This document shows, piece by piece, positions 1 to 64,000 of a stretch of DNA of 64,000 nt. Source of the stretch: Chryseolinea sp. H1M3-3. GTDB lineage: Bacteria > Bacteroidota > Bacteroidia > Cytophagales > Cyclobacteriaceae. The stretch lies in NCBI RefSeq assembly GCF_029360725.1, contig NZ_JARKMY010000001.1, positions 496,001-560,000 on the forward strand, read 5' to 3'. Each line of letters begins with the position of its first letter. Positions within the stretch are counted from its first letter, which is position 1. The notes below the pieces were generated by a model. It had not been told where the DNA came from, did no database searches, and saw nothing but the letters and a program-made list of their open reading frames with translations. The position numbers and the translations under genes were made by a program.

Positions 1-1460
1 ATCAATTTAATCTGGAATACCTTCAAAACGATAATTGGGAATGGGCTCGTCCTGAAACCAACGACAGTAAACGGCCAGTCCTAAAAGCTTTCTACAGAAA
101 AAAGTCGGATTTGTATCATGTAGACGAAGAGGCATTTGATCTACATGTCAACCCCGTTCTGTACCTGGGATATGGGGACGATTCGAGGAGAGAGGACGCA
201 TTTTTAATCAATGGCCGTGGTGTTGAAGTCAGGGGCATGGTGGATAAGAAAGTTGGATTTTACAGTTATCTCACCGACAATCAAGCTGTTTTACCTTCCT
301 ATGTGTGGGAGCAGATGGCACAAAACCCGGTCATCCCCCATGAAGGTTTTTGGAAAGAATATAAAAATGGCCAGGGTGTTGATTTTCTACAAGCTCGCGG
401 ATACATCACCTTCGAGGCTACCAAACACATCAACATGCAGTTTGGTCACGACCGGTTTTTCGTTGGCAATGGATATCGTTCTCTGATTTTTTCTGACTTT
501 GCTCCACCCGCATGGTTTATAAAGGGAAATGTAAATGTCTGGAAGATCAATTACATGTTCGTCGTCAACCAAATGACAGCCGATGTGACCGGCGGGTTGG
601 GTGGTCTTCGGGATAACAAAGGCGGGTATCCAAATAAGTTTAACGCACTTCATCACCTTAGCATCAACATCGGTAAAAAATTGAATATCGGCGTTTTTGA
701 AGCTGTTATTTTCAGTGCCGATGATTCTACCGGCACCGATCATTTCAGGTTGGACTATCTGAATCCCATCATTTTTTACCGTGCTATAGAACAACAAAAT
801 GGAAGCAGCGACAATGTGCTGCTCGGTTTTGATTTCAAGTGGAATGCCGCGAGAAAAATTTCGTTTTACGGACAATTGTTATTGGATGAATTCGTCATTG
901 ATAACATCCGCGATGGCAATGGATGGTGGGCAAATAAGTTTGCCGTACAGGGCGGAGGAAAATATGTGGATGCATTTGGTTTGCCAAATCTGGACCTCCA
1001 GGGAGAAATAAACATTATAAGACCCTATACTTATTCGCATACCACCAACTACGGAAATTACTCCAGCTATAAACAGCCGATTGCCCATCCATTGGGGGCA
1101 AATCTTACAGAGTTCGTTGGGATTCTTCGTTACCAGCCCTTGCCGCGATTAAATGTGGTGGCGAAACTGGTCTTTACAAAAACAGGCAGGGATACGACCG
1201 GTGTAAATTGGGGCGGCAATATTTTAAAAAGTAGTTCAACCCGACAGCAGGAGTATGGAAATACAATAGGCCAGGGTATTTCAAATGATATTTTGTTTGG
1301 AAGCTTTTCGGTTTCATGGATGTTAAAGCATAATCTGTTTATCGATGCCAATGTAGTTATTCGTAAAAGCGAAAGTCCGTTGCCGGCGTACAACAATAAT
1401 ACGACTATAAGTTCCTTAGCTTTGCGCTGGAATATTCCGAAACGGCTTTACGAATTTTAA
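1..1460 (+). CDS. RemB/Wzi-like outer-membrane beta-barrel protein (5' end missing)
   Basis: The frame is open from base 3 to the stop at 1458-1460, so the gene begins before the window; the TTG at 111 is not the true start. About 485 residues are visible. The protein is rich in alternating aromatic and polar strands and contains FGHDRFFVGNGYRSLIFSDF, which resembles the conserved block of Wzi capsule-assembly proteins and the gliding protein RemB of Bacteroidota. The expected location is the outer membrane, in surface polysaccharide assembly or motility. It ends in aromatic-containing strands (RLYEF at the terminus), as outer-membrane barrels often do. The stop overlaps the start of the ABC exporter by one base (TAATG), so the two are probably co-translated. 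The family call is from memory of the motif, without a search. Confidence 0.72.
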   Translation, partial: QFNLEYLQNDNWEWARPETNDSKRPVLKAFYRKKSDLYHVDEEAFDLHVNPVLYLGYGDDSRREDAFLINGRGVEVRGMVDKKVGFYSYLTDNQAVLPSYVWEQMAQNPVIPHEGFWKEYKNGQGVDFLQARGYITFEATKHINMQFGHDRFFVGNGYRSLIFSDFAPPAWFIKGNVNVWKINYMFVVNQMTADVTGGLGGLRDNKGGYPNKFNALHHLSINIGKKLNIGVFEAVIFSADDSTGTDHFRLDYLNPIIFYRAIEQQNGSSDNVLLGFDFKWNAARKISFYGQLLLDEFVIDNIRDGNGWWANKFAVQGGGKYVDAFGLPNLDLQGEINIIRPYTYSHTTNYGNYSSYKQPIAHPLGANLTEFVGILRYQPLPRLNVVAKLVFTKTGRDTTGVNWGGNILKSSSTRQQEYGNTIGQGISNDILFGSFSVSWMLKHNLFIDANVVIRKSESPLPAYNNNTTISSLALRWNIPKRLYEF

Positions 1461-3292
1461 TGAAAACGTTCTTTCGTATTTTTAATTATGCACCTAACCT
1501 GGCACCACGCCTTGTTCAGTTTCTGATTTTTTCGGTGTTCGGAATTATATTTAGTGTGACCAACATTGCCTTGGTGGTACCCATGTTCGGAATGTTATAC
1601 AAGAACCGGGACAGCAGTAATGTTGTTGTACCGGCTAACCTACCGGATTTCACCTTCAGTATCAACTACGCCATCGAATTATTCGATTACTACTTTACGC
1701 GGGTTATCCGCGATCACGGCCCAACGACTGCACTATTGTTCATCTGCGTGCTGGTGATTATTAGTATCCTGCTAAAAAATCTTTTCCAGTATATGGAGCG
1801 CATGGTAGCCTCTCACGTGAAGGTTGATGTGGTGAAAAATTTACGCATGCACATCTTTAAAAATGTTTCTCAACTTCATATCGGATATTTCAACGATCAG
1901 CGAAAAGGCGATTTAATTTCAAGATTTACAAATGATGTAGCGGAAGTTGAAAATGCGGTTGTCAATAGTTTGAAGTTCGTGCTAAAAGAACCTATTACTA
2001 TCATCGTGTATTTTGGTGTTCTATTTTTCATTTCGGCCAAGCTTACATTCTTTACATTAATTGTATTGCCTATTACTGGTGGGCTTTTAGCTGAACTTAT
2101 TAAGCGTCTGAAAAAACGTGCCTTTCAAAGTCAGGAGTCCTTAGGAAGAATTGTAAATATTCTGGACGAAACATTTGGTGGTATGCGGATCGTGAATGCT
2201 TTTAATGCTCGCAATTTTATTCTTAGGAAAATTGACAAAGAAACGACTTATCATAGGCACGTAAATCTTTCCATCGCGCGAAAAAATGAGTTGGCCTCTC
2301 CGGTATCCGAAACAATAGGAGTTATGATTGTAGCGGGAATATTATACTTCGGAGGCTCTCTTGTGTTAAGTGAAGACTCGAGTCTAAGTCCTGAAGGATT
2401 TATTGCTTTCCTCGGCCTTTTTGCGCAAGTGATCCAACCTGCCAAAAATTTTTCAAACGGCATTACCTCCGTTCAAAAAGGAACTGTTTCTGCACAACGC
2501 ATTTTTGATACGATTGACATTGAACCATTGGTGAAGAATAAACCTAATCCCGTATTTCTTCAAGATTTCAAAAAAGATATTGTATTTAAGAACGTAAGCT
2601 TTGCATACGAACGCGAATTGGTTCTAAAAGAGGTCAACCTCACGGTAGAAAAAGGAAAAACCATTGCCCTCATCGGTCCATCAGGTGGAGGCAAATCTAC
2701 CTTGGCAGATCTGGTGCCCCGGTTCTATGATCCGACCGAAGGTGAAGTTTTACTAGACGGTGTTTCCCTTGCGGACTATGATATTGAATCTTTGCGAAAG
2801 CAAATGGGTGTGGTGACGCAGGAGTCTATTCTTTTTAATGATAGCATTTTCAACAACATTGCTTTCGGAATGGAAAATGTTAGGGAGGAAGATGTCATTC
2901 ACGCAGCCAAGGTAGCGCATGCCCATGAATTCATAGTGCAAATGGAAAATGGATACCAGACTACCATTGGGGAGCGGGGTTCAAAATTATCCGGTGGCCA
3001 GCGACAGCGCATAAGCATCGCTCGCGCCGTATTAAAAAATCCCCCAATCTTAATTTTAGATGAAGCAACCTCTGCGCTGGACTCAGAATCCGAAAGGTTG
3101 GTACAAGATGCCCTGAATAACCTGATGAAAAATCGAACCTCTATAATCATCGCGCATCGGCTTAGCACCATTCAGCACGCCGATGAAATCATTGTGATAC
3201 AAAACGGCCAAATTATAGAACGTGGTAAACATGACGCGCTTTTAGAAGGAGAAGGATTGTACAGGAAATTGATTGAGATCCAAAAAGTGTAG
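1460..3292 (+). CDS. ABC exporter, fused permease and ATPase (MsbA-like)
   Basis: This is a 610-aa half-transporter that would act as a homodimer in the inner membrane. The N-terminal part (about residues 15-330) is a six-helix ABC exporter membrane domain. The nucleotide-binding domain follows: Walker A GPSGGGKST near 406, Q-loop VTQES, signature LSGGQRQRISIARAV near 510, Walker B LILDEATSALD near 530 and the switch histidine in AHRLST near 564. All catalytic elements are intact. Length and order match MsbA/LipidA-exporter relatives, but the substrate cannot be read from sequence. Coupling to the preceding Wzi/RemB-like gene suggests a lipid or glycolipid destined for the envelope. It is called by family only, since many Bacteroidota carry several such exporters. 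Confidence 0.9.
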   Translation: MKTFFRIFNYAPNLAPRLVQFLIFSVFGIIFSVTNIALVVPMFGMLYKNRDSSNVVVPANLPDFTFSINYAIELFDYYFTRVIRDHGPTTALLFICVLVIISILLKNLFQYMERMVASHVKVDVVKNLRMHIFKNVSQLHIGYFNDQRKGDLISRFTNDVAEVENAVVNSLKFVLKEPITIIVYFGVLFFISAKLTFFTLIVLPITGGLLAELIKRLKKRAFQSQESLGRIVNILDETFGGMRIVNAFNARNFILRKIDKETTYHRHVNLSIARKNELASPVSETIGVMIVAGILYFGGSLVLSEDSSLSPEGFIAFLGLFAQVIQPAKNFSNGITSVQKGTVSAQRIFDTIDIEPLVKNKPNPVFLQDFKKDIVFKNVSFAYERELVLKEVNLTVEKGKTIALIGPSGGGKSTLADLVPRFYDPTEGEVLLDGVSLADYDIESLRKQMGVVTQESILFNDSIFNNIAFGMENVREEDVIHAAKVAHAHEFIVQMENGYQTTIGERGSKLSGGQRQRISIARAVLKNPPILILDEATSALDSESERLVQDALNNLMKNRTSIIIAHRLSTIQHADEIIVIQNGQIIERGKHDALLEGEGLYRKLIEIQKV

Positions 3293-3407
3293 CAAGGAGG
3301 CAAGCCGTAATCGAAATGTTTTGGATGTCGACCCGAGAATATAATTAACATAAAAACCATTCATCCATATACCCGGTTTGTTGTAACGGATAACTTTTCG
3401 CCAAAAC

Positions 3408-3438
3408 TTTCAACGATACAAAAATTCCGCTACCTTTA
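3408..3438 (+). promoter_or_regulatory. Candidate Bacteroidota-type promoter for the small membrane protein and comM
   Basis: TACCTTTA at 3431-3438 differs by one base from the phylum's -7 element TAnnTTTG. A TTTC lies 19 bases upstream (3408-3411), near the expected -33 position. The predicted start, about 7 bases downstream, would give a short leader before the ATG at 3462. The assignment rests on motif and spacing only. Confidence 0.35.
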
Positions 3439-3461
3439 ACTAAACACGAGTAACCGCACAA

Positions 3462-3788
3462 ATGACAAAGAACAGGCTAATCTTCTATGCAATTTTCGCA
3501 GCATTTAACCTGGGGGCATTTATCTTTACCCTAATTCTTGAGAATAATACTTCCATGTTGTTTAGTATGGTTCAATACGTTCCATGGTTTAAATATGGGG
3601 CACTGTTAGGTTTAATTTTAGTTATAATAGACGTTATCTGGTCATGGTTTATCAATCGCGAAACACAAAAAGAAAAAGCCGCGCTAACGCACGAGCTCAA
3701 CACGTTGAAGGCAAAACTTTTCGATCTTCAGGAAGAATCAAAGTCACTCAACATTCCCAAAACCCCCACAACTCCCAAGAACGGGTAA
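3462..3788 (+). CDS. Small two-helix membrane protein with coiled coil
   Basis: This 108-aa protein is not recognised. It has two hydrophobic segments (about residues 7-27 and 45-65) separated by a short polar stretch, then a charged heptad-like region (about 68-95, EKAALTHELNTLKAKLFDLQ) and a proline/threonine-rich tail. The layout predicts an inner-membrane hairpin with a cytoplasmic coiled coil, possibly an oligomerising adaptor. It ends 16 bases before the start of the ComM-like gene, so the two are likely co-transcribed, though no functional link can be claimed. Confidence 0.75.
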   Translation: MTKNRLIFYAIFAAFNLGAFIFTLILENNTSMLFSMVQYVPWFKYGALLGLILVIIDVIWSWFINRETQKEKAALTHELNTLKAKLFDLQEESKSLNIPKTPTTPKNG

Positions 3789-3804
3789 TTAACAGTTTTC
3801 AATT

Positions 3805-5343
3805 ATGGTAGCCAAGACCTTTGGAGGAGCAGTCCACGGGGTTGACGCGCGTACCATCATGGTCGAAGTAAGCGTAGACCAGGGACTCCGTTATTTTATG
3901 AGCGGCCTACCGGATAGTGCTGTCAAGGAAAGTCAGCATCGCGTGGAGTCAGCGCTGAAAAGTGCAGATTATTTTATGCCGCGAAAAAAAACAGTTGTAA
4001 ACCTCGCGCCTGCCGATATCAAAAAAGAAGGCTCTGCCTATGATTTGGGTATCGCACTTTGCATTCTTAAAGCCTCTGGCCAGATCCTGACAGAGAAACT
4101 AGAGGAATACATCATTATGGGCGAATTAGCTCTAGACGGCACGTTGCGCCCTATCAAGGGTGTGCTCCCGATAGCGATGCAAGCAAGGCGAGAAAATTTC
4201 AAAGGCTTTATCCTGCCGGCAGATAATGCCAAAGAAGCCGCGATTGTCGATGGACTTGAAGTGTATCCCGTGACAACCCTGCGGGAAGCCGTTAATTTTT
4301 TGGAGGGAAATATGGTCATCGAATCCGTGCATATTGATGCACGCGATGTTTTTTCAGCAAAGCTGAATTTCTACGATACAGATTTTAAAGATGTGCAGGG
4401 TCAGGAGAATATAAAACGTGCTCTCGAAATTGCTGCCGCCGGCGGCCACAACGTAATTATGATTGGTCCGCCGGGAGCGGGTAAAACGATGCTAGCGAAA
4501 AGGCTACCGACAATTTTACCTCCACTGACTTTAAACGAAGCATTGGAGACGACAAAAATCCATTCAGTCGCCGGACGTATCCAACGCAATTCATCACTAA
4601 TGACTACCAGGCCATTCCGCGCACCACATCATACAATTTCTGATGTTGCCCTTGTGGGTGGTGGGGGAAATCCTCAGCCGGGAGAAATTTCGCTCGCTAA
4701 TAATGGGGTTTTATTTTTGGACGAACTGCCTGAATTTAAACGCACCGTATTAGAAGTCATGCGGCAGCCAATGGAGGAACGTAGGGTAACTATTTCACGG
4801 GCAAAAGTGTCGTTGGAATATCCCGCAAACTTTATGTTAATCGCAAGCATGAACCCTTGCCCCTGCGGATATTACAATCATCCTGAAAAAGAATGTGTAT
4901 GTGGGCCAGGCGTCGTGCAGCGTTATCTAAGTCGAATAAGCGGACCATTGCTTGACCGTATCGATTTGCATGTTGAAGTTGTTCCCGTGAGTTTTGATGA
5001 GATGACCGCCAATCGGAAATCAGAAAACAGTACTGAAATTAGGGAACGCGTGGTGAGAGCCCGTGAAATTCAAGGTGAAAGATTTAAGGGTCAGGAAAGC
5101 GTGTACTGCAATGCGATGATGGCGTCTAACCAGGTTAAAGAAATTTGTGCTGTAACTGAGGCGGGTAAAAGTTTATTGAAAACTGCTATGGAAAGACTGG
5201 GGCTCTCAGCGCGTGCGTACGATCGAATTTTGAAAGTCTCCCGAACGGTGGCTGATCTCGCCGGTTCCGCAGAGATTAAAACCGAACATTTAGCGGAAGC
5301 AATCCAGTATAGAAGTTTGGATAGAGATGGTTGGGCCGGTTAA
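3805..5343 (+). CDS. comM: ComM/YifB family Mg-chelatase-like AAA+ ATPase
   Basis: The 512-aa length is standard for this family. The N-terminal domain (about 20-170) is the ChlI/Lon-protease-like fold. The AAA+ module follows, with Walker A GPPGAGKT near 221, Walker B VLFLDELPEF, and the MNPCPCGYY segment near 349 that typifies YifB/ComM, with a cysteine cluster just after it (CVCGPG). The C-terminal Mg-chelatase helical domain is at about 405-505. In naturally competent bacteria, ComM is a branch-migration helicase that helps integrate transformed DNA. A ComEA-like helix-hairpin-helix protein elsewhere in the window (33977-34897) fits DNA uptake, but the remaining competence genes are not here. 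A short dyad TCCCTTACAAGGGA lies just past the stop (5350-5363). Confidence 0.93.
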   Translation: MVAKTFGGAVHGVDARTIMVEVSVDQGLRYFMSGLPDSAVKESQHRVESALKSADYFMPRKKTVVNLAPADIKKEGSAYDLGIALCILKASGQILTEKLEEYIIMGELALDGTLRPIKGVLPIAMQARRENFKGFILPADNAKEAAIVDGLEVYPVTTLREAVNFLEGNMVIESVHIDARDVFSAKLNFYDTDFKDVQGQENIKRALEIAAAGGHNVIMIGPPGAGKTMLAKRLPTILPPLTLNEALETTKIHSVAGRIQRNSSLMTTRPFRAPHHTISDVALVGGGGNPQPGEISLANNGVLFLDELPEFKRTVLEVMRQPMEERRVTISRAKVSLEYPANFMLIASMNPCPCGYYNHPEKECVCGPGVVQRYLSRISGPLLDRIDLHVEVVPVSFDEMTANRKSENSTEIRERVVRAREIQGERFKGQESVYCNAMMASNQVKEICAVTEAGKSLLKTAMERLGLSARAYDRILKVSRTVADLAGSAEIKTEHLAEAIQYRSLDRDGWAG

Positions 5344-5492
5344 AACAAATCCCTTACAAGGGAGATTGCCTAAACGAAATTTTGAAGAGTGTCTTGAGCT
5401 ATTGTTAGCATCTCGGCATTTGGTCTGGCAAACCAAAGAGGCGCCTGTTACCTAATCACTTTACAAAAATCATCTTATCTTCGTAAAGAAAC

Positions 5493-6413
5493 ATGTTTAT
5501 GCAAACCATACTAGGTGCAAATGGAAGCATTGGCCAGGAACTTTCGCTGAACCTCCCGAAATACACTAGCCAAATTCGCCAAGTAAGCCGGCAGCCCAGA
5601 AAAGTAAATGCTTCTGATGAGACGGTTCACGCCGATTTATTAAACTACCCACAGACGGAAAAGGCCGTTGCAGGAAGTGCCATTGTATACTTACTTGCCG
5701 GGCTCAAATACGACACCAAAACCTGGCAGGAGCAATGGCCTAAGCTAATGCGTAATACCATTGATGCTTGTAAAAAACATAACAGCAAGCTCGTGTTCTT
5801 TGACAACGTTTATGCATATGGTTTGGTAAGGGGCTCTATGAACGAAGAAACTCCCTTCAACCCGATTAGTAAGAAGGGAGAAGTCCGCGCGCGCATTGCT
5901 ACCATGTTATTAGATGAAATCAAGCAAAGAAATCTTGATGCTATGATTGTGAGGTCTGCTGATTTTTACGGCCCGCATGTTGTTCAGAGTATGATCCACA
6001 GTACTGTTACGGAAAGACTGAAAGCAGGAAAGAAGCCCCAATGGATCGGCGATCCAAAGGCTATCCATAGCTTTACTTATACACCGGATGCCGGAAAGAC
6101 GGTTGCTATTCTTGGTAATACTCCTACCGCGTTTAATCAGACATGGCACGCACTTACAAGTAATGAAGCCATAACAGGAGAAGACTTTATTCGAACGGCC
6201 TGTGAAGCAAAAGGCATAACTTTTAGGGGAGTAAGCAGGCTGCCTAAGTTTGGAGTTAGGATACTGGGATTATTTGTACCCGTACTTAGTGAAATCGTGG
6301 AGATGATGTATCAATTTGAAAACGATTATATTTTCAATAGCAGTAAAGCAGAAAAAGCGATGGGCATGCGCGCTACTTCTTATAAAGATGGAATTGCTTC
6401 AATAATCGTTTAG
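5493..6413 (+). CDS. NAD-dependent epimerase/dehydratase family protein (extended SDR)
   Basis: This 306-aa protein has the N-terminal Rossmann motif GANGSIG at residues 8-14, a VYLLAGL strand near 67-73 where SDRs read the nicotinamide pocket, and a VYAYG segment (NVYAYGLV, near 106-113) carrying the tyrosine of the SDR active site in modified form, without the usual YxxxK lysine spacing. Both ATG codons at 5493 and 5499 are possible starts; the second begins directly at the first beta strand. It probably acts on a nucleotide-sugar or similar small substrate in the cytoplasm. TATCTTCG at 5476-5483 resembles the -7 promoter element. The substrate is unknown and there is no obvious operon partner. 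Confidence 0.8.
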   Translation: MFMQTILGANGSIGQELSLNLPKYTSQIRQVSRQPRKVNASDETVHADLLNYPQTEKAVAGSAIVYLLAGLKYDTKTWQEQWPKLMRNTIDACKKHNSKLVFFDNVYAYGLVRGSMNEETPFNPISKKGEVRARIATMLLDEIKQRNLDAMIVRSADFYGPHVVQSMIHSTVTERLKAGKKPQWIGDPKAIHSFTYTPDAGKTVAILGNTPTAFNQTWHALTSNEAITGEDFIRTACEAKGITFRGVSRLPKFGVRILGLFVPVLSEIVEMMYQFENDYIFNSSKAEKAMGMRATSYKDGIASIIV

Positions 6414-6720
6414 ACCAATTTTGCAAAATATCTATTGCCAATCCAGATTAATAATCTCTTACGGGAGCCGAATTTAAAAAATGGACGTCCTTGGCTGCGG
6501 AATCGCTATTTTCTTTCTCATTGACATTCTATTAGTATTTATTCTACCTACCCAATATAGATGGGTTGGATAGACGCTTTCTTAATGAATAATTAACTAT
6601 TTAATTGGTCACTCACAGAAATCTCGACCGATAATGATTTTCGTCATAGGTGAATCTTGGAGAACAATCTAATTTGATTCCACAAAAAATTATACGTCTT
6701 ATTGTTATTGTTGTCGCTCT
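6414..6720. other. Intergenic stretch, 307 bases, no convincing gene
   Basis: The region between the epimerase and the methyltransferase is AT-rich. It contains one ATG-started frame of 30 codons (6481-6573) that would encode a single hydrophobic helix ending in TQYRWVG; nothing else supports it as a gene. I saw no strong terminator hairpin and no RNA gene. Confidence 0.5.
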
Positions 6721-7977
6721 ATGAACTGCAGATTTTGTAAAAAACCGCTCACTGTAAAATTCGTTGATCTTGTTAATAGCCCCCCGTCAAATTCTTTCTT
6801 AACAGAAGAGCAATTGAACGTACCGGAGGTCTATCTTCCGCTAAGTATCTTCGTATGTGATTCCTGTTACCTCGTTCAAATTGACGAATACAAGAAGGCT
6901 AAAGAGATATTCAATGGCGACTATGTATATTTTTCATCATATTCCAAAAGTTGGGTCGAACATGCCAAGCAATACGTTGAGGCCATGATCGAACGCTTTG
7001 GGTACAATGAAAATTCTTTTGTTATTGAAATCGCGTCAAACGATGGCTACCTGTTGCAACATTTTAAAGAAAGAGGCGTACCTGTCTTAGGCGTTGAGCC
7101 AACAAAAAACACAGCTAACGTGGCGATCTTAAAAGGCATTCCCACCTTCATAGATTACTTTAGTACCGAATTTGCAAATAAGCTTAGCCACCGCAAAAAG
7201 AAAGCTAATTTGCTTGTTGGAAATAATGTTCTTGCACATGTTCCTGACATCGATGATTTTGTTGAGGGACTAAAGGTAGCTTTGCGACGTGACGGCGTGA
7301 TTACCATGGAATTTCCACATCTTTTAAAATTGGTGGAAGACTGTCAGTTCGATACGATCTATCACGAACATTTTTCTTACTTATCTTTCACTACTGTAAA
7401 GAAAATTTTTGAGGCACATGCCTTAGAGTTATTTGATGTTGAAGAAACTCCCACGCATGGCGGTTCTCTTCGGATATTTGCCAAGCATAAAAAAGATACC
7501 AACAAAAAAATCTCTACACACGTAAATGAGATGTTATTGAAGGAGCAAGCAGCCGGCATGACCACTATGGCCTACTATCAAAATTTTCAATTGAGAGTAG
7601 ATGATCTAAAATATAAGCTATTGGGCTTCCTGTTAGAGCAAAAAAATTCAGCAAAAAAAGTTGCCGCTTACGGAGCAGCAGCAAAAGGAAATACATTTCT
7701 GAATTATGCCGGTATCAAAGGCAATGACTTGATTGACTTTGTCGTAGATGCTGCGCCATCAAAGCAAGGCAAGTTCCTCCCCGGAAGTCATATACCTGTA
7801 TTCGATGAAGAAAAAATAAAGACATCACGGCCAGACTACATCATTATTCTTCCATGGAATCTCAAGGAAGAAATTATGGAACAACTTTCTTATGTTAGCG
7901 AGTGGGGTTGTCAGTTCGTTGTATTCATTCCGGATTTTAAGATCTTCAATTCAACCATTACGACGAAGGCAGCGTAA
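6721..7977 (+). CDS. SAM-dependent sugar C-methyltransferase-type enzyme
   Basis: This 418-aa protein has the three-part layout of the TylC3/NovU/EvaC family. An N-terminal zinc-binding region carries CxxC pairs at residues 3/6 and 46/49. A class I methyltransferase domain has motif I EIASNDGYLL near 102 and an acidic GVEPT after the second strand. The C-terminal C-methyltransferase domain starts near 300 with AAYGAAAKGNTFLNY. Characterised relatives methylate C-3 of dTDP-4-keto-deoxysugars, making branched sugars for O-antigens or natural products; homologues also occur with other substrates. A role in surface glycan synthesis is inferred, consistent with epimerase, FdtA-like and glycosyltransferase genes elsewhere in the window, although no complete sugar cluster surrounds it. 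Confidence 0.85.
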   Translation: MNCRFCKKPLTVKFVDLVNSPPSNSFLTEEQLNVPEVYLPLSIFVCDSCYLVQIDEYKKAKEIFNGDYVYFSSYSKSWVEHAKQYVEAMIERFGYNENSFVIEIASNDGYLLQHFKERGVPVLGVEPTKNTANVAILKGIPTFIDYFSTEFANKLSHRKKKANLLVGNNVLAHVPDIDDFVEGLKVALRRDGVITMEFPHLLKLVEDCQFDTIYHEHFSYLSFTTVKKIFEAHALELFDVEETPTHGGSLRIFAKHKKDTNKKISTHVNEMLLKEQAAGMTTMAYYQNFQLRVDDLKYKLLGFLLEQKNSAKKVAAYGAAAKGNTFLNYAGIKGNDLIDFVVDAAPSKQGKFLPGSHIPVFDEEKIKTSRPDYIIILPWNLKEEIMEQLSYVSEWGCQFVVFIPDFKIFNSTITTKAA

Positions 7978-8278
7978 CAAGGAACTACGTCAAATTTATT
8001 ATTAGTTTATACTATTGCGTTGCATGTTCGAATGTGAACGTTAATTTTCATATATGTACAGCGTTTAGGACGCTCGTGCCTTATCCGTGCCATACAACAA
8101 CATTTCGAGTAGGGAACAAAAATTGCCATTGCACATCCGGCATTTCGAAATCCAGGGTTCAACCATTTATTGATATAGGGTTTATAAGTCGGTTGAACCC
8201 TTACTTCGAAACAAAAAACTGTCACGGTCTACAACCTTTTTCGGTTTGCTGACATCATCTTAACCAAACCTGCTTCCC
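7978..8278. other. Intergenic stretch, 301 bases, no supported gene
   Basis: Two overlapping frames of about 70 codons run through this stretch on opposite strands (8007-8225 and 8034-8252). Neither has a recognisable domain, signal peptide or amphipathic pattern, and both are cysteine-rich in an unstructured way. I treat the region as the leader of the downstream permease plus spacer. Confidence 0.5.
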
Positions 8279-10684
8279 ATGTTTAAAAATCTCCTGAAAA
8301 TTTCGATCAGAAGCATCGTAAAGGATAAGACATACAGTTTCATTAACATCTTGGGTCTTACCATTGGAATTACCTGCAGCCTGTTCTTGCTGATGTACAT
8401 CCTGGACGAATTAAGTTATGATAGGTATCACAAAAATGCTGAGAACATCTATCGGGTCATTTCAAACATAAAAGAACCAGATAACGCGTTTACCTGGGCT
8501 GTTGCTCAAATTCCACTCGGAGACGAGCTTCAGGATAACTATCCGGAGGTAACGAATGCAGTTCGTTTTTTTGGGACCGGGAGGACGCTTTTTAAAAATG
8601 GTGATAAACAATTTTTTGAAGAAGACTTCTTCCGCGCTGACTCGACAGTTTTCGATATGTTTAGCTATGAGTTCATGACAGGTGACCCAGCCACTGCGTT
8701 AGATAATCCATACTCCATTGTACTCACAGAAAAAATTGCAAAGAAATACTTTGCATCATCACAAGAAGCTTTCGGTCAGTCAATACAAAATGCAAACGGA
8801 GACGAGTTTAAAATTACCGGAGTTGTCAAAGATGTGCCGCTGAATTCACACTTCCGTTTTGATGCACTGATTTCCAAAAACTCTCAGGAGGCGAATCAGT
8901 TCGACGGCAGCTGGGGAAACTTTGGTGTGTTCACCTACATTCAATTACCGAGCGGATATGATTTATCGAAAATGTATGCCAGCCTGGATACAATCATTAA
9001 ACAAAAGGTCGACCCGATATTTGCCCAATACGGAATCAAAATCAATTATGAACTGCAAAAAATTACAGACATCCATCTCTATTCCAAAATTCAGGATGAG
9101 GCGGAAGCTGGAGGCGACATTTCCTATATTTATATCTTCGGCGCAGTAGCTTTCTTCATGCTTGTAATTGCGTGCATCAATTACATGAATCTTGCCACTG
9201 CCCGTTCAGCTAACAGGTCAAAAGAAGTTGGTGTTAGGAAAGTCATGGGTTCACAGCGACAGCAGCTCATTATTCAATTCATCACAGAATCTATGGTGCT
9301 TGCCTTTATTGCCCTTGTGACAAGCTTGATTCTTATTTATGCGCTGTTGCCAGCATTCAACACGTTAGCCAATAAAGAACTTCCCTTTGGATATATTTTG
9401 CAGGCACCGGTAATGCTGAGTTTGATTGGTATTGTATTTTTTGTAGGACTTATCGGTGGTAGTTATCCTGCCTTCTATTTATCCAGTTTTAATCCGGTGA
9501 ATGTGTTGAAGGGAAAGCTCGCGGCAAAAGGAGGTAGTGTCGTCTTCAGAAAAGTGTTGGTGATTACACAATTTGCTATTTCAATTTTCATGTTGATTTC
9601 AACCCTTGTTGTATTTGATCAGCTTCAATTTATCAGAAATAAGGATCTTGGTTTTGATAAGGCACGCGTTATTCGATTGAATTTGAGTGAGCGTGAAATG
9701 CGGGAAAAGGCACAGGTCCTCATCGAACGATTAAAACAAGCTCCTGAAGTTGCTGGTGTGGGAATGGCAAACTCGTCACCAGGTCAAGGCATTGGCAAAT
9801 TGCTGTTGAAAGTAGAAGATAACGAAGGAAAACTGACTGACCGCGGCGTCGATTTGTATAACGCGGATTTTGATTTTGTTAAAACCATGGGAATGAAAAT
9901 TGTTGAAGGCAGAGACTTCTCCCGTGATGTTACCTCAGATACAACGTATGCTGTACTGGTCAATGAAGCGATGGTAAAAAGAATGGCATGGGAGAATCCG
10001 ATAGGAAAGAAATTCATTTTCCAAAATGGAGGCCCCAACAATACAGACATCGAAAAAAGGGTGGTTGGTGTTGTTAAAGATTATCACCAAAATTCGCTTT
10101 ATGATGTGATAGAACCTTTAATGATTATCCTTGATGACAATCAAAATTATGTATTTGTCAGAACCGAAGCAGGCGATGTGAGAAAATCATTAGCTGCAAT
10201 AGAAACAGGATGGAAAGAAGTTTTCCCAAACAGCTCTTTTGAATATGCTTTCCTGGACCAGGATTTTAACTCACAATATAAAGCAGACGAAAAACGAAGT
10301 CAAATCTTTACTGCTTTCTCAGGGCTCACCGTTTTAATCGCCTGTTTAGGATTGTTAGGCTTGTCCGCATTCACGACGGAACAGCGAACAAAAGAAATTG
10401 GTGTAAGAAAAGTAATCGGTGCCAGCATCAACAGCCTGGTGGTTCTCGTTTCGAAAGAATTCTTTTTGTTAGTTGGTGTAGGAATGATCCTAGCATTTCC
10501 AGCTGCGTGGTATTTTACTGAAACCTGGCTTCAGAATTTTGCCTATAGAATTGACCTGAAGCAAGAATGGCCAACGTTCCTGGTATCCGCTTTACTGGCG
10601 TTCGTTATCACTTTACTAACGGTTGGTTATCATGTTGTACGTGCAGCCGCCGCAAATCCCGTAAAAGCTTTACGCGACGAGTAA
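8279..10684 (+). CDS. FtsX/MacB-type ABC transporter permease
   Basis: This 801-aa protein has the duplicated layout common in Bacteroidota. A first membrane helix at about 22-42 (FINILGLTIGITCSLFL) is followed by a MacB-like periplasmic domain (about 50-250) and three FtsX helices near 285-405. A second leading helix lies near 425-445, then a second periplasmic domain, then the last three helices near 680-790 with the repeated motif RTKEIGVRKVIGAS (first copy SKEVGVRKVMGSQ). In all, eight helices are predicted. Such permeases pair with a separate ATPase to drive envelope mechanotransmission, lipoprotein handling or efflux of antimicrobial compounds. No ATPase gene is adjacent. It converges on the LytTR regulator gene. 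Confidence 0.9.
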   Translation: MFKNLLKISIRSIVKDKTYSFINILGLTIGITCSLFLLMYILDELSYDRYHKNAENIYRVISNIKEPDNAFTWAVAQIPLGDELQDNYPEVTNAVRFFGTGRTLFKNGDKQFFEEDFFRADSTVFDMFSYEFMTGDPATALDNPYSIVLTEKIAKKYFASSQEAFGQSIQNANGDEFKITGVVKDVPLNSHFRFDALISKNSQEANQFDGSWGNFGVFTYIQLPSGYDLSKMYASLDTIIKQKVDPIFAQYGIKINYELQKITDIHLYSKIQDEAEAGGDISYIYIFGAVAFFMLVIACINYMNLATARSANRSKEVGVRKVMGSQRQQLIIQFITESMVLAFIALVTSLILIYALLPAFNTLANKELPFGYILQAPVMLSLIGIVFFVGLIGGSYPAFYLSSFNPVNVLKGKLAAKGGSVVFRKVLVITQFAISIFMLISTLVVFDQLQFIRNKDLGFDKARVIRLNLSEREMREKAQVLIERLKQAPEVAGVGMANSSPGQGIGKLLLKVEDNEGKLTDRGVDLYNADFDFVKTMGMKIVEGRDFSRDVTSDTTYAVLVNEAMVKRMAWENPIGKKFIFQNGGPNNTDIEKRVVGVVKDYHQNSLYDVIEPLMIILDDNQNYVFVRTEAGDVRKSLAAIETGWKEVFPNSSFEYAFLDQDFNSQYKADEKRSQIFTAFSGLTVLIACLGLLGLSAFTTEQRTKEIGVRKVIGASINSLVVLVSKEFFLLVGVGMILAFPAAWYFTETWLQNFAYRIDLKQEWPTFLVSALLAFVITLLTVGYHVVRAAAANPVKALRDE

Positions 10685-10745
10685 TAAAAAGCTATACCAC
10701 AGCACACGTCAGGATATGAGAACCAAGGAAGCATCCACCTTTTAA

Positions 10746-11471
10746 TCACATTCTGTTTTGTTCGATGAAATCTTTGAATGTTTTTTTGTAGGTTTCCCCG
10801 ATGGGGAGCAACGCTTCTCCTACCTGAACATTGTTCTTGTGAACTACATCAATGGCTTTCAAGGCAACAATAAATGAATTGTGGATTCGTATAAATTTGT
10901 CGACCGGAAGTTGTTCCTCCAATGTTTTCAGACGCTGAAGGCTCACGATCTTTTGACGGTTTTTCATATGAATGGTAACGTAATCCTTAAGTCCTTCGAC
11001 ATACAGAATATCATCGAATACGACTTTCACCAATTTCGTACCGTCTTTAACGAAGACGAAAGATTGATCAACAACAGGCTGCGCTTTCTCGCTTGTAGGT
11101 ACCGTTGCTTTGGGCTCTAACCGTTGTTTTACTTTATCAATAGCACGTAAAAAACGTTCGAAAGTAACCGGTTTCAAAAGATAATCTACCACATCGAGTT
11201 CATAACCTTGCAAGGCATATTCTGAGTAGGCTGTAGTCAATACAACCATCGGCCTTTTTTGCAGCACCTTCAACAAGGAAAGGCCAGTGAGTTCAGGCAT
11301 TTGAATATCTAAAAAGAGAATATCTACGGCATTGTTACGCAAGACTTCCAATGCAGCAATCGGACTTCCACACGCTTCAATCAGGTTCAAAGAAGGTACC
11401 TTGCGTACATACTCCACCAGCAAGTTTCTTGCTAACGGTTCATCTTCCACTATGACACAATTGAGGTCCAT
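10746..11471 (-). CDS. LytTR-family response regulator
   Basis: This 241-aa protein has a receiver domain (about 3-118) with the acidic pair at E9/D10, phospho-acceptor Asp55 in LFLDIQMPELTG, and the conserved lysine in YLLKPVTF. A LytTR DNA-binding domain follows at about 133-238, with a typical YVEGLKDYVTIH strand and the FIRIHNSFIVALKAI segment. It should bind direct-repeat operators and regulate transcription when phosphorylated. It lies 68 bases downstream of its probable kinase on the same strand, so the two form an operon. Targets may include the neighbouring permease or the divergent receptor gene; this is inference from position. Confidence 0.93.
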   Translation of the reverse strand: MDLNCVIVEDEPLARNLLVEYVRKVPSLNLIEACGSPIAALEVLRNNAVDILFLDIQMPELTGLSLLKVLQKRPMVVLTTAYSEYALQGYELDVVDYLLKPVTFERFLRAIDKVKQRLEPKATVPTSEKAQPVVDQSFVFVKDGTKLVKVVFDDILYVEGLKDYVTIHMKNRQKIVSLQRLKTLEEQLPVDKFIRIHNSFIVALKAIDVVHKNNVQVGEALLPIGETYKKTFKDFIEQNRM

Positions 11472-11539
11472 CCAGGTTCTATGTTAGTTTCAAAGTTTCG
11501 AGAGCTTATGTTGCGCTAAAAAAGTTTAGCCATTGAACA

Positions 11540-12652
11540 TTATCCGTTATTCGTTGCAATATGTACATTACTGTGCACATCGGAAACAGTCTGTTGTCCA
11601 TTAACAGTGGCTAGCTCGTTGCTTAAAGTAAGTACAAGCTGCACGAAATACACATCACGTCCATCTTCCATTTTAATCTTGTATTGATCCGGATAACTCA
11701 GTTCCAACCTCCGCTGCACGTTTTGCAAGCCAATGCCTGATTTTTCCAGGCTGATGTTTTGTGCTTTACTATTTTCAACGGTATAGATGCATTGGTCGCC
11801 ATTGAGTTGGATGTGAATATTTATCCAGGCCTTCGGATTATTATTGCTAACGCCGTGCTTAAAGGCATTCTCAAGAAACGTGATAAATATCAAAGGTGCA
11901 ATCCAAACATTTTCAGTGTTCCCTTCAATACTAAACTGAATCGGTATTTGATTATTCAACCGAAGCCGCTCCAGACTGATGTAGTTTTGCATATATTCGA
12001 TTTCTTTGTTCAATAAAACACGCGGATGGTTGGAGTCATAAATCATATACCGCATCATCTGCGATAACTTTGCAATGACTTCCGTAGTATTTTCAGACTT
12101 GGTGTAAGCGAGGTAGTATAAGTTGTTAAGCGTATTAAACAAAAAATGTGGGTTGATCTGTGCCTTAAGGAAATTAAGTTCTGCGATAAGACGCTCATTT
12201 TCCACTTCCTTTTTGCGCGATTCAAATTCAAACCAGTCGACAGCAAAACGTAGCATCCCTACGAACAACACAATGAAGAGGGTGACCGCCGTTATTTGAA
12301 CAATAAAAAAGTTTGAATAGAAATAGTCGTTTTGGTAGGTGTAGCCGTCAATAATGTAACGGTGGAGGTGTACGCGCGCAGTAATCAGAATGGCGAAGGG
12401 TATGGAAAATTCGGCGATGTACCGCCATATGTTTTTGGAACTCAGAAATCTTGGCCATGTATAAAAATAGTTGAGATAAGCGATTACAACGGTAAACACC
12501 AGCTGAACCGTAGCAGACGCAAACAACAAATCCCAAGCTATCCCGCGCGCACGCTGAAACACAGTCGTCTGATATAAATTGAACGACAGATACACGCACC
12601 AAAAAGACAGGTGTAATAGCAGCACACGATTTCGGTGAAAGAATACAGCCAT
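11540..12652 (-). CDS. LytS/YehU-type sensor histidine kinase
   Basis: This 370-aa protein has an N-terminal membrane region with four hydrophobic segments (about residues 8-28, 42-66, 76-96 and 114-140). A His_kinase domain follows, with the phospho-acceptor His169 in QINPHFLFNTLNNL, then a compact HATPase domain (N box LENAFKHGVSNNN, G box SGIGLQNVQRRL). There is no extracytoplasmic sensor domain, so sensing is probably through the membrane helices. It is paired with the LytTR regulator immediately downstream. Its promoter lies in the region shared with the divergent outer-membrane receptor at 12932. Confidence 0.92.
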   Translation of the reverse strand: MAVFFHRNRVLLLHLSFWCVYLSFNLYQTTVFQRARGIAWDLLFASATVQLVFTVVIAYLNYFYTWPRFLSSKNIWRYIAEFSIPFAILITARVHLHRYIIDGYTYQNDYFYSNFFIVQITAVTLFIVLFVGMLRFAVDWFEFESRKKEVENERLIAELNFLKAQINPHFLFNTLNNLYYLAYTKSENTTEVIAKLSQMMRYMIYDSNHPRVLLNKEIEYMQNYISLERLRLNNQIPIQFSIEGNTENVWIAPLIFITFLENAFKHGVSNNNPKAWINIHIQLNGDQCIYTVENSKAQNISLEKSGIGLQNVQRRLELSYPDQYKIKMEDGRDVYFVQLVLTLSNELATVNGQQTVSDVHSNVHIATNNG

Positions 12653-12931
12653 GAGTGGATTAATTTCAGGATTAAAGGTAACCCTTCTACCATTAACGAA
12701 AACGTCTTCTTACAATTTTTCTACCGTCTGCAAAATATGATCGACCGATCCCAGTATTAGGCTCTACCTTGCGATGGTCGATTAATCAATGGATATGTCG
12801 AAATAAATTGCCGAGTTGTCTAATACGCATTATGAAGTGGCAACAAAAAAGTTTCTTTGCAGTTAAAGTTAACTGACCCATATAGTGTAACGTTAAGTGG
12901 CTTATTTTTTACTTTGTTCAATCTCAAATAA
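12653..12931. promoter_or_regulatory. Divergent promoter region between sensor kinase and receptor
   Basis: This 279-base region serves both the kinase operon (leftward) and the receptor (rightward). It contains a 7-base inverted repeat, ATCGACC at 12740-12746 and GGTCGAT at 12776-12782, with 29 bases between. TTACTTTG at 12909-12916, just before the receptor ATG, approximates the -7 element. Binding by the LytTR regulator is possible but not demonstrable from sequence. Confidence 0.35.
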
Positions 12932-15820
12932 ATGAAAACAATTCTATCGCTGTTGGTTCTTTTAAGCGTTGTATCCGGGGTATTTGCTCAGGTGGCCGGC
13001 GTTGCAAAGGGAAATGGAAAAATTACGGGTTCCGTTGTTGACACAGAAACCAACAAGCCAGTTGAATATGCCAATGTTGTATTATTAGATCCTACAACAC
13101 AAAAACCAATTGATGGTGCCGTGTGTGATGAACAAGGGAAGTTTGTTATCCAAAAAGTGGCTATGGGTACCTACAGCGTTGCAATATCATTCATTGGCTA
13201 CGAAACACAGACTATAGCAAATGTAACTGTAGAGGATAAGCGAGATGATGTAAACTTAGGTACAATTAAACTAGGCTCTGATACTAAAGTGCTGAATGAA
13301 GTGGTCGTGCAAGGTCAAAAGCAGCTGGTTGAAGAAAGAGTAGACAGGACAATTTACAACGCAGAAAACGACATTACCACAAAGGGGGGCGATGCGACCG
13401 ATGTTTTAAAACGTGTACCTATGCTTTCGGTTGACCTGGATGGTAACGTATCGCTGCGCGGCAGTCAAAACATCCGCGTGTTGATTAACAACAAACCTTC
13501 CACCATTATGGCGAGTAGTATCGCCGATGCCCTAAAACAAATTCCCGCAGACGAAATCAAATCGGTGGAAGTAATCACATCACCTTCCGCCAAGTATGAC
13601 GCTGAAGGAACAGGGGGTATTATCAACATCATCACTAAAAAGAACACTTTACAAGGAGCAACGCTGAACATTAACACCGGGGTTGGAAACCGTGGTGCGA
13701 ATCTGGGTTTAAACGGCAACTACCGCAATGGTAAAATGGGTTTTTCACTGGGAGGTTGGGGACGCTCGAACTACAATGTGAATGGCAGCTTCGAAAACCG
13801 TCAGAGCGCGGGTAACAATCTTAACATTCAAAACGCAGATACAAGAAGCAACGGACTGTTTGGTAATTATACCCTCGGCTGGGACTATGACATTGATAAG
13901 AAAAATGCGTTGGCCGCTTCTGTTCGTTTTGGTGCAAGGAACCATAAAAATTATCAGGACCAACTGTTCACACAGTATTTTACAGATGACTTATTTTCAA
14001 GAAGCACGCTACAAGACGTCGTCACGAAAGACATGTCAAATACCGTGGATGTGAACTTGACTTATACACGCCTATACGATAAACCTCAACGAGAATTTAA
14101 TCTACTGGCATTGTACAGTAAGAATAATCGGAACAATGATTTTGAGAACCTGTTGGTCGAAGAGATCGGAAGTACTATGGCGACTTCTTTTAAAAATCTT
14201 AACGACAGCTACAATCAGGAGATAGCGATACAAGCCGACTACCAAACACCGATTGGTTCAACGCAGGTAGTTGAATTCGGCGGTAAAGATATTATGAGGA
14301 AAGCCTTTAGCGATTTCTCTCGCTTTGAAGACGGTGGTGACGGTCAATATGAACTGGTGCAAAATGATCAATATTTCAACAACCTCAATTACGATCAAAA
14401 CGTCCTTGCAGGGTATCTTGCGTACACTTTATCCTTGAAAAACGGATATAGCTTTAAGGCTGGAACGAGATATGAACACACTACGATAGAGGCCTTCACT
14501 AAAACTGAAAGTAACATTGAAATTCCTTCTTATGGCGTTTTCGTGCCAAGCGTGAATTTGTCTAAAAAATTAAAGGCAGGTAATATGATTAAGGTTGCTT
14601 ATAACCGTCGTATTCAAAGACCGTCTATCCAGTTCTTAAATCCAAACAGACAAAACTCAAATGAAATTGACATTTCGGAAGGAAACCCGGAACTCGATCC
14701 CGAGTATACTGATAACTACGAATTGTCTTACAACGCTTATATAAAAGGTTCATCCTTAAATTTTACATCCTTCTTCAGAAACACAACGGGGTCCATACAG
14801 CGCGTTCGTATTCCACAGGAGGATGGAAAGATTCTGACCACATATCAAAACATCGGAACTGAGAACGCCTATGGATTAAGTGTCTTTGCTAATGTGAACA
14901 TCGGTAAGCTGTCGCTTAACGGAGGTTCAGACTTGTATTACGCTGTGCTGGATAACAACCTTGGTTCCAGCAATGAGGGTTGGGTGGTAAGCGGCCGGTT
15001 TTTCGGAAATTACAACTTAGAAAAGGGCTGGGGCATACAGTTCTTTAGTTTTTTCCGCGGCCGCGAAGTACAGTTACAAGGCACGAGAGGCGGCTTCGGA
15101 ATGTACAGCCTAGGTGTTAAAAAAGATTTTAACGAAAAACGAGGGAGTATCGGTATTGGAGCTGAAAATTTCCTGACGCCTTCATTCAAAATACGAAGCG
15201 AATCAAACTCAACTAATTTTGAACAAAAGAGTTTGAATGTGATGAACAACATGGGCTTTCGTATAAACCTTAGTTATAGGATTGGAAAGATGAACGTTGA
15301 TGGAGGTCGTCCGAGAAGAACTAAATCTCTTAACAATGATGACTTGAAAGAAGGCGGCGATAATGGTGGTGGAGGCGCAGGCATGGATGCAGGTGCGGGC
15401 GCAGGGCAGCAACCAAGAACAGCGGGTGGTTTTAATGGCGGTCAACGCACTGGAGCACCAACACCGTCAACGGCATCGGTAGCTGTACCTGCTGGCGATC
15501 CAACAGCGGTTGTTAATGCAGAAGGAACCTGGGAATACACAGTTGAATCTCCTCAAGGTGGCGCGGGAACGCTTTTGATAAAAAAAGACGGTGAAGTATT
15601 CTCCGGATCCATCACCAATAATCGTTTTAATTCAACAACAGAATTGTCGTCGGTTTCATTAAAGGGAAATGAATTGACTTTTGCTTATGAAGTAACCGGA
15701 CCTGGTGGCAACAAAATGCCGGTAGAAGTTAAGTCAATTATAACAGGAGATACATTAAGCGGTAGTATGACCGTCGGGCAGTTTGGCTCGTTTCCGATCA
15801 AGGCCAATCGTGGGAAATAA
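12932..15820 (+). CDS. Outer-membrane beta-barrel receptor with carboxypeptidase-regulatory-like N-domain and extra C-terminal domain
   Basis: This 962-aa protein starts with a signal peptide (residues 1-20, ending FAQ). A carboxypeptidase-regulatory-like beta-sandwich follows (about 29-115, GSVVDTETNKPVEYANVVLL), then a plug domain (about 130-225, ending in the GTGGIINIITKKN segment). The barrel runs from about 240 to 787 and resembles the OMP_b-brl_3 family of TonB-dependent-receptor relatives. The unusual part is the end: a Gly/Ala/Asn-rich linker (about 800-860) leads to a compact beta-rich domain (about 862-962, starting EGTWEYTVESPQGG and ending FPIKANRG). That domain resembles small beta-barrel domains appended to other secreted proteins. 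The ligand is unknown. A strong terminator follows. Confidence 0.9.
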   Translation: MKTILSLLVLLSVVSGVFAQVAGVAKGNGKITGSVVDTETNKPVEYANVVLLDPTTQKPIDGAVCDEQGKFVIQKVAMGTYSVAISFIGYETQTIANVTVEDKRDDVNLGTIKLGSDTKVLNEVVVQGQKQLVEERVDRTIYNAENDITTKGGDATDVLKRVPMLSVDLDGNVSLRGSQNIRVLINNKPSTIMASSIADALKQIPADEIKSVEVITSPSAKYDAEGTGGIINIITKKNTLQGATLNINTGVGNRGANLGLNGNYRNGKMGFSLGGWGRSNYNVNGSFENRQSAGNNLNIQNADTRSNGLFGNYTLGWDYDIDKKNALAASVRFGARNHKNYQDQLFTQYFTDDLFSRSTLQDVVTKDMSNTVDVNLTYTRLYDKPQREFNLLALYSKNNRNNDFENLLVEEIGSTMATSFKNLNDSYNQEIAIQADYQTPIGSTQVVEFGGKDIMRKAFSDFSRFEDGGDGQYELVQNDQYFNNLNYDQNVLAGYLAYTLSLKNGYSFKAGTRYEHTTIEAFTKTESNIEIPSYGVFVPSVNLSKKLKAGNMIKVAYNRRIQRPSIQFLNPNRQNSNEIDISEGNPELDPEYTDNYELSYNAYIKGSSLNFTSFFRNTTGSIQRVRIPQEDGKILTTYQNIGTENAYGLSVFANVNIGKLSLNGGSDLYYAVLDNNLGSSNEGWVVSGRFFGNYNLEKGWGIQFFSFFRGREVQLQGTRGGFGMYSLGVKKDFNEKRGSIGIGAENFLTPSFKIRSESNSTNFEQKSLNVMNNMGFRINLSYRIGKMNVDGGRPRRTKSLNNDDLKEGGDNGGGGAGMDAGAGAGQQPRTAGGFNGGQRTGAPTPSTASVAVPAGDPTAVVNAEGTWEYTVESPQGGAGTLLIKKDGEVFSGSITNNRFNSTTELSSVSLKGNELTFAYEVTGPGGNKMPVEVKSIITGDTLSGSMTVGQFGSFPIKANRGK

Positions 15821-15839
15821 GATCGGGTTTAATTTGGTT

Positions 15840-15874
15840 AAAATAGGGGGAAGCAATTCCTCCTATTTTTTTTT
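15840..15874 (+). terminator. Intrinsic terminator after the outer-membrane receptor
   Basis: An 11-base stem (AAAATAGGGGG at 15840-15850 with CCTCCTATTTT at 15859-15869, one G-U pair) has an 8-base loop and continues into a run of T. It sits 20 bases after the receptor stop and could also end the leftward cutC transcript. Confidence 0.85.
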
Positions 15875-15915
15875 GAATAATCTAAGTTGGTGGCCTTTGA
15901 TACAAAGGCAGCAAA

Positions 15916-16668
15916 TCATTTTTGTGCAGAAACCGAGGTAGCCAATGCACGCATTTTTTTTACACGCTCAGGATCTACAGTTCTTAATTTAAATTCAGTA
16001 CCTTCTTCTGAACCCATTCCAGCAATAGTTGAATTTTTATAAATCATTGGGCTCGTTTTAAAAGCAACGGCCGAAAAATGTATTTCATTGGCGTGTGACT
16101 TCGAAACAATATCTTCAACAGTATGCTCATTGACACCCGACCCCGGCATGATAGAAATTCTGCCATTTGCTTTTATTATTAACTCGGCAATAAGATCCGC
16201 GCCATCCGCTGCCACTGCGCGTTGCCCGGCCGTTAGAATTCTATCAAAACCCGCCTCGATACAATCTTCCAATGCTTCAAAAGGATCGCGCGTCATATCA
16301 AATGCGCGGTGACACGTAACCTTCAGTGGCCGTGCCTGGCTTATCAATTCTTTGCAACGCTTTTTGTCGATGGTTCCATCCGGATTAAGAATTCCAAAAA
16401 CAACGCCATCCACACTTAACTTCTGACACTGGGATATATCACGTTTCATGGAATGAAACTCGTAACTCGAATAACAAAAGTCACCTCCACGAGGACGAAT
16501 CATTACATAAACATCCATACTCACGTTTTGGCGGACCAGTTCTATCGTTCCATAAGATGGTGTCGTTCCTCCCTCACCCGGATTATCACAAAGTTCAATG
16601 CGATCTGCTCCGCCTTCCTGCGCTCGCAATGCAGATTCAATGTTGTATACTACGATTTCGATTTTCAT
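15916..16668 (-). CDS. cutC: CutC family TIM-barrel protein
   Basis: The 250-aa length and sequence are typical of CutC (IEIVVYNIESALRAQEGGADR at the N-terminus with family features GGTTPSYG, VMIRPRGGDFCYS, TCHRAFD and IMPGSGVNEHT). The family was named for copper homeostasis in E. coli, but a direct copper role is doubtful for most members. Here it lies 66 bases downstream of a Tat-exported glycosylasparaginase on the same strand, which suggests glycan or amino-sugar metabolism rather than metal handling; that is inference from neighbourhood. It lacks a signal peptide and is therefore cytoplasmic. Confidence 0.93.
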   Translation of the reverse strand: MKIEIVVYNIESALRAQEGGADRIELCDNPGEGGTTPSYGTIELVRQNVSMDVYVMIRPRGGDFCYSSYEFHSMKRDISQCQKLSVDGVVFGILNPDGTIDKKRCKELISQARPLKVTCHRAFDMTRDPFEALEDCIEAGFDRILTAGQRAVAADGADLIAELIIKANGRISIMPGSGVNEHTVEDIVSKSHANEIHFSAVAFKTSPMIYKNSTIAGMGSEEGTEFKLRTVDPERVKKMRALATSVSAQK

Positions 16669-16734
16669 AAACGCTGTGTAACAGAACCTATCAAACAGTT
16701 CCAGACTAGCAACTGCTGTGACGCCCTATCATTT

Positions 16735-17691
16735 TTATATTTTAAATTTTGAATCAATCAGAGAATTGCCGGTGCTATCATATTTCGCATAATTGAAGCC
16801 GCTTTGCAAACAAAAGGCACCCGATTCGCCATTTTTATTTAAAGCCAAAAATCCAACCTGTATTTCTTTCGCTTTCGCGGGGTTTCGTTTCACGATGCGT
16901 TCAACGGCTAGCCTACAGGCCTGCTCAGGAGTATTTCCCTGCCTCATTAATTCAACCACCAGGTGACAACCAACAATTTTAATCACTTCCTCACCTACAC
17001 CAGTTGCTGCAGCCGCGCCAATTTCATTGTCGACATACAAGCCTGCGCCAATAATTGGAGAATCCCCTACACGTCCATGCATTTTATAGGCGAGGCCGCT
17101 GGTCGTACATGCACCTGATAAATTACCATGAACATCCAAAGCAATAATACCGATGGTATCATGATTTTCCACATTAACAATCGGTTTGTATGCGGATTTT
17201 TTCGTCCATTCCTTCCAAGCCTTTTCAGATTCCTTCGTCAGTAATCTTTCTTTTTTAAATCCATTGACCAGCGCAAATTTTAAAGCGCCAGCTCCTACCA
17301 ACATGACGTGCGGTGTTTTTTCCATTACCATTCGGGCAACCGAGATGGGATGAACAATATGTTCAAGAAACGCAACAGATCCACACCTGCCCTGTTCGTC
17401 CATGATGCAAGCATCCAGCGTCACGTGTCCATCACGGTCGGGCAATCCGCCCAATCCAACTGAAGTTTCCTTAGGATCTCCTTCAGGTACCTTGGCGCCG
17501 GCCTCTACTGCATCCAGGGCTGTGCCTCCATTCGATAAAATTTTCCATGCAGCCTCGTTTGCCTGAAGTCCGAAATTCCATGTTGACAACACGATAGGTT
17601 TGGTCACAGCCTTTTGTTCTGCGAAAAAGTTCGTGACAGGTAACAGCCCTCCAAACGTTGAAAGCTTCAGAAAATCTCGACGCGTTTTCAT
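16735..17691 (-). CDS. N4-(beta-N-acetylglucosaminyl)-L-asparaginase (Ntn hydrolase)
   Basis: This 318-aa precursor begins with a twin-arginine signal (TRRDFLKLSTFGG at residues 3-15). It belongs to the glycosylasparaginase branch of the type 2 asparaginase Ntn hydrolases. Autocleavage is predicted before the threonine in NHDTIGIIALD; the downstream AYKMHGRVGDSPIIGAG and AAAATGVGEEVIK segments carry the substrate-binding loop. The enzyme would hydrolyse the GlcNAc-Asn bond left after proteolysis of N-glycoproteins, in the periplasm. It is the first gene of a two-gene unit with cutC. The N-terminal part, motifs and length all agree with the family. Confidence 0.92.
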   Translation of the reverse strand: MKTRRDFLKLSTFGGLLPVTNFFAEQKAVTKPIVLSTWNFGLQANEAAWKILSNGGTALDAVEAGAKVPEGDPKETSVGLGGLPDRDGHVTLDACIMDEQGRCGSVAFLEHIVHPISVARMVMEKTPHVMLVGAGALKFALVNGFKKERLLTKESEKAWKEWTKKSAYKPIVNVENHDTIGIIALDVHGNLSGACTTSGLAYKMHGRVGDSPIIGAGLYVDNEIGAAAATGVGEEVIKIVGCHLVVELMRQGNTPEQACRLAVERIVKRNPAKAKEIQVGFLALNKNGESGAFCLQSGFNYAKYDSTGNSLIDSKFKI

Positions 17692-17883
17692 TTTTTAGGA
17701 ATGTTGAAGTGTAGATGGTCCAAGTGTCGAAGCGCTTGATAAGCTCTTTCGGACGCTGGTTGTAAATGTACCGGTTTCAATAATGTAACAAGGATTACCT
17801 CTTGAAAAAATCTTGCGAGAAACGCATCGAGCACATAGCCTGCATGGATTCAAGAAGGCTTCTCAACTTGGAACTCAAATTCA

Positions 17884-18507
17884 TTATTCAATCACTCTTC
17901 GTGCGCCCCGAAATCGTTTTTGATAGTATTCCGCGAGGAGGTTAGTTTCTACTACCCCTAATTTACTGGAGGCATGAATGAATTTTATATTGTCCTTAGA
18001 CTTAACATCGGTCACGAGGCCAACGTGCGTAATCTGTTTTTTCTTGTCTCCTGTGGCAAAAAATACAAGGTCTCCCGGTTTTAAGTCATGCATTTTGATA
18101 GGCGTTCCTACCTGGCTTTGTGCCGCCGAGCTGCGCGGAAGATTGACTTTAACCGCATTAAACGAATTGATCAATAGTCCTGAACAATCCATTCCGGACC
18201 TGGTAGTTCCACCATATTTGTAGGGCGTACCGATATAGGTGCGAGCCGCTGTGATTACTTTTTCCGCTTTGGAAAAGGACTCTTTTTTAACTGGTTCAAC
18301 AACTTCTACTGTTTCTTCGGGTTCCTCTAATTCCATTTCAAACCCATCGATAGTTTTCGTGTCTAACTCAACAACCTTTTTATTTGATGCTCCTCCTTTG
18401 CGCGCAACTGTACCCCTTTTGGAAGAAGAACAGGACGTAAAAAACATTCCACCAGCGAGCAAACAGAGAATAAGCTTTTGAGTAGTTTTGAGTGTAAAAA
18501 ATTGCAT
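17884..18507 (-). CDS. NlpC/P60 (C40) cysteine peptidase lipoprotein
   Basis: The start at 18507 is chosen because it begins a lipoprotein signal peptide (MQFFTLKTTQKLILCLL, lipobox FTSC near residue 25); an upstream frame to 18582 would overlap the divergent oxidase gene. The mature protein has a basic/glutamate-rich linker and then the C40 domain from about residue 83, with catalytic Cys in RSGMDCSGL, His in ITHVGLVTD and the third residue in KFIHASS. Such enzymes cut the gamma-D-Glu-diaminopimelate bond of peptidoglycan stem peptides at the outer-membrane face of the wall. The gene is divergent from the FAD oxidase with only 43 bases between starts. Confidence 0.92.
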   Translation of the reverse strand: MQFFTLKTTQKLILCLLAGGMFFTSCSSSKRGTVARKGGASNKKVVELDTKTIDGFEMELEEPEETVEVVEPVKKESFSKAEKVITAARTYIGTPYKYGGTTRSGMDCSGLLINSFNAVKVNLPRSSAAQSQVGTPIKMHDLKPGDLVFFATGDKKKQITHVGLVTDVKSKDNIKFIHASSKLGVVETNLLAEYYQKRFRGARRVIE

Positions 18508-18550
18508 TGCTCTCAAACTAAAAAATTTATCGTTCAAATATAATTGATTC

Positions 18551-19966
18551 ATGTCATTTGCTGAAGTCTCAACCGATATCATAACCCAATTTCAAGCCAT
18601 TGTTGGGAATCATAATATTTTGATCGACAAAGATGACCGTTTTAAATATGCACACGACGAGACAGAAGACTACTCGTTTCTTCCCGATGTGGTTCTCAAA
18701 CCTAGGTCACCGGAAGAAATCAGTGCAATTTTAAAGCTGTGCAACCAACATCTCATCCCTGTAACGCCCCGTGGAGGCGGAACTGGTCTCAGTGGTGGCG
18801 CACTTCCCATCCAAAAGGGAGTAGTTATCTCCATGGAGCGTTTTAATAAAATTCTCAACATTGATGAATTAAACCTTCAGGCAACTGTTGAGCCCGGCGT
18901 CATTACCCAGGTATTTCAAAACGCTGTAAAAGAAAAAAGATTGTTCTACCCCCCTGATCCTGCCAGCCGGGGCACGTGTTTTATCGGCGGAAATGTATCG
19001 AACAACAGTGGCGGGCCGAAAGCAGTCAAATACGGTGTAACAAGAGATCATGTATTGAATCTTGAAGTCGTTTTACCAAGCGGCGACATCATATGGACCG
19101 GTGCCAATGTATTGAAAAATTCGACCGGCTATAACCTGACACAACTGATGTGTGGAAGTGAAGGTACATTGGGAATAATTACAAAAATTGTCTTCAAGCT
19201 GCGTGGTCTGCCTACAAAAGATGTTTTGCTATTGATACCTTTTACTACCAGCGAAGACGCCTGCGAAGCGATAGCTGAGATTTTCAAGGCAGGTCTAACA
19301 CCCTCCGGAATGGAATTCTTAGAACGTGACGCTGTGGTTACGTCCGTTGCTTATTGCGAGAAAATTCTTGGAGCAAAAGTCTCTACCCAATTTCCAGAAA
19401 ATATGCAGGCATATCTATTATGCGAGCTGGACGGTAATGACGATGAGCTTTTAATGCGTGATGCCGAACAAGTAATGAACGTTGTAGAAAAATTTCATTG
19501 CGGAGAAGTCTTGTTTGCTGACACGAATGCTCAAAAATCCGAACTATGGAAGATTCGTGAAAGCATGGGACATGCTGTAAGTGCCCTTACACTTTCACGG
19601 TCCGAAGACGTTGTGGTTCCTCGCGCCAAGTTGCCGGCGCTGGTTTCTGGAATTAAAGCCATCGGAAAACAATATGGATTCAATTCCTTATGCTTTGGCC
19701 ATTTGGGAGATGGAAATCTTCATGTAAACATTTTGAAAGAATCTATTTCCGATGACGACTGGAATACCAAAGTCGTCGAAGGTATCGGTGAAATATTCAA
19801 ACTAACGGTAAGCCTGGGCGGCACGCTTTCCGGTGAGCATGGCATCGGTATCGCAAAGAAACCGTACATGCCCCTGGCTATGCACGAAGCAAACCTCACC
19901 TTAATGCGTGGCATCAAGAAAGTTTTTGATCCTAATGGCATATTAAACCCTGGAAAGATTTTTTGA
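18551..19966 (+). CDS. GlcD-type FAD-linked oxidase (D-2-hydroxyacid dehydrogenase)
   Basis: This 471-aa protein has an N-terminal FAD-binding PCMH domain (about 40-220) with PRGGGTGLSGGALP near 76 and GGNVSNNSGGPKAVKYG near 140. The FAD-linked oxidase C-terminal domain carries the histidine motif GHLGDGNLHVNIL near 380 and SGEHGIGIAKKPYM near 425. It oxidises a D-2-hydroxy acid such as glycolate or D-lactate and passes electrons to the respiratory chain or a ferredoxin-like partner. The GlcE and GlcF partners are not adjacent, so a single-subunit D-lactate dehydrogenase-like role is as likely as glycolate oxidase. Confidence 0.92.
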   Translation: MSFAEVSTDIITQFQAIVGNHNILIDKDDRFKYAHDETEDYSFLPDVVLKPRSPEEISAILKLCNQHLIPVTPRGGGTGLSGGALPIQKGVVISMERFNKILNIDELNLQATVEPGVITQVFQNAVKEKRLFYPPDPASRGTCFIGGNVSNNSGGPKAVKYGVTRDHVLNLEVVLPSGDIIWTGANVLKNSTGYNLTQLMCGSEGTLGIITKIVFKLRGLPTKDVLLLIPFTTSEDACEAIAEIFKAGLTPSGMEFLERDAVVTSVAYCEKILGAKVSTQFPENMQAYLLCELDGNDDELLMRDAEQVMNVVEKFHCGEVLFADTNAQKSELWKIRESMGHAVSALTLSRSEDVVVPRAKLPALVSGIKAIGKQYGFNSLCFGHLGDGNLHVNILKESISDDDWNTKVVEGIGEIFKLTVSLGGTLSGEHGIGIAKKPYMPLAMHEANLTLMRGIKKVFDPNGILNPGKIF

Positions 19967-20205
19967 TATTAAATTTCAACCCGGACGCCAATTTTTTTGG
20001 TAAGCAAAGCATCAAGTGAAACGAGTCGCTATTCGATTGCCTGACGTCTGAATCGGGCTCCCAAATTTTGAGGGCGGCTCTATCAGCAGCACTGGCGTCC
20101 GTATAAATACGGGAACTGGATGCGTATATAGCCTTAAATATATCCCCTCCTTTCATACGTTTATTTGTATAGGAACTAATGGATAGCAACTAAACAGGTA
20201 CCATC

Positions 20206-20592
20206 ATGAAAACTGGGATAAAGGCAATCGGCTTAATGAGCATATTCATGTTGACAACAGTAATAGTCAATGCTCAAAACGGAAATACGTCGTTGATTGT
20301 TTCTAAAGGTGTGCAACACGTAGCAAACAAAAAAGCGTTTGAAGATGAAAATACGAGCAAATCGCATATTCAGGCAAAATCAGTAGATTTTCCTGCGATT
20401 GTTTTCTCCAAAGGTATTGCTCAGGCTAATGCTCAATTGGCGGAAGGAAACATTGAATCAAAAGGTTACCCTACATGGACCATCTCTAAGGGCGTAGCTC
20501 GCAAGAATATGGAGCAAAGTCAAGAACAGGGAGGCTACAATGAATATCCTTCAGAGACAATCTCGCAGGAACGCGGAATCAGCAAAAAGTAA
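20206..20592 (+). CDS. Secreted repeat protein of unknown function
   Basis: This 128-aa protein is not recognised. A signal peptide (residues 1-23, ending VNAQ) is followed by four imperfect copies of a short unit: SLIVSKGVQ near 31, FPAIVFSKGIAQAN near 63, YPTWTISKGVARKN near 88 and a degenerate YPSETISQERGISKK at the C-terminus. The consensus is an aromatic-Pro pair, two residues, a hydrophobic pair, then SKG(I/V)A. Between units the chain is polar and rich in Gln, Glu, Asn and Lys, so it may be disordered. It is a monocistronic gene closed by a strong terminator, which argues for a real transcript. Confidence 0.7.
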   Translation: MKTGIKAIGLMSIFMLTTVIVNAQNGNTSLIVSKGVQHVANKKAFEDENTSKSHIQAKSVDFPAIVFSKGIAQANAQLAEGNIESKGYPTWTISKGVARKNMEQSQEQGGYNEYPSETISQERGISKK

Positions 20593-20625
20593 TAATAGTT
20601 TAGGGAAGAGGTAGCAGATAAAAGA

Positions 20626-20664
20626 AATAACCTTTGTTCACACGAGCAAAGGTTATTTTTATTT
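20626..20664 (+). terminator. Intrinsic terminator after the repeat protein
   Basis: A perfect 11-base stem (AATAACCTTTG at 20626-20636 and CAAAGGTTATT at 20647-20657) has a 10-base loop and is followed by a T-rich tail. It closes the preceding gene. Confidence 0.88.
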
Positions 20665-20712
20665 TACAGCTTTGAGTAATTTCCGAAACTTTTCAACGCT
20701 GCGAAATCATTT

Positions 20713-21051
20713 ATGGAGATAGCCATTTTTCCTGTTATTGGAATTGTTGTTCTTTTTATCCTTTTCAAAGTTTTAAAAGCGTTTATTAAATGGCTTGTTA
20801 TCTTTCTCATACTCATTTTTGCCGTTGCCTATTTAACTAATCCAATCGAATCGATTCATCATCAAAGTCTGAAAAAATCACTCAAAGATTTAAAGCTGAA
20901 AAAGGTCCGCGAGAAATTTATACATGTCGATGATTACAAATTCTTTTCCCTCACAAAAGTTGAAGTGGATGGCCATGATAAAATAGTTGGCGTGGGTGCC
21001 TTTGGGAAAGTCTGGTATTTCGACGATCTTGAAAAAAAGCTGCAACGATAG
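20713..21051 (+). CDS. Small membrane protein, uncharacterised
   Basis: This 112-aa protein is not recognised. Residues 5-45 are strongly hydrophobic, enough for two short membrane helices split by KAFIKW. A lysine-rich segment (about 55-72) follows, then a small soluble domain ending with VGVGAFGKVWYFDDLEKKL. The final motif looks like a beta hairpin, resembling small single-domain proteins where a short beta sheet packs against the membrane. It lies between two independent terminators, so it is probably expressed alone. Confidence 0.65.
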   Translation: MEIAIFPVIGIVVLFILFKVLKAFIKWLVIFLILIFAVAYLTNPIESIHHQSLKKSLKDLKLKKVREKFIHVDDYKFFSLTKVEVDGHDKIVGVGAFGKVWYFDDLEKKLQR

Positions 21052-21065
21052 GTTAGCTTTTTTAA
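21033..21065 (+). terminator. Probable terminator overlapping the end of the 112-aa gene
   Basis: AAAAAAGCT (21033-21041) and AGCTTTTTT (21055-21063) form a 9-base stem with a 13-base loop that includes the stop codon. The A-rich and T-rich flanks are typical of a bidirectional terminator, but the stem is weak. Confidence 0.45.
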
Positions 21066-21136
21066 TTTAATAAGCATCAATTATAAATTCGATAGCCTCC
21101 ACAAAAAATTGCATCTTACTTCGTTCACGCAGTCCT

Positions 21137-21718
21137 ATGAGTCCCAAGAGAATCATTATATTCTTTGTAGCGCTAGAATTTGCAATTGTGCTGATCGTTT
21201 TTTTTACAGAGGGCTACTCATTAACCGCCTTGCAAACCACGACCCGGTTCTCGGGACGGCTTTCGTTGTTTCTTTTCAGCGCGATCTTTCTATTATACAA
21301 TAAACCGGCTACGATAATTCCATGGCTTTCATCAAAGTTTTACCTGCTTTTTACTATCGTCCATGGAATTCATTTGATCGAGTTATTTCTATTTGTTTAC
21401 CTGTCTAAAATACAACTGATCCCCTACCGCATCGCCGGAGGCTTTCTGGCCTACGCCTATATCTTTGCGATGCCAATTCTTCAATGGTACCAGGCAACAG
21501 GTAAAATTTCAAAGCGAACATTTTTAATACTGGAGCATATCTTTGTGTATTACATTTGGCTGATCTTCTTTCTCACATACCTGCCGAGAGTTCAGGGAAA
21601 CATGCCGCAAGCAGGAGGAAGCTACCTGGAGAATGTTGCATTACTAGGATGGGTCTCAACCTTATTGGGGATGAAACTTTCCGGACTGATTCAGTTTCAA
21701 AAAAAGAAGACTGGCTAG
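21137..21718 (+). CDS. Polytopic membrane protein, uncharacterised
   Basis: This 193-aa protein has about six hydrophobic segments (near residues 5-24, 40-55, 68-90, 100-116, 130-150 and 164-182). Conserved-looking polar features inside the membrane region are TTRFSGRLSLFLF near 34, VHGIHLIEL near 75 and LEHIFVYYIW near 131. The Arg-plus-membrane-His pattern recalls haem-binding ferric-reductase-like membrane domains, but this is a weak resemblance. It converges on the GCS2 ligase gene, with 2 bases between the two stop codons. Function unknown. Confidence 0.65.
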   Translation: MSPKRIIIFFVALEFAIVLIVFFTEGYSLTALQTTTRFSGRLSLFLFSAIFLLYNKPATIIPWLSSKFYLLFTIVHGIHLIELFLFVYLSKIQLIPYRIAGGFLAYAYIFAMPILQWYQATGKISKRTFLILEHIFVYYIWLIFFLTYLPRVQGNMPQAGGSYLENVALLGWVSTLLGMKLSGLIQFQKKKTG

Positions 21719-21720
21719 TA

Positions 21721-22866
21721 TCAGAGCCACAACGGATGGCCTGATTCAAATTCTTTGACATTGTGACGAATTACCTCTTTAAGGTCGTTTGTTGCCTCGA
21801 AGATTTTGTATTGTCGTTCTGAGCTATTCCCCTTTTCTATAATTTCCTTTATGACATTTATGTGTTCAACGTACTTCAATTCTTTGACGTATGGTTCAAT
21901 CGCTTTTATCCAATCCTGGATATCCTTGTAGAGTAATTTGGTCTTACCATTTCTGGCCACTACGACTTGTGCATGAAGTCCATAACGAATAGACCTCCAT
22001 TTATTTTCTCTGAAGATCCAGTGTTTCAAAGATGTTTGAGAGTGATTCCATTCTTCTTCATGATCCCGAAACCAATGCGATAAGGCATGTACAAAGGCAA
22101 CTATAGCAAGTGCTTCTTTCAAAGTGGCAGGTTCATCGCAAAATCGAAGCTCTAATGTTCCGTGTTGTGGACTTGGGCGTAAATCCCACCATAAGTCCTT
22201 CATAGAATTGATAGCCTTTGATTTCAATAAGAAGGAATATAACTTTTGAAATTCTAACCAATTTTTTACCAGATAGGGCATGCCTGCGGTGGGTAGTGCT
22301 TCATATGTGGTGGGACGACACGATGAAAGTCCGGTATACATTCCCTGCCAAAAGGGTGAACTGCCCGATAAAGCAAGAATATGCGGCAGTAAATGCATGA
22401 AGAAAGAATTATACTTTATACAAGCATCACCTGAAGGCATCCCTAGATGAATATGCATTCCGTAGACTGCCATTCTTCTAATCAGCCATTGGTTGCGATC
22501 AATTAAGTCGTGGTATCGTTTTGACGGCGTTACCAGTCTATCCCGGTAGTCGGCTAGGGGATGCGTCCCTGTAGAACTTAGCTTCAGGTTTAACTGATTT
22601 GCCTTGATATATGCCTTGTAGACAGCGGGCCGTAAATCATCCTGCACCTCATGGGCATTAAGTCCGACACCTGACACAATTTCGATTGTGCTTTGAAAGA
22701 ACTCCGGGACGATGTTATTATCGTCACACAATTCGATGATTTCAGAAGCCCTCGGCGTTAGCAACAAGCTGTCACCATCCAACACTTGCAATTCCAACTC
22801 GACCCCTAAGGAAAGTTCAGTAGCGCTACTATTAAATTCTAACCCATTAATTTGTTCTTTCTTCAT
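21721..22866 (-). CDS. GCS2-family carboxylate-amine ligase
   Basis: This 381-aa protein is counted from the ATG at 22866, as an upstream TTG adds only two residues. It carries the N-terminal glutamate-cysteine-ligase motif SLGVELELQVLD, then MAVYGMHIHLGMP with the metal-binding histidines and TLELRFCDEPATL near the C-terminal half. These match the YbdK/carboxylate-amine ligase branch, ATP-dependent enzymes that join an amino acid carboxylate to an amine. E. coli YbdK makes gamma-glutamyl compounds only weakly and its true substrate is not settled. It is divergent from asparagine synthase (79 bases between starts). A second GCS2 enzyme lies at 43750-44988. Confidence 0.9.
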   Translation of the reverse strand: MKKEQINGLEFNSSATELSLGVELELQVLDGDSLLLTPRASEIIELCDDNNIVPEFFQSTIEIVSGVGLNAHEVQDDLRPAVYKAYIKANQLNLKLSSTGTHPLADYRDRLVTPSKRYHDLIDRNQWLIRRMAVYGMHIHLGMPSGDACIKYNSFFMHLLPHILALSGSSPFWQGMYTGLSSCRPTTYEALPTAGMPYLVKNWLEFQKLYSFLLKSKAINSMKDLWWDLRPSPQHGTLELRFCDEPATLKEALAIVAFVHALSHWFRDHEEEWNHSQTSLKHWIFRENKWRSIRYGLHAQVVVARNGKTKLLYKDIQDWIKAIEPYVKELKYVEHINVIKEIIEKGNSSERQYKIFEATNDLKEVIRHNVKEFESGHPLWL

Positions 22867-22945
22867 CCACAAGTACTATTAAGAAGAATTTCAATATACA
22901 ATCTTAATCCAAACTTTCTAACTTTCCTTTAAAACACTCAGTATC

Positions 22946-24853
22946 ATGTGCGGTATCACCGGTATGTATGCCTTTAACCTTGTTGGGAAATTTAACAAGA
23001 TCCAGATTAACAATGCCACCTTGGCTTTGCAAAAAAGGGGGCCAGACTTCCAGGATACCTATATTGATGAATGGGTTGGTCTTGGTCACCGGCGGCTCTC
23101 AATTATAGATACCACAGCCGTTGCGAACCAACCGATGTGGGATGAATCAAAAAGATATTGCATAGTATTTAACGGAGAGATCTTCAATTTCGTAGGATTG
23201 AGAAAAGATCTGGAATCAAAAGGAGTGTCTTTTTTTTCGCATGGTGATACAGAGGTTTTGTTAAAACTCTTTATCTATGAAAAGGAACATTGTCTTAACA
23301 AGCTGAACGGTTTTTTTTCTTTCTGTATTTACGATAAAGTTGAACAGACATTTTTCTTAGCCCGCGACCGGTACGGTATCAAACCTTTACTTTACCTTTT
23401 TGATGAAGATAAGTTTTTGTTTGCCTCTGAAATGAAATCCATTCTTCAATATGGTATTGAAAAAAGCCTGGATTACAGCTCGCTCTATACCTACCTGCAA
23501 TTAAACTACATTCCAGCGCCGGACACCATCTTTAATAACGTCAAAAAACTTTTGCCTGGCCACTACATGAAAATCAGCAGGCAGAAAATGGATATCCAAA
23601 GCTACTATCAAATACCTTATAACCACGATCATGCAATCCAAAACAATGTGACTTATGATCATGCAAAACAAAAAGTAAAGCAGTTGCTGGAGGAATCTGT
23701 GCAAAGAAGACTCGTCGCAGATGTTCCATTGGGGGCGTTTTTAAGTGGTGGTATCGACTCTTCTATTGTCACCGGATTGGCGAGCAAGCATAAACCAGAC
23801 CTTCATACATTTTCAATAGGATTCCGGGATGAAAAATTCTTTGATGAAACGACGTATGCCCGGCTCGTTGCAAAGCATTTTAATACCAGGCATACCGTAT
23901 TCTCTCTCACCAATCAAGATCTCTACCAACATTTGAATGCTATCCTGGATTATATGGATGAACCTTTCGCCGATTCCTCTGCCATTGCTGTTTATATCCT
24001 GAGCAAAGAGACACGAAAGCACGCAACGGTAGCACTGTCAGGCGATGGCGCCGATGAAATGTTAGCTGGCTATAACAAACATGCGGCATTCAACAGAATT
24101 ATTAACAGCGGACTAAAAGAAAACCTGGTCAAGTCCCTAAACCCCTTATGGAAACTATTGCCTAAATCACGAAATAGTCCTATTGCAAATAAGGTACGTC
24201 AATTTTCACGGTTCAGTGAGGGAATGAAACTTTCCTCCAAAGATCGTTACTGGCAATGGGCAGGTTATGCAAGCAAAGAAGAGACACTCTTGATGTTACA
24301 TCCTGACCTTCGCATTAATATGTGGCTGAAAGACTACTTTCCCAGACGCAAGGCGATTTTACAAGGCCTGCCGGAAAAGGAAAACATAAACGATATCCTA
24401 TGCCTCGACATGAATCTTGTGTTAGCCAATGACATGCTGACGAAGGTAGATCTCATGAGCATGGCAAATGGTTTAGAAGTGCGCGTACCTTTCCTCGATT
24501 ATGAATTCGTAAATTATATTTTTGGGCTTCCTGCCGAGTTCAAGATTAAGGGATCCCTCCGAAAAAGAATTTTAAAAGATGCTTTTAAGGACATGTTGCC
24601 AAAACAATTGTATCACAGACCAAAAAAAGGTTTTGAAGTGCCGTTATTGAAATGGTTTAGGAATGAAATGAAATCTCTCATTGCAGATGATCTATTGTCC
24701 GAACGCTTTATAAAAGATCAGCAGGTATTCGATTATGTTGAAATTGAAAAACTAAAACGCCAACTTTTTTCTTCCAATCCGCAAGACATACATGCACGGA
24801 TTTGGGGTCTTATTGTGTTTCAATGGTGGTGGAAGAAATACATGGTTAGTTAA
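22946..24853 (+). CDS. asnB: Asparagine synthase (glutamine-hydrolysing)
   Basis: This 635-aa protein begins MCGITGMYAF, so after Met removal Cys2 is the glutaminase nucleophile. The class II glutamine amidotransferase domain covers about 2-215, with RRLSIID and FNGEIFNF. The synthetase domain has the PP-loop LSGGIDSSI near 267 and the SGDGADEMLAGY segment near 365. Length and motifs fit AsnB-type enzymes, which make asparagine or amidate related substrates. The family is also used in exopolysaccharide and O-antigen clusters, so a dedicated role cannot be excluded. It fits the nitrogen theme of the next genes, though 419 bases separate it from amt. Confidence 0.9.
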   Translation: MCGITGMYAFNLVGKFNKIQINNATLALQKRGPDFQDTYIDEWVGLGHRRLSIIDTTAVANQPMWDESKRYCIVFNGEIFNFVGLRKDLESKGVSFFSHGDTEVLLKLFIYEKEHCLNKLNGFFSFCIYDKVEQTFFLARDRYGIKPLLYLFDEDKFLFASEMKSILQYGIEKSLDYSSLYTYLQLNYIPAPDTIFNNVKKLLPGHYMKISRQKMDIQSYYQIPYNHDHAIQNNVTYDHAKQKVKQLLEESVQRRLVADVPLGAFLSGGIDSSIVTGLASKHKPDLHTFSIGFRDEKFFDETTYARLVAKHFNTRHTVFSLTNQDLYQHLNAILDYMDEPFADSSAIAVYILSKETRKHATVALSGDGADEMLAGYNKHAAFNRIINSGLKENLVKSLNPLWKLLPKSRNSPIANKVRQFSRFSEGMKLSSKDRYWQWAGYASKEETLLMLHPDLRINMWLKDYFPRRKAILQGLPEKENINDILCLDMNLVLANDMLTKVDLMSMANGLEVRVPFLDYEFVNYIFGLPAEFKIKGSLRKRILKDAFKDMLPKQLYHRPKKGFEVPLLKWFRNEMKSLIADDLLSERFIKDQQVFDYVEIEKLKRQLFSSNPQDIHARIWGLIVFQWWWKKYMVS

Positions 24854-25272
24854 CCCTTCTAATAGTTACACTGCTAAGGCAAGGTTCTATAAGCATAACA
24901 CTGTAAGTAATTAAGGATCCACCTTTCAGGTCACTTCATCCGCGTCAACGTAACGGAGACCTGGTTTTCCGTTCATCTTGGATTTACACCGCAGGTCAGC
25001 GTTTCAATAAAAAAGTTTTGTCTAGGGAAATCTGTCCAAACAAAACCCATGATAACATATTCTTTTCAATAGAACATTTCGTTCATCCCAATGTTTTGGA
25101 AATTTTATAATTTTTAGTCGTTTTCGGTTAAAATCATACCCTACCGAACACGATTTCGTGAATTTTTTTTCAAAAGTGGTTCATTTTTTACCCTATTGTT
25201 AAAATATTTAACTGTTTATTAATAACACATGAGTAAATTTTTACCCTATTAACCTTAAAACTATAACCACAG
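24854..25272. other. Intergenic stretch, 419 bases, leader of amt
   Basis: There is no plausible gene here. The first third contains a loose inverted repeat (CAGGTC at 24927-24932, GACCTG at 24958-24963) that may end the asnB transcript. The right half is very AT-rich and carries three copies of TACCCTA at 25137, 25189 and 25242, described separately. Confidence 0.6.
25137..25250 (+). promoter_or_regulatory. Three phased TACCCTA repeats upstream of amt
   Basis: TACCCTACC (25137-25145), TACCCTATT (25189-25197) and TACCCTATT (25242-25250) lie in the same orientation, 52 and 53 bases apart, close to five helical turns. The second and third share a longer core (TTTTTACCCTATT). The last copy ends 22 bases before the amt ATG. 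Such phasing suggests binding sites for one regulator on one face of the DNA, possibly nitrogen control of amt; the protein is unknown. Confidence 0.45.
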
Positions 25273-26625
25273 ATGAAAAAATCAATTGTACCCTTAATCT
25301 TGCTGATCGCAATTAGCGTCTTGGCAGTCTTTATGCCCGCAATACCAACGGCCATAAACACAGAAGGAATGAATTCCGGAGATGTTGCGTGGATGTTGGC
25401 CGCTGCTGCCCTTGTGTTGCTCATGACACCAGGCCTAGCTTATTTCTATGGTGGCATGATAGACACGAAAAACATTATTACAACCATGCTTCAAAGCTTT
25501 GTGGCCATGGGCGTAATAAGCGTTTTATGGATTGTCGTCGGATTTAGCCTTGCTTTCGGCGAAGATCTGGGCGGAATGGGCCTCGTGGGCGATCCGTCCA
25601 CTTACTTTATGTTTAACAGAGTGCTTGATGCACCGCTATTTGGAACTATTCCCCTGGTTCTCTTTGCATTCTTCCAGTTGAAGTTTGCCATCATTACTCC
25701 CGCATTGATCACAGGTACATTTGCCGAACGTATCCGGTTCAAATCCTACATTCTATTTATTGTTTTATTCTCCTTATTTATCTACGCGCCGCTAGCACAC
25801 TGGACCTGGCATTCAGGTGGTTTCTTATTCAAAATGGGCGTACTGGATTTTGCCGGCGGTACTGTTGTACACATGTCGGCAGGTTTTGCAGCCTTGGCAG
25901 CATCTATATATTTAAGAAACAAAGGGGAAACCAAATCGCCAATATCTCCTGCTAATGTTCCTTTCGTATTGCTTGGTACTGGTTTACTGTGGTTCGGATG
26001 GTTCGGATTCAATGCTGGTAGTGCGTTGAGTGCCGGTGCGCTTGCTGCTTCGGCGTTTGCCACAACTAACACGGCATCTGCGGCGGCTGGTCTTGCCTGG
26101 ATATTGTTTGACGCAGCACGTGGTAAAAAACCATCAGCGATTGGATTCTGTATCGGTGCTGTTGTAGGTCTTGTTGCAATTACACCTGCAGCTGGTTTCG
26201 TCACTATTCCATCAAGCTTGTTCATTGGTACTTTTGCTGCCATCATCAGCAATGTTGTAGTACATTGGAAATCCAAAACATCATTGGAAGATACCCTGGA
26301 TGTATTCCCTTGCCACGGTGTGGGTGGTGCAGTCGGTATGCTTATGACTGGCTTGTTAGCTACTCAAGCTGTTAACGGCGCCAATACTACGGGCAACGGT
26401 CTCTTGATTGATGGAAGCACAAATCTTATTGTCATTCACCTCATTGCGTTGGTAATCGTTGTTGCCTTCAGTTTTGTGGGCTCATTGATACTGTTAAAAA
26501 TCACGGACCTGATTTCTCCGCTACGAGTTACTGCAGAAGAAATGAAAGTTGGTTCTGATTACAGCCAACATGGCGAGAACCTTTTCCCTGCAGACTTTAG
26601 CAATTTAAAAGAAGAAGTTGCATAA
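25273..26625 (+). CDS. amt: Ammonium transporter Amt
   Basis: This 450-aa protein has a cleavable signal-like N-terminus (about residues 1-28) followed by 11 predicted membrane helices, as in AmtB. Family marks are TPGLAYFYGGM near 55, FAERIRFKSY near 151, the first pore histidine in GGTVVHMSAGFAAL near 200 and the second in FPCHGVGGAVGML near 350. It conducts ammonium/ammonia across the inner membrane. It is the first gene of an amt-porin-glnA block. A regulatory PII (GlnK) gene usually found beside amt is not adjacent. A hairpin directly after the stop may limit read-through to the porin. Confidence 0.96.
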   Translation: MKKSIVPLILLIAISVLAVFMPAIPTAINTEGMNSGDVAWMLAAAALVLLMTPGLAYFYGGMIDTKNIITTMLQSFVAMGVISVLWIVVGFSLAFGEDLGGMGLVGDPSTYFMFNRVLDAPLFGTIPLVLFAFFQLKFAIITPALITGTFAERIRFKSYILFIVLFSLFIYAPLAHWTWHSGGFLFKMGVLDFAGGTVVHMSAGFAALAASIYLRNKGETKSPISPANVPFVLLGTGLLWFGWFGFNAGSALSAGALAASAFATTNTASAAAGLAWILFDAARGKKPSAIGFCIGAVVGLVAITPAAGFVTIPSSLFIGTFAAIISNVVVHWKSKTSLEDTLDVFPCHGVGGAVGMLMTGLLATQAVNGANTTGNGLLIDGSTNLIVIHLIALVIVVAFSFVGSLILLKITDLISPLRVTAEEMKVGSDYSQHGENLFPADFSNLKEEVA

Positions 26626-26628
26626 CAT

Positions 26629-26657
26629 AATGGCTCCGAGCAGTTCGGAGCCATTTT
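26629..26657 (+). terminator. Hairpin terminator or attenuator after amt
   Basis: AATGGCTCCGA (26629-26639) and TCGGAGCCATT (26645-26655) make a perfect 11-base stem with a 5-base loop directly after the amt stop. The T tract is short (four T), so termination may be partial. Confidence 0.65.
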
Positions 26658-26759
26658 AAAATACTCATATCAATTATACTCAATAACCTAAACTGTCTGT
26701 CTATGAAGTAATCTTCTACTGATGTTTTCACAAGTCAGTGTTGTCACTCAAAAGACGAA

Positions 26760-26812
26760 GAGATCATATGATCTCGAATAACCCTGGGAGATTGCATGCA
26801 TAATCTCTCAGG
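26760..26812 (+). promoter_or_regulatory. Perfect palindrome and stem-loop in the porin leader
   Basis: GAGATCATATGATCTC (26760-26775) is a perfect 16-base palindrome suited to a dimeric regulator. It is followed by a stem of 11 pairs with one G-U (CCTGGGAGATT at 26783-26793, AATCTCTCAGG at 26802-26812) and an 8-base loop. No T run follows, so this is not a simple terminator. The porin ATG is 40 bases further on. Confidence 0.5.
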
Positions 26813-26852
26813 TTCACAAGAGAACTGTTTATCCAAATCCTTAAAAAAAAAT

Positions 26853-28007
26853 ATGAAAACTGTAAAAATATGTTTTAGCCTTCTTTTTGCCTTACTAATT
26901 TCTTCGTCAGCTTTTAGTCAAGATTCCACCAGAACATTTACGTTATCCGGATCTATAGATGTCTATGCACGCACGGCCCTTGCAACCACCAACGCCTACA
27001 CTGGAGGCGGACCTGGCCCATCGTCAGCTTTCGCACAATTAAAAGGCTTTTCACTGGGTATGGCTAACTTAATCGCTTCATATAATGGTGAAAAAGCAGG
27101 CTTTGTTGCTGACCTTGTTTTTGGCCCCAGAGGTAATGACGCTGTGTTTTATTCTGATCTTTCAACAGGGTCGTACACCGGCCAGCGCATTATTAATCAA
27201 ATGTATGGTTATCTGAAATTAGGTGACGCCGTAACGCTTAACCTTGGACAGTTCAACACCTTCCTTGGCTACGAGGTGATCTCTCCCACCGTGAATTTCA
27301 ATTACTCAACTTCATATTTATTTTCTTATGGCCCTTTCACCCACACCGGTCTTCGTGCAGATTTTGATTTTGGTGGTGGCTTCGTAGGTAAATTAGCAAT
27401 CATGAATCCGACGGACATGTTGGAATTCAATCCTGTAAATACTTATACGCTTGGCGCACAAATCGGAAAAACTTCCGATGCGGGTGGCGTATGGTTGAAC
27501 GTTATCTACGGCGATCAAGATGGAAAGCTTGATACCGACGTAGATCCTGACGGAACAACATCGGCCGGGTCACTTTTTCAAATTGACCTTACCACTGGCT
27601 GGAATTTAAGCGATGCCGTTTATTTAGGTTTTAATACCTCTTACCAAACTGTAGCCGATGGAAAAATCGTGAACGGTAACAGTATCGATGATATCGGCGG
27701 GGATGCAACTTCATTCTTTGGAGCTGCTGTGTATCCTAAGTTTACACTTTCTGAAAGTTTCGCTTTGGGACTACGTGGTGAGTACTTCTCTGTAAAAAAA
27801 GATCATTTAGCAATCTTCGGAACGGACAACGATGGCGATGGTGATGTGGTTGCCGTTACCCTTTCTGGAAACTATAAGGTAGGTAACTTAACGCTAATCC
27901 CTGAAGTAAGGATAGATAAGACTTCAGAAGATTCATTTAACAAAAAAGATGGTGACCCTACGGATATGATGACCTCTTTACTCTTGGCTGCAGTCTACAA
28001 ATTCTAA
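26853..28007 (+). CDS. Outer-membrane porin linked to ammonium assimilation
   Basis: The start at 26853 is chosen because it opens a clean signal peptide (residues 1-23, MKTVKICFSLLF to AFSQ); an upstream ATG at 26796 would put a polar tail before it. The mature part (about 360 aa) alternates strands rich in Gly, Phe and Tyr, begins with SGSIDVYART and ends with LLLAAVYKF, a C-terminal aromatic typical of outer-membrane barrels. It resembles the bbp2/OmpL-like putative porin family. It lies between amt and glnA, 34 bases before glnA, which suggests entry of a nitrogen source through the outer membrane; this role is inferred from position only. Confidence 0.82.
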   Translation: MKTVKICFSLLFALLISSSAFSQDSTRTFTLSGSIDVYARTALATTNAYTGGGPGPSSAFAQLKGFSLGMANLIASYNGEKAGFVADLVFGPRGNDAVFYSDLSTGSYTGQRIINQMYGYLKLGDAVTLNLGQFNTFLGYEVISPTVNFNYSTSYLFSYGPFTHTGLRADFDFGGGFVGKLAIMNPTDMLEFNPVNTYTLGAQIGKTSDAGGVWLNVIYGDQDGKLDTDVDPDGTTSAGSLFQIDLTTGWNLSDAVYLGFNTSYQTVADGKIVNGNSIDDIGGDATSFFGAAVYPKFTLSESFALGLRGEYFSVKKDHLAIFGTDNDGDGDVVAVTLSGNYKVGNLTLIPEVRIDKTSEDSFNKKDGDPTDMMTSLLLAAVYKF

Positions 28008-28041
28008 GCAATCAGACAAAAACTAAAACCATACAACTACT

Positions 28042-29076
28042 ATGTCCAAAACAAAACTTGAGTACATCTGGCTAGATGGTTATAAACCAACACAAAGCCT
28101 TAGAAGTAAAACCAAAATAGTAAAAAATTTTGATGGCAACTTAGACAGCTGTCCTATCTGGTCTTTCGACGGTAGCTCTACCGAACAAGCTACGGGCCAC
28201 TCGTCCGACTGCTTGTTACAGCCTGTGGCAATTTTTCCCGATCCAGGTAGAAAGAATGCCTACTTAGTTATGAGCGAGGTGCTCAATCCGGACGGAACAC
28301 CCCACGTGTCGAACGGACGAGCGACCATAGAGGATGACGACAATGACTTTTGGTTTGGGTTCGAACAGGAATATTTTCTTTGGAACCCCGAAACAAACAA
28401 ACCGTTAGGTTTTCCGGCGAGTGGGTATCCTGCGCCTCAAGGTCCTTACTATTGCTCAGTCGGCGCAAAGAATGCATTTGGTCGTGAGATTGTTGAGGAG
28501 CATCTCGACTTGTGTCTTGATGCCGGTATCAACGTTGAAGGTATCAATTCAGAGGTTGCTACGGGCCAGTGGGAATTCCAGATTTTCGCTAAGGGAGCAA
28601 AAGCAGCAGGAGACCAAGTATGGGTTGCCCGCTATCTGTTAGAAAGAACCGCTGAAAAATATGGTGTGGCTATCAACTGGCATTGTAAACCGTTGGGTGC
28701 TACCGACTGGAACGGATCCGGCATGCACGCAAATTTCTCTAACGATTTACTGCGTACCTGTGGGTCGAAAGAAATCTACGATACAGTGTGCCAAGCTTTT
28801 GCACCATATGTGAAAGATCATATCGAGGTGTATGGAGCAGATAATCACTTACGCCTCACTGGTAAACACGAGACACAATCCATTGATCGGTTTTCTTATG
28901 GAGTTTCCGATCGCGGTGCCTCTATACGCATCCCTATTGCGACCGTAGAGAACAATTGGAAAGGCTGGTTGGAAGATCGGAGACCTAACTCATCTGCTGA
29001 TCCATACAAAGTGGCCGCAAGAATTATTAAGACTGTAAAGACAGTTCCAGCGTACGCAACTGTGAACGGTCGATAA
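28042..29076 (+). CDS. Glutamine synthetase, type II-like
   Basis: This 344-aa protein is much shorter than GSI (about 470 aa) or GSIII (about 700 aa) and matches GSII in layout. The beta-grasp N-domain carries WSFDGSSTEQATG near 41. The catalytic domain has the metal-binding FGFEQEYFLW near 106, an NVEGINSEVATGQWEFQI segment near 163, and RLTGKHETQSIDRFSYGV followed by GASIRIP. It condenses glutamate and ammonia using ATP in the cytoplasm. GSII is the eukaryotic-type enzyme, also known in some bacteria. It lies in one unit with the porin and downstream of amt, and is followed by a good terminator. Confidence 0.94.
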   Translation: MSKTKLEYIWLDGYKPTQSLRSKTKIVKNFDGNLDSCPIWSFDGSSTEQATGHSSDCLLQPVAIFPDPGRKNAYLVMSEVLNPDGTPHVSNGRATIEDDDNDFWFGFEQEYFLWNPETNKPLGFPASGYPAPQGPYYCSVGAKNAFGREIVEEHLDLCLDAGINVEGINSEVATGQWEFQIFAKGAKAAGDQVWVARYLLERTAEKYGVAINWHCKPLGATDWNGSGMHANFSNDLLRTCGSKEIYDTVCQAFAPYVKDHIEVYGADNHLRLTGKHETQSIDRFSYGVSDRGASIRIPIATVENNWKGWLEDRRPNSSADPYKVAARIIKTVKTVPAYATVNGR

Positions 29077-29108
29077 AAATTTTCTTTCAGGGCGTCTGGT
29101 TGTAGTTT

Positions 29109-29140
29109 GAAGTCGGGCAGAAATGTCCGGCTTCTTTTTT
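29109..29140 (+). terminator. Intrinsic terminator after glutamine synthetase
   Basis: GAAGTCGGGC (29109-29118) pairs with GTCCGGCTTC (29125-29134), including two G-U pairs, around a 6-base loop and is followed by six T. It ends the amt/porin/glnA block. Confidence 0.88.
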
Positions 29141-29249
29141 GCCCGGGGTTATCCAGACCAAATTCAGGTTGTCAAGATTGCAAGTTTTATTGGACCAAAC
29201 TTGAATGTATTTAAAACTTGTCTTTATTTTGATATACTTAAAAACTAAT

Positions 29250-29903
29250 ATGATCCATCCCCATACAGAGCTCCAGTTTATCAGTGAGAAAATCGGATAC
29301 GGAGTTGTCGCGACAAAGCTGATACCAAAAGGAACAATTACCTGGGCATTAGATAAACTAGATAGAATTTTTACTCCTCAACAAGTGAGGTCGATGGACC
29401 CTCTGTATCAGCAGGTGTTGGATACCTACACCTATCGTAATCCGGAAGGCAATCACATCCTCTGCTGGGACAACGCACGGTTTATTAATCATAGTTCGAA
29501 TTCAAATTGCGTAACCACAGCTTATGAATTCGAAATTGCGATCCGGGATATTTATCCTGGTGAACAGCTTACAGATGATTATGGGTACTTAAATCTCGAA
29601 GAACCCTTTGAGGTAGTGCCGGAAGAGGGGACCAACCGAACTATTATCTATCCGGATGATTTAATTCGATACTATCACATTTGGGATGACCGTCTTCTGG
29701 AAGCTTTTCCGAACCTCGTGGCGGTAGAGCAGCCGTTATTTAAGATATTGGATCCAGCTATTCGCGAAAAGACTTTACGGATTGCTGCCGGTGAAGAAAA
29801 GATGAATTCAATTCTTTCTTGTTACTATCCGGTACATGGAAAAATTAACGGTGAGGCTCAGTTTGTAAAAACGCGATCACCCAAGGTAACTTATCCCTTT
29901 TGA
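29250..29903 (+). CDS. SET-domain protein
   Basis: This 217-aa protein is counted from the ATG at 29250; the longer frame from 29205 adds a hydrophobic leader that the family lacks. The SET motifs are present in order: GYGVVATKLIPKGT near residue 19 (SET-N), RFINHSSNSNC near 77 (AdoMet-binding and pseudoknot half), and GEQLTDDYGYL near 102 with the catalytic-type tyrosine. A C-terminal region (about 115-217) lacks the CxCxxxxC post-SET zinc motif of eukaryotic enzymes. Such proteins are lysine methyltransferases in eukaryotes; bacterial members have few known substrates. It converges on the helicase gene and overlaps its 3' end by 13 bases. Confidence 0.86.
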   Translation: MIHPHTELQFISEKIGYGVVATKLIPKGTITWALDKLDRIFTPQQVRSMDPLYQQVLDTYTYRNPEGNHILCWDNARFINHSSNSNCVTTAYEFEIAIRDIYPGEQLTDDYGYLNLEEPFEVVPEEGTNRTIIYPDDLIRYYHIWDDRLLEAFPNLVAVEQPLFKILDPAIREKTLRIAAGEEKMNSILSCYYPVHGKINGEAQFVKTRSPKVTYPF

Positions 29904-32900
29904 GGGATCTGTGAACCGATAAATACCATTAATCCACTTTCAATCTTTTCGCGGTCTTTCCAGAAGTTACGGCTGTAGATCATCTGATATTTCCAATTCT
30001 TTTGTGTTAGTATGGCGGGCACATAGGCGTGGGAATGTTTAACTGACAAACTCGAATAATAACGTACGTCATCAGTTAAAATAATTCCGAGGTGCTTGTT
30101 ATCCTGAAGGACACCCACATCAGAAAACGGTAATCCGTCTGTTTGAAAGACAAACTTCGCTAATCGGTCCTCTCCCCATTTTTTTATCCGGTTACTCAGG
30201 TACCAATCTTTATTTTTTACAAAGGCTGGTTTGGTATGCAGCGTATAAGTCCCCTGGTCAACATCTTTGGCATACTGCAAATATTTCTTAAGCAGTTTTG
30301 GCCCTTCATTTTTGATACCCTGTATTTTCAATTGCTCTGGCCAAATGCTTGTAACCAAAATAATTTTTTCGCGGGCTCGTGTAACGGCCACATTTAAACG
30401 ATTTTCTCCTCCAGCAGTATTGAGACTCCCAAACTGCATTTTCATTTTTCCTTTTTTGTCTGGAGCATATCCAATTGAAAAAATGATAATATCTTTCTCA
30501 TCCCCTTGTACATTCTCAATGTTTTTCACAAACAATGAGGCTGGGATGATTTTCCCTATTCTCGTTGCCTCAGTCTCTAACAAATCCATCACCAACATTT
30601 GTTGAGTCGCATTAAACGTAACAACGCCAATTTCCTTTTCGGGATGCTGGTCTAATATCTGAAATACTTTTTCAACAATAGCTGTTGCTTCGGCAAGGTT
30701 TGTATGATCGTCCCAAACACCTTCGACCTTACAGTATTGAATCGCGGGCTCTCCCTGATTTAATATATCTCGGTGCGGCAACAATTGAAGTCTTCCCTCA
30801 TAGAAGTACTCATTTGAAAAATCAATTAGCTCCATCCGTTGGCTTCGATAATGTCCTTGCAGATGAACTGATGAAAGATACCTTTCTGATAATTCTAATA
30901 AGGACTCAACTTCAACATCGGGGTTCTCATCTTCTTCATCCCAGCGGGTCTGATACAATTCACTTGGCCGCAATTGTTTATCATCACCAGCGATGAGAAT
31001 TTGTTTCCCGCGATACATCGCAGGGATACCACGTTCTGAAAAACATTGTGACGCCTCATCAAATATCACAATGTCAAATAATTCAGTCATGGGAAAAATG
31101 GCTGACACCGACTCCGGCGAAGCCATCCAGCATGGCATCAGCTGAAACAGTTCATTGCTGAATTCAGCTATTAATTTCCGCAACGGCCAAAGTTTTTTCT
31201 TTTTTGTAACCTGGTGCTGCAGATCTCTATAGGTTATTAAATTATTTAGTCGGTTGTATTCAAGCCTGTCGTAAACAAATTCCCTTACCCGCACCAATAA
31301 AATTTCCTTACAAAGATTTTGTTTTTCGGCTACCAATTGTTGCAGTTCACGTTGCAACGTTTCCATCTTCATTGAAGATACCGAGCGGAGAATCGGATAT
31401 TTTGTTTCTATGTGGTCTATCCAGGTAAGCCGAAGACTGTTTTGGAAAACGTACTCCATTTTGTCGGCATCCCACACTTGCACGTGATCATACAACTTTC
31501 CGATAACTTCCTTTTCATGAAATAAAATAGCTTCTTTGAGTTTATCATAGTCAGCCAGATTATCGAAATCCTTTTTTAACACCTTGATAAATTCTTTCTC
31601 TAATGTTGGATCGTGTATAAGCTGACTTATCTGGTAACGTGTCAGATATTTTAACCATTCAATTTTTTTCTGAGGAATATCGTTAACAATAAAAAGCAAT
31701 CGCCTCATGAGTGAAATAAACTCTTGCCGCGAATATCTCTGCAAAATCAACGAGTCCTTTATTTCACGTAGGGTATTAAAAATTAATTTGGCGCGTGTCG
31801 CCAGCTTCTGTTTTGCAAACCATATTTCCAGCGAAGATTTTTTATAGTCAACAGGCAAATCAATAAGCCACATTTTCTTTTTTAACGCGGTAAGATGGTG
31901 CTCGAGATTTAAACGGCTGTCAATGCGTTGTTCTAAAATATCCAGCCCTATTTTGTTGTAGGCAAGGCCGTTTGCAATCAGCACACGTTTTACAAAGACT
32001 TTGTCTTTTGAGAACATTTCCCACAACAACCTTCGAAATAAATTCGTACGCGCATCCATACGATGCTGCAAAGCTTCCTGAAAAACGCCAAGTTGATTGT
32101 TGGGTAACGTAATTTCCGGATGTTCACCTTCAAAACAATTTAAGGTGACGCGCTCCATGTTCGATAGCCAAAGCAAACTCGTTTCATCATCATTCTCATC
32201 CCACATTGCCTGAAAAAAACGAAACGTCTCGTCATCCTTTAAAACGGTGATCATGCCCAGGATATCATCTTCTTTTAACGACAACGATTCACAATCCTGG
32301 AGGTTGAGACTGATGCCTAATTCCTTTTCAACGGCAGCAGCAATTTTTTGCTGATACTTTGGAATGTAGCTCAGAATTTTTTCGATTTCTTTTTCGTCCG
32401 AAGGCTGAAAGGCTGCAAAGGATTTACGTTCACGCCAAACGTAGTCTTGTCTTTCAAACATGGATGCATATTGCACATACAATTTTTGTTTGCGTAAAAA
32501 GTCATCCAGCGAAAGAAAGTTGAAGTATTGATATTCCTGTTTTATGTTGATGGTCGGATCAGCCAGTTCGGAGGTGAGATACAATTCCTTGATTGATAAA
32601 CCGCATTCCCGATCATCGAATAATGTATCCTTAAATTCTTCAAGTTCCTCAGCAATCTGATCAATCCTTCTGCAAACCTGATAGAATTTTCTTTCCGTTT
32701 GAATAACATCCACGCTACGATTAAGCGTGCGATACTCCTCAACGTGATCCACCTGGCTGGATACTTTAGAAAAAATTTCTTTTCTGTCGTTTTGAAAATC
32801 GTGAACGAGTCCCAAAAAATTACCCAATCCAATGCTGTCGAGTCTTTTGTACACCACATCCAGGGCAGCTCGTTTTTGACATACCAATAGCGCCTTCTTT

Positions 32901-33925
32901 CCAGCAGCCATCGCATCAGATAAGATATTACAAATCAACTGTGACTTACCTGTTCCCGGTGGTCCCTGCACAACAATCGAGTTTCCATTCTTTATTGTTT
33001 TGATTGCATTCTCCTGATATGCATCAACATCAAAAGGAGCAAATATCTTTTCCTCCCTGATTTTCTGATTGAGAATCGAATGATCGTCTGCTAGTCCATC
33101 TTTGCCATTAATATTTTTGGTTTGAAAGAACGTTTCCAGGTCATGGAAAGTATTACTTTCTATCAGCTGTAAATAGTCAGGAACAAGCTGCGATCCTGCT
33201 TGTGGAAAAATTCCTAGTACTGCTTCAGGGTAAAGCTTAAGTTCACCATTCCGATGCTTTTCGTCGAAAGCTTCTTTTTTAAATTCTTCGAATGGAATCA
33301 ACTCATCCCGAAAATTCTCAGCATTAAAATTAATTTCAATTTTATTTTCGAGCAGCTGATAAAGTTGGGTTCGAAAACCTGTGCTGTCTCTTTCAAAATC
33401 CTCAAAGCTTGTATCCAGCAGGTCTTCTTCCAGTTTTACTTTGTTATAAAATGAGAAAGCCAACAGGAAAGATTTGTTTAAGGTGATTCCGGCGTTCTCC
33501 CTTGCATGCAGCACCCAGTTTTGACCTTCCTGGCTAAGGCTGACCGGAAAAAAAAGCAAAGGGCACCGAACGAAGGTACCGTCAGAAAATTTACCTCGAA
33601 TGAACGGCCAGCCTACATGCAAATCATTTGACCCACGTTCTTCAAAAATAAATTTATCGAAACGCTGAAGCTTCTTTATCTTTTTGCTTGCCTCGTTATT
33701 CGCCTCTAGCCTGCTATCGAGCACCTGGCAAAGATTTTTGCTTTTCCCTGAAATGAGTGCATTAATAATCTCAAAGGATTTCTCGCCATTCAAGAAGCTC
33801 AGTTTGTGAAGATCGAACAATTGTTCAGCATGAAGCCTTAGCAGCAGTAGTGATCTGTTGTTCCCAGAAAGATTGGTAAGTCTTCGCAAATAAGTCTGCA
33901 GAATATTTTTCGATGAATCCGGCAT
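29891..33925 (-). CDS. Upf1-like superfamily 1 helicase with possible Vsr-like C-terminal domain
   Basis: This is a 1344-aa cytoplasmic protein. The N-terminal part (about 1-280) opens with LRRLTNLSGNNRSLLLLRL, resembling the DUF4011-type start of large bacterial helicases. Walker A VVQGPPGTGKSQ is near 321. A long helical insertion (about 400-850) separates it from Walker B VIFDEASQ near 955, motif III GDDKQLRPSEL, motif IV-like GHYRSQR, and motifs V/VI NVQGDEKDIIIFSIG and NVAVTRAREK. The last 100 residues (from about 1240) follow the outline of the Vsr/MTES_1575 nuclease fold (GLPFSDVGVLQDN, GIILTDDVRYYSS, KNWKYQMIYSRNFW), but with replaced acidic positions. It could be a nucleic-acid-processing or defence protein. 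No companion defence gene is adjacent. Confidence 0.85.
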   Translation of the reverse strand: MPDSSKNILQTYLRRLTNLSGNNRSLLLLRLHAEQLFDLHKLSFLNGEKSFEIINALISGKSKNLCQVLDSRLEANNEASKKIKKLQRFDKFIFEERGSNDLHVGWPFIRGKFSDGTFVRCPLLFFPVSLSQEGQNWVLHARENAGITLNKSFLLAFSFYNKVKLEEDLLDTSFEDFERDSTGFRTQLYQLLENKIEINFNAENFRDELIPFEEFKKEAFDEKHRNGELKLYPEAVLGIFPQAGSQLVPDYLQLIESNTFHDLETFFQTKNINGKDGLADDHSILNQKIREEKIFAPFDVDAYQENAIKTIKNGNSIVVQGPPGTGKSQLICNILSDAMAAGKKALLVCQKRAALDVVYKRLDSIGLGNFLGLVHDFQNDRKEIFSKVSSQVDHVEEYRTLNRSVDVIQTERKFYQVCRRIDQIAEELEEFKDTLFDDRECGLSIKELYLTSELADPTINIKQEYQYFNFLSLDDFLRKQKLYVQYASMFERQDYVWRERKSFAAFQPSDEKEIEKILSYIPKYQQKIAAAVEKELGISLNLQDCESLSLKEDDILGMITVLKDDETFRFFQAMWDENDDETSLLWLSNMERVTLNCFEGEHPEITLPNNQLGVFQEALQHRMDARTNLFRRLLWEMFSKDKVFVKRVLIANGLAYNKIGLDILEQRIDSRLNLEHHLTALKKKMWLIDLPVDYKKSSLEIWFAKQKLATRAKLIFNTLREIKDSLILQRYSRQEFISLMRRLLFIVNDIPQKKIEWLKYLTRYQISQLIHDPTLEKEFIKVLKKDFDNLADYDKLKEAILFHEKEVIGKLYDHVQVWDADKMEYVFQNSLRLTWIDHIETKYPILRSVSSMKMETLQRELQQLVAEKQNLCKEILLVRVREFVYDRLEYNRLNNLITYRDLQHQVTKKKKLWPLRKLIAEFSNELFQLMPCWMASPESVSAIFPMTELFDIVIFDEASQCFSERGIPAMYRGKQILIAGDDKQLRPSELYQTRWDEEDENPDVEVESLLELSERYLSSVHLQGHYRSQRMELIDFSNEYFYEGRLQLLPHRDILNQGEPAIQYCKVEGVWDDHTNLAEATAIVEKVFQILDQHPEKEIGVVTFNATQQMLVMDLLETEATRIGKIIPASLFVKNIENVQGDEKDIIIFSIGYAPDKKGKMKMQFGSLNTAGGENRLNVAVTRAREKIILVTSIWPEQLKIQGIKNEGPKLLKKYLQYAKDVDQGTYTLHTKPAFVKNKDWYLSNRIKKWGEDRLAKFVFQTDGLPFSDVGVLQDNKHLGIILTDDVRYYSSLSVKHSHAYVPAILTQKNWKYQMIYSRNFWKDREKIESGLMVFIGSQIPQKG

Positions 33926-33976
33926 TCAATTATAATGTAGTGGAAGTTTTATAGAGGGCCATGCTACGTTGTCCGT

Positions 33977-34897
33977 TCATAGTTCATCATCAACTTTCAA
34001 ATACGGCGTTAACTTTTGGATGATCTTTTCGTCCAACGCGTTGATGTTCCGAATTTCTGATACTGTTTTGAACGCACCATGTTGAAATCGATAAGAGACA
34101 ATTGCTTTGGCCGCTTTGCTTAAGTAGGGGTGACCAGAAAGTTCCTTCTCTGTAGCGGTGTTGATATTGATTCGCAAGGGTTGGTAATTGTATTTTATCT
34201 CTGAATTTTTCACCAAACGATTAATTATTGTTGAATCAAGACCATATACCTCCTTTAGCTGGTCCATGGCCACAAAACCTCCTAAAACATCCCGATATTT
34301 TATAATTCGCATAGAGAGTTTCTCACCAATGCCATAAATCTTCTTTAATTGTGCTGTATCTGCGCTATTTAAATCAAATTTTTCAAATGATTTTTTTATT
34401 AGCACAGCTTCTTTTTCTAAAAGCTTTTTTTCTGGTTTATAACTGCGCTCCTGCTTCTCTGGAAGGTCAATAAGGGCATATATCCTGTGATAAAACGTGG
34501 AATCAATGCCATAAATTTTCAACAGATCTGACTTTGTCCTGAATTTCCCCCCTTTTTCACGGTACCTGACAATGCGGGGGGCGAGGTTTTCAGAAAAACC
34601 AAGCTCAAGCAGGTTTTCTGTAGTGGCATTATTGGGGTTAAAATGGAAGAGCCGTTGCGTGTTTTCAGGGTTTTCATGCACATCGTTGATGGGCTTTTTA
34701 GCATCCCATAACGCCACTAGGCTATCTAAAATAACCTTGTCTTCCACCTCGTTCAAAGGTCTGTTTTTCAACCGCCAACGCCAAAAAGGTTCTGAAAATA
34801 AGAGAATAGTTGCCAGGAGCAGCAATAAAATAAATCCATTGACTTGGGATCTTGAAAACCCAAAAAAGTTCTTAATCCAATGCTTTAACCGAAACAT
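33977..34897 (-). CDS. ComEA-like helix-hairpin-helix protein with N-terminal membrane anchor
   Basis: This 306-aa protein is counted from the ATG at 34897; a GTG six codons upstream is less likely. A membrane helix (about residues 20-38, GFILLLLLATILLF) is followed by a charged linker and three helix-hairpin-helix units. The first starts near 87 (FNPNNATTENLLELGFSEN), the second near 168 (FDLNSADTAQLKKIYGIGEK) and the third near 240 (ININTATEKELSGHPYLSK). ComEA proteins bind incoming DNA in the periplasm; multi-repeat versions like this are common in Bacteroidota, where function is less clear. The gene follows the large helicase gene upstream on the same strand by 51 bases in map order. Confidence 0.88.
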   Translation of the reverse strand: MFRLKHWIKNFFGFSRSQVNGFILLLLLATILLFSEPFWRWRLKNRPLNEVEDKVILDSLVALWDAKKPINDVHENPENTQRLFHFNPNNATTENLLELGFSENLAPRIVRYREKGGKFRTKSDLLKIYGIDSTFYHRIYALIDLPEKQERSYKPEKKLLEKEAVLIKKSFEKFDLNSADTAQLKKIYGIGEKLSMRIIKYRDVLGGFVAMDQLKEVYGLDSTIINRLVKNSEIKYNYQPLRININTATEKELSGHPYLSKAAKAIVSYRFQHGAFKTVSEIRNINALDEKIIQKLTPYLKVDDEL

Positions 34898-35051
34898 AAC
34901 TAACAACGGGGCCACTAAATTGCAACTTTTTTTCTAACTCGTTCGTTTTCAAAAGCACTTTCAATGAATCAGGCTTAGGATTATGTTATTTATAAATGTT
35001 CTAAATTACAATCATTTGATTTTTGTCAGTATTTCCATCTCCTTAAGGCTT

Positions 35052-35059
35052 TATTTTTG
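35052..35059 (+). promoter_or_regulatory. Candidate -7 element of hemA
   Basis: TATTTTTG matches TAnnTTTG exactly and lies 10 bases before the hemA ATG, which implies a nearly leaderless transcript. A TTTG lies at 35023-35026, 25 bases upstream, which is longer than the usual spacing. Confidence 0.35.
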
Positions 35060-35068
35060 TATCTCGAA

Positions 35069-36334
35069 ATGACACCGAATTTTAAAGCTTTAACGCTCAC
35101 ATACAAAACAGCTCCTGTGGAGATCCGGGAGCAAATTTCTCTAAACGAAGTTGCAGCCAAAAAACTGCACCAGTTTATTAGGAACTATACTTCAGCAACC
35201 GATGTGCTTATTGTATCAACCTGCAATAGAACCGAAATCTATTACGTTGCTGACAAAGATTTCTCACGCGAAATTTTCAAAGGAATATCTTTGATAAAGA
35301 ACTGTGACGCTGATTTTGAACAACACTTCACAAGTTTTTCCGGTTTACACGCAGTACAGCATTTATTTGAAGTCTCGTTGGGCCTCGACGCTCAGGTTAT
35401 GGGAGACCTCCAGATATCAGGACAAGTAAAGAACGCATATCAGTGGAGTGCGGATGAAAACATGGCAGGGCCATATTTACACCGCCTTATGCACACAATT
35501 TTCTTTGCCAACAAACGTGTCGTCCAGGAAACCTCTTTCCGAGACGGATCCGCGTCTATCTCGTATGCCGCAAAAGAATTAGCTGAAGACTTAACGCTCG
35601 ATATTGCTAAACCTAAAGTACTCGTAGTAGGGGTTGGTGAAATTGGACAAGATTTTTGTCTGAATCTTGCCAAAACGAAATTGGACAACGTTACAATTTT
35701 AAATCGTACACAGGACAAAGCCGAAAAGCTTGCCCAGAAGTACAATTTCAAATTCGGCGGTATTGAAGAGCTTTTACACGAGATAGAAAAGGCTGATATC
35801 ATTGTAAGCTCGGTTTCCGGAACACAACCGCTTATTACATTAGACCTTTTAAGGGGTACAAGAATCTTTTCGCACAAGTATTTTATTGACCTGTCGATGC
35901 CTCGCAGCATTGAACCCTCAGTTGAGGAAATTCCGGGCGCGATAGTATACAACCTGGATGACCTTCAGGAAAAAACGAACGAAGCACTTGAAAAGCGCCG
36001 CTCGTCTATACCGGCTGTGCAAAGTATTATTCAGGATGCAATAACTGAGTTTGAAGATTGGTCTAAGGAAATGATCATTTCCCCTACCATTCAGAAACTA
36101 AAAAGCACACTGGAGCAAATCCGGAAAGAAGAAATCGCACGTTTCGTCAAAAACGCCAAACCGGAAGAAGCTCAAAAGCTGGACGAAATGAGTCGTTCTT
36201 TGATGCAGAAGATTTTGAAATATCCAGTACTTCAACTTAAAGCAGCTTGTAAAAGGGGCGATGCCGAATCTGTTTCTGAATTGTTAAACAACCTTTTCAA
36301 TATTGAAGGCCAGTCTGAAAAACTGAACAAGTAA
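35069..36334 (+). CDS. hemA: Glutamyl-tRNA reductase
   Basis: This 421-aa protein starts at the ATG at 35069 (a TTG at 35057 is less likely). It shows the family's N-terminal KTAPVEIREQISL, the catalytic Cys52 in VSTCNRTEIYYV, and LGLDAQVMGDLQISGQVK near 110. The NADPH-binding Rossmann motif VLVVGVGEIGQD is near 188, and a C-terminal dimerisation helix spans about 300-415. It reduces glutamyl-tRNA to glutamate-1-semialdehyde, the first committed step of C5 haem synthesis. In many Bacteroidota hemA is followed by hemC and hemD; here the next gene is on the other strand, so hemA is alone. Confidence 0.96.
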   Translation: MTPNFKALTLTYKTAPVEIREQISLNEVAAKKLHQFIRNYTSATDVLIVSTCNRTEIYYVADKDFSREIFKGISLIKNCDADFEQHFTSFSGLHAVQHLFEVSLGLDAQVMGDLQISGQVKNAYQWSADENMAGPYLHRLMHTIFFANKRVVQETSFRDGSASISYAAKELAEDLTLDIAKPKVLVVGVGEIGQDFCLNLAKTKLDNVTILNRTQDKAEKLAQKYNFKFGGIEELLHEIEKADIIVSSVSGTQPLITLDLLRGTRIFSHKYFIDLSMPRSIEPSVEEIPGAIVYNLDDLQEKTNEALEKRRSSIPAVQSIIQDAITEFEDWSKEMIISPTIQKLKSTLEQIRKEEIARFVKNAKPEEAQKLDEMSRSLMQKILKYPVLQLKAACKRGDAESVSELLNNLFNIEGQSEKLNK

Positions 36335-36346
36335 TTTTCGTTCCGG

Positions 36347-39300
36347 TTATTTGCTGGCGGTTTGGCTTGACAAGCCCTGAACCTTTCTTGATTCGCCGTT
36401 ATAAGCGTAAATAGTAATTTCTTTAACACCCGCAGGAATATCCATTTTTCTGGTTGATTGTGATAGATAGCCGGAACCATAATAGAATTCAATCTTCTCT
36501 TTTTTTCCATCTGCATATATCAGTTCTGCCCAACTGTCCATTTGGGCTATCGACAAAACCCTTGGAGTAGGATTAGCAGGTAATGAAGCGCTTACACTGT
36601 ATGCCTTCATGCTATCCAGGTTCTGGGTGACTAGAAAAATTGCTTTACCATCCGCACCGTATAATTTTACCAAGGCTTTTGCATCGCCTGCCACCGTAAA
36701 ACCGCTTTTAAGAGGAGGTACAACCCTGAAGCTACCGGTTCCATCTCCCAACAAAATTACGCCTTTCAATGCATCATAGCGTCCTACAAAAACCTCGTTG
36801 CCATAGTCATTCCCAACAATCATTACGTCAAGATTACCATCGCTGTTAAAGTCGTCGGCAACCATACCATTGGCGGGCGCAAATTGAACATTGGCCGGCA
36901 ATGTCGTAAGGTTAAATTTTCCATTGCCCTGGTTTTCAATATAACTGGACTCAAAATGATTGGCCTGAAGGATAAGGGCGTCCTGCAAATCCTCTGGCGA
37001 CAATAATTTGTCCATAGTCGTTTCACTGTAGGTTTTATATTTTGAAAATTGCTGTCTGAACTTCGGACTTTGGCTGTTTAATTCATCCCAAAAATGTATG
37101 GGATAAAGTTTTTTCTCGTCGCTGTTTTTCAGCGATTCTTTAATGTAACATGCCAAAACTGCATCTACACTTCCATTCTTATCAAAATCCTTCGCATAAA
37201 CTTTTAGGGGAAATTCTTTTGAAACCTGGTAGCCATTGTTTGTTCCAAGGTTTCCAACGACATAATCATAATCGCCATCGCGATCAAAGTCTCCACCAAC
37301 AATACTATTCCACCACCCCACGTGATTATCCAATCCCGAAGATGAATTTTTAACAAATTCTCCATCCTTGTTGCTGAAAAAGGTTATTGGCATGAACTCG
37401 CCTACCACCACCAAATCCGATTTTCCATCGCTGTTGAAATCTGTGAATAGGGCATCCGTTATCATACCTGCCTTTTCCAGTCCGGGACATATTTTATTTG
37501 TAACATTTGTGAACTTTCCTTGATCATTTTGCAACAGATAGCTTTCGGCAGGAAAGGGATAACCTGCAGTTACTACTCTTCCCCCCACAAATAAGTCAAG
37601 GTCATTGTCGCCGTCAAAATCCGCAGCACGAACGCACGAGCCACTTGCTTTTATTTCAGGTAATGCCTGGGCATCTAACTCAAATTTCCCTTTGCCATTA
37701 TTTTTAAAAAGCTGGTCCTGGTAAAACGGCGATCCTGGCTCGTGTTCAATGCTTCCACTTACAACATATAGATCCTGATCAAGATCCCCATCCGCGTCGA
37801 ATAATAAAATCCCCGCGTCCTCCCGAATATTATTGTCTGATTTTACAATTTCCGATTTCGAAAATTTGCCTGCTGGTGACTGTGTAAAAACAGTTAGGGG
37901 ATATCCCGAAGAACCGCCGAGTATAATATCATCGCGATTATCATTATTTACATCGCCCACTGAAATCGACGGACCAGCTTGTGTGAACTTATGAGGTAAA
38001 GTCCGTTGGAGATTAAAATCAATCTTATCCTGTTCTTTGTGCTTGAATATTAAGCCTAAGGCATTTGATACTTCTTTGAACAAAGCAGGTGATGCGTCAT
38101 CAGCTTTTATTTTGTAGGGTTGCCCCTTGGAAGCATCATACTTCAAAGTTAAAACCTGATCGGCTTTAAGATTTGACATTTTTTCTGATTTTCCATCTGG
38201 CCAAATTACACGTAGCGAATCGATCGTACTGTTTGTACCTAAACCGAAATGAAGTATATCCTCTACTGAAGATAAGTAACCGCGGGCTACCTCTTGTTCA
38301 GCGTACAACAATTTGCCACTGTCGTAGTGAAGTAAAATTTTTGCTCCGATGGCTTGTCGGTTTTTGGGTGGCCCCTGGAATTTAACACGAAGGTAGTGGA
38401 CTCCAGGTTTTACGTTTTTGTTGAACAATGTATTTTCAAATAAAAATGCTTCTTCATTTATATTATTGATAACATAATCCAGGTCGCCATCATTGTCAAG
38501 ATCGGCAAATGCAGCGCCGTTCGAAAATGATGGATGGTGAAGTCCCCATTCCTTAGAAACGTCTTTAAAGGTTAAGTCGCCATTGTTCTTAAATGCATAA
38601 TTCGGTATCCTCACCACTGGAATTGAATCCACAAGATTTTTCATACTCACATACGGTTCTACGTCGACGCGGTAGTTAGAAAAATCTTTGTCGGTTATGT
38701 CCTTTGGGAAACCATTGGTAATAATCAAATCCCGGTTTCCATCATTATCAAAATCTGCAAAAAGCGGCGACCAACTCCATTCCGTCTGGTGAACACCTGC
38801 CAACTGGCCAATTTCACTAAAGGCAATACCGCCAGCCACGCCGTTGTTCCGGTGCAGCATGTTTCTTACATATTGATAATCATATTTATATTTTTCGTTG
38901 TTGATATAAGTCAGATAAGACTTGTTGCCTATTGTTGTTTTTTTTCTGCTGTTGGTTTCAGGTAGCATGTCGAGGGTGATGATATCGGGCAACCCGTCGT
39001 TATCATAGTCGGCAGCATCATTGCCCATGGACGAATGGCTCTGATGATTGATCAAGCCTGTAGATTTATTAGCAAAAGTGCCATCCTGATTATTGATGTA
39101 GAGTATATCATTGGAGATAAAATCATTGGATACATAAATATCCGGCCAGCCATCGACATTAAAGTCACTGATGGCTAAACCTAAGCCGAAACCTTCGTAA
39201 ATGATCCCTGCTTCTTTACTAGCATTTGTGAATGTTTCATCGCCATTGTTCCTATACAGCCTGTCATTGTTACGAGAGGTTCCATCCACAATTTTTTCGT

Positions 39301-39940
39301 GATAAGCCGCAGGAGAATCTTCCAATTGCTGATTTGTGAGAACATATAGGTCGAGGTCACCGTCCAGATCATAGTCAAAAAAAGCAGCGGTGGTACTATA
39401 ACCGGTGTCGGCAATGCCGTACCGGGAAGCAGCTTCTTCAAAGACCGGGATGCCATCGTTATTTAGACCTTTATTTAGGAAAAGCATATTATTCCTAAGA
39501 GATGAATCCTCTTTCATCGTAGCAGTGACGTATAGATCCTGCCATCCATCGTCATTGATATCTACAACGACGACGCCAGAATTCCATCTTCCTTCCATAT
39601 TTACAGCAGCTTGAGTAGTTACGTCTTTGAACCGCATGCTACCCTTGTTGAGATAAAGTCTATTCGGTACTTCATTTCCGGTGAAAAAAATATCTTGCAG
39701 ACCATCGTTATTAAAATCACCAATCGCGACGCCCCCACCGTTGTAGATATATTCATCCGTAAGGATATTAAATGAGTCCGTTTCGGTTATTACATTCGAA
39801 AATTCAATGCCGGTATCGTCGGGCGAAAGTAATTTGAACAGCGTATTACCGGAGGGCTTGCTCTTGCAGCTTGCGAACAAAATAAGAACAGGTAAGAAGG
39901 TGGCGTATTTCGCAATCCTCAAAAAACGATTATCACCCAT
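36347..39940 (-). CDS. FG-GAP/VCBS-repeat lipoprotein with ASPIC/UnbV domain
   Basis: This 1197-aa protein has a lipoprotein signal peptide with lipobox LFASC near residue 25. At least ten FG-GAP/VCBS units follow, each with a calcium-binding-like DxDxDG core (DFNNDGLQDI, DINDDGWQDLYV, DYDLDGDLDLYV, DFDNDGNRDLII, DLDNDGDLDYVI and others), as in integrin-type propellers. An ASPIC/UnbV domain (about 540-600, GAKILLHYDSGK and WPDGKSEKMSNLKADQVL) lies in the middle. A second propeller follows to about 1080, then a short beta domain. This is the CRTAC1-like class common in Bacteroidota, anchored to the envelope and thought to mediate surface binding. Function here is unknown. Confidence 0.92.
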   Translation of the reverse strand: MGDNRFLRIAKYATFLPVLILFASCKSKPSGNTLFKLLSPDDTGIEFSNVITETDSFNILTDEYIYNGGGVAIGDFNNDGLQDIFFTGNEVPNRLYLNKGSMRFKDVTTQAAVNMEGRWNSGVVVVDINDDGWQDLYVTATMKEDSSLRNNMLFLNKGLNNDGIPVFEEAASRYGIADTGYSTTAAFFDYDLDGDLDLYVLTNQQLEDSPAAYHEKIVDGTSRNNDRLYRNNGDETFTNASKEAGIIYEGFGLGLAISDFNVDGWPDIYVSNDFISNDILYINNQDGTFANKSTGLINHQSHSSMGNDAADYDNDGLPDIITLDMLPETNSRKKTTIGNKSYLTYINNEKYKYDYQYVRNMLHRNNGVAGGIAFSEIGQLAGVHQTEWSWSPLFADFDNDGNRDLIITNGFPKDITDKDFSNYRVDVEPYVSMKNLVDSIPVVRIPNYAFKNNGDLTFKDVSKEWGLHHPSFSNGAAFADLDNDGDLDYVINNINEEAFLFENTLFNKNVKPGVHYLRVKFQGPPKNRQAIGAKILLHYDSGKLLYAEQEVARGYLSSVEDILHFGLGTNSTIDSLRVIWPDGKSEKMSNLKADQVLTLKYDASKGQPYKIKADDASPALFKEVSNALGLIFKHKEQDKIDFNLQRTLPHKFTQAGPSISVGDVNNDNRDDIILGGSSGYPLTVFTQSPAGKFSKSEIVKSDNNIREDAGILLFDADGDLDQDLYVVSGSIEHEPGSPFYQDQLFKNNGKGKFELDAQALPEIKASGSCVRAADFDGDNDLDLFVGGRVVTAGYPFPAESYLLQNDQGKFTNVTNKICPGLEKAGMITDALFTDFNSDGKSDLVVVGEFMPITFFSNKDGEFVKNSSSGLDNHVGWWNSIVGGDFDRDGDYDYVVGNLGTNNGYQVSKEFPLKVYAKDFDKNGSVDAVLACYIKESLKNSDEKKLYPIHFWDELNSQSPKFRQQFSKYKTYSETTMDKLLSPEDLQDALILQANHFESSYIENQGNGKFNLTTLPANVQFAPANGMVADDFNSDGNLDVMIVGNDYGNEVFVGRYDALKGVILLGDGTGSFRVVPPLKSGFTVAGDAKALVKLYGADGKAIFLVTQNLDSMKAYSVSASLPANPTPRVLSIAQMDSWAELIYADGKKEKIEFYYGSGYLSQSTRKMDIPAGVKEITIYAYNGESRKVQGLSSQTASK

Positions 39941-40090
39941 TGTATGATCTGGTTGTTTCTATGTACTAATTAATCCGTGCGGGGTGAGGCATGTCGTTTT
40001 CTTGTAATGAGAGATCCGGGAATCGCCGCCTCAACCACAGCTTATGCTCACATTCAACAACGAAAATTCATTAAAAATTTGCCATTAAAC

Positions 40091-40119
40091 AAAAAACACA
40101 GGAAAGCTCCTGTGTTTTT
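40091..40119 (-). terminator. Terminator of the arabinofuranosidase gene
   Basis: A perfect 12-base stem (AAAAACACAGGA at 40092-40103, TCCTGTGTTTTT at 40108-40119) has a 4-base loop and is A-rich on one side, T-rich on the other. On the minus strand it lies 44 bases after the stop of the gene at 40163. Confidence 0.85.
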
Positions 40120-40162
40120 CATAATGCGTGGGAAGTAGGCTACGGCTTTCGCTGATGGAAAT

Positions 40163-41701
40163 TTATTTAAGTTCGAGAACGACAACTGAAAAAGGAGGCA
40201 ATTTTCCTTTTAGGGAATTACCACTCAGTGTTATTCCTTTAAAGCCCGCCGGTTTTATCTTTTCAGGGTTTTCAAATGTATTATGGTCTTGAATTTTTGG
40301 AGAGGTTAAAATCTTAGCCGTGACGTTTGAAAATTTAGCTCCACGAAGGTCCAGCGTCACTTCCTGCTCCTTTTTGGCGTCAATATTGACCAACGAAATA
40401 TGCACAGCACCATTAGCATCACGTGACGCCGAAGCAGAGATGGCTTGTAGTTTTTCGTTGTTGAAAACATAATCAGTTGAATTAACTGTTATCGGCAGCA
40501 TGGTCGCGTCCTGATGAACATTAAACATTTCCATTACGTGATAGGTAGGTGTCACAATCATTTTCTCTTCATTGGTAAGAATTACCGCTTGAAGAACGTT
40601 GATGGTCTGCGCCAGGTTTGCCATTCTTACGCGGTCCGCATGATTGTGAAAAATATTTAAGGTAACACCTGCGATCATTGCGTCACGCATCGTATTCTGC
40701 TGGTATAAAAATCCGGGATTGGTGCCAGGCTCCACATCATACCATCCGCCCCATTCATCAACCACCAATGCTACCTTTTTTGCTGGATCATATTTATCCA
40801 TGATGTTTGAATGCTTGGTTACAAGTTCGTCCATGAGCATTGCACGCTTCATGGTTGTAAAATATTGTTCCTCTGTAAAGGTTGTAGAAGGGCCTTTTTT
40901 GTTCCAATCAATTACCGAATAGTGATGCAAGGCTACACCTTCGAGCATTTGGTGAGGTATGTCGCGCATCAAAACTTCTGTCCATTTATAGTCGCTTGAA
41001 TTTGCGCCTGAGGCAATACGAAATATCTTTTCGTCGTTCTGCCATGCAGACAAAAACGTTGCGTACTGTCGATAGACATCAGCATAATACTCAGCGCGCA
41101 TATTGCCGCCGCATCCCCACGCTTCATTACCTATGCCCCAATATTTAACTTTCCAGGGATTTGCTCTTCCGTTTTCCTTCCGTAAATCAGACATCGGGCT
41201 CTTTCCATCGAACGTTGTGTATTGAACCCAGTCGATAAACTCCTGGACTGTTCCGCTTCCCACATTGCCCGAGAGATAAGGCTCAGTTCCAATAAGCTCA
41301 CACATGTCCAGGAAATTATGGGTGCCAAAGCTGTTGTCTTCCGTTACACCTCCCCACCAGCGATTGACAATGGTAGGACGTTTTTCTTTCGGACCGACAC
41401 CATCCTTCCAATGGTAAGTGTCGGCGAAACAACCCCCTGGCCACCGCAAATTTGGAATCTTGAGTTTCTTCAATGCATCCACAACATCGTTGCGGACGCC
41501 TTTTGTATGTTTTATTTTATCATTGTCCTCGCCCACGTAAAAGCCACCATAAATGCACCTTCCCAAATGTTCCGCAAAGTGCCCATAAATGTGTTTATCG
41601 ATTTTATGTTTGCCCAGATCGGCATTCAGTACCAGCTGGTTTTGACCAAACACGGTTGAAAAACAGAAACAGAATAATAAAACTTGTAAAAGCTTTTTCA
41701 T
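40163..41701 (-). CDS. Alpha-L-arabinofuranosidase, GH51
   Basis: This 512-aa protein is counted from the ATG at 41701, which opens a signal peptide ([19 protein letters not shown]); an upstream TTG frame adds nine residues. The (beta/alpha)8 barrel carries the acid/base Glu193 in [12 protein letters not shown] and the nucleophile Glu316 in [12 protein letters not shown], both characteristic of GH51. The C-terminal beta-sandwich begins near 400 and ends VVLELK. It releases arabinose from arabinan or arabinoxylan and is exported. No SusC/SusD pair or other arabinan enzyme is adjacent, so it is not part of a visible polysaccharide utilisation locus. A dyad lies upstream at 41751-41763. Confidence 0.94.
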
Positions 41702-41854
41702 ACGATTGAATTGGGTTTGAAACGCCAATTTAAAGTTTATTATTTAAAAATGTAATAATTACACTTTTAACTTTCTCTAATTTGATGCCCGTTTATAAAT
41801 CGAAGCTTACTGTAATTATAATTCTTTACTTTCGACTTATTCTTTAAAGACAAT

Positions 41855-42352
41855 TTGCTTTTGGAGGCAACCGAAGAACAAAGATTCATTAGCCTAATCA
41901 ATGAACATCAAGGGTTAATCCATAAGGTCTGCATCATGTATGAGAATGATCCAGACATTCGAAACGATCTGTTTCAGGAAATTGTACTCCAGTTGTGGCG
42001 ATCATTCTCCACCTTCAGAGGGGAATCAAAAATATCTACCTGGATGTATCGCATCGCATTAAATACGGCGATCTCCGGAATTCGGAAACAACATCGTTTA
42101 GTAAAAACTGAGGATTTACGTGAACCGCATTTTAATATCTCAGACTACCATAATGATGATCATGAAGAGAACTTTCAAAAGTTGCAATGGGCAATCCGGC
42201 AGCTTTCGGAGATCGAGCGAGCAATGATTATGATGGCTTTAGAAGAGATACCTTATGAAGAAATTGCAGATACGATAGGTATAACACAAAATAATGTACG
42301 TGTACGGATGAACAGAATTAGGGAAAAACTAAAAAAACTTATGTGCCCATAA
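41855..42352 (+). CDS. ECF-type RNA polymerase sigma factor
   Basis: This 165-aa protein contains the sigma-2 region (about 20-90, NDLFQEIVLQLWRSFSTFRG and ISTWMYRIALNTA) and sigma-4 (about 110-163, LEEIPYEEIADTIGITQNNV). There is no in-frame ATG before conserved region 2, and a stop at 41819-41821 blocks extension, so TTG at 41855 or 41861 must be the start. It directs RNA polymerase to a small regulon. The next gene begins one base after its stop and is probably its membrane-bound partner or anti-sigma factor. No TonB-dependent receptor or FecR-type gene is adjacent. Confidence 0.9.
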   Translation: MLLEATEEQRFISLINEHQGLIHKVCIMYENDPDIRNDLFQEIVLQLWRSFSTFRGESKISTWMYRIALNTAISGIRKQHRLVKTEDLREPHFNISDYHNDDHEENFQKLQWAIRQLSEIERAMIMMALEEIPYEEIADTIGITQNNVRVRMNRIREKLKKLMCP

Positions 42353-42353
42353 C

Positions 42354-42971
42354 ATGGAATTGGAAGATTTAAAAAGCATTTGGAAAAATAGTGAGCCGTC
42401 ATTTCAGCAGAAGAATGAGCGGGAGATTGCGTTGATGTTGAAGGGAAGAAGCATGTCTATTATTGACAAATTGAAACGGAGTGTATGGTTTGATTTTGCT
42501 TTTACAATGATGGTTAGTCTCGCGCTTTTAATTTATGCAATTTCGTTAGAAGCTGGCGCGTTAAAGAAAGCCTCAATTGCGCTGCTGCTTATGTGCCTGA
42601 CGTATACGATTTATTACATTAAAAAATTGCTGTTATTAAATCGATTCAAGGCTGGTAATGAAAATCTGCACGACACTATTTCGTTATTGATTAAGAATCT
42701 CACCGGCTATCTAAAATTCTACAAGAACAGTTATGCTATTTTATATCCCGTTTATTTCGTGTTAGGATTGCTATTCGCAGCGTTGGAGCGAGGACCTGAG
42801 CGGTATATGGAATTTATTTCAGATCCTCGAATCATCTTTTACCTCTTGCTGGCTGCTGCGCTTTTCTTTTTCCTCAGTACCTGGTTGGTGAATTGGTATC
42901 TTAAAAAGTTATATGGAAATCATTTAGACAAACTAAAAAATTTATTGCATGAACTGGGCGGCAATGCTTAA
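42354..42971 (+). CDS. Four-helix membrane protein, probable sigma-factor partner
   Basis: This 205-aa protein begins one base after the sigma-factor stop. A charged N-terminal part (about 1-45, LEDLKSIWKNSEPSF) could dock the sigma factor in the cytoplasm. Four hydrophobic segments follow (about 46-64, 70-90, 122-145 and 158-180). The order matches the Bacteroidota pairing of an ECF sigma factor with a small polytopic partner thought to act as anti-sigma factor, but no zinc-binding anti-sigma motif is visible. It overlaps the convergent hydrolase gene by 4 bases at its 3' end. Confidence 0.72.
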   Translation: MELEDLKSIWKNSEPSFQQKNEREIALMLKGRSMSIIDKLKRSVWFDFAFTMMVSLALLIYAISLEAGALKKASIALLLMCLTYTIYYIKKLLLLNRFKAGNENLHDTISLLIKNLTGYLKFYKNSYAILYPVYFVLGLLFAALERGPERYMEFISDPRIIFYLLLAAALFFFLSTWLVNWYLKKLYGNHLDKLKNLLHELGGNA

Positions 42972-43654
42972 CCTTCACCATACAATACATCCACCAGCGC
43001 TTGTTTTAATGCAATGGAAATCATCTCCCACTTTTCGGTTCCAATGTATTTTTGATTTACTTCAATTTCAATTCCCAAATACTCCTCATCGGCGAACTTC
43101 GTACGAAGGTAAGTGGTAAATCCGTCATCCGTTCCTTTATATGGTTCATTGAACCTGATGTTAAGGAAGGGAAGATGTTGCTCAAGACTATCAGATAACT
43201 TATCGCAAAAATTAAGTTCTCCTTTTCGTTCTGGGTCAAATAGAAGGCCGATGTCAACTTCCCTGATAATGTTATTCAGCTCGGGAGTAAACGTGTGAAT
43301 TGAAAGATGCAACGCCGGTTTGGCGGCTTTACCTATTATTTCTTCAACACTATTTCTATGCGGATAATAATATTGTTCAAGAATAACATCGTGTTCTGTT
43401 TCGAAGAGCTTTTGAGAATATTCCGAGTAAAGCTGATGGCTATCAAGCGATCGATTGGGCTCAATCAATAACCTGGTAGTTTCACACGTAAAAAGCGGCG
43501 CACTGAATTCAGTGGCCAGGAATTTGGCAATTTCCACTGCGCCCGGGTCCCATCCGCGATGTGAATTCAATACTTCTTCCGCTTTTGTGAAGAGATGTGT
43601 ATAACACGCGGGCACTTGATTTCCTGCATGCTCACAGGTGATGACGAGATTCAT
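42968..43654 (-). CDS. N-formylglutamate amidohydrolase-like metallohydrolase
   Basis: This 228-aa protein has the family's features: an N-terminal ITCEHAGNQVP with a likely metal-binding Glu/His, HRGWDPGAVEIA near 33, LIEPNRSLDS near 63 and LHLSIHTFTPELN near 115. It resembles the DUF/NFGAH fold of zinc-dependent amidohydrolases rather than a confirmed formylglutamate enzyme. It is the last gene of the peptide-ligase unit read leftward from 47980, 95 bases after the GCS2 gene. In this setting it may remove a formyl or acyl group from, or cleave an amide in, the peptide product. Confidence 0.84.
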   Translation of the reverse strand: MNLVITCEHAGNQVPACYTHLFTKAEEVLNSHRGWDPGAVEIAKFLATEFSAPLFTCETTRLLIEPNRSLDSHQLYSEYSQKLFETEHDVILEQYYYPHRNSVEEIIGKAAKPALHLSIHTFTPELNNIIREVDIGLLFDPERKGELNFCDKLSDSLEQHLPFLNIRFNEPYKGTDDGFTTYLRTKFADEEYLGIEIEVNQKYIGTEKWEMISIALKQALVDVLYGEG

Positions 43655-43749
43655 TGCTTTAAATGATAATAGCTGCTAGGAGTTGAATTGGTTTTTTGAC
43701 AGAACCCGAGTTAACTGTTTTCCAGTTTTTACACAATAGCATGGATGCC

Positions 43750-44988
43750 TTAAAACATTTTATTTTCGGATAGGCATACCGATAATTGCTTATACACCTC
43801 GACAATGTTCTCCTTCGATTGCGCTTTGCCCATGGCCTGAACAATCCTATATGCCAGCGTTCCCTGCTGCAAAATCACTTTTAATGATATCCGGGTTCTT
43901 TCAATAGCGGGATTTCCCTTGTTTAACAGCGTTGTAAAAATGTGTTGCCACAACTCACCGGCTAATGCTTTCTTCCCTGGGAAATTAAATATATTCAAGT
44001 AATCGGAATTGTCTATTACTGTTTGCTGCGCCTGGACTATCGTCTGATCAAAAATTTGTGCCAGCGCTTCAGTTTTCCACTTCATTTGTGCCTCAAGGCT
44101 GGTAAAAAAATTTTCAGTCAGTGCTTTGATTGTTTCAATAACTAAGGTGAGAACTGCAATATCCGCCGCCGGGCATTCCTGGATATCCATGACCCTGATT
44201 TCGATAGACCCCCTATCAAAACGTGGAATGGCGCCGCGCGAATTAACCCATATGGCATTCAACTCTTCACCCGGGTCATAAGGGGCAATATCCGACTTAA
44301 TTTTTTCGTAAATCGTGTTTAGATAATTGCGCTTTGAAAAAACTGCTTCAGGAATTACTTTGCCAGTGATGGATGGAATTTTTGCCTGGTTGGTTTTGTA
44401 ATATTTCAATCGTGTATCCAGCAGACCAGTTACTTTCCCATCTAAAATCGGAGAACTGGCGCATAAAGCGGGCAGTATAGGCAATACTAACCTGATGGCT
44501 GCATGCAACTTTGCAAACTCTTCATCGTCGTAGAATGGCAAATTCAGATGGGTGCTCTGCAAATTAGACCAACCATGTCCGCGGCAATCGAAAATCTTAT
44601 TATAAATGGCATACACTTCATTGTTTTCGTGCGGCCACAGTTTTGTTTCACTCGCGGGTTCCATAAATGGATGCGCTGCTGTCGGCAGAAGCATGGCATT
44701 CCATTTTAATAAGATTGAGTTTATTCTTTTAACGTTCTCCGCGAACTTGATTTCCAAAGCTGCTAAATCATGCTCAGGTTTAGTAGATTTTAATTCCACA
44801 ACATGAAGCACCAATTCGTTTGACCACGTTACAATCCCATTTTCAAAATCGCCACCGTATTCCCCAAGTTCGTGTTTCAACAATTCATCTGTGATCGGTT
44901 TGATCTGCAATGTATCGCGATCGACCAGCATGTATTCAAGCTCAACACCATAGCCTTGAAATAAATGGATCCGGGGAGGCTGTGTCAT
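43750..44988 (-). CDS. GCS2-family amino-acid ligase of the amidoligase operon
   Basis: This 412-aa protein has the glutamate-cysteine-ligase fold. The nucleotide/metal motif GYGVELEYMLVD begins near residue 12, followed by NLQSTHLNLPFYDD near 154, GLLDTRLKYYK near 192 and RGSIEIRVMDIQECPAADIA near 258. These are the acidic and histidine residues expected for an active ligase. The sequence differs clearly from the GCS2 ligase at 21721-22866, so the two are not recent duplicates. Its ATG overlaps the stop of the ATP-grasp gene by one base, so expression is coupled. It likely adds an amino acid to an acid or peptide made by the ATP-grasp enzyme; the substrate is unknown. Confidence 0.88.
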   Translation of the reverse strand: MTQPPRIHLFQGYGVELEYMLVDRDTLQIKPITDELLKHELGEYGGDFENGIVTWSNELVLHVVELKSTKPEHDLAALEIKFAENVKRINSILLKWNAMLLPTAAHPFMEPASETKLWPHENNEVYAIYNKIFDCRGHGWSNLQSTHLNLPFYDDEEFAKLHAAIRLVLPILPALCASSPILDGKVTGLLDTRLKYYKTNQAKIPSITGKVIPEAVFSKRNYLNTIYEKIKSDIAPYDPGEELNAIWVNSRGAIPRFDRGSIEIRVMDIQECPAADIAVLTLVIETIKALTENFFTSLEAQMKWKTEALAQIFDQTIVQAQQTVIDNSDYLNIFNFPGKKALAGELWQHIFTTLLNKGNPAIERTRISLKVILQQGTLAYRIVQAMGKAQSKENIVEVYKQLSVCLSENKMF

Positions 44989-46433
44989 TATTTGTCAGCT
45001 TTTATTCTATTTAAAAACACTTCCATGATGACGGAGTATAATTTGTCCTTCATGATCTTATCTTCAATGCCCGCATCTATATTGGGATTGTCGTTGATTT
45101 CTATCACATAGAATTTTCCATCCACTTCCTTCATGTCTACGCCATACAATCCTTGCCCGATCAGTGCTGTCGCTTCCAGGGCAGTGGAAATCAGTTCAGC
45201 TGGTGCCTGGTAAAAGGCTACGCATTCCACGGCACCCTCCTGTTGTTGTTTATCAGAACTCCAGTTCACAATTTGCCAATGTTCCGAAGCCATAAAATAC
45301 TTACAAACAAACAATGGTTTTCCATCCAGTATTCCGACCCGCCAATCGAAGGCAGTAGGCAGAAATTCTTGCGCAATGAGCAACTCAGATTTCTGAAACA
45401 TGGTTCCGCATGCTTGTTTAAATTCCTCTGCATCTTTGATTTTAAAAACGCCTTTACTAAAAGCACCGTCAGGTTGTTTAAGGATGAAAGGATAGGCTAA
45501 CTTCTTTGGCAAATTTTTATAGTTGTCCTTGCTAATGACGTAAGATACCGGTGTAAGAATTTTGTTAGCAGTCAACAATTCATTTAAGTAAATCTTATTC
45601 GTGCATTTTAAAATAGAGTCAGGATCATCAATAACAACCATTCCGAGTGACTGCGCCTTTTTTGCAAACCGGAAGGTGTGATGGTTCACAAAGGTTGTTT
45701 CCCGGATGAACAATGCATCATACTGAATCAATTCATCAAAATCTTCTTTCGTAATGAGTTCAACATAAAACCCGGCCTGATCACCAGCCTTGATAAATTT
45801 TTGCAGGGCTTTCTCGTCAGAGGGAGGATTAGGGTCATCGGGATCGACGAGAATCGCCAGATCATATTTCTTTTTATCAGGTCGGACATCCCGCTTGCGC
45901 TGCAGGTATTTTTCTACCGCCGTTCGAAGTAAAGTCATTTCTTCCTCGGGTACTTCGCCAAAGCTTAGCGGCTTTATGCTTTGTAACACCCATTTACTCC
46001 GTTTAGTAAACGTAACACTGAGAGATGGCGCTGGAATATACTGGAAGAGCTGCTTGGCGAGTTTGTTAAGGTTTTCTTCCTGTGTAATACCAAAGTAGAT
46101 ATCAAATTCAACCTTGTCCTGCGTAACGTTCTTGAATGAATTTTGGATCAGGTCATCAAAATCCTGGAAGTCTTCCCTCAGGATAGAGGGGAACCTGAGA
46201 TCCTGAATGGTAGAAATGCCGGGCAGAACTTTGTGCTTGCGCGCTTCTGCCAACAGCGAAACGTAGTATCCGATACTTTGATATTGGTACGACTTGCACA
46301 GGTTGATCACTTTGATGCCCTTTGTTTCCGGATATGCTTCACCGGAGATGTATTTAGCGGGTGTAATAACTTCTACATCAGCCAGGTTGAACTGCCAGTG
46401 GTCTGGATTCTCAACTATGATTAGCTTTGGCAT
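44988..46433 (-). CDS. RimK-like ATP-grasp ligase with N-terminal RLAN-like extension
   Basis: This 481-aa protein has an alpha/beta N-terminal part (about 1-165) of the type called RLAN (RimK-like ATP-grasp N-terminal) and a linker with a basic stretch (RKRDVRPDKKKYD near 200). The C-terminal ATP-grasp domain (about 275-478) has PFILKQPDGAFSKGV near 310, FLPTAFDWRVGIL near 355 and the metal-binding FYVIEINDNPNID near 441. ATP-grasp ligases join a carboxylate to an amine through an acyl phosphate. It lies between a cysteine peptidase gene (23-base overlap upstream) and the GCS2 ligase gene (one-base overlap downstream), which is the strongest argument for a joint pathway. Confidence 0.9.
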   Translation of the reverse strand: MPKLIIVENPDHWQFNLADVEVITPAKYISGEAYPETKGIKVINLCKSYQYQSIGYYVSLLAEARKHKVLPGISTIQDLRFPSILREDFQDFDDLIQNSFKNVTQDKVEFDIYFGITQEENLNKLAKQLFQYIPAPSLSVTFTKRSKWVLQSIKPLSFGEVPEEEMTLLRTAVEKYLQRKRDVRPDKKKYDLAILVDPDDPNPPSDEKALQKFIKAGDQAGFYVELITKEDFDELIQYDALFIRETTFVNHHTFRFAKKAQSLGMVVIDDPDSILKCTNKIYLNELLTANKILTPVSYVISKDNYKNLPKKLAYPFILKQPDGAFSKGVFKIKDAEEFKQACGTMFQKSELLIAQEFLPTAFDWRVGILDGKPLFVCKYFMASEHWQIVNWSSDKQQQEGAVECVAFYQAPAELISTALEATALIGQGLYGVDMKEVDGKFYVIEINDNPNIDAGIEDKIMKDKLYSVIMEVFLNRIKADK

Positions 46434-47154
46434 TTGCCTTTTTTTCTTTTGGTTCTATAATTAACAAATTCGCGTCATGGGTAACGATGCCAAGCATGAT
46501 ACTATTGATGAGGCGTGCAAAACTTACACTATATACTTTGCCTTGGCCGAGTGGATTCGGTTCATTCGGATCAGTAATATGAACGCATTTCTTTTCTTCG
46601 TCAAACCCCGTGATAACTACAAAGTGTCCCGTAGGTTCTCCCTTTATGCTATCATAAATATCAAATTGGGGGATTTCGCGCGCGGAGCCATACAGGTAAG
46701 TGGCACTTAACCCTGTAACAATAGGAGTCGATTGTTTCAAATATTTTTTAATGAGAGACTCGTCCAATTCTTCGTGAAGCACCTCGCCTCCAAGCTGAAG
46801 AAATTTGATGTAAGCCTGTGAAGCGATCTTTAACTTACGACGTTTGTGCTTAAACTCCATTTGGTCACGAAGAAACTGGATCATCTTCTTGGATGAATGC
46901 TTAAACCATGTTGGATCAAATACGTGTAGGTTATACGTATAGATTCTGGCTTTATAACCTCGCTTCAAGGCATGATTACCCAGCATTACTGCCAGCGTAC
47001 CCCCCAATTTTAATTGTTTCACTTCCTGAATTACTTCTTTCAGCGGAACAACATCCCCATAATAACTATACAACGCCTGCAAACATGTAGGCCCACAGGT
47101 TACATCATCGGGCTGTGCCTGAATATCAAAATCCAGTGCGAGATCCTTCTTCAT
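46411..47154 (-). CDS. C39-like (papain-fold) cysteine peptidase
   Basis: This 247-aa protein carries AQPDDVTCGPTCLQALYSYY at 13-32 with the likely nucleophile Cys20 and a preceding Gln for the oxyanion hole (Gln14 by position). The histidine is in PTGHFVVITGF near 180-190, followed by the aspartate in ITDPNEPNPL. There is no signal peptide, no ABC transporter fusion and no double-glycine leader nearby, so it is not a bacteriocin exporter protease. It probably acts in the cytoplasm on the product of the ligases, or transfers a peptide. Its 3' end overlaps the ATP-grasp gene by 23 bases. Confidence 0.88.
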   Translation of the reverse strand: MKKDLALDFDIQAQPDDVTCGPTCLQALYSYYGDVVPLKEVIQEVKQLKLGGTLAVMLGNHALKRGYKARIYTYNLHVFDPTWFKHSSKKMIQFLRDQMEFKHKRRKLKIASQAYIKFLQLGGEVLHEELDESLIKKYLKQSTPIVTGLSATYLYGSAREIPQFDIYDSIKGEPTGHFVVITGFDEEKKCVHITDPNEPNPLGQGKVYSVSFARLINSIMLGIVTHDANLLIIEPKEKKANAKANHS

Positions 47155-47188
47155 GCGAGGCAGGTGCCCTCCTTCCGTACAATCATTC

Positions 47189-47980
47189 TTATGTTAAAAG
47201 TTTGGTAAGAAATAGGTCTACAATTTCTACCAAAATTAAAACGATAATAATTAACTCCAACAAGCTGCTCTCACGTTGGTTAATAATCTCACGAAAGATG
47301 GAGAGATTGTCTTTAATGATCTTTAAAGTGTATTCAATTTCGCTAAACCGAACCCGCAAATCAAAGTGTTTCATAAATCCCTGGTAGAGTTTGTCAAGAA
47401 ATTCATCATCCCATACCTGGTCGGGCGCATCGAAAATATAAATATTCTCTGCAATGTCGTTTTGAGTGTTTAATGCCCTTCCTAAAAATCGCATCATATT
47501 TTTGCGGCTGATTTTGAGTTTGCCTGTCAATTCCAATTGTGTAGCAAAACTCTTTAATTCTGTCAGCAAGTTTTCCGTCACATCATGATAATGATCTAGT
47601 GCTACGGATTGTCCCAGGATAAACATCGCGATTCTTAAAACTTTATTATCAATTTTATCTAAGATCAATTCGTCAAAGTTAAAGATCATGTCACTTCCCT
47701 CCATAACACGAATCTCGTGGTCATCACGAAGCCATGTGGAAAATGGATTTCGTTGATAGGCCTGAACGGCTTTGACCGCCCACTTCATTTCATCCTCCGA
47801 GTAACCAGCAAAAACAATCACACCATAATTGAAAAAGTACTGATATTTATCTTTACCAAAAACATAAAATAATTCGGAGGATGAATCGGCTTCGGGTTTG
47901 ATATCTAGGAATGCTTTAATGCCTTTTATGTCTAGTTGATTGGCGACCAGGAATGCGGATAGTTTAACCGTTTGTGTCAT
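47189..47980 (-). CDS. RMD1/DUF155 family membrane-anchored protein
   Basis: This 263-aa protein matches the DUF155 (RMD1/Sif2) layout: a mixed alpha/beta N-domain (YVFGKDKYQYFFNYGVIVFAG near 40, a typical family strand), an acidic helical middle with ILGQSVALDHYHD near 120, and a C-terminal membrane helix (about 240-260, LLELIIIVLILVEIVDLFL). Fungal members localise to mitochondria or membranes with unknown activity. Here it is the first gene of the same-strand run, 34 bases before the C39 peptidase gene. This placement may tie the peptide product to the inner membrane; the link is inferred from proximity. Confidence 0.86.
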   Translation of the reverse strand: MTQTVKLSAFLVANQLDIKGIKAFLDIKPEADSSSELFYVFGKDKYQYFFNYGVIVFAGYSEDEMKWAVKAVQAYQRNPFSTWLRDDHEIRVMEGSDMIFNFDELILDKIDNKVLRIAMFILGQSVALDHYHDVTENLLTELKSFATQLELTGKLKISRKNMMRFLGRALNTQNDIAENIYIFDAPDQVWDDEFLDKLYQGFMKHFDLRVRFSEIEYTLKIIKDNLSIFREIINQRESSLLELIIIVLILVEIVDLFLTKLLT

Positions 47981-48108
47981 AAAGCCCGTTTATTAAAGAT
48001 ATGAATTTTAATTCACGCCCAGGTCATTTTAGATTAATGGAAAATGAAGAAATTGGCTGAGCTAACTATTAAAGGTTAACAGAGGTTTGTTTTATTAATC
48101 AAAAACCA

Positions 48109-48870
48109 ATGAAAAAAATAATCACCATACATATCCTACTTTTCTTCGCAATTCAGTCATTCGCATGGGGTCCGACAGGACATCGTGTAACAGGATGGAT
48201 TGCTGAGAAACATATCCATAAGAAAACTCGAAAGGAAATTGAGCGGATATTAAGTGGTCAATCTTTAGCCATGGCCAGTACATGGATGGATGAAATTCGT
48301 TCAGACTCTACTTATAACTACACCAGCGACTGGCATTGGGTTACGATTCCAATAGGTAAGTCATACCAAGAGACCGAAAAAAATTCAAATGGTGATATTA
48401 TTCAGACCATTCAAAGACTGATAGCAGAACTAAAATCCAAGAAACTAAGTACTAAAGCAGAAGCTGAAAATTTAAAAATGTTGATTCATTTAATTGGTGA
48501 TATTCATCAACCCTTACACGTGGGGTTAGGCAATGATCGTGGCGGTAATGATATCAAAGTAAGCTGGTTTCGTTCGGAGAGTAATCTTCATCGTGTATGG
48601 GATAGCGATATGATCGATGACACACGATTAAGCTACACCGAATTGGCAGAGTCCTTAGAGAAACCTGATGGGGTTAGGATTACTTCCTGGCAAAACAGTA
48701 CCGTATTGGATTGGGCAACCGAGAGCATATCCTACCGTGATCAAGTGTATAAATATGGTAATGGAAAATTGGGATACCGGTATTCCTATGAAAATTTACA
48801 CATCGTTAGATACCGCCTTTTACAAGCTGGGATTCGACTGGCTGGTGTATTGAATGACATTTACGGATAA
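48109..48870 (+). CDS. Secreted S1/P1-type nuclease
   Basis: This 253-aa protein has a signal peptide (residues 1-18, ending QSFA) so the mature chain begins with a tryptophan (WGPTGHRVTGWIAEKH), as S1/P1 nucleases need for zinc binding by the N-terminal residue. Further zinc-ligand motifs are HLIGDIHQPLHVG near 127, GGNDIKVSWF and NLHRVWDSDMID near 160. All zinc ligands expected for a three-metal site appear present. It would degrade single-stranded DNA/RNA and release 3'-phosphate outside the cytoplasm, supplying nucleotides and phosphate. There is no operon partner. Confidence 0.95.
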   Translation: MKKIITIHILLFFAIQSFAWGPTGHRVTGWIAEKHIHKKTRKEIERILSGQSLAMASTWMDEIRSDSTYNYTSDWHWVTIPIGKSYQETEKNSNGDIIQTIQRLIAELKSKKLSTKAEAENLKMLIHLIGDIHQPLHVGLGNDRGGNDIKVSWFRSESNLHRVWDSDMIDDTRLSYTELAESLEKPDGVRITSWQNSTVLDWATESISYRDQVYKYGNGKLGYRYSYENLHIVRYRLLQAGIRLAGVLNDIYG

Positions 48871-48928
48871 TATACCTTAGCAAACGGCTCTGAAAGTTTT
48901 GTACGACGGTGAAATTTTCAGAAGGAAT

Positions 48929-51652
48929 CTACTTGACAGGATACTCAAAATGATACGTACCCGATCCCAGCTTTAGCTTTACATCCTGCCCGATCGTACT
49001 CACTTCTTTGATCACTTTTACTTTGCTAATGTCAATGTATCGCTCTGTAATTTTCCTGGATGCGGCGTTTGGCAAAATCACCTGCGCCGATGTATTCACA
49101 GGGATCACCACATCCAGTTTAAATATATCGTCCTCAATAGTCCATGACGATTTTACCTGGCCATAAACTGTTGTGAGCTCAGCGGACGCCCGCGTTAACT
49201 TTCCGCCTGGCTTGGGTGCAATCATTAATTCCTTATATCCTGGCGAGACTTCTTTAAGCCCCGTTATCGTACGATACATCCAATCGCCAATAGCGCCATA
49301 AGCATAGTGATTAAAGGAGTTCATTCCTGGCGTTTGAAAGGTGCTGTCCGTCTTAATACCATCCCACCGTTCCCAGATTGTTGTAGCTCCCATCTTAACG
49401 GGGTATAGCCATGAAGGATATGTTTCTTGCAGCAATAAAGTATAGGCCAAGTCATTATGCCCAAACCTTGTCAGTACTTCGCATAAGTAGGGAGTACCTA
49501 AAAAACCAGTAGTCAGGTGGTTGCCATAGTCCTTGATATTTTGCGCCAACCGATCTGCGGACTGAGCACGCAGGTTCTCGGGTAACATATCAAACTGCAG
49601 TGCTAAGACATAGGCGGTTTGTGTACTGGAAACCAATCGGCCACTGGCAGTCATGTATTCGCGAGCAAAGGCGTCTTTAATTTTCTTCAATGAATTGGTG
49701 TAGTGACTGACATCATCTTTTTTATTGAGGACAGAAGCAGTGTTGATCATTAGCTGGGTCGAATGGGCCCAAAAGCACTGTGCGATCAGATACTTGTCGG
49801 TTACCGCTGCCCGCCCATCGTTATCATCTAGCGGCCGGTAAAAAAGCCAGTCACCAAAATGAAACCCAGTGTTCCACAAATCATTGATAGCAGTTTTTTC
49901 AATGTAGCCAACCCAGGCTTTCATACTTTCATATTGTTGCTCAAGGATTCTTTTATCACCATAAGCCATGTACATATTCCAGGGAATAATCGTTGCGGCA
50001 TCCGCCCAGCCCGCCGAGGCCGACGCGTTTTTTCCCAATACATTTGGGATAACAAATGGCACTCGCCCATCCTCTACCTGATCAGCGCTGAGGTCCTTTA
50101 ACCATTTACCGAAAAAAGCAGCAACATCCATGTTATATGCGGCGGTTCTTGAAAATGCCTGAGCATCACCAGTCCAGCCTAAACGTTCATCGCGTTGAGG
50201 ACAGTCGGTTGGCACATCAACGAAGTTGCCTTTTTGTCCCCATAGGATATTGTGCTGGAGTTGGTTAAGGAGCGCATTGGATGTGGAGAACTTTCCCGTT
50301 GTTTTCATATCCGAATACAACGCTATGGCTATAATATTTTCAGGTTTTAATTCTCCCGGAAAGCCTTTTACACGTACGTACCTGAATCCGAAGAAACTAA
50401 ACCTTGGCTCATAAATCTCCTGGCCTGATCCTTTTAACGTGTACAGGATTTCCTGGTCAGCCGCCCGCAGATTTTCTGTATAAAAGTTTCCATCCTTATC
50501 CAGTACTTCCGCATGATGAATGGTGACTTGTGTTCCCGCACTGCCCGTGACTTTTAAGTTTATCCAACCCACCAGATTTTGGCCAAAATCGACAATAGTT
50601 TCGCCGCTAGCGGTCTTGGATATTTTAACGGGCTTAAAGGTTTCTTGCTTGCGCACGGGTGGCCCGTAAGAAGCCACAAGATTCTTCTTACTTTCAGCCA
50701 AAACTCTTACAGGCTTCCACTCGGTATCATTAAAACCCGCGTGTACCCACTCCGGTATTTCCAGACGGGCGTCATAAGCTTCACCATAATAAATCCCAGA
50801 TTTCGTGATAGCACCTGTCGAACATTTCCAACCCTCGTTGGAAATAACGGACTCTTTTGTACCATCGGAATATATAATTTCTAATTGAAATAGGACCGCG
50901 AGATTCTTGCCATAAATATTTGTGTTATTTTCCCATGCCAGATGCCCCCGATACCAACCATCCCCTAACATCACACCTGCAGCATTGACACCTTGTTTCA
51001 ATAGCGGGGTGACATCATAAGTCTGATACTGAAGCCGCTTGTTATAACTAGTCCAACCGGGTGATAGATATTGATCACCCACCCGCTGTCCGTTGAGATG
51101 CGCTTCGTACAAGCCATGGGCAGTGATGTACAACCTGGCCGAACGGACATTCTTTTTAAGATCAAAATTGCTGCGCAGCATTGGCGAGGGTCTTCCGACA
51201 CTGTCGCCGGGAATATTAGGCTCAATCCAGGAGGCGGTCCAATCATCAGATTTTAACAAACCCATCTCCCAATATTTTATCTCACTCCAACGTGAAACCA
51301 CATTGGTATTATCGGCAATCTTTACTTGCCAGTAATATCGTTGCCGTGAAGTTAACGGTGGCCCTGCATAAGGAACACTTACGGATTGATCAGAAGAAAC
51401 TATTCCGGAATGCCATAGGATATTTTGTCCTTTTGCTAAAGCTGCTTGATCCAGCCCTACTCTGAGCTCATAACTTTTTTGTGTTATAGCCCTTTGACCT
51501 GTAATGAGCTTCCAACTGAATCGTGGGGTCTCGATATCAATTCCTATGGGGTTATCCTGATATTCACACGTCAATTCCTGAACCTGAAGTTTTTGGGCAA
51601 AACTCATGACTGACATTACCAGAAGACTCAATACAAGCGTGGATATTTTCAT
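48929..51652 (-). CDS. Alpha-L-rhamnosidase, GH78
   Basis: This 907-aa protein is counted from the ATG at 51652, opening a signal peptide (MKISTLVLSLLVMSVMSFAQ); an upstream frame to 51676 adds eight residues. The N-terminal Ig-like and Bac_rhamnosid_N beta domains (about 25-350) are followed by the (alpha/alpha)6 catalytic barrel (about 440-800) with the family block DVPTDCPQRDERLGWTGD near 480 and GDWLFYRPLDDND near 610. A C-terminal beta domain (about 800-905) ends YHFEYPVK. It removes terminal rhamnose from rhamnogalacturonan, flavonoid glycosides or bacterial glycans, outside the inner membrane. A perfect 16-base dyad sits 11 bases upstream of its start. Confidence 0.95.
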   Translation of the reverse strand: MKISTLVLSLLVMSVMSFAQKLQVQELTCEYQDNPIGIDIETPRFSWKLITGQRAITQKSYELRVGLDQAALAKGQNILWHSGIVSSDQSVSVPYAGPPLTSRQRYYWQVKIADNTNVVSRWSEIKYWEMGLLKSDDWTASWIEPNIPGDSVGRPSPMLRSNFDLKKNVRSARLYITAHGLYEAHLNGQRVGDQYLSPGWTSYNKRLQYQTYDVTPLLKQGVNAAGVMLGDGWYRGHLAWENNTNIYGKNLAVLFQLEIIYSDGTKESVISNEGWKCSTGAITKSGIYYGEAYDARLEIPEWVHAGFNDTEWKPVRVLAESKKNLVASYGPPVRKQETFKPVKISKTASGETIVDFGQNLVGWINLKVTGSAGTQVTIHHAEVLDKDGNFYTENLRAADQEILYTLKGSGQEIYEPRFSFFGFRYVRVKGFPGELKPENIIAIALYSDMKTTGKFSTSNALLNQLQHNILWGQKGNFVDVPTDCPQRDERLGWTGDAQAFSRTAAYNMDVAAFFGKWLKDLSADQVEDGRVPFVIPNVLGKNASASAGWADAATIIPWNMYMAYGDKRILEQQYESMKAWVGYIEKTAINDLWNTGFHFGDWLFYRPLDDNDGRAAVTDKYLIAQCFWAHSTQLMINTASVLNKKDDVSHYTNSLKKIKDAFAREYMTASGRLVSSTQTAYVLALQFDMLPENLRAQSADRLAQNIKDYGNHLTTGFLGTPYLCEVLTRFGHNDLAYTLLLQETYPSWLYPVKMGATTIWERWDGIKTDSTFQTPGMNSFNHYAYGAIGDWMYRTITGLKEVSPGYKELMIAPKPGGKLTRASAELTTVYGQVKSSWTIEDDIFKLDVVIPVNTSAQVILPNAASRKITERYIDISKVKVIKEVSTIGQDVKLKLGSGTYHFEYPVK

Positions 51653-51662
51653 ACTGAAAGTC

Positions 51663-51678
51663 ATTTGAAAATTCAAAT
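51663..51678 (-). promoter_or_regulatory. Dyad upstream of the GH78 gene
   Basis: ATTTGAAAATTCAAAT is a perfect 7-2-7 inverted repeat placed 11 bases before the rhamnosidase ATG on the minus strand. It could be an operator or a translation-masking hairpin. Confidence 0.4.
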
Positions 51679-51806
51679 TACAAAAGAGAACTCTCTAATC
51701 AACCCTGTACATGCATGTGCTAGCAAATGTAAGCGTAACACAACCCAAGCTAAAAAGCACAAGGTGAATTGGGCGCAGTGCTAAAGGAATTTAAGAAGAT
51801 GAAATG

Positions 51807-52439
51807 CTATTTGAGTTTATTGACTTTTTGGAGTTTTGAATATATCTCCAGGCATACCCAGGCATCTGTGGCTGCGTAATCGATTTGTTTTTCAGTAAGG
51901 GTCGGAGCTTCCCAGTTGGAAGTCTGTGCACTTTTAGAGATGCGGATGCCTAATAAAAGGCCGGCAAGTTTCTTTACACTTTCAACTTGTAGTCCCGATG
52001 ATCTTGCCAAGGTAGAAAGTTCTACAAACGACTCAGGTGTAAACTTATTTACCTTTTGAAGTGATTTGATATCATCATGAATCGCAACACCAGCTTTGAT
52101 GATTTGCCGGTTTTCAAAAATGGAAATGATTTCGTTAGGGAGCCCGGTATGATGAAGGCGGATAAGAAAGACCTTATTTGGTACTGCTAACTGAAGAAGC
52201 GCTACTTTATAAATCTGACCACGTTTAAAGCTCGGTCGTGTTTCAGTATCAAAACCAACGATCTCGTGTTTCTCGATTTCTACCTTAACCTTCTCTAGTT
52301 TTTCAACTTCGGTTATGACGCTCACTTTCCCCTCAAATGTTTTTAGGGGCAGAAGATTCAATTCTTCCGAGCTAATCGAAAATTTATAGCCGTCATCGCT
52401 TTGAGGCATATCCTGTTGCAGTTCGTCTGACAAATTCAT
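51807..52439 (-). CDS. 3'-5' exonuclease of the RNase D/DEDDy family
   Basis: This 210-aa protein is counted from the ATG at 52439. The DEDD exonuclease motifs are visible: Exo I VGFDTETRPSF near 60, Exo II VAIHDDIKSL near 117 and Exo III DYAATDAWVCLEIYSKL near 185, with the tyrosine of DEDDy. It lacks HRDC domains, so it is the short version common in Bacteroidota, probably acting on RNA 3' ends. It stands alone, divergent from the amino acid permease with 101 bases between starts. Confidence 0.93.
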   Translation of the reverse strand: MNLSDELQQDMPQSDDGYKFSISSEELNLLPLKTFEGKVSVITEVEKLEKVKVEIEKHEIVGFDTETRPSFKRGQIYKVALLQLAVPNKVFLIRLHHTGLPNEIISIFENRQIIKAGVAIHDDIKSLQKVNKFTPESFVELSTLARSSGLQVESVKKLAGLLLGIRISKSAQTSNWEAPTLTEKQIDYAATDAWVCLEIYSKLQKVNKLK

Positions 52440-52540
52440 CAAAAAAATCAGGTCTGGACCTGTGTTAAAAAGTAGTGAATCTTTCGGGCCTTTAATTTAA
52501 CTCAAAAAAATAACTATTTTGAGCTCATAAACTCAATTGG

Positions 52541-54205
52541 ATGTTGAAGTCGCTATTCAGAAAGAAACCTCTTTCAACAATATTAGAAGACGCTAAACAA
52601 GGTGTCGATGATGGACATGGCGCTACAAGCCTCAGAAAAATCCTCGGCGTCCGCGACTTAACCTCCATGGGTATCGCTGCAGTTATTGGAGCGGGAATAT
52701 TCTCAACCATTGGTCAGGCAGCGTATAACGGTGGCCCCGGCGTAGTTTTCCTTTTTATCATTACTGCAATTACGTGTGGATTTACAGCCCTTTGTTATGC
52801 AGAATTCGCTTCACGCGTTCCGGTAGCCGGCAGTGCATATACTTATTCATATGTAACCTTTGGCGAACTTGTTGCGTGGATTATAGGCTGGGCACTGATC
52901 CTGGAATATGGTATAGGCAACGTTGTGGTGGCCATTTCCTGGAGCAGTTACTTCGTAAATTTATTGGAAGGCGTCGGCCTTCACATGCCTTCATGGCTGA
53001 CGATCGACCCCACTACGGCACATAAAGAGTTTGTTGCAGCACAATCTGCCGGAGCTCCGACAGCGGGCTTAACCTGGGCAGTGGCACCCGTCATCGCAGG
53101 ATACCGGTTTATTTGTAACGTTCCTGCTTTTCTAATTATCGTGTTCATTACTGCATTGGCATACATTGGTATCAAGGAAAGTCGAAGCAGCGCAAATTTT
53201 ATGGTAGGCCTTAAACTGGTTGTACTTGCAATCATTGTTGTTATTGGCGTATTCTATATTGATACAGATAATTGGACACCGTTTTTACCGAATGGGTTTA
53301 CGGGGGTGCTTAAAGGAGTTTCAGCCGTATTTTTCGCGTACATAGGATTCGATGCAATATCCACCACAGCTGAAGAGTGCGCGAATCCACAGCGCGACTT
53401 GCCTCGCGGCATGATCTATTCTTTAATTATATGCACGCTTATTTATGTAATTGTCACCCTGGTGATCACAGGTATGGTGAGCTACGCAGAATTCAATAAT
53501 GTAGCCGATCCGTTAGCTTATGTCTTTGAAAAAATTGATCTAAGCAAAGTAGGTTTTTTTATTTCCGTTAGCGCAGTCGTTGCAGCCACCAGTGTGTTAC
53601 TGGTTTTTCAAATAGGCCAGCCGCGAATTTGGATGAGCATGAGCCGCGATGGTTTAATGCCAAAACGTTTTGGAAAAATTCATCCCCGATTTCATACCCC
53701 CGGGTTTTCCACCATTGTGACAGGGATAATTGTGGCGATACCCTCGCTATTCATTGAAAGTACAATCATGACTGACTTAACCAGCATTGGAACATTGTTC
53801 GCATTTGTGCTCGTTTGTGGAGGTGTATTGCTGTTGCCCTTGAAAGAAAAGTCGCCGGAAAAAAAATTTAATCTGCCTTATATCAACGGCCAGTGGATTG
53901 TAATGCTGTTGTTTTCTATTTTCGTTTTTACTTTTAGAAGCCGGCTTGGAGATGCAATTACAAACCTGGCGGATGACACTCAGGATCAAATACTGTTCGT
54001 GTTATTTGTGATCATGTTTGCCACTATTAGCATCTTTTCGTTTACAAAAAAATTATCGCTCATTCCGGTCCTTGGAATGATTTGTTGTCTCTACCTGATG
54101 ATTGAAATTCCCACCAGCAGTTGGATCGTATTTTTCGGGTGGATGGCATTCGGGTTAGTGTTTTATTTCTTGTACGGGTATTGGAAAAGCAAACTCGCAA
54201 AATAA
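52541..54205 (+). CDS. APC-family amino acid permease
   Basis: This 554-aa protein has at least twelve membrane helices. The first contains GIAAVIGAGIFSTIGQAAYNGGPG near residues 45-70, the APC helix 1 break where the substrate amine binds. SAVFFAYIGFDAISTTAEECANP near 265 is the helix 6 region of cationic amino acid transporters (CAT/YfnA group). It imports amino acids with a cation gradient. Its exact substrate cannot be told from sequence. It resembles the bacterial YfnA/GkApcT branch rather than the glutamate/GABA antiporters. Confidence 0.93.
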   Translation: MLKSLFRKKPLSTILEDAKQGVDDGHGATSLRKILGVRDLTSMGIAAVIGAGIFSTIGQAAYNGGPGVVFLFIITAITCGFTALCYAEFASRVPVAGSAYTYSYVTFGELVAWIIGWALILEYGIGNVVVAISWSSYFVNLLEGVGLHMPSWLTIDPTTAHKEFVAAQSAGAPTAGLTWAVAPVIAGYRFICNVPAFLIIVFITALAYIGIKESRSSANFMVGLKLVVLAIIVVIGVFYIDTDNWTPFLPNGFTGVLKGVSAVFFAYIGFDAISTTAEECANPQRDLPRGMIYSLIICTLIYVIVTLVITGMVSYAEFNNVADPLAYVFEKIDLSKVGFFISVSAVVAATSVLLVFQIGQPRIWMSMSRDGLMPKRFGKIHPRFHTPGFSTIVTGIIVAIPSLFIESTIMTDLTSIGTLFAFVLVCGGVLLLPLKEKSPEKKFNLPYINGQWIVMLLFSIFVFTFRSRLGDAITNLADDTQDQILFVLFVIMFATISIFSFTKKLSLIPVLGMICCLYLMIEIPTSSWIVFFGWMAFGLVFYFLYGYWKSKLAK

Positions 54206-54334
54206 AAGGTCTAAGTTCACCTGTTTTTATTGCTGCTCGGTTTGAGTTATGTTCGCCATAATGTGCGCAGATGCGCTGGTTGCTCGATAAAAATTTTCAT
54301 CGGAATCTAGGTGGACATCTTTCTCCTTTTACGG

Positions 54335-55462
54335 TTATGTTTTAGTTTTCATCTCATACCTCACGCCCCGATCGTTCAAATAATCCATTACAAATTCAAA
54401 ACATCCATCCTCGGCGCCGACATACTCAGGGGGTGAAATACCCTTCCGTTTATACCGGCCGCTCAGTACCAGGTTAACGGCTGCGGTACACGTAAATCCT
54501 GTTGTTCGGGCCATGGATAAAGTATTGGTGGATTTATCCGTTCTGTCCAACAAATTATATTCGTACATGATTGGCCTTTCATTTTCATCTCCGGTGAGTC
54601 GGATGCGCATAACGGTAAATTCCTCTTCTCCGGGTTTCAACTTCCACTTCGGAAACAGAAGGTTTGCCGTAACATCGATAGGTCTGACCTTCACACCTTT
54701 GATTTCAATCTCTTCGTAGGAGAAAAAACCTGAGTCACGCAGTACCCTTAAATACTCGATGCATCCAGGATAACGCAACGTTTTTTCAATCATATTGGGA
54801 ATATGATCCATTGTTTTGATGAGCGAACGAAGACCATCAGAATTCCATGATTCTAATGTTCCTACCTGCTCAAAATGTACCAGCTCCGGATCTGACAAGG
54901 CTTCTTTGATTATCAGTCCACCATTCTGAACATAACGCGCGGGCCGGGTGTACTCTTCGATTACGTCGATAGGCGAAAAAACAGCTTTATATTCGAAAGG
55001 CCACTCTCTGACTACTGGTAATCCACCTACCAGACATTCATATTCACGAATTGCCATCCGCTTGTCATGATAACCTAAAATGATGTTTCCCATTCCCGGC
55101 GCCACGCCACAATCCATAATGACAGTGACGTTTTTTTCTTTTGCCAAATCATCCAGCAAAAAAGGGTCTTCTGGAAAAAAAGAAATATCAACCATATTCT
55201 TACCCGACTCAATAACCGTTTTTGCCGTTTGAAATCCCAAGAAACCAGGAACAGCGCCAACCACAAGATCAGCATCACTCACCAAAGATTGTATGGTATT
55301 TGAGTCTGTGAAGTTTGCTTGAGAGGTTTTTATACCGTGCATTTCGAGTTCACGCAAAGCGTCCCGGCTCATATCCACAGCAGTTACATCATTCTTTTTC
55401 GACAGGTCGATGGCCATTGTTTTTCCCACTAAACCTGCGCCCAGCACAACTATCCTTTTCAT
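54335..55462 (-). CDS. Saccharopine dehydrogenase-family oxidoreductase
   Basis: This 375-aa protein has an N-terminal Rossmann motif VVLGAGLVGKTMAIDL at residues 5-20 followed by the dinucleotide-ribose acidic residue in VTAVDMSRD. The MDCGVAPGMGNIIL segment near 117 and the C-terminal domain with AVNLVLSGRYKRKGISPPEY near 333 fit the Lys9/LYS1-like family. It could form or oxidise a saccharopine or carboxynorspermidine-type imine in lysine or polyamine metabolism. No partner gene in a known pathway is adjacent. Confidence 0.88.
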   Translation of the reverse strand: MKRIVVLGAGLVGKTMAIDLSKKNDVTAVDMSRDALRELEMHGIKTSQANFTDSNTIQSLVSDADLVVGAVPGFLGFQTAKTVIESGKNMVDISFFPEDPFLLDDLAKEKNVTVIMDCGVAPGMGNIILGYHDKRMAIREYECLVGGLPVVREWPFEYKAVFSPIDVIEEYTRPARYVQNGGLIIKEALSDPELVHFEQVGTLESWNSDGLRSLIKTMDHIPNMIEKTLRYPGCIEYLRVLRDSGFFSYEEIEIKGVKVRPIDVTANLLFPKWKLKPGEEEFTVMRIRLTGDENERPIMYEYNLLDRTDKSTNTLSMARTTGFTCTAAVNLVLSGRYKRKGISPPEYVGAEDGCFEFVMDYLNDRGVRYEMKTKT

Positions 55463-55546
55463 ATTTATGGATTATTCAAAGATTGAGTACAAGGTATTAA
55501 ATGAAAGTCTTTTTCTGTTTAACTTCATGAACAAAACAAGACTTTA

Positions 55547-56053
55547 ATGCTTTCATCTAAATTTATTGAGCGGGCCAAACATTCTAAACTATCCTTATGG
55601 TTATTAAACCTGGGACTTCATAGAATGATACCCTTCAATAAACCTCATGGCTTTGAATTACTTGAGATTGGCGATTACGATATAAAAATTCTCCTGCCAT
55701 ATAAGCGGAAAAATTTAAACCACATCAGGGGTTTACATGCCTGCGCATTGGCCACAATTTCTGAATATGCTACCGGGTTGCTTTTAATTTCAAAACTCGG
55801 TTTTGACAACTATAGAATTATTATGCAACGCCTCGAAATGGACTATCACTACCAGGGAAAAATGAATGCCATCGCCCATTTTTCAATCTCACAATCATGG
55901 CTACAACAGTCGATCTTCGAACCATTAAAAAATCAGGAATCTGTGACGGTGGTCTGTGAAATAAAGATTCACGATGAAAAAAAGAATCATTTAACGACAG
56001 GAAAGGTGCATTGGCAGATAAAGGAATGGAAACGAGTGAAAACCAAAACTTAA
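55547..56053 (+). CDS. DUF4442 hotdog-fold protein
   Basis: This 168-aa protein matches DUF4442, a family related to hotdog-fold acyl-CoA thioesterases (LNHIRGLHACALATISEYATG near 62-82, with RLEMDYHYQGKM and VCEIKIHDEKKNHLTTG). No catalytic residue can be assigned with confidence. It is the first of five same-strand genes spaced 0-35 bases apart, ending with a glycosyltransferase. A lipid or acyl role upstream of surface glycan genes is possible but unproven. Confidence 0.83.
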   Translation: MLSSKFIERAKHSKLSLWLLNLGLHRMIPFNKPHGFELLEIGDYDIKILLPYKRKNLNHIRGLHACALATISEYATGLLLISKLGFDNYRIIMQRLEMDYHYQGKMNAIAHFSISQSWLQQSIFEPLKNQESVTVVCEIKIHDEKKNHLTTGKVHWQIKEWKRVKTKT

Positions 56054-56084
56054 AAGTAAATTAGTAGACGAAACGTGTATTGTT

Positions 56085-56564
56085 ATGAGGAAAATTGATC
56101 AGCTTCTGGCAGAATACGGTGAAAGTCATCAGAACTCAACGAACAAAACGATTCACTGGATTTGTGTTCCATTGATTTTTTTTAGCATTGTGGGACTTGT
56201 CGCATCCATTCCTTCAAATGCAGTACAATTTGTTTTGGGCGAAGGCAATCCATATGCGAATTGGGCAGCCGTTGTGCTCATTCTTGTACTGATTTACTAC
56301 GTTTCGCTTTCAATTCCATTAAGCATTGGAATGATGTTATTTGGCGTTTTATGTCTGTTCACCGTAAACCTGATTTCGCGCTTAATAACTGCGCCCCTAT
56401 GGGTGGTCAGCTTAATTATTTTTTTTGTTGCCTGGATTGGCCAGTTTTATGGCCACAAGGTTGAAGGAAAGAAACCCTCTTTCTTAAAAGACATTCAATT
56501 TTTATTGATTGGCCCAGCCTGGCTTATGCACTTTATCTACAAACGATTAGGTATACCCTATTAA
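56085..56564 (+). CDS. DUF962/Mpo1-like membrane dioxygenase family protein
   Basis: This 159-aa protein shows the family's N-terminal YGESHQNSTNKTIHWICVPLI near 10-31 with His17 and His25, then three or four membrane helices, and the second histidine pattern GQFYGHKVEGKKPS near 120-133. Yeast Mpo1 is an iron-dependent dioxygenase acting on 2-hydroxy fatty acids and carries the same histidine arrangement. A similar lipid oxidation is inferred here. It lies 6 bases upstream of the FdtA-like gene. Confidence 0.86.
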   Translation: MRKIDQLLAEYGESHQNSTNKTIHWICVPLIFFSIVGLVASIPSNAVQFVLGEGNPYANWAAVVLILVLIYYVSLSIPLSIGMMLFGVLCLFTVNLISRLITAPLWVVSLIIFFVAWIGQFYGHKVEGKKPSFLKDIQFLLIGPAWLMHFIYKRLGIPY

Positions 56565-56570
56565 TTTTTC

Positions 56571-56972
56571 ATGACTGAAAAGCCGCGTTTAATAACATTA
56601 CCGAAAGTCAATAGTAAATCAGGTACACTTTCCTTCATGGAGGTTGATGGAACCTTGCCATTTGATGTAAAACAATTGTACTGGATTTACAATATTGAAA
56701 CCGAAGCCCACCGGGGGGACCATGCGCATCTCAATACCGACCGAGTCATTGTTTGTATCTCCGGCGTAATTGATGTAGTCATAGAAGACATGCGAGGAAA
56801 CTTGTACGAATTTCAATTGAACGATCCCGCTATCGTGCTATATTATCCTCGATTACACTGGATCAAACTGAGATTCCATCAAGGCGCTTTAGCAACCATT
56901 GGGGCTTCTGATACCTTTAAAAATGATATTACTATTAAAGATTTTCAGGAATTTAAAAAATTAATGGTGTAA
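56571..56972 (+). CDS. FdtA/QdtA-like sugar 3,4-ketoisomerase cupin
   Basis: This 133-aa protein has the cupin family block with LYWIYNIETEAHRGDHAHLN near 36-55 and the active-site histidines of FdtA/QdtA in RGDHAH, plus YYPRLHWIKLR near 91. These enzymes convert dTDP-4-keto-6-deoxyglucose to the 3-keto isomer for 3-acetamido-3,6-dideoxyhexose synthesis. The aminotransferase partner (FdtB) is not adjacent, so the pathway must be completed elsewhere or the substrate differs. Its stop lies 6 bases before the GTG of the next gene. Confidence 0.88.
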   Translation: MTEKPRLITLPKVNSKSGTLSFMEVDGTLPFDVKQLYWIYNIETEAHRGDHAHLNTDRVIVCISGVIDVVIEDMRGNLYEFQLNDPAIVLYYPRLHWIKLRFHQGALATIGASDTFKNDITIKDFQEFKKLMV

Positions 56973-56978
56973 CGATCC

Positions 56979-57848
56979 GTGTTTCATACCGTGTCCAATT
57001 TTCTATTTCACCAACCTAAATTTGTATTCAGAAACGCTGACGATAATGTAATTTCATTCGAAAATGAACTTGTGAAAATCTATTTCTCACGAATGGGAGA
57101 TTTGTTAACGAGTCTCGATCGATCGCCATTCGGAAGTTTCGCGCTTGATGATCGCGCTTCGAAAAATGATTTGCTTTCAATCATTAGCGAAATTGAGGAC
57201 TGGTCACGCGCAAAGGGAGTGAACAGCTTGATCATTCGTTCTTTTCCGGAAATTTACCAGCCGCATCATAGTCTGCTCGTTAAAAATAGTTTACTGGCAA
57301 CTGGCTTTGCGATTAAGTATTGCGACCTCACGCAAGCGATCCCTGTTTCGAAAGAAAAGATCTCACTCAACACACATAAAAAAAGGAGAGTTCGGAAAGC
57401 CGAAGCACTGGGTTTTAGTTTTCGATTGTTGCCTGCGGAATTTATAGAAGAAAGTTATCAACTCATTGTTGAAAGCCGGCAACACAAAAATTATCCGGTA
57501 ACCATGTCGTTAGCCGATCTTACCTACACGTTTAAATTGTTTCCCGATGCCTATTTTTTGTTTGGGCTGTTTGACAAAAATAGACTCATCGCCACCGCTG
57601 TCTCCATTAGCGTGAATGCAGAAATTATGTATTGCTTTTACATTGGTGATGATTTGGCATATCGCACTTACAGCCCTGTAACACCGTTGGTCAATGGAAT
57701 TTATCAGTTTTGCCAAATGAACAATTACAAGATATTGGATCTGGGTATTTCTACTGACAAGGGTGTCTTGAACAAAGGCCTATATGATTTTAAAAAATCT
57801 TTTGGAACTTTGGACTCCGATAAATTTACCTACATCAAACAATTTTGA
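56979..57848 (+). CDS. GNAT/FemAB-like acyltransferase
   Basis: This 289-aa protein starts at GTG 56979; no in-frame ATG precedes conserved sequence. Its C-terminal part (about 130-280) matches the GNAT fold used by FemAB-like and mycothiol-type transferases (THKKRRVRKAEALGFSFRLL, AYFLFGLFDKNRLIATAVSI and ILDLGISTDKGVLNKGLYDF). It may N-acylate an amino sugar made with the FdtA-like isomerase. The stop overlaps the start of the glycosyltransferase gene, so the two are coupled. Confidence 0.78.
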   Translation: MFHTVSNFLFHQPKFVFRNADDNVISFENELVKIYFSRMGDLLTSLDRSPFGSFALDDRASKNDLLSIISEIEDWSRAKGVNSLIIRSFPEIYQPHHSLLVKNSLLATGFAIKYCDLTQAIPVSKEKISLNTHKKRRVRKAEALGFSFRLLPAEFIEESYQLIVESRQHKNYPVTMSLADLTYTFKLFPDAYFLFGLFDKNRLIATAVSISVNAEIMYCFYIGDDLAYRTYSPVTPLVNGIYQFCQMNNYKILDLGISTDKGVLNKGLYDFKKSFGTLDSDKFTYIKQF

Positions 57849-58711
57849 ATCACCCAACGCCTAAAGTGTCCGTCATATGCACATGCTACAATCATGGAGC
57901 CTATGTAACCGAAAGCATGGAGTCCGTGTTGAATCAGACCTATAGAAATTACGAGCTTATTGTTGTGGACGACGGAAGCAATGACAACAGTGTCGCGGTT
58001 ATTCAAAATTACATTCTTAAACACCCGGAAATTACTTTCATCAACCTCCAGAAAAATGCAGGCATTTGCAAAGCCTTCAACACGGCGTTTAAAATCTCTA
58101 AAGGAGATTTTATCATTGATCTTGCAGCAGATGATCTATTGCTTCCCGACCGGCTGGCGAAAGGCATAGAATCATTTCAGCAGCTTGACGATCATTATGG
58201 CGTTATATTCAGTGATGCAGAATGGATAGATGAACACGGCCGCCATCTATCATTTCATTCCCGGAAGTATCCTCATCATGTAATTCCACAGGGTGACGTT
58301 TATCAACATTTGATCGAGCGTTATTTCATCTGCTCACCGACCATGATGTTTCGCAGGAGTGTGATGGAAAAATTATTTGGCTATGATGAAACGTTAACAT
58401 ACGAGGATTTTGATTTTTGGATCCGGTCATCGCGAATCTATTTATATCATTATGATCCAGAAGTCCTGGTAAAAAAAAGAAAGCTAAGAAATTCCTTATC
58501 CCACAATCAATTTAAACTCCTTAACAGACACAATTATTCAACGTATCGGGTATGCCAAAAAATTTTAAATCTAAACAGAACCTCCGCTGAACATAAGGCA
58601 CTCCACAACCGGATTCTCTATGAAATCCGGCAAAGCATCCGCACGCTGGATTTTTCGCTCGCCTTTAAATACTTTCATTTGTTAAGGAACGTCCGGGCAA
58701 ATCTTCACTAA
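57845..58711 (+). CDS. Family 2 glycosyltransferase
   Basis: This 288-aa protein begins at TTG 57845, overlapping the previous gene by 4 bases; the first conserved strand KVSVICTCYNHGAYV starts within ten residues, so the non-ATG start is well supported. GT-A features are VVDDGSNDNS near 38-47 and the DLAADDLLLPDRL acidic motif near 89. It transfers an activated sugar to a growing surface glycan. Together with the FdtA-like isomerase and GNAT-like enzyme it forms a small glycan-modification cassette. No flippase or polymerase is adjacent. Confidence 0.9.
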   Translation: MNHPTPKVSVICTCYNHGAYVTESMESVLNQTYRNYELIVVDDGSNDNSVAVIQNYILKHPEITFINLQKNAGICKAFNTAFKISKGDFIIDLAADDLLLPDRLAKGIESFQQLDDHYGVIFSDAEWIDEHGRHLSFHSRKYPHHVIPQGDVYQHLIERYFICSPTMMFRRSVMEKLFGYDETLTYEDFDFWIRSSRIYLYHYDPEVLVKKRKLRNSLSHNQFKLLNRHNYSTYRVCQKILNLNRTSAEHKALHNRILYEIRQSIRTLDFSLAFKYFHLLRNVRANLH

Positions 58712-58732
58712 GCGAAACGCAAGCGGATATCG

Positions 58733-59647
58733 TTACTTCCTATTATCCTCCCCCAGGGCCATGCTCAAATAGTTCTCATAACGACTTAATGCAATACTTC
58801 CGTTCTGAACAGCATCAATAATGGCACATTTGGGTTCATTGATGTGAAGGCAACGGGAACCGAACTTACACATTAAACGCAGGTCACGCATCTCCGGAAA
58901 GTAGTCGGAGATCTCTTGCTGATTCATATCGACCAGTCCCCATTCTTTTACACCTGGGGTGTCGATAACAAAAGTATTTTCGTCCAAAGGAAACATTTCA
59001 GCAAACGTAGTTGTATGTTTTCCTTTTTCTGAAAAGTCGGAAATATCACCAATAGGTTGATTGATGGCGGGAGAAATCTTGTTTAGCAATGTCGATTTAC
59101 CCACGCCTGAATGGCCTGCAACCAATGTGGTTTTTCGTTTCAGAATTTCCCGAATTTCGGAGGGGTCGTCATATTTTGCCGAAATAGAAAAGCAGCTAAC
59201 ATCAATCCCAGTATACAATTTGGTGAGTTCTTCTAATAATTGAAGACCTTCATCATCCACAAGATCTTTTTTATTAAATACCAAAACCTGTGGGATACGA
59301 AAAGCTTCCGCACTCACCAGGCACCTGTCTATAAATCCAAGCGATGTTCGGGGAAGCGCAAGCGTAACAACTAACAACAATTGATCTATGTTGGCGGCCA
59401 GTACATGAGAATGACCCGTCTTCTTGACCGATTTTCTCAGAATATGATTCCTGCGAGGCATTATTTCGGTGATCGAGCCAATATCTTGTTCCAAGTCAAT
59501 TAAGACATGATCGCCAACGGCGACGGGATTGGTTTCTTTGATTCCCTCCAACCGAATTTTTCCACGCACCCTGCAATTGTACTTTACGCCGTCTATCCCC
59601 ATGACGTCGTAAAATGATCCCGTTGAGCGCATAACAATTCCTTCCAT
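58733..59647 (-). CDS. rsgA: Ribosome small-subunit-dependent GTPase RsgA
   Basis: This 304-aa protein starts at ATG 59647, giving the usual MEGIVMRSTGSFYDV; an upstream TTG adds seven residues. An OB fold (about 1-70) precedes a circularly permuted GTPase: G4 VFNKKD near 122, G1 GHSGVGKSTL near 177 and G3 DTPGVKEWG near 226. A C-terminal zinc site has CKFGSRCLHINEPKC. It helps 30S subunit maturation. Its start overlaps the stop of the Kdo transferase gene by one base, so both are expressed together. Confidence 0.96.
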   Translation of the reverse strand: MEGIVMRSTGSFYDVMGIDGVKYNCRVRGKIRLEGIKETNPVAVGDHVLIDLEQDIGSITEIMPRRNHILRKSVKKTGHSHVLAANIDQLLLVVTLALPRTSLGFIDRCLVSAEAFRIPQVLVFNKKDLVDDEGLQLLEELTKLYTGIDVSCFSISAKYDDPSEIREILKRKTTLVAGHSGVGKSTLLNKISPAINQPIGDISDFSEKGKHTTTFAEMFPLDENTFVIDTPGVKEWGLVDMNQQEISDYFPEMRDLRLMCKFGSRCLHINEPKCAIIDAVQNGSIALSRYENYLSMALGEDNRK

Positions 59648-60882
59648 TACTTCAGAAGTTTTCTGCAATACTGTATAATTTTTTCAGTTGCTCCCAGGTT
59701 TTCCGTAACATAACTCCGTGTAACATCGCATGCCAGGAGAAATGTTGACGGCACGTTCAGCATCTCAAATTTATCTTTCAAGTCCACATAATCAGCAACC
59801 TCAAATGCACCACCGCGGTTGATAAGATCGATTGCTTCCTGAAACTTTTCATAGTTCTTGTTGCCAAAAAATATTGGTACACCATAGCATGCCGCCTCTA
59901 AGATGTTATGAAGTCCTTTGCCAAAGGCACCCCCGACGAAAGCAAACTCCCCATACTTGTAAAGTCGCGAAAGCATTCCAACATTATCGATAATTAACAC
60001 TTGGTACTCGTCCAGGTTTTTATCACCGGCCTTAGAGTATCGAATGGATTTTACCTGAATAGCACCTTCGATGGTTTGAAGAAAAGTTTCCGAAATTTCA
60101 TGGGGCGCTATAATAAACTTCAGCTTATCTTCATTGATCATCGGTGTCAATACTTCCAGGTCTTCCAACCAGCAGCTCCCCACTACCATCGTTTTTTGGT
60201 TGCCCTTGAATTTTTCTGCAATAAGAATGTCTCCACCCTCTTGTACAACAGCATAAACCCTGTCGAACCGCGTGTCTCCAGCGATTGTACACCGGTCAAT
60301 GCCAATAGACTTTAGCAACTTTAATGAAACATCATTTTGCACAAAGAAATAATCGTAGTTCTTTAAAATGTCCCTGTAGAATCCGCCATATGATTTAAAA
60401 AAAAGTTGTTCGGGGCGAAAAATAGATGAAATGGAAATCAATGGAGTGTTTCGGGACTTTAAAGCTTTGGAATAGTGATACCAGAATTCGTACTTGACAA
60501 AAATTGCAACGGTTGGATTAGCGGCCGCAACAAGTTTCTCGGCATTCGAGGCTGTGTCCCATGGTAAATAAAAAATATAGTCAGCGTACTTGTAGTTCTT
60601 CCTGACTTCAAAACCAGAGGGTGAAAAAAAGGTCAGCAAAATCTTTAACGTGGGATATTCCTTTTTCAACAATTCAATAACAGGTCTTCCTTGTTCAAAC
60701 TCTCCCAACGATGCACAGTGTACCCAAACTACCGGCGCCGTATTGTTTTTAAATGCCAGTTGAATCTTATCTATAATAGCCTTTCTTCCTTTAACAAAAG
60801 CATTTGCTTTTGAATGGACGATAGAGGCAAAACGAAATCCCAGTCGAAGAAAGAAAAGTGCTGTGTTGTAGAGTAAAACCAT
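59647..60882 (-). CDS. waaA: 3-deoxy-D-manno-octulosonic acid transferase
   Basis: This 411-aa protein is counted from the ATG at 60882, which opens a membrane-associated helix (MVLLYNTALFFLRLGFRFAS); an upstream TTG adds 18 residues. The GT30 N-domain carries VWVHCASLGEFEQGRPVIEL near 54, with the conserved glutamate, and WDTASNAEKLV near 110. The C-terminal half has GSCWLEDLEVL near 235 and FVGGAFGKGLHNILEAA near 310, then FGNKNYEKFQEA. It adds Kdo to lipid A in the inner membrane, making LPS core. It is coupled to rsgA. Confidence 0.94.
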   Translation of the reverse strand: MVLLYNTALFFLRLGFRFASIVHSKANAFVKGRKAIIDKIQLAFKNNTAPVVWVHCASLGEFEQGRPVIELLKKEYPTLKILLTFFSPSGFEVRKNYKYADYIFYLPWDTASNAEKLVAAANPTVAIFVKYEFWYHYSKALKSRNTPLISISSIFRPEQLFFKSYGGFYRDILKNYDYFFVQNDVSLKLLKSIGIDRCTIAGDTRFDRVYAVVQEGGDILIAEKFKGNQKTMVVGSCWLEDLEVLTPMINEDKLKFIIAPHEISETFLQTIEGAIQVKSIRYSKAGDKNLDEYQVLIIDNVGMLSRLYKYGEFAFVGGAFGKGLHNILEAACYGVPIFFGNKNYEKFQEAIDLINRGGAFEVADYVDLKDKFEMLNVPSTFLLACDVTRSYVTENLGATEKIIQYCRKLLK

Positions 60883-61237
60883 TCGGTACAAAAGTACAAA
60901 GCATTCTGCTAACCTGTTAAGTCGAAAACGTGGCAAGTGTTGAAGTTTGCTAAGTAATTGTTTATGTGGATCAACCTGATATCAAATTCATATCAATACA
61001 ATGGTCAGGGTAGAGGGTTAGACAACAACACAAATTTCTGGAACCTCAAAATTTGAGGTGGCAAATGATGGCAAAATAGCGTCATTTTCAGGCGCTTTGG
61101 GATTTTGAACACATGACCCTTTTAGCAACTCTTGTAATATTTTAGCCCAACTTGCGAAATGGATGATTTATAAAAGCCCTTATTTTAATCCATTAAACGC
61201 TGAAGATATGACTTGTAAGTCTATAAATTCTTTTTTG
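60883..61237. other. Intergenic stretch between waaA and a DUF6588 gene, with operator-like dyad
   Basis: These 355 bases separate divergent genes. The only strong element is ACCTCAAAATTTGAGGT at 61043-61059, an 8-1-8 inverted repeat. It is roughly 160 bases from the waaA start and 180 from the DUF6588 start. No gene or RNA was seen in the remainder. Confidence 0.55.
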
Positions 61238-62281
61238 ATGAAACGACTAGTTGCAGTTTTGCTCATATCAGCACCTGCTTTTTGTTATGGTCAGGACGAG
61301 TCAGAACTTATCGAATTCCTAAGGTCGGGAAAAAATGATGCATCAAAATTGATAGGTGCGTATGTAAATCCCGTGGTAGAAGGTCTTTCTTATAGCTTTA
61401 ATGGCGGATGGTACCATACTGCGAAAGCTCATAACACGTTGGGATTTGATTTAGGCGTTTCAGTCAACGCCGTCTTTATACCAAAATCCAAGAACTACTT
61501 TACTCCTTCTACACTTGGACTTGAAAACACAGTATTAATTGACCCTGTGAGCGGCAAGGCCCCTACTGTAATGGGTCCCGCCGATCCTACCACGTACCAA
61601 TCGGCACTCGACTTCAATAACGATGGAATACCGGATCAAACTTTCACAATCGATGGACCGGAAGGTGTAGATTTTAAAAAGAATTTTAAGGTGAGCGGCG
61701 TGGTTGCTCCCACTTTTCAATTGGGCATAGGCATTATTAAAAATACTGATTTGAAAATCCGTTGGATGCCTGAAGTGGAATCAAGCTCCACACGTGTTAA
61801 ACTTCTTGGGTTCGGCGTATTGCACGATGTAAAACAACATATTCCTGGAATTAAAACGCTGCCTTTCGATCTGTCGATGCTGGTGGCATTTACTAACATA
61901 CAAGGTGAAACATTGGTAGAAGGTGAATTCAACAAACCCGCAAATGATCCCCGTCAACAACTGATGGACTATAGCATGAATGCCTGGCTTTTTCAGGCAT
62001 TGATCTCTAAAAAAGTTGCTATCCTCACCTTTTATGGTGGAATTGGTTTTAATACCATTAAGACATCTTCGGCGCTTAAAGGATCCTATATCATTGTAGA
62101 TGATCCTAGTGGCAATAACGATGTGATCTTTAAAGATCCAGTGTCGTTAGACTTCAAAAACAAAAGCATTAAAGTCACTGCGGGTATCCGCTTCAAACTT
62201 GGTCCCATTTATTTGAATGGCGACTATTCGTTACAAGAATACAATACGCTGAGCGTTGGACTGGGGGTTGCAGTCCGATAA
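61238..62281 (+). CDS. DUF6588 outer-membrane protein
   Basis: The start at 61238 is chosen because it opens a signal peptide (MKRLVAVLLISAPAFCYGQ); the longer frame from 61163 begins with unrelated polar sequence. The 347-aa protein contains YVNPVVEGLSYSFNGGWYHT near 43, a family hallmark, and FQLGIGIIKNTDLKIRWMP near 162, then beta strands to LQEYNTLSVGLGVAVR at the C-terminus, typical of a small outer-membrane barrel. The function of DUF6588 is unknown. Confidence 0.85.
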   Translation: MKRLVAVLLISAPAFCYGQDESELIEFLRSGKNDASKLIGAYVNPVVEGLSYSFNGGWYHTAKAHNTLGFDLGVSVNAVFIPKSKNYFTPSTLGLENTVLIDPVSGKAPTVMGPADPTTYQSALDFNNDGIPDQTFTIDGPEGVDFKKNFKVSGVVAPTFQLGIGIIKNTDLKIRWMPEVESSSTRVKLLGFGVLHDVKQHIPGIKTLPFDLSMLVAFTNIQGETLVEGEFNKPANDPRQQLMDYSMNAWLFQALISKKVAILTFYGGIGFNTIKTSSALKGSYIIVDDPSGNNDVIFKDPVSLDFKNKSIKVTAGIRFKLGPIYLNGDYSLQEYNTLSVGLGVAVR

Positions 62282-62291
62282 TTTTTTGCTT

Positions 62292-62323
62292 AAGGAAGGT
62301 AGAATTCATTTTCTACTTTCCTT
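62292..62323 (+). terminator. Hairpin after the DUF6588 gene
   Basis: AAGGAAGGTAGAA (62292-62304) pairs with TTCTACTTTCCTT (62311-62323), with one G-U pair and a 6-base loop, 10 bases after the stop. The T tract is interrupted, so efficiency may be moderate. Confidence 0.6.
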
Positions 62324-62345
62324 TGTATTCTGGCCTCACCCAAGC

Positions 62346-62413
62346 TTTGATTGAAAATCTTGAAAAAGAGAAAAGCCTCCTCCTGAGCAAAAGAGGTAGG
62401 CTTTTCAATCAAA
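62346..62413 (+). repeat. Nested inverted repeats with competing pairings
   Basis: A perfect 12-base outer repeat (TTTGATTGAAAA at 62346-62357, TTTTCAATCAAA at 62402-62413) encloses an inner one (AAAAGCCTCCTC at 62371-62382, GAGGTAGGCTTTT at 62393-62405, one bulge). The TTTT at 62402-62405 belongs to both right arms, so the two stems cannot fully form together. The inner stem alone is a typical A-rich/T-rich bidirectional terminator. Confidence 0.6.
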
Positions 62414-62484
62414 AGGCAAACTTTGAAAAAAGGATGCTTCGCCCTATGAATTCAAAAACCTTTTATTACGTAACCATTTCGCCG

Positions 62485-62492
62485 TATTTTTG
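62485..62492 (+). promoter_or_regulatory. Candidate -7 element for the phosphatase gene
   Basis: TATTTTTG matches TAnnTTTG exactly, 39 bases before the ATG at 62532. The -33 region upstream has no clear TTTG, only an AT-rich segment near 62457-62465. Confidence 0.4.
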
Positions 62493-62531
62493 CAGATCGA
62501 AAATCATTAACTGATTGTAGATCAGACTACT

Positions 62532-63020
62532 ATGGAGAAAATAAAAGTACTTTTTGTTTGCCTTGGCAACATTTGCCGCTCCCCTCTGGCGGAAGCCATT
62601 TTTAAAGACAAATTGAAGAAAAAAGGTCTTGAAGATTTTTTTGAAGTCGATTCCTGTGGCACGTCCAACTATCACGTTGGCGATCAGCCCGACTCAAGAA
62701 CAATCGCCAATGCGCGAAAAAACGGTGTAACGATCGATCACTGTGGCAGGCAATTTACGGCTAATGATCTCAAACACTTTGATTACATCCTGGCCATGGA
62801 CCATAGCAATCATCATAACATTTTACGGCTGTTGAAAGACAAAGCGCATACCAGTAAAGTGATGCTGATGCGCGAATTCGACACCACCGGAAAAGGTGAA
62901 GAAGTTCCCGACCCATATTACGGAAGCGAAAAAAATTTCCAGGAAGTGTTCGAAATTTTAAACCGATCCACAGAAAACTTTCTGAACCATCTTCAGCAAA
63001 CTATTTTGCAGAAGCCCTAG
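62532..63020 (+). CDS. Low-molecular-weight protein-tyrosine phosphatase
   Basis: This 162-aa protein has the P-loop VCLGNICRSPLAEAIF at residues 9-24, with nucleophile Cys10 and Arg16, and the general acid Asp in VPDPYYG near 120. Length and motifs match standard LMW-PTPs, which remove phosphate from tyrosine kinases and from some sugar or arginine phosphates. In Gram-negatives such genes often accompany exopolysaccharide kinases, but none is adjacent here. The 3' end overlaps the convergent DUF4202 gene by 20 bases. Confidence 0.95.
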   Translation: MEKIKVLFVCLGNICRSPLAEAIFKDKLKKKGLEDFFEVDSCGTSNYHVGDQPDSRTIANARKNGVTIDHCGRQFTANDLKHFDYILAMDHSNHHNILRLLKDKAHTSKVMLMREFDTTGKGEEVPDPYYGSEKNFQEVFEILNRSTENFLNHLQQTILQKP

Positions 63021-63606
63021 CCTGTAACGCCTGTAGCAACAATATTTTTATTCTTTCTGAAACAGTAATCTTAGCCGCCTCTTCGATGGCACGAGGCGAC
63101 ATTTTTTTTAAGGTCTTTTGAAGAATATCAACAACTTTTTGCGGCTCGTGTTTTTCTGCAAATTCTTCCAGGTAGTGTTCAATAAATACGAGACAAATTA
63201 CGTCCTCCAGGGTCTGCGTATCTGCATTGCTATGCAACTCTTTTTTGAGCAACAATGACTTTACTTTGTCAATCGTTTCTTGTTCATACCGGCAGCTTGC
63301 CAAAATTTGTTCGGCAAGTTTAGCATGATGGCTCTTTAATACGTTACGCCATTGCAGATAACCTTTTTTATCCATCGCATAGGTCTCCCGTGGTATTTCC
63401 CAACGACCGATATGCTGGCAGTGGGCGGCAAGCTTTAAATACTCCGGAGCCGCCGGATAGAAATCATCCAAACGCTGGCTCATCCGTTGCGCGTACAACA
63501 ATTCTTTGGATACTAATTTCCCTTCGAATAATTCCTGATGCGGGTCATTCAGGTTGTATGCATCAAAAGTGGTGATGGCTCTTTCAAAACGATCGCTTTG
63601 TATCAT
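63001..63606 (-). CDS. DUF4202 family protein
   Basis: This 201-aa protein is counted from the ATG at 63606 (MIQSDRFERAITTFDAYNL), which matches the family's usual N-terminus; a TTG at 63645, overlapping the cobA stop, would add 13 residues. The conserved blocks are KLVSKELLYAQRMSQRLDDF near 30, LAAHCQHIGRWEIPRETYAM near 59 and LEDVICLVFIEHYLEEF near 134. The His/Arg-rich helical core recalls small alpha-helical hydrolase folds, but function is unknown. DUF4202 genes are, to my knowledge, often found with sirohaem, nitrite or sulfite reduction genes, and here the upstream neighbour is the sirohaem methyltransferase. Confidence 0.88.
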   Translation of the reverse strand: MIQSDRFERAITTFDAYNLNDPHQELFEGKLVSKELLYAQRMSQRLDDFYPAAPEYLKLAAHCQHIGRWEIPRETYAMDKKGYLQWRNVLKSHHAKLAEQILASCRYEQETIDKVKSLLLKKELHSNADTQTLEDVICLVFIEHYLEEFAEKHEPQKVVDILQKTLKKMSPRAIEEAAKITVSERIKILLLQALQARASAK

Positions 63607-63641
63607 AGAAAACGTTGGGTCTGTTTCGATGATAAAGCTAC

Positions 63642-64000
63642 TCAATCTTCTGCAATGACTCTACTCTTTAGAACTACCATCGCGTTTGTGACGGTATTTT
63701 CATCAACAACTTTACCAATCACAATAACTGCAGGCGATGTTATTCCCGCAGCATGAGCACTTTGACATATATTCCCAGCAGTTCCAATGGCAATTTTTTG
63801 ATTAGACGTGGTGGCTTCCTGAATAAGTGCCACCGGCTCTTCCGGCGAGCGGAATGTTTTAAATAGCTCGGCAATCTTTTGCAGGTGACTCATGCCCATG
63901 AGGACAATTACCGTGGCCGAGGACTGAGCTGCCAAGGCAATATCATTCGAAATTTCCCCGGAGGATAACGTACCTGTTATGACCCAAAAGCTTTCGTTGA
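63642..64000 (-). CDS. cobA: Uroporphyrinogen-III C-methyltransferase (N-terminal part outside the window)
   Basis: Only the last 118 or so residues are seen; the frame stays open to the right edge. Diagnostic segments are NESFWVITGTLSSGEISND, ALAAQSSATVIVLMGMSHL, GTAGNICQSAHAAGITSPAV and VIVIGKVVDENTV, all from the SUMT C-terminal domain. The enzyme uses two AdoMet to make precorrin-2 for sirohaem or cobalamin. No CysG-like dehydrogenase-ferrochelatase domain is visible, but the N-terminus is missing. It is followed 35 bases downstream by DUF4202. Confidence 0.9.
   Translation of the reverse strand, partial: NESFWVITGTLSSGEISNDIALAAQSSATVIVLMGMSHLQKIAELFKTFRSPEEPVALIQEATTSNQKIAIGTAGNICQSAHAAGITSPAVIVIGKVVDENTVTNAMVVLKSRVIAED

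Follow-up and report, generated by a model that had tools for sequence, protein, structure and literature searches.

The RLAN domain was reportedly described on RimK-like ATP-grasp ligases by Iyer, Abhiman, Maxwell Burroughs and Aravind in 2009 and grouped with amidoligases and peptidases in predicted peptide metabolite systems, and the core of the operon considered here belongs to the amidoligase class that this survey reportedly predicted. To call the locus an undescribed system, as the sequence-only reading had done, was therefore too strong, since Pfam already has an RLAN family and the 2009 survey reportedly predicted similar peptide-metabolite operons. Glutathione synthesis resembles the operon in combining a glutamate-amine ligase with an ATP-grasp ligase, but the ligases in the window (the whole stretch of 64,000 nucleotides of Chryseolinea sp. 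H1M3-3 DNA that was analysed) score far under the cut-offs of known models, and the RLAN domain, the C39-like peptidase and the N-formylglutamate amidohydrolase-fold hydrolase (FGase) are not known to take part in glutathione synthesis. The osmoprotectant pathway for NAGGN comprises Ngg, AsnO and a glutamyl aminopeptidase, Ngg both N-acetylating glutamine and forming the peptide bond (PMC8070244). Fusions of a GNAT acetyltransferase with RLAN share this Ngg plan, in which cap and amide are made by one protein, and a peptidase in the operon is a further likeness (PMC8070244). On the other hand, the window operon has GCS2 (glutamate-cysteine ligase family 2) and no GNAT, and the NAGGN synthetase model TIGR03103 is absent among the NCBIfam matches of the window ligase and, among the other proteins scanned, matched only one GNAT-C39 fusion (L064, 38.1 against 569 bits). 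RimK-RimB and RloABC of Pseudomonas also unite an ATP-grasp ligase with a protease, but their proteases are retropepsin-like and not C39, and neither GCS2 nor FGase is described there in the portion of the source available (PMC12239564).

In the window, five ATG-started ORFs run along the minus strand from 47980 to 42968, as had been read from the sequence, and their coordinates confirm the claimed overlaps of 23 bases and 1 base and gaps of 34 and 95 bases; every one of the five proteins also scores above the gathering threshold of the Pfam family proposed for it. A Bacteroidetes promoter consensus has 0 matches in the window against 4.1 expected, sigma-70-like sites (16 against 14.4 in shuffles) and terminators (4 against 4.9 in shuffles) are not above chance, and Rfam gave no match. 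The central gene (44988..46433, minus strand) encodes a 481-aa protein in which an RLAN domain (residues 27-171; PF14401, 152.3 bits against a gathering score of 25) is fused to a RimK/LysX-like ATP-grasp ligase (PF08443, 30.5 against 21). Its ligase region aligns with LysX and RimK, and its Foldseek matches include D-Ala-D-Ala ligases, LysX/ArgX and RimK; it also aligns weakly with glutathione synthetase. Of the NCBIfam models, 22 matched and none of them at its cut-off. Residues K280, K319, D433, E445 and N447, which we take to bind ATP and Mg, are more than 97% conserved in 120 GCS2-type and 88 GNAT-type rows of the alignment. Downstream, the GCS2 carboxylate-amine ligase (43750..44988, minus strand, 412 aa; PF04107, 86.3 bits against 21) can be aligned both with plant glutamate-cysteine ligase and with YbdK. 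Its E16 and E18, an E-x-E motif presumably with a metal role, are present in 90 of 90 aligned sequences and also line up with YbdK. Nine NCBIfam models matched it, 0 at cut-off, the best two of the glutamate-cysteine ligase/YbdK models reaching 53.4 bits against 371 and 176.4. The absence of ATP-binding residues, which would have spoken against a functional unit, is thus not what the alignments show, the ATP/Mg residues being conserved in both ligases.

Of the two hydrolases, the C39-like cysteine peptidase (46411..47154, minus strand, 247 aa; PF13529/PF03412, Peptidase_C39_2 at 47.1 bits against 24) carries Q14, C20, H177 and D195, and across 172 aligned domains the Q and C are found in 170 (2 gaps), and the H in 172, while the acidic residue is D in 158 domains with E in the other 14. 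FGase (42968..43654, minus strand, 228 aa; PF05013, 71.4 bits against 28.9) has a profile match to 2odf (E 2.6e-38) and no NCBIfam match, and its E8, H9, H32, D36, H116 and H120, polar residues to which we assign a metal role, are invariant in 63 of 63 aligned sequences. The predicted catalytic residues of the operon enzymes are intact.

Comparison across genomes establishes C39-RLAN/ATP-grasp-GCS2(-FGase) as a real unit. All 121 GCS2-type loci typed, under 13 NCBI phylum labels, have C39, RLAN, GCS2 and FGase in this order on one strand, members being absent at some loci and never reordered, and because the order recurs in distant genomes it is more than chance; the proposal of a unit of two carbon-nitrogen ligases and two hydrolases is supported. 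A profile search placed the GCS2 subfamily in 24 of the 296 genomes of the window's phylum, the same 24 that have a GCS2-type RLAN locus, so that homologues occurring apart in most genomes is not the situation of the core. RLAN itself is present in 35 of these 296 genomes, the window genome included, and in 72 of 398 genomes of a second phylum. This strongly conserved pathway extends across Bacteroidota, Planctomycetota, Pseudomonadota and further phyla, and what it makes may therefore be an unseen metabolite or modification that is widespread. As for the claimed five-gene unit, the core stands, FGase is optional and was seen with the GCS2 form alone, and DUF155 lies outside the core, although linked to it in several lineages.

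Our analyses further show that RLAN ligases have one of two partners, GCS2 or, in a second form of the family, a GNAT acetyltransferase that takes its place. Among 141 loci from genome draws the partner is GCS2 in 51, GNAT in 87, neither in 3 and both in 0, and in the window's phylum alone (35 loci) it is GCS2 in 24, GNAT in 11 and both in 0; at some loci GNAT is fused to RLAN-ATP-grasp. Four genomes of the planctomycete draw with weak partial RLAN hits (G986, G1037, G1085, G1090) were dropped before counting. In the Pseudomonadota draw only L157 is of the GCS2 type, and this locus is the centre of the draw, picked for having that form. A further 80 named loci were kept apart; they are the best 80 of more than 589 relatives of the query and are biased because that query consisted mostly of GCS2-type ligases, and at least three (L087, L096, L109) repeat draw genomes. 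In the draw loci FGase accompanies GCS2 at 36 of 51 loci and GNAT at 0 of 87, whereas C39 does so at 46 of 51 and 55 of 87; no C39 lies nearby in 32 of 87 GNAT loci and no FGase in 15 of 51 GCS2 loci. On the ligase tree, which leaves out L064, L248, L249 and L250 for low RLAN scores, the GCS2/GNAT label requires only 2 changes (9 'neither' rows left out) and largely tracks phylum; the exclusion and the FGase tie therefore reflect a small number of independent events. The FGase label requires 29 changes, and since C39 or FGase is also missing at many loci, neither hydrolase is essential. In the ligase alignment 51 positions are more than 97% conserved in the two forms alike, and nowhere does a residue above 85% in one form face a different residue above 85% in the other, so RLAN ligases of either form are expected to catalyse the same reaction. 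The swap gives an indication of the bond that each enzyme makes and of the place where each hydrolase acts, and each step can therefore be tested separately. Our literature searches, which extended to sources other than the text of Iyer et al. 2009, found no paper on the GCS2/GNAT exclusivity or the FGase-GCS2 tie.

The remaining gene (47189..47980, minus strand, 263 aa) encodes an RMD1/RMND1-like DUF155 protein (PF02582, 105.9 bits against 27), a facultative member outside the core and yet linked to RLAN loci in several lineages. DUF155 lies near RLAN in only 19 of the 141 draw loci; on the other hand, it is within 4 kb in 13 of the 21 Pseudomonadota genomes with both, and in the window's own order it is close to RLAN in 6 of 6, counts for that order leaving out G417 (RLAN below cut-off, internal stops) and G323 (DUF155 below cut-off), and it is linked to GCS2 and GNAT forms alike. 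A candidate about 6 kb from RLAN (L108), past the 4.5 kb gate, was not counted, and one at 109 bits in a masked stretch (L079) was kept by hand as an exception, within the named 80 and outside the 141. Two others were rejected, scoring 89.5 bits (L126, Acidobacteriota; protein without Pfam match, genome without PF02582 hit) and 95.7 bits (L239, planctomycete draw; on score alone) to our own model against at least 263 for the rest. The same literature searches, with the same coverage, found no DUF155-RLAN link in print. To our knowledge no biochemical activity is known for the RMND1 family. The AF2 model (mean pLDDT 85.1) has a long C-terminal helix at 208-262, hydrophobic in the alignment. No PDB entry matches the fold at E<=0.001, and weak similarities to TBP-like and CorA/MRS2-like folds were set aside. 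Human RMND1 has a coiled coil followed by a transmembrane helix at its C-terminus, and it is proposed to tether mitochondrial ribosomes (PMC7564844). Through the link of DUF155 to RLAN loci the RMND1 family, known from human mitochondrial disease, gains concrete bacterial gene partners.

By analogy with glutathione and NAGGN synthesis, we give about an even chance to the operon being a cytosolic pathway for making, and also for breaking down, a small dipeptide-like amide with an N-terminal cap (gamma-glutamyl or acetyl). GCS2 would link glutamate through its gamma-carboxyl, or another acid of this kind, to an amine on a substrate X, and the RLAN/ATP-grasp ligase would couple a carboxylate on X with a second amine, Y, or make X-Y before capping, while in the sister form GNAT would add the cap from acetyl-CoA in place of GCS2. 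C39 would most likely cut or transfer at the RLAN-made bond, because it is present in both forms, and FGase would most likely hydrolyse at the glutamyl end, because it is seen only in the GCS2 form; DUF155 may be a membrane-anchored accessory in some lineages. We infer the small-molecule substrate, the order of steps, the cut sites and the membrane anchoring, and a physiological role as osmolyte, storage compound or redox buffer is possible. LysX/ArgX act on a carrier protein and RimK on a ribosomal protein, and since these are among the close folds of the ligase, a protein substrate is possible. The proposed tie of DUF155/RMND1 to human mitochondrial ribosomes (PMC7564844) also counts against a metabolite, as it hints at translation.

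Both points favour a second reading, which we consider doubtful, in which RLAN/ATP-grasp adds amino acids to a protein, for example a ribosomal one as RimK does on S6, GCS2 or GNAT caps them, C39 and FGase remove them, and DUF155, linked as it is to both forms, keeps the machinery at the membrane or in the vicinity of ribosomes. RimK/RimB is a known pair of ligase and protease (PMC12239564). For the three GNAT-RLAN fusions and the one GNAT-C39 fusion scanned, the best acetyltransferase model is rimI, at 47.4-76.7 bits and always below its cut-off of 86.4. However, the window ligase falls short of the RimK alpha-L-glutamate ligase model (TIGR00768, rimK_fam; 62 bits against a cut-off of 143.4), the limited share of genomes with RLAN would be unusual if ribosome modification were its housekeeping role, DUF155 neighbours RLAN at so few draw loci, and the GCS2 and FGase families are known for acting on free amino acids.

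A glutathione-like low-molecular-weight thiol, for which GCS2 would make gamma-glutamylcysteine or an analogue, the ATP-grasp ligase would add the next residue like glutathione synthetase, and C39 would act like phytochelatin synthase, appears improbable. A papain-fold peptidase with two such ligases mirrors the glutathione/phytochelatin set, and the alignments with plant glutamate-cysteine ligase and, weakly, glutathione synthetase point the same way, but where models of glutamate-cysteine ligase and glutathione synthase matched, the scores were far below their cut-offs, and the GNAT form has no GCS2 nearby. Moreover, within the window's phylum all 24 genomes of the GCS2 type have the bacillithiol enzyme BshC, and a separate GSH-S_ATP match is above the Pfam cut-off in 18 of the 24 (two at E <1e-50, most others at 1e-17 to 1e-23), so that other thiol routes are likely present; the operon as sole thiol pathway was rejected on the BshC count. 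Bolder, and distinctly improbable in our estimate, is the idea that RMND1/DUF155 proteins of bacteria act at the membrane as partners of a switchable amidoligase, which would attach a peptide capped with acetyl or gamma-glutamyl to a translation component, or make a ligand for one, and that the mitochondrial RMND1 family derives from such a setting; if true, this human disease gene would have a biochemical partner to look for. A RiPP (peptide natural product) or secreted peptide system, in which C39 would be the leader peptidase, is very improbable, for although the C39 profile matches ComA/PCAT peptidase domains and ATP-grasp ligases make graspetides (PMC8939145), the window C39 passes C39-like models only, with no fusion to an ABC transporter and no such domain in any of the five operon proteins, which does not fit a bacteriocin-processing transporter.

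When 1,226 short ORFs flanking the operons were compared by BLAST, which very short or fast-changing peptides and graspetide precursors may escape, no cluster was common to more than 4 loci; a precursor or tag gene beside the operon was rejected on this count, and the protein tag envisaged earlier finds no Pup-like small gene family there, although a tag may be encoded at another place. A phage origin was likewise rejected, no RLAN being found in 50,697 phage records (E 1e-20), whereas 11 of 72,556 plasmid records carry RLAN (E 1e-30), one of them a 4.9 Mb record.

The five operon genes all lie on the minus strand of the window (DUF155, 47189-47980; C39, 46411-47154; RLAN/ATP-grasp, 44988-46433; GCS2, 43750-44988; FGase, 42968-43654). 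Neighbours overlap twice, by 23 bases and by 1 base, and are otherwise 34 and 95 bases apart. All five proteins passed Pfam gathering scores (DUF155, Peptidase_C39_2, RLAN plus RimK ATP-grasp, GCS2, and FGase), confirming the positions and families assigned by the sequence-only reading; no NCBIfam model matched any of the five at cut-off. The nearest named relative of the RLAN ligase among the matches listed is that of Chryseolinea serpens (81% identical). RLAN is already a Pfam family, and a 2009 amidoligase survey is reportedly its origin and predicted such operons. No paper on the RLAN/GCS2/GNAT system, nor any experimental work on the pathway, was found among the matches listed for the open-access literature, to which the search was largely confined. 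The earlier description of the operon as an undescribed system holds in part. Its kind had been predicted, no experimental work was found in that literature, the DUF155 partner is unexpected, and the two-form logic presented below is clean.

RLAN was detected in 35 of the 296 genomes drawn from the window's phylum (Bacteroidota, here the broad GTDB phylum, two contigs of which carry Balneolaceae and Ignavibacteriae titles), in 72 of 398 from the phylum of Thiobacillus thioparus (Pseudomonadota), in 4 of 148 from that of Desulfosediminicola (Desulfobacterota), and in 28 of 119 from that of a Phycisphaerales MAG (planctomycetes). RLAN ligases also occur on 11 plasmid records (seven Azospirillum and one each Legionella, Tistrella, Pseudomonas, and Aeromonas). 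The 141 draw loci comprise all 35 from the window's phylum, all 75 from Pseudomonadota, 4 further loci from the order draw (order extras), 4 of 5 from Desulfobacterota, and 23 planctomycete loci; the fifth Desulfobacterota locus and the planctomycete draw centre (L129 and L130) were counted among the 80 named loci, a set biased to the GCS2 form. Loci were typed with domain models built for this analysis; a GNAT, C39, or GCS2 was counted up to 2.5 kb from RLAN, an FGase or DUF155 up to 4.5 kb.

Among the draw loci, 51 carry GCS2, 87 carry GNAT (fused or near), 3 carry neither (one of them, L185, being truncated by a contig end), and none carries both. GCS2 and GNAT loci number 24 and 11 of 35 in the window's phylum, 1 and 72 of 75 in Pseudomonadota (the single GCS2 locus being the chosen centre of the draw), 3 and 2 of 5 in Desulfobacterota, and 21 and 2 of 24 in planctomycetes, the last two counts including the named locus; the order extras are all GCS2-type (4/4). 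The named loci include 70 with GCS2, 3 with GNAT, 6 with neither, and only one, L104, with both, its GNAT gene lying 2 kb away. One genome, G423, harbors both forms at separate places (L129 and L222). The GCS2/GNAT label, placed on a FastTree tree of 217 RLAN proteins, needs only two changes, so that this exclusion rests on few independent events, and the forms look like two deep ligase lineages, each spread across several phyla.

The 121 GCS2-type loci (51 of the 141 draw loci and 70 of the 80 named loci) keep the order C39, RLAN, GCS2, FGase on one strand, shortened in some and rearranged in none. GCS2-type named loci bear 13 different NCBI phylum labels, although MAGs make up most of them and an individual label may be in error. 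A GCS2-subfamily profile (E<=1e-10) matched 24 of 296 genomes, the same 24 that have a GCS2-type RLAN locus, a count that leaves more distant GCS2 enzymes outside because the profile was built from GCS2-type loci. The RLAN operon represents a genuine and widespread pathway, of a kind that had been predicted. At L031 (7270-8489, genome G179), GCS2 is spread over two frames, either because the gene is broken or through an error in sequencing.

Fifty-one positions of the RLAN ligase are >97% conserved in both forms, and no form-specific residue was found at the 85% level, from which we infer that both forms would share a single ligase reaction, with GCS2 or GNAT as alternative enzymes for capping. 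Work on other ATP-grasp families describes linked ligases acting in succession, or a GNAT adding an acyl cap (PMC4431377). FGase lies near RLAN in 36/51 GCS2 draw loci versus 0/87 GNAT draw loci and comes and goes, with 29 label changes on the ligase tree, and C39 accompanies both forms (46/51 and 55/87, respectively); at L101, one of the named loci, C39 and FGase are present but no GCS2 was recognised. The C39 active site retains Gln and Cys in 170/172 domains (two gaps), His in 172/172, and Asp (158) or Glu (14) as the fourth residue in 172/172. Judging from co-occurrence with the two forms, C39 would probably act on the product part common to both and FGase, probably, on the part added by GCS2 alone.

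The AF2 model of the ligase has a mean pLDDT of 84.3. Among the best 50 of 1,154 matches, D-Ala-D-Ala ligases came first by E-value (TM-score by target mostly 0.71-0.75), LysX/ArgX scored highest by TM-score (up to 0.84), and RimK reached 0.73-0.76. LysX and RimK align with the ligase at its lysines and E-x-N motif, and GCS2 can be aligned with plant glutamate-cysteine ligase and YbdK. The GNAT-RLAN fusion of the GNAT form has an Ngg-like plan; Ngg acetylates a glutamine and couples it to another one (PMC8070244). Based on the ligase folds, the GCS2 alignment, and this plan, the best-supported candidate product is a small amide, N-capped and dipeptide-like, that has hydrolases of its own. The earlier idea of a small capped peptide or protein tag with cleavage steps is plausible. 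In a single case, L104 (11715-15233), an MscS family mechanosensitive channel gene directly follows GCS2, which would fit an osmolyte role. No short ORF family was common to more than four RLAN loci, which argues against a tag or carrier encoded beside them. The product is probably not the sole thiol of these cells, because BshC occurs in 24/24 GCS2-type genomes of the window's phylum and a separate GSH-S_ATP match in 18/24. In 9/24 genomes (G022, G104, G108, G119, G171, G203, G211, G235, and G266), bshC shares its contig with a GSH-S_ATP-like ATP-grasp gene at a distance of 10 to 17 kb. About 18 kb from the window operon, 22946-24853 (+) encodes an asparagine synthase with a glutamine amidotransferase domain; AsnO is the amidating enzyme of NAGGN.

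DUF155 is a genuine, though facultative, neighbour of either form, as indicated by the genome counts below, 11 label changes on the RLAN tree, its varying position and orientation between loci, Pfam passes for 6/6 neighbours checked (one, at L108, about 6 kb off), and its presence in only 19/141 draw loci (6/51 GCS2, 12/87 GNAT, and 1/3 neither). Across 138 genomes of the window's order, RLAN occurs in 8, DUF155 in 21 (each over its cut-off), and both in 6, with starts within 4.5 kb in all 6 (Fisher p 1.4e-4); the 398 Pseudomonadota genomes have RLAN in 72, DUF155 in 38, and both in 21 (p 4.5e-8), these p values being too strong since the genomes are related. Of those 21, 13 have starts separated by 1.6 to 4.0 kb, two by 190 kb and 2.1 Mb, and six have the genes on different contigs. 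Human RMND1 is part of a complex in the mitochondrial inner membrane and a proposed ribosome tether (PMC7564844).

The upstream neighbour of the window operon is an S1/P1 nuclease gene in divergent orientation. On the downstream side, at 41855-42971 (+), an ECF sigma factor gene and a gene for a 205-aa protein (no Pfam match) are directed towards the operon end; their relatives likewise adjoin the operons of two genomes from the same family (L056 and L058), and at L203 an ECF sigma gene is upstream of a GNAT-C39/RLAN pair. The window also encodes, at 29891-34915 (-), a helix-hairpin-helix protein and a 1344-aa AAA_11/AAA_12 protein, relatives of which (47% and 52% identical) lie directly 3' of FGase at L068, as do genes of the same clusters at L071 and L072. 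The operon region is flanked on one side by an arabinofuranosidase gene (40163-41728, -) and on the other by a large gene (48929-51676, -) that we take to be rhamnosidase-like.
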